Virus record (IMG/VR): IMGVR_UViG_3300027896_000105
Coordinates: 1-38,516 of that record
DNA from: a virus
Length of the DNA: 38,516 nt
Strand: one strand, 5' to 3'
In this document: one piece after another, positions 1 to 38,516 of the stretch
Layout: every line of letters begins with the position of its first letter
Numbering within the stretch: position 1 is the first letter of the stretch
Position numbers and translations under genes: made by a program
Notes under the pieces: generated by a model
Told to the model about the DNA's origin: nothing
What the model saw: only the letters and a program-made list of their open reading frames with translations
Database searches by the model: none

Positions 1-1244
1 CACCGATTCTGAGTTTGATAATAACCGGGTGCTAATAATTTGATAGAATCTATTGATTCATTATCTATTCCATTAGCACTAGTAGATACCTCTAAAGAAC
101 TCATAATAAGAACACCTGAGGTGCCAGATGTTAGCCCAACAATGGCTTCATTAATATTGAATATTCCATTAGCGGGAATGATAACAAGCTGCATCAATAC
201 ATTATCCCAATCTACAACAATACCTGTTGCTTTAGAAGAAGATCCTATAACTGTTTCACTTAATGTATAGTTAGCAGAGTAGCTTTGGTTGAGATATAAT
301 GTTCTAAAGCTTACTGCAGTAGCAGAGGCGATTTTATTTTCAACTATATCTTCAGAAAGAGTCCATGTATAAATTAAACTCTCCGGACTAAATACTCTAC
401 AACCATTAGCAGCAGCTCCATTAGTAGAGATATAATCTAGATTGACAAGATTCCCTATATCGACATTTTTTCCTATGATTTGTCCATCACCAAATTTAAT
501 TTCATATTGCTGATTTTCTATCTCCTGCAACCAATATACAGGTTCTAGTGAGCTAGTTGTTTGTAATGTTCCGGCCTTATTAAAAACTACACTATCTAAA
601 ACAGAAGAAGATGTTTGAACAGTAACTATAAGCGAATCAGTATCTATTGAGCTATCAGGAATAATAAATTTATTTCCTATAGGATTTCCTGTAGCATAAA
701 TATTATTTTCTTGTACTTCATATTGATAAGATAAATGAGTTCCTTCATATAACATCACAGTATTTGCTGCATAAATCCAGTTATCAACTCCGTTTGATGT
801 TAGAGTTAACATATAATCAAGAACATAATCTTCTTTTGTTATAAATGTATATTGATTATTTCCAACATAAGAACTAAATTGCGCATACGCTTTTAGTGTT
901 ATAGTGCTAGGAGGTGTTTTACCATTAACAGCAGTTATATATGAAGTTAAATTAACATACGCCAGTGAAGATTTCTTAGAAAATGGCGTATATCCTAACA
1001 TTTTTGCTCTAGATACAACAGACTCTCTGAGAGTCGCCGTATCAAGAAACATCTCATTCGCTATCATATTAGCGTAAAAAGCATTATAATGTGTATTATA
1101 TGCCAATATATCTAAAAGTATAGTGATATTAGGTCCTTCAAAATTATAATCCTTAAAAATATTTTGAGAAGATAAATATTTCTTCAAATTAGATTTAATT
1201 TGATCGAAATCTAAATCAGCTATATTTAATGTTGGTGAAGCCAT
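1..1244 (-). CDS. 6: Baseplate wedge protein gp6, N-terminal part (partial)
   Basis: This is the N-terminal ~414 residues of a T4 gp6-type baseplate wedge subunit; the gene runs off the left edge. In myoviruses gp6 dimers join neighbouring wedges into the baseplate ring. The reading frame from the ATG at 1244 is open to position 3. Near the start it reads LDFDQIKSNLKKYLSSQ, then LLDILAYNTHYNAFYANM and ANEMFLDTATLRESVVSRAK, which are hallmark gp6 segments. At the window edge it reads IKLLAPGYYQTQNR, another gp6-like segment. It starts 6 bases after gp25 stops, so the two are co-transcribed. No Shine-Dalgarno is visible. Confidence 0.93.
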   Translation of the reverse strand, partial: MASPTLNIADLDFDQIKSNLKKYLSSQNIFKDYNFEGPNITILLDILAYNTHYNAFYANMIANEMFLDTATLRESVVSRAKMLGYTPFSKKSSLAYVNLTSYITAVNGKTPPSTITLKAYAQFSSYVGNNQYTFITKEDYVLDYMLTLTSNGVDNWIYAANTVMLYEGTHLSYQYEVQENNIYATGNPIGNKFIIPDSSIDTDSLIVTVQTSSSVLDSVVFNKAGTLQTTSSLEPVYWLQEIENQQYEIKFGDGQIIGKNVDIGNLVNLDYISTNGAAANGCRVFSPESLIYTWTLSEDIVENKIASATAVSFRTLYLNQSYSANYTLSETVIGSSSKATGIVVDWDNVLMQLVIIPANGIFNINEAIVGLTSGTSGVLIMSSLEVSTSANGIDNESIDSIKLLAPGYYQTQNR

Positions 1245-1250
1245 AAATTT

Positions 1251-1661
1251 TTACCGTATTCTTTCTAAAAAGACTGTTATATTTTGAATCAATACATTGT
1301 TAATAATCTCAAACGTAATAGTTACATAATAACCATTATTATCATAATCAGGTGTTGCTATTATATCTGTAACTGTTATTCTAGGTTCCCAGTTACGAAG
1401 AACTGTTTTTATATGTTCCTCTATAGCAACTGCAGCACCGAACGATAAGTTTTCAAATAGAAGAAAATAAACTCCACAACCTTTTCCTGGATAAAATGGT
1501 CTCTCATTATAACCAGTAAGCACTAAATTTTTAATCGATGTCTTTATTGCTTCCTCTTCTGTTATACGAGAAATATCACCAGTAAGAGGATGAGCAGTAA
1601 ACGATAATTGAAAATCAGAAAAACGTATCGTTGGTAATGATGATTTATTTGAAATTGTCAT
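1251..1661 (-). CDS. 25: Baseplate wedge protein gp25
   Basis: A 136-residue protein of the gp25 family, a small wedge subunit that anchors the sheath-initiation end of contractile tails. The segment GYNERPFYPGKGCGVYFLLF carries the conserved N-E-R-P-F-x-P/G pattern, and NWEPRITVTDI matches the E-P-R core motif. T4 gp25 is 132 aa, so the length is normal. It lies between the PAAR gene and gp6, as expected for a baseplate operon. Despite the old 'lysozyme-like' label for the family, nothing here indicates an enzyme. Confidence 0.93.
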   Translation of the reverse strand: MTISNKSSLPTIRFSDFQLSFTAHPLTGDISRITEEEAIKTSIKNLVLTGYNERPFYPGKGCGVYFLLFENLSFGAAVAIEEHIKTVLRNWEPRITVTDIIATPDYDNNGYYVTITFEIINNVLIQNITVFLERIR

Positions 1662-1686
1662 TTTCTAGTGATAAATGATTTCATTG

Positions 1687-1947
1687 TTAATTGTTAATAA
1701 ATGTATTAGGTGAACCTTGCACCATTTTATCACCACAAGGTGAATCAGTATCACCAACTCTCACTGCGTTTCTATTATTAGTAAATACATTAGGTGAACC
1801 TTCAATCATATGATCAATATGCAATGGACAATCATCTAAATCGCCTAATCTCGTTTCGGGGAGATTATTAATAAAAACATTTGGCGATCCAGTTGTTATA
1901 CTATCTCCCATTGAATCTTTATCGTGTAATCTACAAGCTGGTCTCAT
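1687..1947 (-). CDS. PAAR-repeat spike tip protein
   Basis: An 86-residue PAAR protein, predicted to cap the membrane-piercing needle of the tail spike. It consists of three repeats of G-S-P-N-V/T-F-x-N-N, spaced about 30 residues, plus His and Cys residues (RLHDKD, CPLHID, SPCGD) suitable for tip metal binding. It lies just downstream of the gp5-like spike gene and an 84-aa ORF, the position of gp5.4 in T4-like genomes. PAAR proteins in general form a sharp beta cone on the gp5 or VgrG trimer. The family call is firm; metal binding is inferred. Confidence 0.9.
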   Translation of the reverse strand: MRPACRLHDKDSMGDSITTGSPNVFINNLPETRLGDLDDCPLHIDHMIEGSPNVFTNNRNAVRVGDTDSPCGDKMVQGSPNTFINN

Positions 1948-1953
1948 ACTTCA

Positions 1954-2208
1954 TTATTTGTTTTGACTGCAATTCATCATAATCGAAAAAGGAATATTTT
2001 TCTCTGAATCCCACTCCTCTTTATTGCTCATTAGTAAAATATGCTTATCAGTTTCTAATTCATAATTCCCTTCTACCTTAAATTTAATATCACCCTTAAA
2101 AATAATAGTTTTAGTTTTTAAATCGAAATCGATATAATCCAATAACTCTAATAATCGATAGAATTTTTCTGAAACTTCAGGATCGACTGTTTCTTTTTCT
2201 ATTAACAT
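1954..2208 (-). CDS. Small hypothetical baseplate-operon protein
   Basis: An 84-residue protein I do not recognise. It is acidic, with a charged alpha-helical N-terminus (EVSEKFYRLLELLDYIDFD) followed by short alternating beta-type segments (TIIFKGDIKFKVEGNYEL). It lies between the spike gene and the PAAR tip gene, with only 6 bases to the PAAR start. A role in spike or hub assembly is therefore reasonable but is inferred from position alone. A CATAAATA late-promoter-like octamer lies about 22 bases upstream of the ATG. Confidence 0.7.
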   Translation of the reverse strand: MLIEKETVDPEVSEKFYRLLELLDYIDFDLKTKTIIFKGDIKFKVEGNYELETDKHILLMSNKEEWDSEKNIPFSIMMNCSQNK

Positions 2209-2229
2209 AAAGTTTTTATTTTTTTAATA

Positions 2230-2237
2230 TATTTATG
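2230..2237 (-). promoter_or_regulatory. Putative T4-type late promoter (CATAAATA)
   Basis: The minus strand reads CATAAATA, one base off the T4 late -10 element TATAAATA, just upstream of the 84-aa gene and inside the 39-base gap after gp5. Such octamers occur by chance several times per strand in DNA this AT-rich, so position is the main support. Confidence 0.4.
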
Positions 2238-2247
2238 AATATCTCTC

Positions 2248-3921
2248 TTATGGTGGAAGTGTTCCATTATTAATCATTTGCTGATATTGACCGGCAGTAT
2301 ATTTGCCTGTACTTGTTGTAACTGTATCTGTCGGTTGAATAACAGCTCCTGTTCTTGGATCAGTAAACGGCGCTGTTGGTGTTGGTGCGGTTGCAGGTGT
2401 AGTAGGACTTTCAGGTACAGTTGTCGAGGTAGGTGCAACAGGAACACCATTTGTTGTTGACGTTGAATCAGGAATAGTCGTCGTTGTACTCGTTCCATCA
2501 GGAGATGTTTTTGTTACACTTGTAGAGCCATCTGTGTTTAAGGTTCTTGTTGTACTACCGCCACCGGTCGTCGTAGTTGTTGTTGTTGTATCACCAGTCG
2601 TTGTCGTTGTCGTATCACCAGTCGTTGTCGTTGTCGTATCACCAGTCGTTGTCGTTGTATTAGCTTGCGGTGTTGTTGTTAGGGGACCTTTAGGTGTACT
2701 ACTATTCGTATCATTATTTGCAGCAGGAGCTGTAGATTGACCAGTTGGCATTCCATGAGGATGAGCTGTTGGTGGTATTGGATTAATAAATTTACCTTCC
2801 CGCGGTCTTCTATTTGGTCTTGGTGGATCAACTGATAAACCACAATTCAGATTTATTGATGTAGCGTCTATGTTAACTGAACCAGTACCATCAACTTTTA
2901 TATTAATATCTCCATTAACACAAGAAATATATATTGTAGGCCATGACCAGATAGCATAATAATTACTTCCTTCACAAATTTGATTCTGATCTTCCATTAC
3001 TAATCTAAAACAAGAGCCACCAACAGTATTCCTCTCTGTATTAATAGTATATTCTTTACGATCGAGATGATTAATAAAGAGACTATCACCTACGGTTTTA
3101 TGCATCTTCGTGCCGTTTGCTTGAACTTCATCATAAGTCCCAGAACGATGAAAATTGTGTAATCTCTCGAAATATTCTGTATCATCAACTTCATGAACAT
3201 GACCAGATTCCGATTCTTCTACTTTATTGAATGGATAAAGAGCGTTATAAACAGTAGTAGGATCAGGTTCTCTCCAAATATACTCCACAATAGAAGTTCT
3301 CACTTTCTTAATTGCATTCTGTATTTTCCATAATAATTGTTGATCTTTTCTTGGATCAAATTCACCTTCATCTCTTGCTAGTCTATGAGTATCCGGCTCC
3401 TGAACATGCTTTGGATATACATTTACCGGGCGCAAATCTTCTTCGTGGGGAATATCTCTTGTTGATGTTGAACTATTATCTATCGGTGCTAATATGAATC
3501 CTTTCTCAATATTAAGAGGTCTTGTTGGTAGAAGATCATTTGCTGATTTGACTCCAACAGGATCATAAAACCCTTTTTGAGCTGGCGGAGCGACACTAAG
3601 ATTTGGTGTTCCTTCTTCTATAACAGCCGGCATACAGCCGACTATAACAGGATCCTGACAATTATCACCATCTCTGAAAAAACCAAAAACCCAAGTTCCT
3701 TCTTTTGGTGGAACAATACGTTCTTCTTGATTAACAGGAATGATTGGATAGGCCCAATACATTTCTGTTGTAGGAATCCCTTTACCGCCTTTATCATTTG
3801 TATGCGCCCCAAGCACCCTTACTTTACATCTACCAGAAAATAATGGATCCATTCTATCTTCAACAACGCCCTGCCACCAATAGAATCCATCCTTCCCCAT
3901 AAAATTTTTCGTACCATTCAT
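2248..3921 (-). CDS. 5: Baseplate central spike protein gp5-like, no lysozyme domain, Thr-rich C-terminus
   Basis: A 557-residue gp5/VgrG-like spike. Residues ~10-115 form the OB-fold N-domain (FYWWQGVVEDRMDPLFSGRC, then KEGTWVFGFFRDGDNCQDPV). A linker follows, then a beta-rich region at ~245-365 (GHVHEVDDTEYFERL, NGDINIKVDGTGSVNIDATS) resembling the start of a spike beta-prism. T4 gp5 has a lysozyme domain between OB fold and prism; I see none here, so wall digestion probably falls to the tape-measure hydrolase domain. Residues ~418-452 are Thr tracts with tandem GDTTTTTT, and the last ~100 residues are Ser/Thr/Pro-rich low complexity. The start overlaps the hub gene stop by 4 bases (ATGA). 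Confidence 0.88.
   Translation of the reverse strand: MNGTKNFMGKDGFYWWQGVVEDRMDPLFSGRCKVRVLGAHTNDKGGKGIPTTEMYWAYPIIPVNQEERIVPPKEGTWVFGFFRDGDNCQDPVIVGCMPAVIEEGTPNLSVAPPAQKGFYDPVGVKSANDLLPTRPLNIEKGFILAPIDNSSTSTRDIPHEEDLRPVNVYPKHVQEPDTHRLARDEGEFDPRKDQQLLWKIQNAIKKVRTSIVEYIWREPDPTTVYNALYPFNKVEESESGHVHEVDDTEYFERLHNFHRSGTYDEVQANGTKMHKTVGDSLFINHLDRKEYTINTERNTVGGSCFRLVMEDQNQICEGSNYYAIWSWPTIYISCVNGDINIKVDGTGSVNIDATSINLNCGLSVDPPRPNRRPREGKFINPIPPTAHPHGMPTGQSTAPAANNDTNSSTPKGPLTTTPQANTTTTTGDTTTTTTGDTTTTTTGDTTTTTTTTGGGSTTRTLNTDGSTSVTKTSPDGTSTTTTIPDSTSTTNGVPVAPTSTTVPESPTTPATAPTPTAPFTDPRTGAVIQPTDTVTTSTGKYTAGQYQQMINNGTLPP
2574..2665 (-). repeat. 24-bp tandem repeat coding for GDTTTTTT in the spike gene
   Basis: About three direct copies of a 24-bp unit (plus-strand core atcaccagtcgttgtcgttg) encode repeats of Gly-Asp plus six Thr in the gp5-like protein. 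Copies are nearly identical and continue into a less regular poly-Thr stretch. In-frame copy-number change by slippage would leave the protein readable. Confidence 0.85.
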
Positions 3922-5375
3922 TCCGCTATCGTTTTATGTGAAATTTGTTCAATAAAATTATCTTTCATTAGATCAAGCGACATTGTATATCTAGTTTCAC
4001 CATCTCCTGCAGTTGCTCTAAAGTTATGAGAAAGACGAGTTACAAGGAAATTACCTGAAATATACCTATCATCAAGTCTTCCTGATTGTTCGTTATACAT
4101 ATCATTATTATAACTTAAATGTGGTTTGTTAAATTCAATAATCCCTCCTAATTGAATCCTATCATTTCCAGGTATAGAAGAAATACTTGCAATAAAATTA
4201 TTATTTTTTTGTAATTCGAATGCTCTCTTATAAAGATGTCGCATCATAGAGTCACATTGTAATTCTAAAGGTGTTTCTCGTTTAGCGATATAACCGAAAT
4301 CAAGTCTTCGCGGTCTTGGCTCAGCAATCTTATTCATGTTATTACTAATTCCACGATCGGCATCTATTTCAACTGGAAAATTATTGACAGCTCCCGGCAT
4401 TCTAAAAAATTGTAGTGGTTTTGTTTCTTCTTGTAATTTATCTGTATAGAAACGATTAGATCCTAATGGACTCGGCTTCCAATAATCTTCTTTATGTATA
4501 GGTTTTTTAACAACAAACTTTTTTCTTAATGGATCATGTATAATCCAACTCTGATTATACATCCCATTCATTGTATTGCCTGCGACATCTCCTGTTTTGC
4601 CGAAAGTAAATCCTTCTATATTATTTGCAGACGATACCATATCAATTTTTGTATCAACTCCCGGACTATTTTCAGCAACATTCTGCGGATTAAAATTTAT
4701 GGTGAATGTAGGAGGTTGCTTCATTAAAATTGAAAGAGACTTAAAATTGTATTTTGGTCCATTAATTTTATCAGTAGATTCATAAAATATAAAATCAGAT
4801 AAACCTTCTATATTAATCGCTTTATCAGTTGCAAGCCAATTCATAATTTTAAACGGTTTCCAGTTCGGTATTATCATTCTAAGAAGCCCCTGCGTTTCAT
4901 GAAACTCAAATGGCTTATCTTTTTTGATATAATCATCGTAAACTAATTTCGCTATATCAGAAGCTTTTTTCATAGTAAACGATCTTGATACTGCAATATT
5001 AAGATTCGTCGAGGATTCTCCTGACATGAAATAGAGTTTATATTTTTGAGATTTAGCAGACATATTACCATCGCCCGCTCTATCGCCTATTTTATATATT
5101 CTTAAATCTTTAATAACTATAGCACGATCTTCTGATGCTGTAGGAATTCTCCATCGTAATGTAAGAGTCTCCTCACCAACAATAGGGAAAAATTGTATTA
5201 ACTCTAATGAGTCCTCAATAGTAATATCGCCTGTGATCTGACTCTGAAACATATCTTCATATACATCAAGAGCTATTAGCATAGCTCTAATATCTATTGT
5301 CTTACTTTTATCAAAATTTGTAAGTTCTATTTGATCTATTATTACCGATCGAGGTTTATATACTTCTTCACTCAC
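3918..5375 (-). CDS. Baseplate hub protein (gp27-type)
   Basis: A 485-residue protein in the position of the hub subunit that trimerises with the gp5 spike. The N-terminal part (ALDVYEDMFQSQITGDITIE, then LRWRIPTASEDRA) matches the gp27/VgrG-N style domain, in which the tail tube sits on a pseudo-hexameric ring. The C-terminal part has IQLGGIIEFNKPHL and GNFLVTRLSHNFRATAGDGE, typical of hub proteins. The start codon is GTG, overlapping the gp53 stop by 4 bases (GTGA). It is translationally coupled to both neighbours. T4 gp27 is 391 aa, so this version is longer. The role is clear from context; the exact T4 name is less certain. Confidence 0.8.
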   Translation of the reverse strand: MSEEVYKPRSVIIDQIELTNFDKSKTIDIRAMLIALDVYEDMFQSQITGDITIEDSLELIQFFPIVGEETLTLRWRIPTASEDRAIVIKDLRIYKIGDRAGDGNMSAKSQKYKLYFMSGESSTNLNIAVSRSFTMKKASDIAKLVYDDYIKKDKPFEFHETQGLLRMIIPNWKPFKIMNWLATDKAINIEGLSDFIFYESTDKINGPKYNFKSLSILMKQPPTFTINFNPQNVAENSPGVDTKIDMVSSANNIEGFTFGKTGDVAGNTMNGMYNQSWIIHDPLRKKFVVKKPIHKEDYWKPSPLGSNRFYTDKLQEETKPLQFFRMPGAVNNFPVEIDADRGISNNMNKIAEPRPRRLDFGYIAKRETPLELQCDSMMRHLYKRAFELQKNNNFIASISSIPGNDRIQLGGIIEFNKPHLSYNNDMYNEQSGRLDDRYISGNFLVTRLSHNFRATAGDGETRYTMSLDLMKDNFIEQISHKTIAE

Positions 5376-5878
5376 TTGTTAAATATTTTACTCATTTCTT
5401 TAATGATCTGATTTAAATAATCTTTTTTAATAATATTAATAAATCGTTTCTTTTCATTTAACTCCCACTCATAATCATAAAGTGACTTCTCTGTTACAGG
5501 TGAACCATTCCAATCCTTTTTCATAATATAATTACCATTTGTATCCTCATAATGATGAATTGTTTGAGTTGCTTTTTCTATGCTACTATACTTAGAATTG
5601 ATAAAATTTTCAAACACTCTAATACTTCGCGGCCATTGCGCATAAAGATTAACAATATTATTGGCGTAAAGAATAAGCCAGTAATACTTAGTATTCCCAT
5701 AATATCTTTGTGCAATATCTTCTGGTCTTTCACCATCAGCAATTGTATATTGATAAAACACAGCACTTTTTAATAAAGTATCAATATCTTTTAAACGAGC
5801 ACGTTTTAAGATATCTACTGCAATAGTATTATTATATTGTAGAGTAGGAAAGTAGCTAAAATAATTAGTTGAACTCAA
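5372..5878 (-). CDS. 53: Baseplate wedge protein gp53 (LysM-like), TTG start
   Basis: A 168-residue gp53-type wedge protein that helps join wedges around the hub. Residues ~35-80 form a LysM-like motif (YTIADGERPEDIAQRYYGNT) followed by YYWLILYANNIVNLYAQWP, the strongest gp53 signature. The start is unusual: codon 1 is TTG at 5876-5878, an in-frame TAA lies 5 codons upstream, and no ATG lies between, so a TTG start is needed to keep the conserved N-terminus (NYFSYFPTLQYN). The gene ends overlapping the hub GTG start. Confidence 0.88.
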   Translation of the reverse strand: MSSTNYFSYFPTLQYNNTIAVDILKRARLKDIDTLLKSAVFYQYTIADGERPEDIAQRYYGNTKYYWLILYANNIVNLYAQWPRSIRVFENFINSKYSSIEKATQTIHHYEDTNGNYIMKKDWNGSPVTEKSLYDYEWELNEKKRFINIIKKDYLNQIIKEMSKIFNK

Positions 5879-5895
5879 AATAGTTATATTTTACG

Positions 5896-6822
5896 TTAAG
5901 GGGTCGGTATACCATACTTGCCACTAGGATAAGCTTCACCAAAACTATTTTGTGTAAGGATAACCATCTCGGTAAATGAAATAGTTAATCTAACACCGTT
6001 TGGCGCATATTCTCCATCTCCTTCAAGATCAGGTCTATGGAAAGCAATACCTTTATTAGTATAATCTACATCGATAGCTGTAATAGCGCAATCCTCTACC
6101 TGAAATAAAAATCTATTACCAGAAGTAGATGTATCAATAGAAGAATTAAATTTTATACGCCATAGTGGCGGTTGCTTTAAAACAATATCACCTGCATTTG
6201 ATGGTGTATGAATATATCTTTTGAACCAGTATATAATTTGATTTAATGACTCCGCTTCTGCTCCATTTTTAGCAGTTAATTCATACGTGAAAGTAAATTG
6301 TCTAAAGTCAGGTGCTTTCCACATCAATACCTTCATAGGGTTGATAACTGATTTTGTCACCATTTGAGCTAATTTATTCATCTCAGACTCACCATCTAAT
6401 ATCTTTTGTGCTGCAACATAAGCTCCACCTTTAATAACATCATCTGTTATAGCTCCTTCATTTCCTTTATGTGCTTGTAGAGCAGCTGCAACTGCTCCCA
6501 TATCTTGTGATTGCCAATTTGATCTATATGGAACTGTTAACTCGGCCGGCAATGGTAAATACACTTCCCCTAGATTAACCTCCTCTTGTCTTCCATGCTC
6601 ATCCATTACATTCAAATCAAAACAATGAAAATGTGTGTATTGTTTTAGATCTGATCTGTTTAATAGATCGGATGGAAATTGTGTATATCCACCAAATATC
6701 GGTACAGATTTTGATATTGCGTAAATAAGTTTTACTAAATCTTTTCCTGTAGATCCTAATAATGTTTGAGCACCTGATGCAACAGCACCCGCTGTTGCTG
6801 TTCCTGTTTGCGCTATTGCCAT
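5896..6822 (-). CDS. 48: Baseplate tail tube cap gp48
   Basis: A 308-residue gp48 homologue (T4 gp48 is 364 aa). gp48 sits on the baseplate hub and, with gp54, starts tail-tube polymerisation. Characteristic stretches are GEVYLPLPAELTVPYRSNWQ, WKAPDFRQFTFTYELTAKN, IIYWFKRYIHTPSN and the C-terminal PNGVRLTISFTEMVILTQ. It is the first gene of the leftward baseplate operon. A CATAAATA late-promoter-like octamer lies ~32 bases upstream. Confidence 0.88.
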   Translation of the reverse strand: MAIAQTGTATAGAVASGAQTLLGSTGKDLVKLIYAISKSVPIFGGYTQFPSDLLNRSDLKQYTHFHCFDLNVMDEHGRQEEVNLGEVYLPLPAELTVPYRSNWQSQDMGAVAAALQAHKGNEGAITDDVIKGGAYVAAQKILDGESEMNKLAQMVTKSVINPMKVLMWKAPDFRQFTFTYELTAKNGAEAESLNQIIYWFKRYIHTPSNAGDIVLKQPPLWRIKFNSSIDTSTSGNRFLFQVEDCAITAIDVDYTNKGIAFHRPDLEGDGEYAPNGVRLTISFTEMVILTQNSFGEAYPSGKYGIPTP

Positions 6823-6853
6823 AAATCGATTGTATGTAAAGTGTTATATGTCT

Positions 6854-6861
6854 TATTTATG
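6854..6861 (-). promoter_or_regulatory. Putative late promoter for the leftward baseplate operon
   Basis: The minus strand reads CATAAATA 32 bases upstream of the gp48 start. It forms a back-to-back pair with the plus-strand octamer at 6871, so the 72-base intergenic region holds one candidate late promoter facing each operon. Confidence 0.5.
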
Positions 6862-6870
6862 CAAAAAAGA

Positions 6871-6878
6871 CATAAATA
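6871..6878 (+). promoter_or_regulatory. Putative late promoter for the rightward head/tail operon
   Basis: CATAAATA lies 17 bases before the gp4 ATG. With T4-like spacing, transcription would start near 6885 and leave a leader of about 10 bases. It pairs with the minus-strand octamer at 6854. Confidence 0.5.
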
Positions 6879-6894
6879 CTTTAAAAAGAAGTAA

Positions 6895-7347
6895 ATGGCG
6901 AAAGGGTACCCGAAGAAGAAGAAATTTGTTCCGCAGAATAAAGAAAAGTATGTCGGGAATGTGGATTTAATAATCGCGAGATCTAATTTAGAATTAAGAT
7001 TTATGAGATGGTGTGATACACATTCTAGTGTCATACGTTATAGTAGCGAAGAAGTTATAATCCCATATATAAAGCCAACAGATAAAATGTATCATCGTTA
7101 TTTCGTCGACTTCTTGTTAACAATTCGTGATAAAGATGATGTTGAACATACTTATTTAGTGGAGATAAAACCGAAAAGTCAAACCAAACCACCTAGAAAA
7201 AGTAAAAATAAAACAAATAGAGCGTATTTAACAGAAACAGCAACTTTTTTAGTTAATAAAGCTAAGTTTGCTGCAGCTGAAAAATATTGCGAACAGAGAG
7301 GGTGGAAGTGGAAAGTATTAACGGAGGATCAATTGAAAACATTATAA
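6895..7347 (+). CDS. 4: Head completion protein gp4
   Basis: A 150-residue protein, the same length as T4 gp4 (also called gp50/gp4 head completion). The family has a TnsA/restriction-endonuclease-like core and acts on filled heads before tail joining. Visible features are a basic N-terminus (GYPKKKKFVPQNKEKY), RSNLELRFMRWCD, YHRYFVDFLLTIRD and YLVEIKPKSQ. The E..D...E-x-K arrangement suits a PD-(D/E)xK-type core. It is the first gene of the rightward operon, followed by gp2 after 6 bases, as in the T4 gene 2-4-53 neighbourhood. Confidence 0.88.
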   Translation: MAKGYPKKKKFVPQNKEKYVGNVDLIIARSNLELRFMRWCDTHSSVIRYSSEEVIIPYIKPTDKMYHRYFVDFLLTIRDKDDVEHTYLVEIKPKSQTKPPRKSKNKTNRAYLTETATFLVNKAKFAAAEKYCEQRGWKWKVLTEDQLKTL

Positions 7348-7353
7348 GATTAG

Positions 7354-8109
7354 ATGGCAATAATTAAAGGTACAGAATTTAAAGCCTCTGATGGTAATAA
7401 GTATAAGTTTTTAGGGAAACAGTGGGCTTTAGTCGATCCAAAAACAGGAAAGACTACGAGAATGGCTTCCACTAAAATAACATTAGAGTTAGAACGGTTA
7501 GCAGCCGCTAACCATATGATAACTCCATCTACTTCTGTTTTTGATACGTTATTATTGCGTGGTATTAGATCAGGAGAAGTGCCAGCAAGAACGCAAGCGG
7601 CAAGGGATTGGTTTAGAAATACAGCGAAAGGAACAACAATATCAAGGCATGAAATATTAGCTGAGAAAACGAGATTTGTGAATAAAGTTGAGCCAGGGAA
7701 AATGTACATGTTTCAATATTACGCCAAACTTCGTAACAAACTTCCTTATTGGGATGCTTTCCCTTTGATATTTCCTATAGAAAAATATGAAGATGGATTT
7801 TTAGGGATCAACTTCCACTATTTACCATACGATTTGCGAGCAAAATTAATGGATGCTCTTTATAAAATCTCAAGCGATAAACGATATGATGAGAAAACAA
7901 AATTGATTGCTAATTATAGGCTTTTAAAAGGTGCATCACAATATAAGTATTTCATACCGACAATTCACAGATATTTGTCAGAGCAAGTACAAAGTAAGTT
8001 CATTGAAGTTGCATCATCAGAATGGGATGTAGCTTTATTTTTACAAGTGCAGAATTGGAAAGGTTCGTCTCAGGATAAGATCTGGAGAGATTCAAGAAAT
8101 AAAATTTAA
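7354..8109 (+). CDS. 2: DNA end protector gp2-like head protein
   Basis: A 251-residue protein resembling the gp2 'DNA end protector' of T4-like phages (T4 gp2 is 274 aa), which binds packaged DNA ends and shields them from host RecBCD. The central segment reads MYMFQYYAKLRNKLPYWDAF and FPLIFPIEKYEDGFLGINFH, followed by YLPYDLRAKLMDALY. From memory this is highly conserved in proteins so annotated in marine T4-like phages. The N-terminal ~110 residues are basic. It directly follows gp4, the expected partner. Function is by homology only. Confidence 0.72.
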   Translation: MAIIKGTEFKASDGNKYKFLGKQWALVDPKTGKTTRMASTKITLELERLAAANHMITPSTSVFDTLLLRGIRSGEVPARTQAARDWFRNTAKGTTISRHEILAEKTRFVNKVEPGKMYMFQYYAKLRNKLPYWDAFPLIFPIEKYEDGFLGINFHYLPYDLRAKLMDALYKISSDKRYDEKTKLIANYRLLKGASQYKYFIPTIHRYLSEQVQSKFIEVASSEWDVALFLQVQNWKGSSQDKIWRDSRNKI

Positions 8110-8118
8110 AATAATTCA

Positions 8119-8856
8119 ATGGGAGCCGCATTTTCAGTTGACGATTTTAGATCGTCTTTTTCAGCAGGACTTGCAAGTCCTGCTCTATTTAGATTCAGAC
8201 TCTTAAGACTTCCTAAATTCATGACAGCAGGTGGTGCATCAATTTCTATTGGTGGCATTTCAGCATCAATAGGGGGTGCATCTAGCAATGCATATAGTAA
8301 TATTGAAGCATATGGTAACTCTGTTATAGGTTCTTTATCATCTAAAGCAATCACTGAATTACCAATGCATGTGAAAGCTGCGTCTATTATGGATCAAAAT
8401 ATTCAATGGGCACCGACTGCTTATTATGGAAAGCCGGTTAAATATCCAACACAAAATTCTACTGGTGATCTTACTTTAGAAATAGTTTCTTCTGGTGACT
8501 TCTGGGAAAGAGATTTTTTTAATATTTGGCAAAACTATATCATTGATTTTGGTATTAGAGCAAACAATCCAACATTCACTATTGGTTATTATGATGATTA
8601 TACAACAGAAGCTCTTGTTGAGGTATATAATGAAGAAGGAAAAATTGTATATTCAATCACAATGGATGGTGTTTGGCCAGTTCAAGTAGCAAGTATTGGT
8701 CTTGATTGGGCATCTAAAGATACAGCCTTAACATTCTCTGTCGATCTAGAAGTAGCATACTGGAGTGCTGTTAGTTCTAGTTATAATAATTCAGCCTCCT
8801 TCTCAATTGGTGGTATAAATGGTAGTGTTAATCTACCGAATAGCTTTATTCTTTAA
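8119..8856 (+). CDS. Tail tube-fold protein (gp54 tube initiator or gp19 tube)
   Basis: A 245-residue protein with the phage tail-tube fold. The N-terminal DDFRSSFSAGLASPALFRFR resembles the N-arm of gp19/gp54 proteins. The C-terminal half has the tube core (TGDLTLEIVSSGDFWERDFF, then ITMDGVWPVQVASIGLDWAS). Residues ~35-65 are a Gly/Ser/Ala-rich insert (ISIGGISASIGGASS). Because it sits with gp2 and the tail-chaperone/tape-measure genes, rather than beside a sheath gene, I favour the tube-initiator gp54 over the main tube protein. The sequence alone does not settle this. Confidence 0.75.
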   Translation: MGAAFSVDDFRSSFSAGLASPALFRFRLLRLPKFMTAGGASISIGGISASIGGASSNAYSNIEAYGNSVIGSLSSKAITELPMHVKAASIMDQNIQWAPTAYYGKPVKYPTQNSTGDLTLEIVSSGDFWERDFFNIWQNYIIDFGIRANNPTFTIGYYDDYTTEALVEVYNEEGKIVYSITMDGVWPVQVASIGLDWASKDTALTFSVDLEVAYWSAVSSSYNNSASFSIGGINGSVNLPNSFIL

Positions 8857-8890
8857 AATAATAATACACTATAACATAACATTTACAATT

Positions 8891-9616
8891 ATGGCTTTAC
8901 CGATTCTAGTAGCTCCGAAATATGAATTAGTTTTACCTTCAACTGGCAAAACATACTCTTATAGACCTTTCCTTGTAAAAGAAGAAAAAGTACTTCTTAT
9001 GGCAATGGAAGGGAATGATGAAAAAGAAATGATTAGTGCAATCAAGCAAATTATTTCTTCTTGTGTCGAAAATATTGATGTCAATATACTGCCGACATTT
9101 GATCTCGAATACGTCTTCTTAAAACTAAGAGCAAAATCAGTCAATGATAAAGTGACTTTTAATGTTAAACATGCAAATAATATTAATTCTAAAGGTGAAG
9201 ATTGTGATGGCGGTAGAGCTGTGACGATCGATTTAAATAAAGTTGAGGTTGTTAAGACACCCGGTCACACGAATAAGATTCAATTGAATGATCAAGTAGG
9301 ATTAATAATGAAGTATCCTAATATTGAAATTTCAGAAACCGCTAAGAATACAGATAGCGATACTGAGAATGTATTTGATATGATCAAGAAATGTATTGAA
9401 TCAGTTTTTGATACTGAAAGAACATATAGTCCATCTGATTATACACCGAAAGAAATGGACACTTTTATCGATTCGCTAACAAATCAACAGTTAGAAGATA
9501 TACAGAAGTTTTTTGAGACAATGCCGAAACTTAAATATGAAATGAAATGGAAATGTGAAAAATGTGGTTGCGAGGAAGTTGTATTATTAGAAGGATTAAA
9601 CAATTTTTTTACTTAA
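8891..9616 (+). CDS. 26: gp26-like baseplate hub / tail assembly chaperone
   Basis: A 241-residue protein related to the T4 gp26 family (baseplate hub subunit, now often viewed as a tail-assembly chaperone). The start at 8891 (MALPILVAPKYELVLPSTGK) is preferred over an upstream in-frame start inside the previous gene, because the family begins this way. The body is acidic and helical. The C-terminus has a zinc-knuckle-like W-K-C-x-x-C-G-C. The last sense codons lie over a T7 run (9604-9610) six bases before the stop, which is the likely frameshift site into the gp51-like frame. Confidence 0.78.
   Translation: MALPILVAPKYELVLPSTGKTYSYRPFLVKEEKVLLMAMEGNDEKEMISAIKQIISSCVENIDVNILPTFDLEYVFLKLRAKSVNDKVTFNVKHANNINSKGEDCDGGRAVTIDLNKVEVVKTPGHTNKIQLNDQVGLIMKYPNIEISETAKNTDSDTENVFDMIKKCIESVFDTERTYSPSDYTPKEMDTFIDSLTNQQLEDIQKFFETMPKLKYEMKWKCEKCGCEEVVLLEGLNNFFT
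9604..9610 (+). promoter_or_regulatory. Candidate -1 programmed frameshift site (T TTT TTT)
   Basis: In the gp26-like frame the codons read AAT TTT TTT ACT TAA, giving a perfect X-XXY-YYZ heptamer T TTT TTT just before the stop. A -1 slip continues as TAC TTA AGC ATG into the gp51-like frame, which is open from at least 9562. An AT-rich inverted repeat (ATGAAT at 9619-9624, ATTCAT at 9638-9643) begins 8 bases downstream, a typical stimulator spacing. Confidence 0.6.
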
Positions 9617-9618
9617 GC

Positions 9619-9789
9619 ATGAATCATACTTCTCTTAATTCATATTACACACTAAACTTCCAATTAATGAAGCATTGTAATTGGAGTTTAGATGAGATGG
9701 ATGGATTAATTCCATGGGAGAAGGATATATACGTGATTCAGCTAGAGGAGTGGATCAAAGAAGAAGAAAAACGTAACAACAAAAAATGA
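9619..9789 (+). CDS. 51: gp51-like baseplate hub assembly catalyst
   Basis: A 56-residue protein counted from the ATG two bases after the gp26-like stop. It may instead be translated as a C-terminal extension of the gp26-like protein through the T7 slip site. The core (FQLMKHCNWSLDEMDGLIPW, then EKDIYVIQLEEWIKEEE) matches short gp51-type proteins of marine T4-like phages, which lie between gp26 and the tape measure. It ends in ATGA overlapping the tape-measure start. The pair corresponds in position to lambda G/GT and P2 E/E' chaperones. Confidence 0.75.
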   Translation: MNHTSLNSYYTLNFQLMKHCNWSLDEMDGLIPWEKDIYVIQLEEWIKEEEKRNNKK

Positions 9790-12700
9790 CGAAAGCAGAG
9801 AAAGATAAAAGGAAACAGATATTATCGCAAATTGATTCAAATCTTAAAAGCACTATTATCATAACTGATAAAGTGAGTGTTGGGAATTTGAATTATGTAG
9901 ATCATAAAAAAGGTACTAAAAAATATGATATGCCTGAAAAGCAGGCTGTTTCTAAGTCTTCTTTCTTAAATCATAAAGAGAGATTAATAAAAGGATCTCC
10001 TGCCCATAAGATAGAGACGAAATTAGGAACAATTGCTACTCTTCTAAGAGATATTTATAAAGATCTTAGTAGAGCGTTACGAGTAGGTATTAATCGAAGA
10101 GTATCAGTGTTTAATCCTATACGTCTTATTGAATCTGCTTTTACACTTTATGCTGTTAAGGTCGGTTTCGTTAAGATGATTTATAAAGAGAATCAAAAAT
10201 TTATTGATAATCAATATAAAAAATTTTTAAACTTACCCTTCTTTAAAGGCGCTTGGTATGAGAAGTTTATGGGTAGCAAGATTTTTGATAAAAAAGGTTT
10301 CGGTTGGATTAAAAAGATTCTTGATGTTGATACTCATCGTAAGAATTTAGATGAACGCTTACAACATGAACAAGAAGCGAGAGAATGGAAACCTAATCTT
10401 CTTAGGGCTGTTTATGAAATACGTGATATTCTTAAAGATGCTTTTCATGGACCATCTGCTGCTCCACCAATAGAGCCTAGCCCATCTGGACCTTCTCCTG
10501 TTGAACCAATTTCTCCGGCTACACCTCCGATCAAGCCAATTTCTCCTGATACTCCCCTATCAGAACCCCCTGCTCCCAAGAAAAAAGTAATAATACCGGT
10601 CAAGGGTAAAGATGAAGGTGAAGTTAAGATGCCGGTGCATGCCTCAGATGCTATCGTTAAGTTAGCAGAGCATGGAACTAAACCAGGATCTATTTTTACT
10701 CATGATATTCGTCTTGTTTCTCTCTTCAAGACAATGGTAGGATATTTTCACGATTTGCTCACTCATCTTAAAATAAAGATTACAACACCGAAAGTTACGA
10801 AAGTAAGTGCTGAGAAAAAAAGTAGCAGATTTAACTCTCTTAATATCTTTAGCAAAAAAGATAAAAAAGAAGGTGATAAAACAGAAGAAGAGAAAAAAGA
10901 TCAAGAGAAAGAACCAAAAAAGAAGAAATCATTCATAAGCTCATTCGCTAAATTTCTTAGTCTCGACTTCTTAGGAATAGGTGTTTTAGTAGAGGGATTA
11001 GTTAAAGCATTCGGTGTGTTTAGTACAATGGCAGGGCATGTATTAGGAGTGGTTAGTTCTGTATTCTCTGGTATCAGTGGATTGCTTGCTTCAACTGGTA
11101 TTACTGGCCTTATTATGAACATTCCTGTAGTGGGTACTATGCTATCCTCTATCGGTACTTTCTTTGGTGGAATAGCAGGATGGTCTATTGGTTTAAGCGG
11201 ACTTGCAGCAGCAATAGGTTCTGTAGTACTCGTCGGTGGGATAATAGTCGGCATTGCTGGACTATTTGGTGCAATCACCGGATTTTTCAGAGCAGGTGAA
11301 ATAGAAGAATTCAAGAAACAAGGGGTTACGCTTTCTAATAGAATTTCTGCTATGATTGGTGGATTCTTCTCTGGTATCACTTTTGGTTTGATAAAATTTG
11401 AGGATGCAGCGTTAGTTGTTGATAACATCCTTAACTTTTTTGATTTCAAGGGCACGTTGATGGGAATAGGTGATGCATTTAAAGATCTTTGGGATGCTCT
11501 GAAAGATCTCTGGATAGCAGTAAAACCTATCGTTAAACTCATTGTTAATATACTTAAGCCGATAATAATAATTATTGGTGGTGTGTTATTATTTGTCTTA
11601 AAAGCTATAGGTGAGTTTATTAAATTACTTGTAGGTGGATTGAAGAGTGTAATAAATACAATCACACTACTTCTTATACCTATTAGTATGATAGCTGATT
11701 TATTGAATAAGGCTTTTGATTATATTTGGATTTATTTCAAGGAGCTATTCAAACTCTTTCACGGTATATTTACTCGTAATCCAAAAGAAATAGTAGATGC
11801 TGCGAAAGTTATCTGGGATAATCTACTGACGCTTATAAAGAATATAATCACAATACCATTCAAGTGGTTATTTAGATTCTTTAAGAAGATGGGCACTATC
11901 CTGATGGATTATATTACTATTCCATTCGATTTTATAATTAATTCTGTACTGAAGAATAAGAATAAACAATTCAAGCTTAAAGATTTCTTCAAAGAGGTAG
12001 TTGATAAAGCGTGGCAGTGGATTAAAGATCAATTTACTGTTAGTTTCCCTAAGACGACTCAATTCATAGAAAATCTATTAGAAGTATCTTCTCAAATTCT
12101 AAGATTTCTTGGATTTAGATTGAATCCATTGAATATGTTGAAGAGTAATGATGAGTTATGGGCAATGGCAAAGAAGAAAGAAGAGCCACCAGAAGATAAA
12201 ATAGGTGATGATAAGAAAAATGATAAGAAAAATGATAATCAACCAAATAATGTTAAAGATGTATCAAAAAATGCAACAGTAATAGCGCAAAAAGATGCAC
12301 AAGCACAAAATGATGCAGCAGCTAACATTGATCCATTAAAACAGGAACAATCACGTAAAGCTGAATTTAGAGCACAAAGAGGTGATACTAGCCCAACAGT
12401 TATTGATAATAAAGGACAGATAGTTCCCGCAACAAGAGATGCTAGCGGCAATCTAATTCCTACCGCTAATGGCAAGCCTGCTTCTCCACAAGATTCATAC
12501 ACAGGAAAACCATCAGAGTCATCTGGAACTATAGCTGTTTCTGGAAAAGGAAAAGAGGCTGCTGAGCAATATTATGGAAAGAAGATGAGTGATAAAGAAT
12601 ATGATATGTTGGTGAGAGCAACTCATGCTGAATCTAGTAGTAAGAGTGATCCTAAAGAACAAGCTATGATAATGGGATCTATTTTGAATAGAGCTAAAAC

Positions 12701-13274
12701 TAATAAGAATGGAATTGAAGGTGCTTTAACTGCAAAAAATCAATTCCAATCTGTAACAGGCACTAAAGCTAATGGTAATCAAGCAAGCTCTAATTATATT
12801 AATGGTCCTAAAGATAAAGAACGTCGTGAATCTATTGAGAATGCAGCAGGTATGTTAGGAGGAGTTCCTACTGATCAAAAAAACTTCACAGCAGCAAACT
12901 CTAAAGCATATGGTGCTGGTACGAATATAGGTTATAGAGATAAAATGATCGCTAATGGTGGTCACGTATATGCTAGTAGTGTTTTTGATAAAACGTTTGA
13001 TGAGAAAAAAGTAACACTAAAAGACGCATACGCTGGTACCGATAATACAGATACAAAAAAAGTATCAGCAATAAAGACAAATCAGAAAAGTATTGACGAT
13101 ATAAAGGCACAGAACGCTCAGGCTTCGAATTCTAATACTAACAATATAAGCAAGGCATCAACTACAGTTCAAAATAATGTAAATTATAATGTAACACAAA
13201 AGAGGAGCGCATCACGCTCAGATGTTGACGATCAAAGACTAAGAGGAGCTAATGATGATCTAGCATACATTTAA
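9786..13274 (+). CDS. Tape measure protein with C-terminal SleB/CwlJ-like hydrolase domain
   Basis: A 1162-residue protein in the tape-measure position, directly after the tail chaperones. Layout: basic helical N-terminus; Pro-rich linker at ~220-265; Lys/Glu-rich coiled stretch at ~355-380; very hydrophobic Gly/Ile/Leu region at ~381-505; second hydrophobic region at ~581-641. Charged linkers follow, then a hydrolase domain at ~935-1075. That domain reads MLVRATHAESSSKSDPKEQA, MIMGSILNRAK and NQFQSVTG, the pattern of SleB/CwlJ-type cell-wall hydrolases with the likely catalytic Glu at residue 949 (HAES). T4 gp29 has no such domain. The hydrophobic stretches suit a protein ejected into the membrane during infection. 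Confidence 0.85.
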   Translation: MTKAEKDKRKQILSQIDSNLKSTIIITDKVSVGNLNYVDHKKGTKKYDMPEKQAVSKSSFLNHKERLIKGSPAHKIETKLGTIATLLRDIYKDLSRALRVGINRRVSVFNPIRLIESAFTLYAVKVGFVKMIYKENQKFIDNQYKKFLNLPFFKGAWYEKFMGSKIFDKKGFGWIKKILDVDTHRKNLDERLQHEQEAREWKPNLLRAVYEIRDILKDAFHGPSAAPPIEPSPSGPSPVEPISPATPPIKPISPDTPLSEPPAPKKKVIIPVKGKDEGEVKMPVHASDAIVKLAEHGTKPGSIFTHDIRLVSLFKTMVGYFHDLLTHLKIKITTPKVTKVSAEKKSSRFNSLNIFSKKDKKEGDKTEEEKKDQEKEPKKKKSFISSFAKFLSLDFLGIGVLVEGLVKAFGVFSTMAGHVLGVVSSVFSGISGLLASTGITGLIMNIPVVGTMLSSIGTFFGGIAGWSIGLSGLAAAIGSVVLVGGIIVGIAGLFGAITGFFRAGEIEEFKKQGVTLSNRISAMIGGFFSGITFGLIKFEDAALVVDNILNFFDFKGTLMGIGDAFKDLWDALKDLWIAVKPIVKLIVNILKPIIIIIGGVLLFVLKAIGEFIKLLVGGLKSVINTITLLLIPISMIADLLNKAFDYIWIYFKELFKLFHGIFTRNPKEIVDAAKVIWDNLLTLIKNIITIPFKWLFRFFKKMGTILMDYITIPFDFIINSVLKNKNKQFKLKDFFKEVVDKAWQWIKDQFTVSFPKTTQFIENLLEVSSQILRFLGFRLNPLNMLKSNDELWAMAKKKEEPPEDKIGDDKKNDKKNDNQPNNVKDVSKNATVIAQKDAQAQNDAAANIDPLKQEQSRKAEFRAQRGDTSPTVIDNKGQIVPATRDASGNLIPTANGKPASPQDSYTGKPSESSGTIAVSGKGKEAAEQYYGKKMSDKEYDMLVRATHAESSSKSDPKEQAMIMGSILNRAKTNKNGIEGALTAKNQFQSVTGTKANGNQASSNYINGPKDKERRESIENAAGMLGGVPTDQKNFTAANSKAYGAGTNIGYRDKMIANGGHVYASSVFDKTFDEKKVTLKDAYAGTDNTDTKKVSAIKTNQKSIDDIKAQNAQASNSNTNNISKASTTVQNNVNYNVTQKRSASRSDVDDQRLRGANDDLAYI

Positions 13275-13279
13275 AAAAT

Positions 13280-13287
13280 TATAAATA
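13280..13287 (+). promoter_or_regulatory. Putative late promoter (TATAAATA)
   Basis: An exact match to the T4 late -10 element lies 47 bases before the 109-aa membrane protein gene, in the short gap after the tape measure. Chance matches are expected in AT-rich DNA, but this one is intergenic and correctly oriented. Confidence 0.5.
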
Positions 13288-13333
13288 ACATAAAAAGTAT
13301 TTCCTCGTAAAAATCATTAATAATAATTCAATT

Positions 13334-13663
13334 ATGGCAGACGAAGATATCTCTAGAGCGTGGATTCTCGAACAATTCACGAAAATTTATACCTCTATAA
13401 GAGAAGACGTTGACAAAATAAAACAATCTTTAAACGTATACGTAACTCACTCTCAATGCCAAGATCGTAGATTGCTTGAATCACAAGAGATCCGCACTAT
13501 TAACGAACGTTTACTTAATATCGATGTAGAAGTAGAAAAGATTAAAGATTCTTTCGACAAGAAATTCTCATCTATTAGGATGTGGATTTGGGTTCTGATG
13601 GGAGGAATCATAGGCGAGCTCGTTATGCTCCTTATTAAAGTCTCAGCACAAATTAAATTATAA
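13334..13663 (+). CDS. Coiled-coil protein with C-terminal membrane anchor
   Basis: A 109-residue protein. Residues ~1-80 are a charged heptad-like helix (EDVDKIKQSLNVY, NERLLNIDVEVEKIKDSFDK). Residues ~82-105 are one hydrophobic segment (MWIWVLMGGIIGELVMLLI). The layout resembles the XhlA/BhlA class of phage membrane proteins that assist lysis. With the similar 64-aa gene next door it could form a holin/antiholin pair. That is an inference from topology and position; no sequence motif proves it. Confidence 0.75.
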   Translation: MADEDISRAWILEQFTKIYTSIREDVDKIKQSLNVYVTHSQCQDRRLLESQEIRTINERLLNIDVEVEKIKDSFDKKFSSIRMWIWVLMGGIIGELVMLLIKVSAQIKL

Positions 13664-13668
13664 TTTTT

Positions 13669-13863
13669 ATGAAAATTGATACGCTTGATTTTATTTCAGA
13701 ATGTCATTTATTCGAAAAAAAATTAGATCAAATAATTGATACACTCAATGAGCTAGCAGCACACCTTAAATCAAAACATCAACAATTAGATTTTTATGTG
13801 CGTTTACTAGCTCTAGCTGCAGGTTTAAATACAGCAATAACATTAACACTTATATTCAAATGA
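13669..13863 (+). CDS. Small coiled-coil/membrane protein
   Basis: A 64-residue protein with an amphipathic N-terminal helix (FEKKLDQIIDTLNELAAHLK) and a C-terminal hydrophobic helix (LLALAAGLNTAITLTLIF). It repeats the topology of the preceding 109-aa protein and lies 5 bases after it, so the two probably act together at the membrane. Its stop overlaps the next start (ATGA). A lysis role is possible but unproven. Confidence 0.7.
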   Translation: MKIDTLDFISECHLFEKKLDQIIDTLNELAAHLKSKHQQLDFYVRLLALAAGLNTAITLTLIFK

Positions 13864-14036
13864 AAACTTTTAAAGATTTTAAAGATGAAATGCTTGCTTC
13901 TTTAACAGAGAAAATAATAGAAAAATTAGAGATAGAAAAGCAATCTCTGGCGAATGCATTGTTTAATGATGATTCATACGATTCTGAAAATGAGGAGTAT
14001 ATTTCTGAAGTAGATACTTTAACATCATTAAATTAA
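13860..14036 (+). CDS. Small acidic protein, possible capsid-targeted internal protein
   Basis: A 58-residue ORF starting MKTFKDFKDEMLASLTEK and ending in a very acidic tail. The ATG overlaps the upstream stop, supporting translation. The N-terminus resembles T4 internal-protein capsid-targeting sequences (F-x-x-F-x-x-E type), and the next two genes carry similar starts. No enzymatic motif is visible. It is below the length at which automated ORF calling usually stops. Confidence 0.6.
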   Translation: MKTFKDFKDEMLASLTEKIIEKLEIEKQSLANALFNDDSYDSENEEYISEVDTLTSLN

Positions 14037-14066
14037 GTTTTGTTGTTCAAAAACTTAAAAAAATTT

Positions 14067-15137
14067 ATGCTATTATCATTTAAATCATTTCTTAGAGAAG
14101 AGCGACTTCTTCTAGAAAATCGTCTTGATTTTTTAAAGAAGAAATATAAAGATCTTGATTTTCGGTGGGATACACACGACTGGGATTCATGTGACCCTTC
14201 TACTGTTAGAGGTATGGTTATTGATTTTTTTGCTAAAAACGTTGATCCAACAACGAATAAAAAATATCTAGATTGGATTCTTAGACAGTATTCGAAACAT
14301 AATTTTAGACAAGAGGATGGATATCGAGTAAAATTAACACTTTTAGATTTTGAACATTATAAAAACCATATCCAACAAAAAGATATCAATCAATATCAAA
14401 GTCTATCAGATCTAGAAGATGCTATAGAAGCAGTAGCTGGAACTAAATCAAAACGTGAAGAAATACGAGATATTAAACATGAAGGTGCCGATAAAATATT
14501 TGATAAAGGTGGTGTAACTGTTTATAGGATAAAAACGGAAGCTGCAGCTAAGTTTTATGGTGCTGGAACAAAATGGTGCACAGCAGCTGAAAATCACTGT
14601 CAGTTCAATAATTATAATAGCCGAGGTCCATTATACGTTGTATTTTGTAAAGATTTAGAAGGTAAGCAAGCTAAGTTTCAATTTCATTTTGAGGATGATC
14701 AGTTTATGGATGTTAGAGATGAAGAAGTAAATTTAACAAAATTATTAAAGAAAAATCCTGAATTAAAAGAGGTTCCAGCTTGGCAAGGTAAAAATATATT
14801 ATTAACAACAGATAAAAATTTTAGTAAATATTTTAATCAATTTCTTACATTGAATAACTCTTTAAGTGTATTGAAAGATCCGAGAGTAACTGATGAAATG
14901 ATTCAAAATGCTTTAAATTCACCAATATCTGAAGTTAGAAAACGAATTTTAATTTATCCAAATATAACAAGAGAACAATTAGCAAAAGCTTTAAATGATT
15001 CTCATGAAGATGTTAGATATAATGCTATAGTTCATCCTAATGCAACAGAAGCACATCTTAAGAGAGCTTCTGAGGATTTTATTAAGCGTAATAAAGAAAA
15101 AGCAAAAGAAAGATTAACTAGAGAATTTCATAAGTAA
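14067..15137 (+). CDS. Hypothetical protein with KWCTA domain and HEAT/LRV-like repeats; candidate internal head protein
   Basis: A 356-residue protein counted from the ATG at 14067; a TTG nine codons earlier is a weaker start. The N-terminus MLLSFKSFLREERLLLENRL looks like a capsid-targeting sequence with an L-x-E cleavage site (FLRE). The middle has a conserved-looking block (AKFYGAGTKWCTAAENH, GPLYVVFCKD, AKFQFHFEDDQFMDVRDEE) that I recall from T4-like phage hypotheticals, but I cannot name a function. The C-terminal ~100 residues hold three related helical repeats (DPRVTDEMIQNAL, YPNITREQLAKAL, HPNATEAHLKRA), suggesting a binding scaffold. Confidence 0.78.
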   Translation: MLLSFKSFLREERLLLENRLDFLKKKYKDLDFRWDTHDWDSCDPSTVRGMVIDFFAKNVDPTTNKKYLDWILRQYSKHNFRQEDGYRVKLTLLDFEHYKNHIQQKDINQYQSLSDLEDAIEAVAGTKSKREEIRDIKHEGADKIFDKGGVTVYRIKTEAAAKFYGAGTKWCTAAENHCQFNNYNSRGPLYVVFCKDLEGKQAKFQFHFEDDQFMDVRDEEVNLTKLLKKNPELKEVPAWQGKNILLTTDKNFSKYFNQFLTLNNSLSVLKDPRVTDEMIQNALNSPISEVRKRILIYPNITREQLAKALNDSHEDVRYNAIVHPNATEAHLKRASEDFIKRNKEKAKERLTREFHK

Positions 15138-15154
15138 TAACCAATTAACAAAAC

Positions 15155-16228
15155 ATGAAAAATTTTTCAACATTATTAAAAGAACTTAGGCTTTCTATTA
15201 CACAAGAACAACTCGAAGAAGATCGTTACTTTGTTTTTGATTTAGAAGAAGATATATATAATTATTTTAATGATGAATCTCTAGAAGAAGGTATTGGTAA
15301 TTTACACGGAGTTCCTCCTGGGCTAAGAAATACTATTGTAGGTCATGGTGAAAATATAAAATCAAAAATAGAAGGTAATAAATTTAATGATGGTATTGCA
15401 AAAGAAAGTGAAGGTTATTATCGTGCTCCAAATACAATTCATGGCGGTGAACATTCAAAGAGGGAAGAGTCAGCGGTTGCAAAATCAAAAACTCAATTGA
15501 AAAGTATGATTAATAATGCTGTTGGAGAAGGAAAGATGGCAATTATTCATAAAAATGGTAAACCAATCGCAGCGATAGCTCATAAATCTGGATCAGCTGA
15601 ATGGAGTGAACGTCCAAGATACTCTGTACATACAGCTGATTCTTCTGATGTAGATTTTGATTCTAGTGTAGAAAAAGCGAGACATGGTTATGCATATAGT
15701 AGAACACATAGTGTCTCAGATTTCCCTAAGAATGTTGCTATTGAAAGAGCAATAAGTAAAGTCAACCAACATATAGATTATGAAGAGCCAGAGAATGAAC
15801 ACTTCAAGAAAAATAAATATCACATCGTTACAGTCGGTCCTGATAAAAGACGAGAAGCAGTAAGACAAGCAAGACAGGAAGGAAGAAGAGTGGATGATAT
15901 GTTAGATGCTAACACTAAAATAGCAGCAAAGAAACTCGCTCATGAAAAATTAGGTGATACAGGTAGCCCGTATTATGTAGCAGCAAGTCTTCATAAGAGA
16001 TTAGGTGATGCAATAGATAGTGGTAATAAAGAAGAAGCAGAAAAATTCGCTAAAGAATTATCTGATCATATTAAGGATTATTATGGTGGTTTATCAAGAG
16101 ATAATAAAGATATAGATAAGTATGCTGATTTATTAGTAGATATAAAGCATAATAATAAATATCATACAAGTGATTATATAAAAATATATAAAGAAGGACT
16201 TAAAAAATTAAGAGATTTAAGGAAGTAA
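15155..16228 (+). CDS. Hypothetical protein, candidate internal head protein
   Basis: A 357-residue protein with a possible capsid-targeting start (MKNFSTLLKELRLS, containing LKE, an L-x-E site). A Gly/His-rich region follows (NLHGVPPGLRN, APNTIHGGEHSKREE), then a central region (MAIIHKNGKPIAAIAHKSG) and a basic, helical C-terminal half (KRREAVRQARQEGRRVDD). No family is recognised. High charge, lack of membrane segments and position suggest a protein packaged with or bound to DNA, which is an inference. The stop shares one base with the next start. Confidence 0.75.
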   Translation: MKNFSTLLKELRLSITQEQLEEDRYFVFDLEEDIYNYFNDESLEEGIGNLHGVPPGLRNTIVGHGENIKSKIEGNKFNDGIAKESEGYYRAPNTIHGGEHSKREESAVAKSKTQLKSMINNAVGEGKMAIIHKNGKPIAAIAHKSGSAEWSERPRYSVHTADSSDVDFDSSVEKARHGYAYSRTHSVSDFPKNVAIERAISKVNQHIDYEEPENEHFKKNKYHIVTVGPDKRREAVRQARQEGRRVDDMLDANTKIAAKKLAHEKLGDTGSPYYVAASLHKRLGDAIDSGNKEEAEKFAKELSDHIKDYYGGLSRDNKDIDKYADLLVDIKHNNKYHTSDYIKIYKEGLKKLRDLRK

Positions 16229-16617
16229 TGTCAACTAGAGCAACAATATCATTAGTAGCAGCTGACCAAAGAGTGAAAAGCATTCTTCTTTTTGAGAATA
16301 ATTCTCCAGATCAATTAATAAAGATGTTAGTAAGAGATTATAATACTTATAACAAAGTAAACAACCTTATCAGCTTAGGTAATATTACTTCATTTAGTAA
16401 TGATAAAGTTAAGCGTTCGTTTAGTATATATGACAAAACACAGAGACCGAAGTTTTATAATGATTTAGATAAATTTATTTCTTCAAGTCATACTGAAGAA
16501 TATAACTATATTTTTTGGGAAGGGGCATGGTTTATTATAAGAGGGAATAGTTATAAGTTGAAAAGTTACAGTAGCCATATAACTAAAAATTACACTAAAG
16601 AGTATAGTAGTAACTAA
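16228..16617 (+). CDS. Hypothetical protein (MSTRATIS-type)
   Basis: A 129-residue protein beginning MSTRATISLVAAD. This start resembles a widespread group of phage small proteins of unknown function beginning MSTRxTI. The rest is mixed alpha/beta with an aromatic stretch (EEYNYIFWEGAWFIIRG). It is the last gene of the rightward operon and is followed by a hairpin terminator. No function can be assigned. Confidence 0.7.
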   Translation: MSTRATISLVAADQRVKSILLFENNSPDQLIKMLVRDYNTYNKVNNLISLGNITSFSNDKVKRSFSIYDKTQRPKFYNDLDKFISSSHTEEYNYIFWEGAWFIIRGNSYKLKSYSSHITKNYTKEYSSN

Positions 16618-16618
16618 C

Positions 16619-16645
16619 AAAAAAGGCCCAATTAAGGACCTTTTT
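16619..16645. terminator. Bidirectional terminator between convergent operons
   Basis: The stem AAAAAGG (16620-16626) pairs with CCTTTTT (16639-16645), with an inner CC/GG pair and loop AATTAA. It begins two bases after the rightward operon stop. With A-runs and T-runs on both sides it can end transcripts in either direction, separating the plus-strand late operon from the leftward accessory genes. Confidence 0.75.
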
Positions 16646-16667
16646 GCTGTTAAAAAATAATTCTTCC

Positions 16668-17180
16668 TTAGAAAGAAATATTTGCACCAACGAGTGGAAC
16701 AATAACATTAGGGTTACCGGCACCTCTTGTACCTAGATAGGTAACTCGACCATCTATATCAACATTTTTTGCGATGTTAACCTTAACACCAGCACCAGCT
16801 TGATATTCAGCTGAACCTGCTGCTCCAAGATTTTTCAATGGAGTTCCAACACCAACAATTACATACGGGCGAACTGATCCAGAAAGCACATCATATGTAC
16901 CGTTAACAAATCCAGTAACTGTTGATGCCGCTTTTTTACCACTAAGCAACTGTCCTTCAACACCAACTTGACCGAATTGATATCCTGCCTCTACTGAACC
17001 TACGAAGGATGTATCACCCTTTAAATTCGCCCAAGGGAAGGTGGTACTTTTCGATTGTGCGATCGTAACACCTCCTTTCGCACTAACAAAAGGTTCTGCT
17101 TGTGCTGTGCCTGATATACTAAAAATTACTGCAGTTATTGCAGTAGCGATGATAGCTGTTTTGATTGTTTTCATATTCAT
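16668..17180 (-). CDS. Phage-encoded outer-membrane beta-barrel protein
   Basis: A 170-residue protein with a Sec signal peptide (basic start, hydrophobic core, cleavage near GTAQA-EPF). The mature ~140 residues alternate polar and hydrophobic in short strands (SFVGSVEAGYQFGQVGVEGQ, VRPYVIVGVGTPL) and end in Phe (LVGANISF), the terminal signature recognised by the BAM machinery. It resembles small 8-stranded OMP-beta-barrel proteins. It could alter host surface properties, for example superinfection exclusion, but this is inferred. Its upstream region carries pentamer repeats. Confidence 0.82.
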   Translation of the reverse strand: MNMKTIKTAIIATAITAVIFSISGTAQAEPFVSAKGGVTIAQSKSTTFPWANLKGDTSFVGSVEAGYQFGQVGVEGQLLSGKKAASTVTGFVNGTYDVLSGSVRPYVIVGVGTPLKNLGAAGSAEYQAGAGVKVNIAKNVDIDGRVTYLGTRGAGNPNVIVPLVGANISF

Positions 17181-17200
17181 TTTAGTTTAGTTTAGTTTAG
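17181..17200 (-). repeat. Pentanucleotide tandem repeat (CTAAA x4) in the OMP leader
   Basis: Four perfect CTAAA units on the minus strand directly precede the OMP start codon, with a partial fifth. They overlap the stop of the upstream 60-aa gene. Copy-number change would alter the spacing between the two genes. Confidence 0.85.
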
Positions 17201-17374
17201 TTTATGTTTTACAATAACGAGAGCTTTCTTCTTGTGATGCTTCTTTATATGATGTTCTTTTGAAGAAACTACTATGGTTTTCGCTTCATGTTTTATAGTA
17301 GGAGCATTTTCTGCTAATGCAACTGCTGAAAATGAAGTAGCAAAAATAATTGCAATAAGTATAAGATTTTTCAT
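17192..17374 (-). CDS. Small secreted His/Lys-rich protein
   Basis: A 60-residue protein counted from the ATG at 17374, which places a clean signal peptide at the N-terminus (MKNLILIAIIFATSFSAVAL, cleavage near ALA-EN). The mature ~38 residues are strongly basic and His-rich (KEHHIKKHHKKKALVIVKHK). A secreted or periplasmic cationic peptide is implied; metal, polyanion or envelope binding are possibilities. It lies directly upstream of the OMP gene, so the two probably share a transcript. Confidence 0.65.
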   Translation of the reverse strand: MKNLILIAIIFATSFSAVALAENAPTIKHEAKTIVVSSKEHHIKKHHKKKALVIVKHKLN

Positions 17375-17422
17375 TGTTCGACTTTTATATATTTTGAGCA
17401 AAAATTACTCGATTGATTTTAA

Positions 17423-17989
17423 CTATAACCTATAACCTGTTGGAGTTAGACCACCTTCTATTAAACAATTCGCACGATAAAGGTGATAACAATAAACTCC
17501 AGCCATAATATAATTTTTATAACCTAATCTTCTCAGTTGATAATCCATTTCATTATCTACACTAAGAAATCCATTCATAAACCCATTCGTTTGCTTCCAT
17601 ACATTCTTCGATATTAAAACTACAACGCCACTAATAGGATCTGAAACTTCTACTAACCTCAACCTATCTTCTTGTTGTAATTTACGACCTATTTTCCTGT
17701 GAAACAACATATCATGGTTATATGCTTCAGCAGAATCTTTTCGAAAAACGATTTGTTCTACATTTCCTACACGATTTGTAACAGCTGTTAACATTCCGAA
17801 TGTATCGGCATTGGGAAGAGAAATTATCTCCTCAAGCTGATGATACCAATCCGGTGTTGTAAAAGATGCATCGTGATCAACGAAACACGCCCAATCTTCT
17901 TCTCCAAGTAAATTCATGAAACTATTATAAGCGGCACCAAGATTTTTATTAGTATTAATAGGTGCATAAGGAATATTTGTATAAATCAT
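17423..17989 (-). CDS. GT-A type glycosyltransferase (family 2-like, short)
   Basis: A 188-residue protein from the ATG at 17989; the preceding codon is TTG. It has the core of a GT2-like nucleotide-sugar transferase: NLGAAYNSFMNL, then WACFVDHDASF, where D-H-D is in the place of the metal-binding D-x-D. GVVVLISKNVW and SVDNEMDYQLRRLGYK follow, the last with the usual acceptor-side acidic residue. It lacks the first beta strand of many GT2 enzymes, so it is a minimal form. With the OMP gene beside it, surface-glycan modification is plausible. Confidence 0.75.
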   Translation of the reverse strand: MIYTNIPYAPINTNKNLGAAYNSFMNLLGEEDWACFVDHDASFTTPDWYHQLEEIISLPNADTFGMLTAVTNRVGNVEQIVFRKDSAEAYNHDMLFHRKIGRKLQQEDRLRLVEVSDPISGVVVLISKNVWKQTNGFMNGFLSVDNEMDYQLRRLGYKNYIMAGVYCYHLYRANCLIEGGLTPTGYRL

Positions 17990-18005
17990 CAAGCGTGTTT
18001 ATTTT

Positions 18006-18034
18006 TGTAAAATGGGGAGGATTTCCTCCCATTA
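18006..18034 (-). terminator. Hairpin terminator after gp32
   Basis: On the minus strand ATGGGAGGA pairs with TCCTCCCCAT (one bulged base), followed by a T-rich stretch. It begins six bases after the gp32 stop, as in T4, where gene 32 has its own terminator. It separates gp32 from the accessory cassette. Confidence 0.7.
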
Positions 18035-18039
18035 CATTT

Positions 18040-18948
18040 TTAATCTTCATCCGAAACTAGTCTTTTAAAATAGTCATCATCTGGTTCATCATCTGCTGAA
18101 TATATTGGTTTGCCTTTGATAGCATCATCAATAGACAATCTAGTTGATGTTGATGTTACAGAAGCAACCGCATTTCTCAGCTGACGTTCTGGTTCATCAA
18201 GACAAAGCACCCTTCTTAATTTAGCCTCTAATTCATCAGAAGACTTATACTTTTTCGGATCAAGAAATTCCTGTAGAGAATATTCTTTGTCATATATCTT
18301 CTGCAACTCTTCATCTTTTGTTAAAAGCGGAGAAGCCGCATCAAATTCTGACTTATCATAATTCCTATACCCTTCAACATTACGAATCTTCATCTTGAAA
18401 TTTGCACCTTCCCACAAATCAAATGGTGAGTATGCTGTTTCATCCTCAAATGAAGGATTCATTACATCGTTTATTCTTTCAAATATTTTCTTACCATACT
18501 TGAACAAGAACACTTTCCCGTTATTATCCGGATTAACCGGATCGTTGATCATGTAGATGTTCGAGATATAGCTCAACTTTCTTTTTTGTTTTCTTGCTTG
18601 ATCTTTGTTGTCATCAACTCCAGAGTTCCATAGTTTACCGTTTGAAGTACAGATTGAACATTGTTCTCCGATCGACGTTGGGCAAAGATCAATCAACCAT
18701 CCACCAGGTCCCTGAAAAGCATGTTCATATTGAATCACCCAAGGATAATCCTCTCCTTTTGGTTGCGGTAAAAAGCGAAATACTGCGAAACCGTTTCCTA
18801 CTTTATCTACTTGCGGTCTCCAGAATCTATCATCCCCGTAACTAGCTTTTGTAGATAGCTCCTCTATTTTTTTCGTTAGTGTTTCGAGAGAAGCTGTTCT
18901 ATTCTTCTTGAGATCAGCAAATGTGTTTGCTTTAGCTGCTGTAGCCAT
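18040..18948 (-). CDS. 32: Single-stranded DNA-binding protein gp32
   Basis: A 302-residue homologue of T4 gp32 (301 aa), which coats ssDNA in replication, recombination and repair. The N-terminal basic domain carries the cooperativity region (FADLKKNRTAS). The zinc site is visible as H76, C89, C97 and C100 (YEHAF, DLCP, EQCSIC), matching the T4 His-Cys3 spacing closely. The OB-fold core includes WVIQYEHAFQGPGGWLIDLC and FLFKYGKKIFERI. The C-terminus is acidic (SADDEPDDDYFKRLVSDED), as needed for partner binding. It has its own terminator; the AT-rich leader may be autoregulated as in T4. Confidence 0.93.
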   Translation of the reverse strand: MATAAKANTFADLKKNRTASLETLTKKIEELSTKASYGDDRFWRPQVDKVGNGFAVFRFLPQPKGEDYPWVIQYEHAFQGPGGWLIDLCPTSIGEQCSICTSNGKLWNSGVDDNKDQARKQKRKLSYISNIYMINDPVNPDNNGKVFLFKYGKKIFERINDVMNPSFEDETAYSPFDLWEGANFKMKIRNVEGYRNYDKSEFDAASPLLTKDEELQKIYDKEYSLQEFLDPKKYKSSDELEAKLRRVLCLDEPERQLRNAVASVTSTSTRLSIDDAIKGKPIYSADDEPDDDYFKRLVSDED

Positions 18949-18979
18949 GTTATTTTATCCATTCTTGTCCACATAGCTC

Positions 18980-18985
18980 ATTATA
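18980..18985 (-). promoter_or_regulatory. Possible sigma70-like -10 (TATAAT) before gp32
   Basis: In the 122-base gap upstream of gp32 the minus strand has TATAAT, about 32 bases before the ATG, with a TTGTGG about 20 bases further upstream. The spacing is longer than ideal, so this is weak. Confidence 0.3.
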
Positions 18986-19070
18986 TAATTGTTATTGTAA
19001 ATTATCCACAAATCTCATCTTCTAATATCCTTAATATATAAGAAGTATTTTTAAAAAAACAACCTCTTAT

Positions 19071-19748
19071 TTAAAATGGTAAAATATTTGTATGTGATTC
19101 TACATTTTCCTTCACCATTTTTCTAAATACTTTAATCCTCTCCTCATCAAAATTATTATATCTCAAGAAGAACTCTTCATATCCTTTAACAGTATAATAT
19201 ACATTTTCAAAGATGAAGTCATTACCATAGTGAATTTTTAATGGCTTCATAAATTTTAATATATGTTCTAATATAACAATTGTTTCAATAGTTATAATAT
19301 TTTGAAAATATAATTGAATTATTCTCGGGAACTCCTTTCCCTGTGGTTTAAAATAGCAATTAAATGCTTTTATCTCCTCAAATAATATTTTAAGATCTTT
19401 CTTAAAATTATAGGTTAAAGACTCTTGTCTCCCTTTCCATTTCTCGTACACTGATTTAGAATATTCAGATAGAAGATCGCCTATCCAAACATCTCTTGTA
19501 TCAATAACGTTTGCTAGAAGAAAGCATATAATATCTTCTTTCGACATTTCTTTACCAAGATGACAAGCAAAACTATATTCTTTTAATTCACGAAAATCTG
19601 TAACACGATCACTATTAAGTACTTTTCCTTTATACATGAAGAAATTATACTTTTTTAATTTAAAATGTTCTTTGATCGCGATGAGTGATTCGTGAACAAA
19701 AAAACCTTTACGTTCATAATCCGATAAAACTGCTACCATCTTTTTCAC
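19071..19748 (-). CDS. 59: Helicase loader gp59
   Basis: A 225-residue homologue of T4 gp59 (217 aa), which binds forked DNA and gp32 and loads the gp41 helicase. Shared landmarks are the N-terminal helix (HESLIAIKEHFKLKKYNFFM), FLLANVIDTRDVWIGDLLSE (T4 has a very similar NLVANQDAWIGD region), and YEKWKGRQESLTYNFKKDL. It lies between gp33 and gp32, the T4 gene order 33-59-32. Its start overlaps the end of gp33 by 35 bases. Confidence 0.85.
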   Translation of the reverse strand: MKKMVAVLSDYERKGFFVHESLIAIKEHFKLKKYNFFMYKGKVLNSDRVTDFRELKEYSFACHLGKEMSKEDIICFLLANVIDTRDVWIGDLLSEYSKSVYEKWKGRQESLTYNFKKDLKILFEEIKAFNCYFKPQGKEFPRIIQLYFQNIITIETIVILEHILKFMKPLKIHYGNDFIFENVYYTVKGYEEFFLRYNNFDEERIKVFRKMVKENVESHTNILPF

Positions 19749-19947
19749 CTTTCATCATATGTCGCGATTCAGCCTCAAGAAGAATTTGATCTTTAAATGT
19801 AACATTAATATACGGAACTAATTTTTCATACTCTAATTCATACTTAGCTGCAAAAATGCAAATTGAATCAATAATTCCGTCACCTTCTGTTCTATATATC
19901 TCATTCACCTCATTTTTAAACTCCTCAACTGTTTTAACTTTTAACAT
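19714..19947 (-). CDS. 33: Late-transcription co-activator gp33-like
   Basis: A 77-residue protein in the T4 gene 33 position, upstream of and overlapping gp59. It reads FKNEVNEIYRTEGDGIIDSI and then FKDQILLEAESRHMM, like the short gp33 proteins of marine T4-like phages. gp33 binds the RNA polymerase beta flap and the sliding clamp and, with gp55, activates late TATAAATA promoters. The C-terminus (SSFIGL) could be the clamp-binding tail. Its presence supports reading the late-promoter octamers in this window as functional. Confidence 0.72.
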   Translation of the reverse strand: MLKVKTVEEFKNEVNEIYRTEGDGIIDSICIFAAKYELEYEKLVPYINVTFKDQILLEAESRHMMKGEKDGSSFIGL

Positions 19948-20010
19948 CTGTATATTTTAGTTGTGTAAAAAATATTTAATACTAATTATATACAAAAATT
20001 TAGTTGTAAA

Positions 20011-20568
20011 TCAAGAACCTCTTTCTTTAAGAAATCTATGAGCACCGATAACAGTGACGACCTCTTGATTTTTACTTTGTATCTTGATATGTCGTTCATG
20101 AAACCAAAGCGAATTCTTTAGTTTCTTTTGCATTTCATTATAAAGAGTACCACGTTCTTCTAAGATATTTCTAGCAATTTCTTCAGCTTGTGCAAAAGAT
20201 GTATTATCAGTTATTTTAAAGTTTTTTCTTGCTTTAAACCAAGCAAATTGACCTTGTTGTTTAACAACCTTTTCGATTGTATCTGGATAATTTTTGTGTC
20301 GTAGTCTATTAACAGTAACAATACCTACCCCGTATTGACCTTCAAGACATTGTCCTCTCGACTCAAAGTATATATTATGAGCAAGCCATTTTACATCATC
20401 TAGATTCGCTGGTTTAATATTAATTTTTTGTGGTATTTTTGGTCCTATATTTTCAATAGGGTTTTGATGTGTTTGAAAAGAAGTATCTACTGATGTGATA
20501 TCAGCGTGGGCTCTCGACCCGATTAAAGCTGAGAAAATAATAAGTAAAAGGGTTTTTGAAACATTCAT
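20011..20568 (-). CDS. Secreted SleB/CwlJ-type cell wall hydrolase (candidate endolysin)
   Basis: A 185-residue protein from the ATG at 20568. A longer in-frame extension would start at TTG and run through a terminator hairpin, so it is rejected. The signal peptide is MNVSKTLLLIIFSALIGS with likely cleavage after RAHA. The catalytic domain reads VKWLAHNIYFESRGQCLEGQ, GVGIVTVNRLRHKNYPDTIE and QQGQFAWF, the Hydrolase_2 pattern with catalytic Glu in YFESRGQ. Sec export would let it act as an endolysin with little holin help. It is related to the tape-measure C-terminal domain. Confidence 0.85.
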   Translation of the reverse strand: MNVSKTLLLIIFSALIGSRAHADITSVDTSFQTHQNPIENIGPKIPQKINIKPANLDDVKWLAHNIYFESRGQCLEGQYGVGIVTVNRLRHKNYPDTIEKVVKQQGQFAWFKARKNFKITDNTSFAQAEEIARNILEERGTLYNEMQKKLKNSLWFHERHIKIQSKNQEVVTVIGAHRFLKERGS

Positions 20569-20584
20569 TTTTCGATATTTCGTT

Positions 20585-20612
20585 GAAAAAATAAGCGTTC
20601 CTTTCGGAACGC
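20585..20612 (-). terminator. Strong hairpin terminator with GAAA tetraloop
   Basis: On the minus strand GCGTTCC-GAAA-GGAACGC (7 perfect pairs, 20595-20612) is followed by TTATTTTTTC. It lies between the reductase stop and the hydrolase start, so the hydrolase needs either read-through or a promoter between hairpin and ATG. Confidence 0.85.
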
Positions 20613-20650
20613 CTTTTAATATCAATGAGATTCTAATTTGAATCTATTTG

Positions 20651-20658
20651 TATTTATG
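20651..20658 (-). promoter_or_regulatory. Putative late promoter (CATAAATA) upstream of hydrolase
   Basis: A minus-strand CATAAATA lies 83 bases before the hydrolase ATG in an intergenic gap. The strong terminator lies between it and the gene, which either weakens this call or implies attenuation. Confidence 0.3.
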
Positions 20659-20722
20659 AATCATCATCGTTCACATAGAATATAAGTAAATCATATCACT
20701 TCACAAACATATTAAAATATTA

Positions 20723-22945
20723 TTAAATTAATTCACATTGCCCTCCTGAACAGGCTACAGCACTATATTTATCTACATCATTATAAGATGGTTTCGTTAA
20801 AATTTGTTCAAAATCTACCTCTTTGAATGTTTTTGAGATTTTATTCCACTTGTACCAAAGATGGACATCCTTCAAACAATAAACAGTTTTATCAAGATCG
20901 TTCTTAAAATAGTTTTTTGCAAACTGTTTTGCTCTTCTTACCCAATCCTTTTTCAAGAGAACTTCAGTTCGTGTGCCCTCGAATTTCTTATCTCTATTAA
21001 GCACAGAACTACATGCTTCCCAAAGATTATTATCATAATAGTGAAGACCATCAACTATAAGACCTGATGCAAACATTACCCCATCTCCATACTTATCTAA
21101 CAACTCTTGAGAAGTTAGAACGCTTGTATAGGGTGCTTGTGAATAATCCTTATCAACAGCGTTTGAAACAAAGCTAACAGCTGTGAAAGCGTATTGATTA
21201 TCAAAGATATATTTCGCAACTTCATCATAATCTTCAACTATAACAGTACAGGAAATATTATGACTTGTCTCTGGTCTAATACAGCGTTCTATTACTTTAC
21301 CTTTATTCACCCAATGTTCTTGTGCGAACTTAATTTTCTCTAAGTGAGTAACACCAATCATATCTGACTTAAATAATGTAGTATCATCATTTGTTATAGG
21401 TGTGTAAACAACATAATCTGAATTGGTAGATGACCAGGCTGATTCTTCAATCATATCAGGAACATTTTCTAAAAGCCATTGTGCAGTTTCAAGACCTTTA
21501 TTCACCTGCATAATCCTAAAGTATCTCTTTGAGTGTTCTGGATGAATACCAGGAGCACACATAAGAATAGTAGAACTGTTACCATCTGGTTTTGTGCAGA
21601 GCATTCTAGCAGCTGGATTTATACCTATAATCGAGGATATTTCCTCATTCACTTGCTTAACAATCTCTGCTCCTTTCTTAAGAATCTCTTCATTAAATAG
21701 TTCAGGGCTATTCATCCACCCAGCTATAGAAACACCAATCAATGCTTCTCTCTTAACAATTTCTTCTGTAACTGAACCAAGGAAAGGTAAATCAGTATAA
21801 CCTGCCTGTAGTGTACCTAAAACAGCTGCATCTCTACATGCTCTATAAAACTTTTTCTCATCAAATTTTCCATTTGTACGACAAGCATTTGCATTCACAC
21901 TAGTAAGATTACAGAGCGATATTCCTGTGATTTCATTTTCAAAATCAAGGATAGGAGACATGCCAATTTCATAACAAGGGTTAAATATCGTATAGATAGA
22001 ATCCATGAATACGAATCCAATATCAGATAATTCATTGTTCATCTTTACGATATCGAGAAATTGTTGGTATGTAAACTGTCCTCGTATTAACCCTATACTA
22101 TTATTTGATCTACTTCTTTGTTTATTGTGTGTTCTCCAGTCACCAATCTTTGCATTGATCATTTCAGTATCATTCTGATCAACAATAATAGAAAGAGCAG
22201 CTCTTCTAATACCACCAGAAAGCACTGCATCAGCTAAATGCATGAAAACATCGTACGCGACGATCGATCTAAATTTAGTGCATCCATCTTGTGTTTCTTT
22301 TTCTAGTAAATCCTCTATTCTTTCTAGTGACTGCTTTAATCCCTTTGGCCCTGGTGCTTTAAATCCACCACTTATAAACGATCCTTTTAGTCGTATTTGA
22401 GAGTAATCAAACCTTACTATTGCACCTTGATATTCTGGTGACGGCACAACACCGGCACAGAAAGATGAAAGAAGCACATTAGCTGCCTCTGCCCAACCTT
22501 CTACAGAATCAGGAATAATAAAATTTTTAACTATTATGGCATCTCTTGGTATTAATATTGGCAATTTCTCAACCCAATGGTTTAAAAAGCTAATTCCAAC
22601 ACCACAACCGGATAGTAAGAGATGAAAGACTTTGCCGAAATTTTCAACTTTATCACAATAAAGAGCGCTACAGTTAAAAAGTCTTGAATTGTTTTTGAAG
22701 ATTTGTTCTCCGCGATATTGGAGGTTTCGTTGTGAGGCAAGTATTAGTTTTGATTTGTATGAATCTAGAGCATCTGTGAGATACGAATCAAGTTGTGGAA
22801 GATATTTGTGATATTTTACTTTATGCGTTTCGTTAATGACGGCTTCACACGCTTCTTCCCAATTTTCGTACCTACTCTCCTTATCATTCCACTTCGAGTA
22901 ATCGGAATAAAATTTTAAGGCTGATATAAATTTTCGACCTTTCAT
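20723..22945 (-). CDS. nrdJ: Class II (adenosylcobalamin-dependent) ribonucleotide reductase
   Basis: A 740-residue monomeric-type reductase that makes deoxynucleotides for phage DNA synthesis without a separate radical-generating subunit. The N-terminus (SKWNDKESRYENWEEACEAV) and RLFNCSALYC with LLLSGCGVGISF match the Lactobacillus-type RTPR family, as does GGIRRAALSI. NPCYEIG holds the thiyl-radical Cys (about residue 324) and Glu. The C-terminus CSGGQCELI supplies the shuttle cysteine pair. I see no ATP-cone domain at the N-terminus. Using B12 is a change from the class I enzyme of T4. A terminator follows. Confidence 0.88.
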   Translation of the reverse strand: MKGRKFISALKFYSDYSKWNDKESRYENWEEACEAVINETHKVKYHKYLPQLDSYLTDALDSYKSKLILASQRNLQYRGEQIFKNNSRLFNCSALYCDKVENFGKVFHLLLSGCGVGISFLNHWVEKLPILIPRDAIIVKNFIIPDSVEGWAEAANVLLSSFCAGVVPSPEYQGAIVRFDYSQIRLKGSFISGGFKAPGPKGLKQSLERIEDLLEKETQDGCTKFRSIVAYDVFMHLADAVLSGGIRRAALSIIVDQNDTEMINAKIGDWRTHNKQRSRSNNSIGLIRGQFTYQQFLDIVKMNNELSDIGFVFMDSIYTIFNPCYEIGMSPILDFENEITGISLCNLTSVNANACRTNGKFDEKKFYRACRDAAVLGTLQAGYTDLPFLGSVTEEIVKREALIGVSIAGWMNSPELFNEEILKKGAEIVKQVNEEISSIIGINPAARMLCTKPDGNSSTILMCAPGIHPEHSKRYFRIMQVNKGLETAQWLLENVPDMIEESAWSSTNSDYVVYTPITNDDTTLFKSDMIGVTHLEKIKFAQEHWVNKGKVIERCIRPETSHNISCTVIVEDYDEVAKYIFDNQYAFTAVSFVSNAVDKDYSQAPYTSVLTSQELLDKYGDGVMFASGLIVDGLHYYDNNLWEACSSVLNRDKKFEGTRTEVLLKKDWVRRAKQFAKNYFKNDLDKTVYCLKDVHLWYKWNKISKTFKEVDFEQILTKPSYNDVDKYSAVACSGGQCELI

Positions 22946-22980
22946 TTGTATGTTTTTTATTTTTTTATTTCTGTTACCTA

Positions 22981-23244
22981 TTAAAGCTCAATTCCGGTAG
23001 CTTTCCCGCCTGTGTTCTTTTTTATTTCTCTTAGAATATCTTTGAATCCTTCTGGTGCTTTTGATTGAACTGTGCTTCCTCTAAATCTAAGATTTATAAT
23101 TGGTGATCCAAATACATAATTTATACATTCTTCCTCGCCGCATACTGGGCAAGGCTTTTTTTCAGGATCATGGCGTTCAACAATGGGGAGTGCTAATTCA
23201 AAATTGTAGGAACAATTTGAACATATAAATTCATAAAGTGGCAT
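22981..23244 (-). CDS. FmdB-family zinc ribbon protein (copy 1)
   Basis: An 87-residue protein with an N-terminal zinc ribbon: MPLYEFICSNCSYNFELALP, then KPCPVCGEEECINYVFGSP. Two C-x-x-C pairs fit the FmdB-type ribbon. The C-terminal ~30 residues are basic and helical (FKDILREIKKNTGGK). Phage copies of this family are common but have no proven role; a nucleic-acid or protein adaptor is likely. It lies next to a shorter paralogue, one base apart. Confidence 0.8.
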   Translation of the reverse strand: MPLYEFICSNCSYNFELALPIVERHDPEKKPCPVCGEEECINYVFGSPIINLRFRGSTVQSKAPEGFKDILREIKKNTGGKATGIEL

Positions 23245-23436
23245 CTATTTCCTGTGTTTATTAGAGTTTAAGAGAGAAGCCTTATCAATATTTGGAGCAC
23301 CTATGATATACACAACACACTTTTTTCCACCACAACTAGGGCATACTTCTTTTTCTGGAGTGTATCGATCTGAAATGATAAGGCTTTTCTCGAACTTTTT
23401 GTGGCATTTATTACAAATGTATTCGTAGAATGGCAT
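23245..23436 (-). CDS. FmdB-family zinc ribbon protein (copy 2)
   Basis: A 63-residue paralogue of the next gene: MPFYEYICNKCHKKFEKSLI, then KEVCPSCGGKKCVVYIIGAP. It keeps both C-x-x-C pairs but lacks the C-terminal basic extension. The gene directly abuts copy 1, indicating tandem duplication. Confidence 0.8.
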   Translation of the reverse strand: MPFYEYICNKCHKKFEKSLIISDRYTPEKEVCPSCGGKKCVVYIIGAPNIDKASLLNSNKHRK

Positions 23437-23447
23437 ATGAGGTTTGA

Positions 23448-23807
23448 TTATGTTTTAAGATAGTAGTAGTTATTTAATTCTTCGACTAGTATAGGAAATA
23501 CTTTATTCATGAAAGTTTCATAAACCATACGACCGAAATATGAATTGTTAATCTTTTCATCTGTTAACGTAGATGATCCTTTAATAATATTTACATGAAA
23601 TACTAACAAATTATTATTATTCATACTACAAAATCGTACACTATATGTGCTTATAGTAAAACGAGTAACTATTATTCTCACATATGGGATGAAATCTTTA
23701 AAGATAGGAGAAGTGGTATCTGCTTCACCATTAAATCTAGATAGAATCATATTACATTGTATATTTGATTTAGAAATAATTATGTTATTAATTGATCCTT
23801 TTATCAT
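23448..23807 (-). CDS. Small-protein family member 1 (MIKG subgroup)
   Basis: A 119-residue protein of unknown function, closely related to its neighbour at 23827. It has the family N-terminal pattern G-x-x-x-N-I-h-h (MIKGSINNIIISKSNIQCNM) and the family C-terminal pattern (FMNKVFPILVEELNNYY), with predicted beta strands between. The stretch INNSYFGRMVYETFMNK is shared with the neighbour. No transmembrane segment, signal peptide or catalytic motif is visible. It is the last member of an eleven-gene leftward array. Confidence 0.75.
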   Translation of the reverse strand: MIKGSINNIIISKSNIQCNMILSRFNGEADTTSPIFKDFIPYVRIIVTRFTISTYSVRFCSMNNNNLLVFHVNIIKGSSTLTDEKINNSYFGRMVYETFMNKVFPILVEELNNYYYLKT

Positions 23808-23826
23808 GATAGCGGTTAAGAGTTAT

Positions 23827-24192
23827 TTATGTAAATGATTTTATTTTTTCAACTAGTATAGGTAATATCTTGTTCATGAAAGTCATATAAATCATACGAC
23901 CGAAATATGAATTGTTAATCTTTTCATCTGTTAATGAAGATCTCTTATTATCCATATTTACATTAAACATTAACATATTAGTATTATCCATACTATGAAA
24001 TTGTACTGAATATAAATCTAAATAAAGAGAAGTAATCGATATTTGTATATAAAGAGCTTGATCGTGGTCTGTAGACCAATCTTTAAAAATTCGAGAAATA
24101 GTATCTACTCTACCACTAAATCCAGATATGGACATATCACATTGTATGCTTGATTTAGAGACAACTATGTTATTGATTAAACCTTTTATCAT
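23827..24192 (-). CDS. Small-protein family member 2 (MIKG subgroup)
   Basis: A 121-residue paralogue of member 1: MIKGLINNIVVSKSSIQCDM at the start, then SSLTDEKINNSYFGRMIY and FMNKILPILVEKIKS at the end. The middle is more diverged than the ends. The pair arose by local duplication. Function unknown. Confidence 0.75.
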   Translation of the reverse strand: MIKGLINNIVVSKSSIQCDMSISGFSGRVDTISRIFKDWSTDHDQALYIQISITSLYLDLYSVQFHSMDNTNMLMFNVNMDNKRSSLTDEKINNSYFGRMIYMTFMNKILPILVEKIKSFT

Positions 24193-24286
24193 AATTAAAA
24201 TACTAAAATAACTTAAAAGTCAAAATCCTGAATCTTTTCTAGAGAAGAAGATATTATATGTGAGAGAATGGTAATGATATATTATA

Positions 24287-24688
24287 TCACTTTATATTCA
24301 TATCGGTTAACGCTTTTGTTCTATTGAGTACAGCTATCCTAGTTAATTCAAAATCAAGAATATCTCTTAGTTTTGGAAAGATTGATTTACAAAACGTAAC
24401 TTTTAATACATTACCTAACGGTACACCTTTTCTTAAAAGATTATAATTACCATCATAATCAAAAACCATCTCTGATAGAGATTTCGAAAAATGTATCGTT
24501 TCTAATTTAAGAAAATACATCACGGAAGATCTATTCAAGGTTACTTTTATATCTAAAGTACCGGATTGACATAACTTTAGATAATAACTTGGTATATTGA
24601 TTCTATGAGGTGCAATATTGAGATTTACAATACATTGCACTTTCTTATCAATAAATATTATATCAGTACAAGTCCCGTGCACTATCAT
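24287..24688 (-). CDS. Small-protein family member 3
   Basis: A 133-residue protein from the ATG at 24688, one base after the previous gene's stop; a TTG four codons earlier is less likely. It starts MIVHGTCTDIIFIDKKVQCI, matching the family pattern G-x-x-x-D-I-h-h, and has FCKSIFPKLRDIL toward the C-terminus, matching K-x-h-P-x-L. Unlike others it has a ~20-residue tail after that motif. It has no duplicate in the second cassette. A 94-base gap below it holds an AT-rich inverted repeat. Confidence 0.7.
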   Translation of the reverse strand: MIVHGTCTDIIFIDKKVQCIVNLNIAPHRINIPSYYLKLCQSGTLDIKVTLNRSSVMYFLKLETIHFSKSLSEMVFDYDGNYNLLRKGVPLGNVLKVTFCKSIFPKLRDILDFELTRIAVLNRTKALTDMNIK

Positions 24689-24689
24689 A

Positions 24690-25007
24690 TTATGTTCCAA
24701 GTAAAATTTTTAATAAATTTGAAAAAACTTTACTCCTAATTGTATAAATATAATTTTTATAGATTTCTTGAGAAGTTTCAAGGCTCCTAACCTCCCACCC
24801 CTTTCTTAGATTATAACACTCTTGATAAGAAAAAGTAGGATTATTATCATCTACTATCCACAATAAGAATTCAGATGCTAATGTAGGTCTAGAGATACAT
24901 ACATATAATTTTATTGACGAATTTTCAAATGTAACATTAGCGTATATTGCATTTCTCTCGTCATTAACTACTATATCGCTTACACTCCCGTTCAATAACT
25001 GTTCCAT
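24690..25007 (-). CDS. Small-protein family member 4 (cassette copy 2, gene A)
   Basis: A 105-residue protein from the ATG at 25007 (MEQLLNGSVSDIVVNDER), chosen because the paralogue at 26359-26676 is also 105 aa from its ATG. The first ~45 residues are almost identical to that paralogue while the C-terminal third has diverged, except NLRKGWE. Family patterns GSVSDIVV and SKVFSNLLKIL are present. Function unknown. Confidence 0.75.
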   Translation of the reverse strand: MEQLLNGSVSDIVVNDERNAIYANVTFENSSIKLYVCISRPTLASEFLLWIVDDNNPTFSYQECYNLRKGWEVRSLETSQEIYKNYIYTIRSKVFSNLLKILLGT

Positions 25008-25035
25008 GTTATATTTTTTTATAATAAAAAATTTT

Positions 25036-25398
25036 TTATTCAAAGTATGTTAATAAATGAGGAATAATTTTTAAATCTAGCGTATTTTGAATAGAATCAC
25101 ATTCAATTTTAGTGTTGAACATTTTAAATTTAGTTTCTGAGAAATTTGTTTGACCTCTCTTTATAGTTCCAAAAATAGCTTTTTCGTTATTCAACAATGA
25201 TATTGCTTTGAAGGTATAATCATGAGTATGATCGTCTTCATAAATATAACAATCATACGTCTCATATAAATCTATAAACTTAATATGAAAAAAGATATAT
25301 TTATTATATGAAATTATTATTTCATATACATTTCCTGTCAGATATGGTATATCTGACGACGGTTTATAAGGTACATACTCTTCTTCCGTTACACTCAT
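25036..25398 (-). CDS. Small-protein family member 5 (cassette copy 2, gene B)
   Basis: A 120-residue protein: LTGNVYEIIISYNKYIFFHI near the start, IFGTIKRGQTNFSETKF in the middle, LDLKIIPHLLTYFE at the end. The last two are shared with the paralogue at 26730-27086. Aromatic-rich beta strands dominate. The start overlaps the upstream stop by 4 bases, so translation is coupled. Function unknown. Confidence 0.75.
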   Translation of the reverse strand: MSVTEEEYVPYKPSSDIPYLTGNVYEIIISYNKYIFFHIKFIDLYETYDCYIYEDDHTHDYTFKAISLLNNEKAIFGTIKRGQTNFSETKFKMFNTKIECDSIQNTLDLKIIPHLLTYFE

Positions 25399-25823
25399 AC
25401 TAATTCTTGTAAAATCCTAAAAATAATGGATTGAATAACTATCTTACAGTAAACTAAATCGCGTACAGGTAAATCATCAATAGCAATTATTTCTGTCCGA
25501 TCTGGATATATAAAACTAAGAGCTACTGGTAATAATGGAGCATTTTCATTAGGTACAATTATACAATTATCAATCTTTTTAGAATAACCCATTATTAGTG
25601 AAACATAATTATCTTTCATTCTAAAAGTGAAAGCTATATCAAACCAATTAACATTATCATTAATAAAAGATCCTAGCGCAAGACTAGCTCTTTTTTTAAA
25701 GAATATTTCTCCACTATTTATTATTCCAGGCATATCAAACTTTGCTTTGCACCATATCCCTTCCACCTCTATATTAAAAACATTCCCCCTAAGAGTAGCG
25801 TTACCATCAAACCAAATACTCAT
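25395..25823 (-). CDS. Small-protein family member 6 (cassette copy 2, gene C)
   Basis: A 142-residue protein starting MSIWFDGNATLRGNVFNIEV and ending VYCKIVIQSIIFRILQELV. The paralogue at 27083 matches along its whole length (RGNVFNIEV-GIWC-AKFD and P-LP-ALSFI segments), with most change in the central loop. It is the largest family subgroup. No known domain is recognised. Confidence 0.75.
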   Translation of the reverse strand: MSIWFDGNATLRGNVFNIEVEGIWCKAKFDMPGIINSGEIFFKKRASLALGSFINDNVNWFDIAFTFRMKDNYVSLIMGYSKKIDNCIIVPNENAPLLPVALSFIYPDRTEIIAIDDLPVRDLVYCKIVIQSIIFRILQELV

Positions 25824-25837
25824 GATAATCTATTAAT

Positions 25838-26203
25838 TTATTTAGATCTAGACGATGTCAAAATTTTAGGTAGAATTTTCATAACAAAAAGATGCATAAT
25901 ATCAGACTCTAGATCTGATAATAAAAAACTCTTTTTAACGACGTTTTTAGTGTTGTCGTTATAATGAATAGGCATTCCTTTTACTGACATTTCAACCCGG
26001 AACTTAAACAGCTTATCACTAATAATATTTGCGCTATCAGACCAGATGTCAAACTTAACTAAATATTTACCTTCACCTTCTACTATTTCATACAACTTAA
26101 AGTTATATTTATGAATACTGTTTTCGAGTACGAAGTGTCCTTTATGAGATTCATCATTTTGATCATAATACACATCTGAGCATATACCTTTATCAATAAA
26201 CAT
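25838..26203 (-). CDS. Small-protein family member 7 (cassette copy 2, gene D)
   Basis: A 121-residue protein from the ATG at 26203, which has a clear GGAGG upstream; a TTG at 26221 is rejected. N-terminus MFIDKGICSDVYYDQNDESH; C-terminus MHLFVMKILPKIL plus a short tail. The last ~38 residues are nearly identical to the paralogue at 27611 at DNA level, while the N-terminal two thirds differ strongly. Function unknown. Confidence 0.75.
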   Translation of the reverse strand: MFIDKGICSDVYYDQNDESHKGHFVLENSIHKYNFKLYEIVEGEGKYLVKFDIWSDSANIISDKLFKFRVEMSVKGMPIHYNDNTKNVVKKSFLLSDLESDIMHLFVMKILPKILTSSRSK

Positions 26204-26226
26204 AATGTAAATTTCCTCCAAAAAAA

Positions 26227-26291
26227 TTAAAATTCATGAAGAAGAAGCATCAACTCCTTCAACTTATTTTTTATAAAGTAATTTAAGATTT
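26227..26291 (-). pseudogene. Remnant of the RNase H gene 3' end
   Basis: The minus strand here encodes ILNYFIKNKLKELMLLLHEF followed by TAA, matching the last 20 residues and stop of the RNase H at 28010-28852 with one substitution (I to M) and several silent changes. No upstream coding sequence accompanies it. It marks the edge of the unit that was duplicated. Confidence 0.85.
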
Positions 26292-26336
26292 GAGCAAGAA
26301 AACTCTGTTGTCTTCAGCTGCAGAGATGAATTGCTC
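26292..26336 (-). other. Inverted repeat at the duplication junction
   Basis: GAGCAA (26292-26297) pairs with TTGCTC (26331-26336), and inside that CTCTG (26303-26307) pairs with CAGAG (26321-26325) across a small internal loop. It is richer in GC than its surroundings and sits between the RNase H remnant and the next gene. It has no U-tract, so it is not a typical terminator. A small RNA or a recombination scar are options. Confidence 0.5.
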
Positions 26337-26358
26337 GCTCGTTATATACCATAAGATA

Positions 26359-26676
26359 TTATTTTTCAATTAAAATATCTAATAAACTATGAAATACTTT
26401 ACACTTAATTGTATATATAAATTTAACATAAAACTCTTGAGGGATTTCAGTATTAAACTCCCACCCCTTTCTTAGATTATAACGATCTTGATAAGAAAAA
26501 GTAGGATTATTATCATCTACTATAAACAGTCGAAATATATCAAGTGCAAAGGTAGGCCTAGAGATACATACATATAATTTTATTGACGAATTTTCAAATG
26601 TAACATAAGCGTATATTGCATTTCTCTCGTCATTAACTACTATATCGCTTACACTCCCTCTCAATGGCTCTTCCAT
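26359..26676 (-). CDS. Small-protein family member 8 (cassette copy 1, gene A)
   Basis: A 105-residue paralogue of the 24690-25007 gene: MEEPLRGSVSDIVVNDERNA, then VTFENSSIKLYVCISRP, identical to its partner over most of the N-terminal half and diverged after about residue 45 except around NLRKGWEF. It ends KCKVFHSLLDILIEK. Function unknown. Confidence 0.75.
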   Translation of the reverse strand: MEEPLRGSVSDIVVNDERNAIYAYVTFENSSIKLYVCISRPTFALDIFRLFIVDDNNPTFSYQDRYNLRKGWEFNTEIPQEFYVKFIYTIKCKVFHSLLDILIEK

Positions 26677-26729
26677 ATCATATATTTTTTTGTTAATTTT
26701 TTATACTTATAATATAATAAAAAATTTGT

Positions 26730-27086
26730 TTATTCAAGGTATGCAAACAGATGAGGAATAATTTTTATCTCTAACACATTTCGAATAGAATCGCATTCGA
26801 GCTGGGTGCTGAGCCCATTAAACTTCATAAATGAAAAATTTGTTTGACCTTTTTTTATAATCCCAAAAATAGATTTTTCAGTATTTACTAATGACTTCGC
26901 TGTAAAGTTATAATCATGAGTAAGAGTGTTCTCATAAACACAACATTCATACCGATCGTGCAACTCTATAAAATTAATATAAAAAAAAGTAGTTAAATAG
27001 TATGAAAATATATTACATACATTTCCTGTCAGTGTTAGTATATTTGATGATTGGTAAAACATATACTCATTTTCTAATACGCTCAT
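26730..27086 (-). CDS. Small-protein family member 9 (cassette copy 1, gene B)
   Basis: A 118-residue paralogue of 25036-25398. Shared segments: LTGNVCNIFSYYLTTFFYIN, IFGIIKKGQTNFSFMKF and LEIKIIPHLFAYLE. An ATGA overlap with the upstream gene couples translation, as in the other cassette. Function unknown. Confidence 0.75.
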   Translation of the reverse strand: MSVLENEYMFYQSSNILTLTGNVCNIFSYYLTTFFYINFIELHDRYECCVYENTLTHDYNFTAKSLVNTEKSIFGIIKKGQTNFSFMKFNGLSTQLECDSIRNVLEIKIIPHLFAYLE

Positions 27087-27520
27087 AATATTTTCTGTAA
27101 AATAATATTGATAATAGATTGAATAATTGTCTTACAATATACTAGATCGTGTGTATGTAGATTGTCAATATCAATTATTTCTATTCTGTCTGAAAATATA
27201 AAACTAAGAGCTGCCGGGAATAACGGGGAGGTGTCATTAGGTATAATTATATAGTTTTCATTCTCATTAGGATAATAACCTTCTACGAGTGTAACGAAAC
27301 TATCTTTCTTTCTATAAGAAAAAGCTATATCAAACCACCTTATATTTTTACTGATTCTTTTAAAAGAGTCTAAATCCGGACAATTTCTTTTTTTAATGAA
27401 GATTTCTCCGTTGCTTACTATTCCAGGTATATCAAATTTTGCTGTACACCATATCCCATCCACTTCTATATTAAAAACATATCCTCTAAGATCGGTGTTT
27501 GTATCAAACCAAACGCTCAT
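27083..27520 (-). CDS. Small-protein family member 10 (cassette copy 1, gene C)
   Basis: A 145-residue protein from the ATG at 27520, which aligns with the start of its paralogue; another ATG lies three codons upstream. It reads MSVWFDTNTDLRGYVFNIEV and later LFPAALSFIFSDRIEIIDID, ending CKTIIQSIINIILQKIL. Small insertions relative to the paralogue lie in the central loop (FKRISKN and NENEN). Function unknown. Confidence 0.75.
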   Translation of the reverse strand: MSVWFDTNTDLRGYVFNIEVDGIWCTAKFDIPGIVSNGEIFIKKRNCPDLDSFKRISKNIRWFDIAFSYRKKDSFVTLVEGYYPNENENYIIIPNDTSPLFPAALSFIFSDRIEIIDIDNLHTHDLVYCKTIIQSIINIILQKIL

Positions 27521-27610
27521 ATCAAACATTCTCCAGTTTGCACTAATCCTTGTTTTTCATCTACAATTGCATCATTTTCCGGTTAACGGTGACTATCATG
27601 ATGAAGTATT

Positions 27611-27982
27611 TTATTTAAAAGAACCGGATAGCAGAATTTTAGGTAGAATTTTCATAACAAAAAGATGCATAATATCAGACTCTAGATCTGATAATAAAAA
27701 ACTCTTTTTAGCGACGTTTTTAGTGTTATCGTTATAATGAATAGGCATACCATTTGTACTCATCTCAATTCTAAACTTAAGCAACCTATCACTAATAACG
27801 CTAAATTTGTCGTCCCAGATGTCGAATTTAACCAAAATACCGCTTACACCAACTATTTCTTCTATACCATATAACCTAAAATGGTATATACAAGTACTGT
27901 TATCGAGTGTGAAGCTGCCATTATAAGAATCGTCACCTGGTGAATAGCGCACTTCTGAACATGCACCTTTATCAATAACCAT
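27611..27982 (-). CDS. Small-protein family member 11 (cassette copy 1, gene D)
   Basis: A 123-residue protein from the ATG at 27982, preceded by GGAGG at good spacing. It reads MVIDKGACSEVRYSPGDDSY and ends in the near-invariant block GMPIHYNDNTKNVAKKSFLL plus SDLESDIMHLFVMKILPKIL. It is the first gene of the array, starting 27 bases after RNase H. Function unknown. Confidence 0.75.
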   Translation of the reverse strand: MVIDKGACSEVRYSPGDDSYNGSFTLDNSTCIYHFRLYGIEEIVGVSGILVKFDIWDDKFSVISDRLLKFRIEMSTNGMPIHYNDNTKNVAKKSFLLSDLESDIMHLFVMKILPKILLSGSFK

Positions 27983-28009
27983 AATATAAATTACCTCCAA
28001 AAGTAATAA

Positions 28010-28852
28010 TTAAAATTCATGAAGAAGAAGAATAAGTTCTTTCAACTTATTTTTTATAAAGTAATTTAAGATTTTATCTCTTGAATTCCTAGAAGGAATT
28101 CTATACATTTCTAGGATTTTATCAACATATTCTTCTGGGATTTTAGAGAAATCAATGAGCTGTTGATTGCGCTCATATCTTCGTCTTGTTTCTTCATCAA
28201 GAGATGATAAGAATTTGTCCTCAGTAACATCTAACCAACCACTCATATTTTTCTTATAGATGCACTTTTGTTTTATAGTAGATATGCAGCCATCATCTGG
28301 CGAAAGAAAGTTCGGGACACCGTCACTAGCATCCCCTCTAATAATATGCTCTCTCAAAAACGCTTCTGAATTTTTACAGTTCACAATAATTTTCTTCCTA
28401 GGGTCATATTGATGAACGTTATCATACTTCTGTAGTTGAACATAATCTTTATCAGAGGAAATAATCATATGATTATCTTTATCATTCATTGCAATCACAG
28501 CGATAATATCATCTCCTTCACAGCCATTCACCTGCATGACTTTGTATGGAAAATTCTCTGCTATTTCATCACGCATTTTATTGAAACCAGCATATAGCTC
28601 ATTCCAGTCTATTCCGGATGACGCTCTATTCACCGCTCTATTAGCTTTATAGTTTGGAAAAGCTTTCTTTCTCCATGAATCTTTTCCTTCAAAAGCTAGA
28701 ACTAATTCACCATACTTATTCTTAAATTTGGTTCTATATGATCTTAAATTATTAAGAACCATATGTCGCAACAATCCCTCATTATATGTTCTAGTATCAT
28801 TATCAGTTAATACAGACAGTATCATTACTTGAGTAATGTCGACTATTATCAT
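28010..28852 (-). CDS. rnh: RNase H (T4-type 5'-3' exonuclease / flap nuclease)
   Basis: A 280-residue homologue of T4 RNase H (305 aa), a FEN-family nuclease that removes RNA primers from lagging-strand fragments. Metal-site segments are visible in order: IIVDITQVMI, NGCEGDDIIAV, IISSDKDYVQLQ and IIRGDASDGVPNFLS, each with the expected Asp/Glu. The C-terminus (NYFIKNKLKELILLLHEF) is the part duplicated at 26227. The start is ATG 11 bases after the preceding gene, without a Shine-Dalgarno. Confidence 0.92.
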   Translation of the reverse strand: MIIVDITQVMILSVLTDNDTRTYNEGLLRHMVLNNLRSYRTKFKNKYGELVLAFEGKDSWRKKAFPNYKANRAVNRASSGIDWNELYAGFNKMRDEIAENFPYKVMQVNGCEGDDIIAVIAMNDKDNHMIISSDKDYVQLQKYDNVHQYDPRKKIIVNCKNSEAFLREHIIRGDASDGVPNFLSPDDGCISTIKQKCIYKKNMSGWLDVTEDKFLSSLDEETRRRYERNQQLIDFSKIPEEYVDKILEMYRIPSRNSRDKILNYFIKNKLKELILLLHEF

Positions 28853-28863
28853 TGTATTATATT

Positions 28864-29811
28864 TTATTTTTCAACTCTTAAAATCATCGTGTTTTTTGTA
28901 CCACGATCGTTCGCCACTAACACTTCTGTCTTCAAAGTGTCCATGAATTTTTTGGCTTCGATCTTTCCGGTCTCAACCAAATTTTTTAGCTGCTTTTTAA
29001 CTCTGCAGCGTTTCGTATAACTCGACTTATCGTCGTAATTTACTATTTTCCCATTAGCTATACCAAGCATTTGCCCTTCTTTTGCGACAAATACGGTAAG
29101 CCTATTTTGTGCTGCATTAAATAACCATACATATCTTGAACCTATAATTGATTCTGGCGCTATACTCACTAGTTCAAATGATTCGGAAGTTTCAAGATAT
29201 CTGAATTTCATTAGATCTTTTTTTGCTTTTAAAGTCTTCACTTTAGGAGCCTTTATTTTTCTATTTAAAATTTTCCTTTTTCTTTCAAGGTGTAAAAATG
29301 TTTCGCAACCTTCAAGAATTGAGCTATATAACTCAACAATTTTCCGTAACTTCTTCTCGCCAAACTTATAGCTTTTTGCGAGCTCTTCATCCTCACCACT
29401 AAGAGCGAGGTTTAATTCGTCGTATTGCTTTTTGTATGTATCCGAAATAATTCGGATATGCTCTCTTTTCAATGAGTGATTCTTGATCCATTCGATCACG
29501 TTGAACGATGGAACAACTTTTGAGTAATAAGCAAGATCTATGATCTCATCTATTTCTCCTAAAATACCCATCATCAAAACTTTAGGATCAACTTCCACTT
29601 TCCTATAGTTATAATGTGCTTTTCTTAAAACTTCTTGCTTCAATTCGACCTCTAAATCTAATTTAGAGTAGTCGATGAATTTTACCGGTGCCAAATCAGC
29701 TTTCTTATTAACCTTTGGCTTATATGCCGTTGTTAGCTCTCGTTGTGATTGTTCTGCTGCAACCGCCGTTCTCATATCTACCCCTTGTTTTATGCTTCTC
29801 TCTCCTTCCAT
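28864..29811 (-). CDS. Hypothetical protein
   Basis: A 315-residue basic protein I do not recognise. Residues ~55-175 are helical (AHYNYRKVEVDPKVLMMGIL and IIDLAYYSKVVPSFNVIEW). A Lys-rich hinge (RKRKILNRKIKAPKVKTLKAK, residues ~180-200) leads to a beta-rich domain (SIIGSRYVWLFNAAQNRL, MLGIANGKIVNYDD) and a basic C-terminus. The two-domain build and net charge suggest nucleic-acid contact, but no known motif proves it. It precedes RNase H and overlaps the upstream ORF by 22 bases. Confidence 0.8.
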   Translation of the reverse strand: MEGERSIKQGVDMRTAVAAEQSQRELTTAYKPKVNKKADLAPVKFIDYSKLDLEVELKQEVLRKAHYNYRKVEVDPKVLMMGILGEIDEIIDLAYYSKVVPSFNVIEWIKNHSLKREHIRIISDTYKKQYDELNLALSGEDEELAKSYKFGEKKLRKIVELYSSILEGCETFLHLERKRKILNRKIKAPKVKTLKAKKDLMKFRYLETSESFELVSIAPESIIGSRYVWLFNAAQNRLTVFVAKEGQMLGIANGKIVNYDDKSSYTKRCRVKKQLKNLVETGKIEAKKFMDTLKTEVLVANDRGTKNTMILRVEK

Positions 29812-29978
29812 TTATTAAATATAAAAAATTTTTTAATATTATCCAAACATTTTTTTGCAAAACCAGGTGTCGTTTTTGGTGTCGTTTTTGGTGCTTCTCT
29901 CACCATATATTCAGATGTTTTTTTCACAAATCTTTTTGCTGCTTGTTCGGATGATGTTACTGTTCTTAGTGTCTTCAT
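29790..29978 (-). CDS. Small basic hypothetical protein
   Basis: A 62-residue basic protein with an unusual short TTPKTTPG repeat in the middle (REAPKTTPKTTPGFAKKCLD) and a hydrophobic/basic C-terminus (NIKKFFIFNKWKEREA). A TATAAATA lies 10 bases upstream of the ATG. It overlaps the next gene by 22 bases, which lowers confidence. Function unknown. Confidence 0.5.
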   Translation of the reverse strand: MKTLRTVTSSEQAAKRFVKKTSEYMVREAPKTTPKTTPGFAKKCLDNIKKFFIFNKWKEREA

Positions 29979-29987
29979 AAATAAACA

Positions 29988-29995
29988 TATTTATA
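29988..29995 (-). promoter_or_regulatory. Putative late promoter (TATAAATA)
   Basis: An exact TATAAATA on the minus strand in the 37-base gap before the 62-aa gene. The leader would be only a few bases. A chance match is possible. Confidence 0.35.
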
Positions 29996-30015
29996 AAAAA
30001 ATTAATAAAAAATCT

Positions 30016-30249
30016 TTACTTCTTTTTTAATAAGGTCAAGATATCTCCTGCGTTATACATTCCAGGAGGAGCGTAGATCAATATTTGATTACGATATATT
30101 AAACTTGAGTTAGCACAGTCTTGTACTTCATACTCAACCATATTATTTGCCAAACAAGTTGTTTTACTAACCACAAGTACAGATGGTGATGAATCTTCAG
30201 CATGACAAGCCAACAACCCAAGAAATAATAAAATAATTAATTTTTTCAT
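30016..30249 (-). CDS. Small lipoprotein-like exported protein
   Basis: A 77-residue protein with a type II signal peptide: MKKLIILLFLGLLACHAEDS, lipobox L-L-A-C with the lipidated Cys at residue 15. The mature part has two further Cys (KTTCLANN, VQDCANSS) that could pair, and a C-terminal segment (YAPPGMYNAGDILTLLKKK). An envelope-anchored phage lipoprotein could block superinfection or aid lysis (like an o-spanin); neither is shown. Its start overlaps the previous stop by 4 bases. Confidence 0.75.
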   Translation of the reverse strand: MKKLIILLFLGLLACHAEDSSPSVLVVSKTTCLANNMVEYEVQDCANSSLIYRNQILIYAPPGMYNAGDILTLLKKK

Positions 30250-30638
30250 TTCTCTTCAATTTTAATAATTATCTGATTTAGTGTCTGATAAGCTTCAAAC
30301 AAACCTGCACGATCATCAAGTAAAATATTGTAAAACGGTTTTCGGGTTTTTGAAACAGGAGATATATTTACATAATTAGGTTCGTAACCTTTCGATTTAC
30401 AATACTCCACAGCAGATGTTAATTGTTTTCTTTCTCTGGTTGTAAATAACATGAGTATAAATTCATGTTCAACACACTTTCTCAGAAGTGCTTCTATATG
30501 ATCAAATGTATCACCTTTTTTATTAGGATCAAACACTGTTGAATCAAAGTTGAATGCAACTATCAATTTCTTATGAGATTGATATTCTTTCCACAGACGC
30601 TCTTCCTGTTCTGAAAATTGAAAAAATCGATCATTCAT
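30246..30638 (-). CDS. HAD-like protein with altered nucleophile motif
   Basis: A 130-residue protein from the ATG at 30638 (MNDRFFQFSEQEER); an earlier in-frame start is less likely. The fold is HAD-like: motif I KLIVAFNFDSTVFDP, motif II FILMLFTTRERKQL, motif IV NILLDDRAGLFEAY. In active HAD phosphatases motif I is D-x-D; here the first Asp, the nucleophile, is Asn (N-F-D). The protein may bind rather than hydrolyse a phosphoester, or have a different chemistry. Upstream partner is the AAA+ ATPase gene. Confidence 0.72.
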   Translation of the reverse strand: MNDRFFQFSEQEERLWKEYQSHKKLIVAFNFDSTVFDPNKKGDTFDHIEALLRKCVEHEFILMLFTTRERKQLTSAVEYCKSKGYEPNYVNISPVSKTRKPFYNILLDDRAGLFEAYQTLNQIIIKIEEK

Positions 30639-30686
30639 ATTTTTTCTCGTTTGAGAGGTTAAAATTAATATGTGAACTAAAACCAT

Positions 30687-31769
30687 TTATACGTCAAGAA
30701 ATTTGCTCATGTAAAGGCTATTGTTATCAGTTTTTTCTCTTGTTAAGAGTAGCTCGCTCTTATCTACACACACGTAGTAGAAGCTGCCATTTATAGAGTT
30801 AACTGACTTAAGGTCGTTAGCTGTGAATACAGCACGTTCCCATTTATCACCTTTCTTTGAGATTTTATAATCAATACTAATATCCTGCACTAGCGGATTT
30901 CCGTTCCATTTTAAATCAACATCACCACACGTTTCTTGCGGTATTAATTTATTTCCTCGCACAGTAAGCTTTACATTAAATGTTCCATGGTTACTGTATT
31001 CAGGTTTTGCATTAAGAATCTTTAATGCTTCCTGAGGTGTTTCATTGTAGCGATTCATTTCCTCAATAAGCGCTTTCAACATATCAAAATTGAATTTATC
31101 AAATAGCGAAGCAACGACGACAATCTTATCGATATGTTGTTTATTATCAAGATTATCTTCACAGTATTCACGGATAAATTCACCTTCAATTCCAGAAAAT
31201 TCAAGGAGATAATAGATGCGACCCGGTCGATTTCGCATGTGTTTATTAACCTTCCACTTGTCATTAACAGTAAGAATAAATAACTTCTTACTCGAAAAAA
31301 CACCATCAAAAAGAGTCAAGATCTGTTCTTGAGACTCTTCATCATACACTTTCTCGAATTCATCGAAAAGAAAAATACAAGGTTGTTCAATATCTTGAAC
31401 AAATTTGTTGAATCCATCACCATGAAATGCATTGTTAATAATAACGGTAGGAATACCTTTCTTAGCTCCCTCAACCGAAATTACTTTTGCTAACAACGTT
31501 TTTCCACTACCTTTCTCACCATTCAGAAGCACTCCTGTGGAATTTTCCCTACTATTAAAGGTATGTAATATTCTTTTTGCATTTTTCATCGTATCACCAT
31601 AAATCTTATGACTTGTGATTAGCGGATCTACCATCTCAAGATAAAGAGCATTTGTCATTTGATTGATCTTGATAATGTAGTTACCTACAGGTAACACTTT
31701 ATGAATATCAAGCGACTCTTCAGCTGCAATACTATATGTGTTTCCGCTTTTAATAAAATAACTTCCCAT
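30687..31769 (-). CDS. AAA+ family ATPase
   Basis: A 360-residue protein from the ATG at 31769 (MGSYFIKSGNTYSIA). Walker A is GVLLNGEKGSGKTLLAK, Walker B CIFLFDEFEK, sensor 1 FILTVNDKW, and an arginine-finger-like MRNRPGRIYY follows. A helical lid domain continues (DNKQHIDKIVVVASLF). The last ~110 residues are a separate beta-rich domain (TFNVKLTVRGNKL, YYVCVDKSELLLTRE). Single-ring phage AAA+ proteins of this layout are seen in T4-like genomes without a proven role; a remodelling or chaperone function is likely. Confidence 0.85.
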   Translation of the reverse strand: MGSYFIKSGNTYSIAAEESLDIHKVLPVGNYIIKINQMTNALYLEMVDPLITSHKIYGDTMKNAKRILHTFNSRENSTGVLLNGEKGSGKTLLAKVISVEGAKKGIPTVIINNAFHGDGFNKFVQDIEQPCIFLFDEFEKVYDEESQEQILTLFDGVFSSKKLFILTVNDKWKVNKHMRNRPGRIYYLLEFSGIEGEFIREYCEDNLDNKQHIDKIVVVASLFDKFNFDMLKALIEEMNRYNETPQEALKILNAKPEYSNHGTFNVKLTVRGNKLIPQETCGDVDLKWNGNPLVQDISIDYKISKKGDKWERAVFTANDLKSVNSINGSFYYVCVDKSELLLTREKTDNNSLYMSKFLDV

Positions 31770-31779
31770 GTTACATGAT

Positions 31780-31947
31780 TTAATTATAGTTAAGAAGGTC
31801 AAAGTAATCATTGACGCATTTTCGCAAAGGTCTCATTACAGTTCCACACATAAATTTTTTATATTCTGGAGAATATATAATTTTCATCATCGTTTCAAAG
31901 AGTGCTTTTTCAGCACTCATATTGAGATGTGCAAGATTAGTTTTCAT
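31780..31947 (-). CDS. Coupled minigene MKTNL
   Basis: A 55-residue ORF whose ATG overlaps the upstream stop (TAATG). It reads MKTNLAHLNMSAEKALFETM and continues as a basic helix (YSPEYKKFMCGTVMRPLRKC). It shares the M-x-x-N-L start with six other small coupled genes further upstream. Function unknown; support comes from the tight overlap and fit between two genes. Confidence 0.6.
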   Translation of the reverse strand: MKTNLAHLNMSAEKALFETMMKIIYSPEYKKFMCGTVMRPLRKCVNDYFDLLNYN

Positions 31948-32504
31948 TAATTCGCTTGATATACATTAAAAATTGGAGTAATAATGCATACTGACTCAGA
32001 AAGAAAGTATTCGTAACCTGACATTCTTACTTCTTTCATCACACCAGTTTCTATATGAGATATACTAACAATGAGATCCTCTTCTAATCCACAATCCTCA
32101 GGAAACTTATGGTTCTCATATAACTCACTATTCGTAAAGAATTCGTAGCAAACATAATTTAACAGAATAAGTTTCATAAACATAGACTGTTCTCGTAGTG
32201 TACTAATCAACGCACCAGTAAATCCGATATTGATGCAGAGATAATGATGAAAAATAATATCAGAAAGTCTTATCTGCTCACAAGAGGGTATTCTGGGAGA
32301 TGGTGGTGAGTTTTTAATAACTTCCACATCAGAAACTTCATTAAGAATGCTGATAATAGAAGACGTAAACGCTATATGCTCCTTCATAACTACAATTATA
32401 GGAGGAATATCTAACCCTCTTGATGTATATAACGCTCCTAACGCTTGCTGTATATCAATTATTGATGCGCAATTTTCGATATCATTATACGAAATGCTTT
32501 CCAT
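31947..32504 (-). CDS. Hypothetical protein
   Basis: A 185-residue, mildly acidic protein with no recognised domain. It has a helical hydrophobic N-terminal half (SIIDIQQALGALYTSRGLDI, IAFTSSIISILNEV), a Pro-rich loop (NSPPSPRIPSCEQ) and a Cys/Phe-rich middle (LNYVCYEFFTNSELYEN). It has no signal peptide. Its stop overlaps the start of the MKTNL minigene. Confidence 0.7.
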   Translation of the reverse strand: MESISYNDIENCASIIDIQQALGALYTSRGLDIPPIIVVMKEHIAFTSSIISILNEVSDVEVIKNSPPSPRIPSCEQIRLSDIIFHHYLCINIGFTGALISTLREQSMFMKLILLNYVCYEFFTNSELYENHKFPEDCGLEEDLIVSISHIETGVMKEVRMSGYEYFLSESVCIITPIFNVYQAN

Positions 32505-32564
32505 AATATAGATAATTTTAAGTCTTTATGAAATATTACCACTCATCAAAGATACAAAATCTTT

Positions 32565-32774
32565 TTAATATTTTAAAATAGAAAATATCATATTCACATT
32601 CTTATAGGATTCAGTTATTGAAGAGAAGTTAGATTTAAAGATAGATTTTAACAAATTAGTTATCTCTAAAAACTGTACCCATGCGCATGTAGTTTTTATA
32701 GATAACGGTGATCGACTCTCGAGTGATAAAGCAGTTGTCTTATAATCAGCTGCTTGCTTCAAATTCAATCTCAT
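32565..32774 (-). CDS. Coupled minigene MRLNL, block copy A
   Basis: A 69-residue protein starting MRLNLKQAADYKTTALSLES. The ATG at 32774 overlaps the upstream stop (ATGA), so I prefer it to an earlier GTG-like start in the same frame. A conserved segment TTCAWVQFLEITN matches ITWAQFLEVNG in copy B at 35807; the rest is diverged. Function unknown. Confidence 0.65.
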   Translation of the reverse strand: MRLNLKQAADYKTTALSLESRSPLSIKTTCAWVQFLEITNLLKSIFKSNFSSITESYKNVNMIFSILKY

Positions 32775-33001
32775 ATTTTCTCCCAACCTAGCGCAGCGTA
32801 GTGTATATCGAAAAGCGAGGTTATAAAGAGAGGTGTTATAAGCCAGATAATATTACCGGTGAGATAACATACTATGGCATGAATAAATGCTTGTGTCTTC
32901 AATCCTCTGAAATATAAGTAGCATGGACCGAATAATAATGACCATAAAACTGAATTTTTAATCTCCACAACTTCCCCTGTTATCTCGTTTTTGTATTTCA
33001 T
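32771..33001 (-). CDS. Two-helix membrane protein (DUF2628-like), block copy A
   Basis: A 76-residue protein: a polar N-terminus (MKYKNEITGEVVEIKNS), first hydrophobic segment with the pattern LWSLLFGPCYLYFRGLK, and second segment IVCYLTGNIIWLITPLFITS. The L-W-x-x-L-F-G-x-x-Y motif resembles DUF2628-type small membrane proteins. It is about three quarters identical to copy B at 35986. It lies between the phosphoesterase and the MRLNL minigene in both copies. Confidence 0.75.
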   Translation of the reverse strand: MKYKNEITGEVVEIKNSVLWSLLFGPCYLYFRGLKTQAFIHAIVCYLTGNIIWLITPLFITSLFDIHYAALGWEKI

Positions 33002-33007
33002 TTAATT

Positions 33008-33766
33008 TTACACGTTTACTGTTAATAGAGGATCATAAGAGCTACCTTCAAAATAATAACCGACAGGATTACATATCACTTCACATCCACTTATCTTGTA
33101 ACTACAACAATCATGATGATGCCCATGAATCCAATAATCCACTCTTTCAACCATATACTCTAATTCTGAGCAATATAATCCGTTATATTTGTTACCTTTA
33201 TACTTATTATTAACACTCTGGAAAGATGGTGAGTGATGAGTTACAATTATCACCTTATAATCTAACATTTTAAAGTAATTACATTTATAACTCAAAATAC
33301 GTTTCTGTTTATTATGCAAAGATAAGATCTTTTTCGGAAGAATTCTACGAGTTTTATTGTCAAAGATACAATCATAATCAGGAAAATCTAACTGAGCTTG
33401 AACCATAAGAAGTGGATTATTTTTATCAAAATCAGTCCAAAGAGTCTCTCCTATGATAGCAAGTTTTTTACTAGGAAGAATCAATTCATGAGAATAAAGA
33501 TTTAAATACTCATCTGTAGGAATAATCTGATCAAGTGTTCCACCATAATATTCATGATTGCCTGTCACCCAGAATACGAATTTAAATCTATTACAAAGAG
33601 ATTCAATGAATAGTATATTCTTATCAAGTCTAACTAACTCACATAAATCTCCTGCTATGATGAGAATAGTATCTTTTTCATCCTCTAAAACAGGAAGCTC
33701 GAAATCTCTTTTATACTTATTACGATATTGATCGTTATGAATATCACTTAAGATTCTGATTTTCAT
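33008..33766 (-). CDS. Calcineurin-like metallophosphoesterase, block copy A
   Basis: A 252-residue phosphoesterase from the ATG at 33766. All metal-ligand motifs are present in order: MKIRILSDIHNDQY (D-x-H), IIAGDLCELV (G-D), WVTGNHEYYGG (G-N-H-E), IIVTHHSPSF (H) and WIHGHHHDCC (G-H-x-H). It is expected to cleave phosphomono- or diesters with two metal ions; nucleotide signals or nucleic-acid ends are possible substrates. Copy B at 36221 is highly similar throughout, and both look active. Confidence 0.88.
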   Translation of the reverse strand: MKIRILSDIHNDQYRNKYKRDFELPVLEDEKDTILIIAGDLCELVRLDKNILFIESLCNRFKFVFWVTGNHEYYGGTLDQIIPTDEYLNLYSHELILPSKKLAIIGETLWTDFDKNNPLLMVQAQLDFPDYDCIFDNKTRRILPKKILSLHNKQKRILSYKCNYFKMLDYKVIIVTHHSPSFQSVNNKYKGNKYNGLYCSELEYMVERVDYWIHGHHHDCCSYKISGCEVICNPVGYYFEGSSYDPLLTVNV

Positions 33767-33924
33767 TTTTATTTGAGTTAGTAATTTTGTGATAATAATA
33801 TACAACGTATGATAACGTATAAACAGTAAATGTTACAATAAATATTTGTTGCAATACCGAGCGCTAGTGAGACTGAATATACTAATAATATTACTACGAA
33901 CATTATTAAGAATATCTCAAGCAC
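33744..33924 (-). pseudogene. Frameshifted copy of the small membrane protein, block copy A
   Basis: The equivalent gene in copy B (36957-37172) encodes a 71-aa membrane protein. Here the start is GTG, giving MLEIFLIMFVVILLVYSVSL in one frame. The C-terminal part (VVYYYHKITNSNKNENQN) lies in a different frame, and the middle is shorter. Read from GTG it would stop after 48 residues. A deletion with frameshift is the simplest explanation. Confidence 0.75.
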
Positions 33925-34189
33925 TGAGCTTTGATTTTTTTTGTTCACCTCGTACTCTTTTATTTTCTTTTTTTATCAATATAAGTTTACGATCTTGCAT
34001 TTCATTCCACCACACTTCACGTTCAACACTATTATCAGCACTTGCAATAGTCTCAACTCTCTCTATACATATAAGAAGATTTCTAGCAGACTCTGTACGA
34101 TTCTGAATCGCTGGTCTTATTAAAATCATATACTTTTTTTCAGCTGAAAACTTATTACTGAAACGTTCTGGTATTAAACCCTCTATCAT
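33917..34189 (-). CDS. Hypothetical protein MIEGL, block copy A
   Basis: A 90-residue, charged, probably helical protein: MIEGLIPERFSNKFSAEKKY, then MILIRPAIQNRTESARNLL, EREVWWNEMQDRKL and a basic tail. It is about 80% identical to copy B at 37174. It is first in its block. The stop is later than in copy B, because the TAA there is CTC here, so it overlaps the degraded membrane gene. Function unknown. Confidence 0.72.
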   Translation of the reverse strand: MIEGLIPERFSNKFSAEKKYMILIRPAIQNRTESARNLLICIERVETIASADNSVEREVWWNEMQDRKLILIKKENKRVRGEQKKSKLSA

Positions 34190-34217
34190 AACTTTTCTTT
34201 TAAATGTTATTCTAACC

Positions 34218-34239
34218 TAAATATAATAAATTTTGTTAA
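34218..34239 (-). repeat. 22-bp upstream element, copy 1
   Basis: The minus strand TTAACAAAATTTATTATATTTA is identical to 38413-38434, and the similarity extends with mismatches to ~33 bp. Here it ends 29 bases before the MIEGL gene start, a plausible promoter position; no consensus -35/-10 spacing is evident. Confidence 0.7.
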
Positions 34240-34248
34240 AACATCATA

Positions 34249-34434
34249 CTATAGATCACACATTATAACAAAATCTGTCAGAGGTTTGGTAAAAGTTATG
34301 TATATCCAGTAATATACAAGAGAAAACACTATATCTCTTAGTGGCATAGTAATTTTTTTTTCATCAAGATAATCTGAGATTGCTAGCATATGAATTGGTC
34401 TAGTACGACATAAGTTGTTTAGATTAAGTTTCAT
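34249..34434 (-). CDS. Coupled minigene MKLNL
   Basis: A 61-residue ORF from the ATG at 34434, which overlaps the upstream stop (ATGA). It reads MKLNLNNLCRTRPIHMLAIS and has a hydrophobic middle (FSLVYYWIYITF). A longer frame extending upstream is rejected in favour of the coupled start. Function unknown. Confidence 0.6.
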   Translation of the reverse strand: MKLNLNNLCRTRPIHMLAISDYLDEKKITMPLRDIVFSLVYYWIYITFTKPLTDFVIMCDL

Positions 34435-34640
34435 CTGAATGGGTGAAGTGTATTTGTTACACAATTAAGTATATTTAAGGAGTCATTTTCATCGAGATTA
34501 TTGTTAGATAGAGAACGAATAATACTAGCGGTTACTTTCTCGTATCCTAGTGTTATGATATAGTTATTCGAAAGCTCCATATCATTTACTATGAATTCAA
34601 TATCATTTTGAGATGGTTTATATTCAAAATAATAGATCAT
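34431..34640 (-). CDS. Small hypothetical protein
   Basis: A 69-residue ORF from the ATG at 34640 (MIYYFEYKPSQNDIEFIVND); a TTG eleven codons earlier is possible. Acidic, with no recognised domain. It is coupled to the MKLNL minigene by a 4-base overlap. Confidence 0.5.
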   Translation of the reverse strand: MIYYFEYKPSQNDIEFIVNDMELSNNYIITLGYEKVTASIIRSLSNNNLDENDSLNILNCVTNTLHPFR

Positions 34641-34799
34641 AGATGGTCCAATGTGAGAACCTTCTCTTCTCAATGACTAGAATTGAAAACATTTTGTATC
34701 TTATCAATAACTTTAACTAAAAAATAAACATTCTTTAATAGAATATAGTGTTCGGAAGGAAACGATAATACTAACAAATATAAGTTGTTATAAACTGTT

Positions 34800-34983
34800 T
34801 CAAGTTAGATATTCATCTTTCCATCGTCTTATACGAACTATTTCTTCTTCTTTTATGAGTTTTAAGTTATTAATTATATAGTAGATCTCACATTCTATAA
34901 GGGTTTTTTTTTATATCAACACTACTTATATCCGGAACTCTTGTTGAACGAGTGATTATGATACATTTTAAATTGAGTTGCAT
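34800..34983 (-). pseudogene. Minigene MQLNL broken at an A9 run
   Basis: It starts MQLNLKCIIITRSTRVPDIS and stops after 31 residues. One base removed from the A9 run (plus-strand T9 near 34904-34912) would join it to CEIYYIINNLKLIKEEEIVR and DEYLT, giving about 60 residues. This is a homopolymer indel: true mutation, sequencing error or, less likely, +1 slippage. The stretch 34641-34799 below shows no gene I can support. Confidence 0.5.
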
Positions 34984-35120
34984 AATCTTGTTAAACCTTG
35001 TATTTTTTAAATTTTTTAATGATATTAGTAGTGAATGTACACATCCGCATTTGATTAAAATAATTTTAAATCATATAATTACTTTACTAATATTCGAGAA
35101 CTCAAACACATAGCTTACAT

Positions 35121-35273
35121 TCATACCCCCTCTATTTTTATCACTTCTATATTCAATCGAAAATAAGTAGAATAAGATGATAATAACCACCATAGTTCCG
35201 GAGATATCAGTTCAACGAAAATTTGTTTAAATTTATGTTGAAGGCAGAAGACTTTTTCAAGATTAATATTCAT
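35121..35273 (-). CDS. Coupled minigene MNINL
   Basis: A 50-residue ORF starting MNINLEKVFCLQHKFKQIFV, overlapping the end of the upstream gene by 11 bases (the upstream codons TAT GAA TAT TAA contain ATGAATATTAAT). It has no known domain. Below it, 34984-35120 contains only short broken frames, including a 17-codon ORF coupled to this stop. Confidence 0.55.
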   Translation of the reverse strand: MNINLEKVFCLQHKFKQIFVELISPELWWLLSSYSTYFRLNIEVIKIEGV

Positions 35274-35505
35274 ATAAACTCCATTGAAGCAGTCTAGTCT
35301 CTATTCGGTTAGTTTTTGTATAATGGTATACTAAACTAATCTCTTCATCTATCTTCACTGCAGCATTTAACATAAATTCACTATATTCACCATCTTTATG
35401 TAATCTTATAAAGTCGTGACGTCTCTTAGTATTTTCTTCATCGTTATATGATAAAATATTAACAATATTAAAATGACTGCTAGCTTTTTGAAGATTAATT
35501 TTCAT
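35263..35505 (-). CDS. Coupled minigene MKINL
   Basis: An 80-residue protein starting MKINLQKASSHFNIVNILSY, charged in the middle (DEENTKRRHDFIRLHKDGEY) and ending RLLQWSLYEY. Its ATG lies inside the last codons of the upstream gene (11-base overlap), and its own end contains the next start in the same way. Function unknown. Confidence 0.62.
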   Translation of the reverse strand: MKINLQKASSHFNIVNILSYNDEENTKRRHDFIRLHKDGEYSEFMLNAAVKIDEEISLVYHYTKTNRIETRLLQWSLYEY

Positions 35506-35686
35506 AATAAATCTTAACAGCTTCTGATATTAAACCGAAATCACGATTATTTAATTTATCAACACCTATCCACATAGAGGTACCATAGTAACCCAAAGAA
35601 CCAGAGTAAGAGATCAGACGTGATGGTCTACATACACCGTAAATTATATTAGCTATGTGAATTAAATTATATAAATCAATTTTCAT
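35495..35686 (-). CDS. Coupled minigene MKIDL
   Basis: A 63-residue protein starting MKIDLYNLIHIANIIYGVCR and ending RDFGLISEAVKIYYEN. The C-terminal block is repeated in the degraded ORF immediately upstream (RDFDLISEAVKIYYEN), pointing to tandem duplication. It overlaps both neighbours by about 11 bases. Function unknown. Confidence 0.62.
   Translation of the reverse strand: MKIDLYNLIHIANIIYGVCRPSRLISYSGSLGYYGTSMWIGVDKLNNRDFGLISEAVKIYYEN
35497..35547 (-). repeat. 51-bp direct repeat at a stop/start junction, copy 1
   Basis: It matches 35678-35728 with two mismatches at a spacing of 181 bp. Each copy covers a C-terminal LISEAVKIYYEN, the stop codon and the overlapping start of the next minigene. 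Confidence 0.9.
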
Positions 35687-35735
35687 AATAAATCTTAACA
35701 GCTTCTGATATTAAATCGAAATCGCGATCTCCATT
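35676..35735 (-). pseudogene. C-terminal remnant of a minigene
   Basis: Encodes NGDRDFDLISEAVKIYYEN then TGA, the C-terminus of a paralogue of the MKIDL gene, but an in-frame stop lies just upstream. A short frame further upstream (TIAKLAHASKHISS) in a different phase may be the displaced N-terminal part. Confidence 0.65.
35678..35728 (-). repeat. 51-bp direct repeat at a stop/start junction, copy 2
   Basis: Partner of 35497-35547, with two mismatches (T/C and G/A). It spans the end of the degraded minigene and the start of MKIDL. Confidence 0.9.
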
Positions 35736-35806
35736 TCATACTACTTATATGTTTTGAAGCATGTGCAAGTTTAGCTATTGTCTCGAAATATAATGTTTTT
35801 TACTAT

Positions 35807-35989
35807 TTACATGTAACCGTGTAAGATTAATTTTAGCTTATAATACATATCTGCTGTATTACCATTTACCTCTAAAAACTGAGCCCATGTAATAGTTTTT
35901 AGAGGTAACAACAAAGCATCATACAGTCGGTCCCCGAAGATATTTTTATTTGTTCTTAAGCCATCTCTATGCTTCAAATTCAATCTCAT
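35807..35989 (-). CDS. Coupled minigene MRLNL, block copy B
   Basis: A 60-residue protein starting MRLNLKHRDGLRTNKNIFGD from the ATG at 35989, which overlaps the upstream stop (ATGA) exactly as in copy A. The segment ITWAQFLEVNG is shared with copy A at 32565, and the tail differs. Function unknown. Confidence 0.65.
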   Translation of the reverse strand: MRLNLKHRDGLRTNKNIFGDRLYDALLLPLKTITWAQFLEVNGNTADMYYKLKLILHGYM

Positions 35990-36216
35990 ATTTTCTCCCA
36001 CCCCAGCACTTGATAGTGAGCGTCAAAAACTTGGTTTATAAAAAGTGGTGTTAAAAGCCATGCAATACCACCGGTAAGAAAACATGCTATAACATGCATA
36101 AATGCTTGTGTCCTCAGTCCTTTGAGGTATAAGTAGCACGACCCGAATAGTAGTGACCATAAAATTGGGTTTTTAATCTCTACCACTTCTCCTGTTGTTT
36201 CATTTTTATATTTCAT
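35986..36216 (-). CDS. Two-helix membrane protein (DUF2628-like), block copy B
   Basis: A 76-residue partner of the 32771-33001 gene with the same length: MKYKNETTGEVVEIKNPILW, LLFGSCYLYLKGLRTQAF, then ACFLTGGIAWLLTPLFINQ. Both hydrophobic helices and the L-F-G-x-x-Y motif are kept, and most changes are conservative. Its presence in both blocks suggests it works with the phosphoesterase, possibly at the inner membrane. Confidence 0.75.
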   Translation of the reverse strand: MKYKNETTGEVVEIKNPILWSLLFGSCYLYLKGLRTQAFMHVIACFLTGGIAWLLTPLFINQVFDAHYQVLGWEKI

Positions 36217-36220
36217 TTTT

Positions 36221-36979
36221 TTATATGTTTATTGTTAATAGAGGATCAAAAGAACTACCTTCAAAAAAATAACCAGCGGGATTACATATCACTTCACAGT
36301 CACTTATCTTGTAACGGCAACAATCATGGTGATGACCATGAATCCAATAATTAGCATTTTGAACCATATATTCTAATTCTGAACAATATAATCCATTATA
36401 ATTGTCACCTTTATACTTAACATCAACACTCTGATAAGATGGAGAGTGATGAGTTACAATTATCACCTTATAATCTAGCATTCTATAATAATTACATTTA
36501 CTACTCAAAATTTGTTTCTGTTCATTATGTAAAGATAAAATTTTTTCCGGAAGAATTCTACAATCTTTATCGTCAAAAATATAATCATAATCAGAATACT
36601 CAAATTGAGCTTGAACCATAAGAAGAGGATTCTTCTTATCAAAATCCGTCCAGAGAGTTTCTCCTATGATAGCAAGTTTTTTACTAGGAAGGATGAGCTC
36701 ATGTGAGTATAGATTCAAATACTCATCTACAGGAACAATTTGATCAAGTGTTCCGCTATAATATTCATGATTGCCTGTCACCCAGAATACGAATTTAAAT
36801 CTTACACATAGCGATTCAATGAATGATATATTACTATCAAGTCTGGACAATTCACACAAATCACCAGCTATGATAAGAATAGTATCTTTTTCATCTTTTA
36901 AAACAGGAAGCTCGAAATCTTTTCCATATTCCTGTTGATAATGGTCATTATGAATATCACTTAGAATTCTGATTTTCAT
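36221..36979 (-). CDS. Calcineurin-like metallophosphoesterase, block copy B
   Basis: A 252-residue enzyme from the ATG at 36979, the same length as copy A. Motifs are intact: RILSDIHNDHY, IIAGDLCELS, WVTGNHEYYSG, IIVTHHSPSY and WIHGHHHDCC. Differences from copy A are scattered over the surface and conservative in the core, indicating selection to keep both active. The start overlaps the end of the upstream membrane gene by 23 bases. Confidence 0.88.
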   Translation of the reverse strand: MKIRILSDIHNDHYQQEYGKDFELPVLKDEKDTILIIAGDLCELSRLDSNISFIESLCVRFKFVFWVTGNHEYYSGTLDQIVPVDEYLNLYSHELILPSKKLAIIGETLWTDFDKKNPLLMVQAQFEYSDYDYIFDDKDCRILPEKILSLHNEQKQILSSKCNYYRMLDYKVIIVTHHSPSYQSVDVKYKGDNYNGLYCSELEYMVQNANYWIHGHHHDCCRYKISDCEVICNPAGYFFEGSSFDPLLTINI

Positions 36980-37172
36980 TTTTATTTGATTTAGTGATTT
37001 TGTGATAATGATATATAATATACAATAAAATATATACAAAATATACAGCAATAACTATTAATACAAATGTTTTTATGAAAAAAAATAAAATAGGTATTAT
37101 AATAACTAGTGCTAGTATAACTGTATAAGCTACTATTACTAATAAGAACGCTGTTAAAAATGTTTCAAGCAT
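36957..37172 (-). CDS. Small hydrophobic membrane protein, block copy B
   Basis: A 71-residue protein with two long hydrophobic segments (FLTAFLLVIVAYTVILALVI and FVLIVIAVYFVYILLYII) and a basic tail (YHYHKITKSNKNENQNSK). Copy A at 33744 is frameshifted, so this is the only intact version. It lies one base after the MIESL gene. Membrane location is clear; function unknown. Confidence 0.7.
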   Translation of the reverse strand: MLETFLTAFLLVIVAYTVILALVIIIPILFFFIKTFVLIVIAVYFVYILLYIIYHYHKITKSNKNENQNSK

Positions 37173-37173
37173 T

Positions 37174-37437
37174 TTACCTTGATTTTTTTTGTCTATCTCG
37201 TAATCTCTTATTTTCTTTTTCTATCAACACAAGTTTATGATCTTGCATCTCATTCCACCACACTTCTCGCTTGACACTACTATCAGTATCTGCAATAGTC
37301 TCAACCCTCTCTATACATGTGAGAAGATTTCTAGCAGATTCTGTACGATTCTGAATCGCTGGCTTTATTAAAATCATATACTTTTTTTCAGCGGAAGCCT
37401 TTTCCTGAAAATGCTCTGGTATTAAACTCTCTATCAT
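37174..37437 (-). CDS. Hypothetical protein MIESL, block copy B
   Basis: An 87-residue charged protein: MIESLIPEHFQEKASAEKKY, MILIKPAIQNRTESARNLL, KREVWWNEMQDHKL. It is about 80% identical to copy A at 33917. An AAGGTG sequence lies 7 bases before the ATG, a usable Shine-Dalgarno. It is first in its block. Function unknown. Confidence 0.72.
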   Translation of the reverse strand: MIESLIPEHFQEKASAEKKYMILIKPAIQNRTESARNLLTCIERVETIADTDSSVKREVWWNEMQDHKLVLIEKENKRLRDRQKKSR

Positions 37438-37471
37438 AATGCACCTTTTTTAATTTAGTTAAATAATTAAC

Positions 37472-37789
37472 TCATATACCTAGGGCTATGATTTCGTCGT
37501 CTGTTAAGATTTTAAATACGTCTTTAATATCAGACAACTTATTCAATGCTGATATTTTTAATTCTTGCTTTAATATATCATAGGTAATTTCTTTTTCATC
37601 AATGTTAAGTTGTTCTTCTAAAAGAAACATTTCAACGTCATCGTATATGCATGAAAATTTAACGCTGAATGTATGAGTTTTCAATTCTTTTGATACAATG
37701 CATTCGGTATTATTGCTATTGAATTGAATGTCATAACCTAGAATAACAGCTTTTTTAATATTTTTCCTCAAAGTGTCAATATAACTCAT
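37472..37789 (-). CDS. Hypothetical protein
   Basis: A 105-residue acidic protein starting MSYIDTLRKNIKKAVILGYD, with a beta-type middle (THTFSVKFSCIYDDVEMFLL) and helical end (DVFKILTDDEIIALGI). It has no recognised domain. It lies in the segment between the 22-bp element at 38413 and the duplicated block and has no counterpart in copy A. Confidence 0.65.
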   Translation of the reverse strand: MSYIDTLRKNIKKAVILGYDIQFNSNNTECIVSKELKTHTFSVKFSCIYDDVEMFLLEEQLNIDEKEITYDILKQELKISALNKLSDIKDVFKILTDDEIIALGI

Positions 37790-37808
37790 AATAACTAGAT
37801 TAAAATTT

Positions 37809-38051
37809 TTAGTTAGCTCTTAAATCTTCTATTGTGAGGAATTGCTCTGCTATCTTGAGTTCTTCAACCACTTTTTGCATTACGATGCCTTTAGTAAAAA
37901 ACGTACATGCAAGCGTTAGTTCCCATCCACTCATTTCTTCATTCGTCAATTTTTCCGTTTTTTCAACCCACTTGATGAACATATTATAATAATGTTCGTT
38001 TATTTTTTTCAGTTCATCTAATTCCTTTGAAATAGTGTTATTCTTTTTCAT
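37809..38051 (-). CDS. Small hypothetical protein
   Basis: An 80-residue helical protein from the ATG at 38051, chosen because GGAGA lies 7 bases upstream; an in-frame extension to 38153 would run into the structured RNA region and is rejected. It reads MKKNNTISKELDELKKINEH, then WVEKTEKLTNEEMSGWELTL and ACTFFTKGIVMQKVVEELKI. No known domain. It directly follows the RNA candidate on the same strand. Confidence 0.65.
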   Translation of the reverse strand: MKKNNTISKELDELKKINEHYYNMFIKWVEKTEKLTNEEMSGWELTLACTFFTKGIVMQKVVEELKIAEQFLTIEDLRAN

Positions 38052-38154
38052 GATTCGTCTCCAATTTTTATAAATAACCGGCATTCTTAACATTTTGTTC
38101 CTTAGTATTCGGGTATAACCCCTTGTAAATAACTCCATTGCATTATGAAGCAAT

Positions 38155-38400
38155 AGAAATCTTCCCTCGACCTGGGCATCACCTTAAGCTATTAGAACTG
38201 GGAATGCATTCTAACGCGCTTAGGCTTCTTGTTAGAAACCAATGGATACCGGCTGCTTATTCTGTTTTCATAATTACTTTTGGAATAAGCGATCTTATCA
38301 ACCACTAAATCATCTCAATAACAAGATGATGACCTAATCAAACTTTTGGAATGACCAAGCCCTTAAGTCTTTAGCTTAAGGGTGATTGACTATATCATAT
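38155..38400 (-). ncRNA. Candidate structured non-coding RNA of unknown class
   Basis: This ~245-base segment has no ORF I can support and is clearly richer in GC (almost half over 38161-38240) than its ~25-30% flanks. Perfect inverted repeats are CCCTTAAG/CTTAAGGG (38360-38367 with 38375-38382), ATCATCT/AGATGAT (38309-38315 with 38324-38330), GCTTATTC/GAATAAGC (38255-38262 with 38283-38290) and TTCTAAC/GTTAGAA (38209-38215 with 38231-38237). A palindrome GAATGCATTC lies at 38202-38211. A long-range pairing CCATTG (38135-38140) with CAATGG (38240-38245) is possible. Minus strand is inferred from flanking genes. No tRNA, tmRNA, RNase P or SRP signature was found. Confidence 0.55.
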
Positions 38401-38412
38401 TCTAATTACTAT

Positions 38413-38434
38413 TAAATATAATAAATTTTGTTAA
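38413..38434 (-). repeat. 22-bp upstream element, copy 2
   Basis: Identical to 34218-34239. Here it lies just upstream of the structured RNA candidate and just after the stop of the partial gene at the window edge. It could be the RNA promoter. Confidence 0.7.
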
Positions 38435-38438
38435 GAGG

Positions 38439-38516
38439 TCATACTTTTAAATATTGTATTTGATCAATTGTATAGAGTAAGAGCTCAAAATTATTATGAT
38501 CACGAGCAACCCAATC
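38439..38516 (-). CDS. C-terminal end of a hypothetical protein (partial)
   Basis: The minus strand is open from the window edge to TGA at 38439-38441, encoding DWVARDHNNFELLLYTIDQI and a short tail. The start W-V-A-R-D resembles small phage proteins with a W/Y-V-A-R-D-x-x-G motif. Only 25 residues are visible, so this is tentative. Confidence 0.4.
   Translation of the reverse strand, partial: DWVARDHNNFELLLYTIDQIQYLKV

Follow-up and report, generated by a model that had tools for sequence, protein, structure and literature searches.

A strongly folding minus-strand segment of a viral DNA fragment is a divergent IsrB-type omegaRNA (an OMEGA guide RNA, HEARO-like in terms of Rfam families) and does not represent a new RNA class. 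The window, i.e. the whole stretch of DNA that we analysed, is a 38.5-kb fragment (38,516 nt; IMG/VR record IMGVR_UViG_3300027896_000105) assigned to a T4-like phage by its gp32, RNase H and baseplate genes. The omegaRNA scaffold occupies positions 38130-38390 on the minus strand (∼261 nt, from GUCAAUC to the last hairpin), as supported by the HEARO alignment, by identity with one homologous phage locus, L006, and by a covariance-model match to another, L008. Very probably we are dealing with an orphan, the omegaRNA of a RuvC-only (IsrB-type) OMEGA system of the IS200/IS605 type that stands in the phage as a solo left end. The RNA is of a known kind; what is new is its effector-less setting in a T4-like phage, a group of phages to which OMEGA guide RNAs are hereby extended. 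IsrB-type ‘jumping gene’ nickases are related to the ancestors of CRISPR-Cas9.

The minus strand at 38110-38400 folds with a minimum free energy (MFE) of −85.3 kcal/mol (z = −4.2; 0 of 200 shuffles were as good), while the plus strand of the same interval folds more weakly (z = −2.2); this bears out the original prediction of a non-coding minus-strand segment with a strong fold. Perfect stems are also present, with the palindromic sequence located within the CCCTTAAG...CTTAAGGG hairpin. The MFE at the RNA segment (−77.1) was the lowest among all 260-nt tiles of the window tried. The GC content, earlier given as nearly half, is 37.6% in the RNA segment versus 31.9% in the whole window, and 9.4% of the 266-nt windows of this DNA have a GC content as high or higher. 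Several 300-base windows of the same DNA reach a GC fraction of 0.40-0.46, and fold z-scores from −3 to −3.7 were observed at other places; thus, the structural observation stands, while the claim that this is the only such segment falls. No tRNA or tmRNA was found in the window, and the phage nucleotide collection gave no match.

Assignment to the IsrB type

At the Rfam gathering threshold nothing was detected in the window. A permissive scan produced a sub-threshold alignment to HEARO (RF02033) at 38390-38155 of the minus strand, covering model positions 1-211 of 211, with a score of 22.1 bits (E = 3e-4 for the record), to be compared with the curated gathering score of 83 bits. The phage relatives linked to isrB also score below 83 bits (25.2 for the RNA of contig L006, 35.2 and 27.4 for the RNAs of L011 and L012), so a low HEARO score is usual for phage IsrB-type RNAs.

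Contigs L006 and L008, both from uncultured phages, were reached through two pattern scans of viral contigs; pattern matches in L004, L005 and L007 gave no covariance-model hit and were dismissed as chance. The L006 omegaRNA is 87% identical to that of the window over 329 nt; right behind it, on the same strand, come a gene for a 371-aa RRXRR protein and then an IS200-type transposase gene (tnpA). With a Y1 transposase and hairpin ends, L006 holds a complete IS200/IS605-type element. In L008 a more distant copy of the omegaRNA lies directly upstream of a gene for a homologous 364-aa protein, again on the same strand.

The proteins encoded in L006 and L008 match the Pfam RRXRR family, with an NCBIfam IscB match that is partial and below the cut-off. 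They have the RuvC I, II and III motifs and no HNH. The best PDB match of the linked protein is DtIsrB (8dmb, E = 2.3e-25), with IscBs at 1e-9 or weaker. We therefore rejected an IscB-type omegaRNA in favour of the IsrB type, given the missing HNH and the DtIsrB match. The protein features that mark an IsrB, PLMP/RRXRR plus a split RuvC and no HNH, were found in the homologues only. An AlphaFold model of the L006 IsrB had a mean pLDDT of 37 and was left out of the argument.

The RNA had been described as a candidate of unknown class, with four options offered. The guide-scaffold-type option turned out to be the right one, and the unknown class did not survive the full-length HEARO alignment and the isrB-linked homologues. 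A large phage ncRNA of a new class, or the remnant of an intron, in either case with no relation to OMEGA systems, would agree with the silence of Rfam at the gathering threshold; nevertheless, we consider it extremely improbable in view of the HEARO alignment and the covariation, and the linkage of the homologues to isrB contradicts both forms of it. No IsrB relatives were found by a pattern search in bacterial genomes, nor was the omegaRNA core motif found there.

Scaffold architecture and covariation

The 5′ domain (38297-38390, minus strand) is made of a closing stem (38390-38382/38305-38297) and three hairpins, 38381-38361, 38360-38332 and 38330-38309, the last with two doubly changed pairs. 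In the central domain (38169-38294, minus strand) a 4-bp stem (38294-38291/38172-38169) surrounds hairpins 38290-38255, 38240-38223 and 38221-38186 together with stem 38250-38245/38180-38175. All central-domain pairs are intact in the window, and hairpin 38240-38223 can form in the window, L006 and L008 with a different stem sequence in each. The scaffold ends with a terminator-like 3′ hairpin (38133-38158, minus strand), in which four of eight pairs are doubly changed in comparison with L006.

Two tertiary contacts are suggested by the sequence. A candidate nexus pseudoknot (within 38162-38204, minus strand) would join loop UUCCC (38204-38200) to GGGAA (38166-38162). Both strands are present and invariant in the window, L006 and L008; hence, they provide no covariation and do not prove the pseudoknot. 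The other contact is the one complementarity that bears out the predicted long-range pairing: AUUAUGAA in the central loop (38274-38267) is complementary over 8 nt to UUCAUAAU (38149-38142) in the loop of the 3′ hairpin; when the unpaired bases were shuffled 400 times, this length was reached once. L006 keeps this complementarity with one G-U pair, and L008 has neither loop.

Between the window and L006 eight helix pairs differ in both partners, and in several others one partner has changed. In the alignment of these two sequences 99.3% of paired cells can pair, a value that drops to 21-44% if partners are slid by one to three columns. Since these counts come from two close sequences from which the structure itself was derived, they call for independent support, which comes from a covariance model made of the window and L006: built without L008, it finds the L008 RNA at E = 5e-17. 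Conserved secondary structure with covariation, one of the features by which we judged membership in the IsrB-type omegaRNAs, is therefore present in this RNA.

With its guide the RNA would measure ∼280 nt, much like the 284-nt omegaRNA of DtIsrB (PDB 8dmb). As in other IsrB-type omegaRNAs, stem-loops are nested, and the RNA stands, in the homologues, 5′ of a RuvC-only IsrB gene; the window differs in having no isrB beside the RNA. The candidate UUCCC/GGGAA contact would be the loop-to-junction connection of group A IsrB omegaRNAs, exemplified by the viral K2IsrB (PMC9581776). The terminal region of that group is described as unpaired, whereas here it forms a 3′ hairpin with a loop sequence complementary to the central loop. 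With HEARO, the IscB-associated RNA family, the RNA shares the end-to-end alignment, the CUAAAG loop, the GAAUGC...CCAGUUC element and the CGAGG motif; it differs in the score (22.1 versus 83 bits), in the extra hairpins of the 5′ domain and in having no HNH endonuclease gene.

The insertion and the missing genes

The site of the RNA can be compared with an empty one in the same genome. Two paralogous regions of the window (32755-34250 and 35970-38445) each contain a metallophosphoesterase gene, a small ORF and a 33-bp element, and one of them has the omegaRNA insertion. In the empty block (32755-34250, minus strand) the element is directly followed by a gene at 34189-33917, with no RNA or extra ORFs in between, and then by the metallophosphoesterase gene. 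The corresponding block downstream of the insertion (35970-37439, minus strand) is 83-85% identical to it. The RNA was predicted to lie downstream of an element (given as 22 bp), and so it does: the repeated element, 33 bp long, is at 38445-38413, with a 91% identical copy at 34250-34218. Since one block lacks the insertion, we conclude that the RNA lies within an insertion of ∼0.9 kb between the repeated promoter-like element and the gene. Here a guide RNA has outlived its nuclease, and the paralogous block in the same genome offers an empty site for comparison. A 105-aa ORF at 37472-37789, inside the insertion, may be cargo.

No IscB or IsrB is encoded in the 38.5-kb record; beside the RNA there are just the first ∼10 codons of isrB (38064-38093, minus strand; MLRMPVIYKN, aligned to MLRMPVFHKD of L006), closely preceded by the ribosome-binding site AAGGA. 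This start continues in frame into an 80-aa ORF (38051-37809), and the fusion makes a 94-aa ORF (37809-38093, minus strand). As predicted, the RNA lies upstream of an 80-aa ORF that has a Shine-Dalgarno sequence. The 94-aa/80-aa ORF matches no family above its cut-off, and neither the 80-aa ORF nor the neighbouring metallophosphoesterase has relatives in viral contigs. As the window is a fragment, an effector may be encoded elsewhere in the phage.

The record has no Y1 transposase gene either; of the element the window has just the left end and, apart from it, the right end. The latter is a solo hairpin of the same transposon family (26289-26336, minus strand, ending in ...TTGCTCAA), 46 of 48 nt (96%) of which are identical to L006 7298-7345, located just after tnpA. 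A compensatory change (CTCTG/CAGAG versus CCCTG/CAGGG) distinguishes the window and L006 copies of this hairpin. The solo right end is 12 kb away from the RNA, where the two copies of a diverged tandem duplication meet. Such duplications occur within 23473-28074, where 24687-26291 pairs with 26356-28074 (76-80%) and 23473-23807 with 23840-24192 (76%).

The terminator-like hairpin (38158-38133) closely precedes the fused start codon, and the ORF is fused in frame on the same strand; this would suit a cis-regulatory leader of the 94-aa/80-aa ORF, e.g. an attenuator derived from what was once an omegaRNA. Still, the same hairpin precedes isrB in L006 and is therefore ancestral, the fold agrees with an omegaRNA throughout, and no Rfam riboswitch was found. 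We regard the leader function as improbable, though possible as a secondary role.

The putative guide and the fate of the orphan RNA

IsrB omegaRNAs carry a 20-nt guide at the 5′ end, and 20 nt were used in the DtIsrB structure (PMC9581776). By analogy, the putative guide of the orphan omegaRNA is the ∼20-nt sequence AGTAATTAGAATATGATATA (38391-38410, minus strand) directly 5′ of the scaffold. The flanks of the two paralogous blocks stay similar (TTAGAATA..AT.TA) as far as the first scaffold base; the putative guide is therefore the native flank of the phage itself. Upstream of it, the 33-bp element (38413-38445, minus strand) has a promoter-like arrangement, ATGACC-16-TATATT; promoter-like sites are no more numerous in the region than expected by chance, and for this reason the element is a putative promoter only. 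A start ∼7 nt past the −10 hexamer would give a guide of 18-19 nt. Within the window no second target of the guide was better than random 16-mers, and the IsrB TAM (NTG) was not seen beside the paralogous empty site.

If these assignments are correct, the phage 33-bp element would drive transcription from near 38408, and the product, ended by the terminator-like hairpin 38158-38133, would be an RNA of ∼280 nt with ∼18-20 nt of native flank as a guide, followed by the scaffold. An IsrB supplied in trans, from elsewhere in the incomplete genome, from a co-infecting phage or from the host, would then nick matching unoccupied sites; with no such IsrB the RNA would be inert. Either the effector would have been lost recently enough, or the RNA selected strongly enough, for no helix to have decayed.

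None of the 79 modelled pairs is broken in the window. When neutral substitutions were simulated, all pairs stayed intact with P = 0.027 for 6 substitutions and P = 0.003 for 10, so fewer than ∼6 neutral substitutions have accumulated since any release from selection. Changes polarised with L008 number seven in the window and seven in L006. The intact fold agrees with recent orphaning as well as with continued use. The gradings given to these two readings divide the best explanation and do not introduce alternatives to the omegaRNA identity.

We give about an even chance to the RNA being an inert relic, unused since a recent internal deletion took away isrB, tnpA and the right end. Consistent with this are the truncated isrB stub, the absence of tnpA and the separate right end 12 kb off at a duplication junction; recent loss would leave the fold intact with no need of selection. 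However, the loss has to be as recent as fewer than ∼6 neutral substitutions, yet the RNA differs from that of L006 at ∼13% of positions.

It is possible, at a lower probability, that the orphan is kept under selection as a domesticated guide RNA working with an IsrB in trans, or as a decoy sequestering a foreign IsrB. As a guide it might direct nicking of unoccupied or rival phage DNA, in a homing-like process or in inter-phage competition. The 79 intact pairs, changes no faster on the window side (7 versus 7) and the spacing of the repeated promoter-like element of the phage, which suits a guide of 18-20 nt, would all fit such a role. There are also precedents: omegaRNAs standing alone reportedly function with IscB (as stated in PMC9581776), and phages encode TldR, RNA-guided transcription factors related to TnpB (PMC13418256). 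On the other hand, there is no effector on the contig, the guide lacks a better-than-chance target in the window and the intactness is equally well explained by recent loss; furthermore, a search with covariance models brought up no further copy in 50 gp32-related phage records, which were mostly fragments. We thus propose only tentatively that a T4-like phage domesticated a promoter-driven orphan IsrB omegaRNA as a trans-acting guide or decoy in phage–phage or phage–host conflict. If true, the lineage that led to Cas9 would have given rise to an exaptation consisting of RNA alone.

The standalone omegaRNAs acting with IscB likewise have no adjacent effector; unlike them, the RNA of the window is of IsrB type, resides in a T4-like phage and has the first codons of its effector still attached, its activity in trans being putative. 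In TldR, too, phages have kept transposon-derived guide-RNA machinery, but there it is the protein, of the TnpB line, that is kept, while here it is the RNA alone, of the IsrB/IscB line.

Some related loci deserve mention. In L006 the omegaRNA, isrB, the IS200 tnpA and the right-end hairpin occupy 7298-9150 in a tail-gene region of the phage, and the element apparently splits a small gene close to its start codon. In L008 the omegaRNA and isrB (2432-3792) lie between baseplate-type genes, as a homing gene would, with no tnpA seen. Microcystis phages MaMV-DC and LMM01 (L011 and L012) encode distant RRXRR (IsrB-like) proteins, directly upstream of whose genes are the sub-threshold HEARO matches, at 1287-1478 in both; these omegaRNA-like RNAs are not annotated. 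The HEARO cut-off of Rfam thus misses IsrB-type omegaRNAs of phages, even of such well-studied ones, and therefore RNAs of this kind are probably under-annotated in phages.
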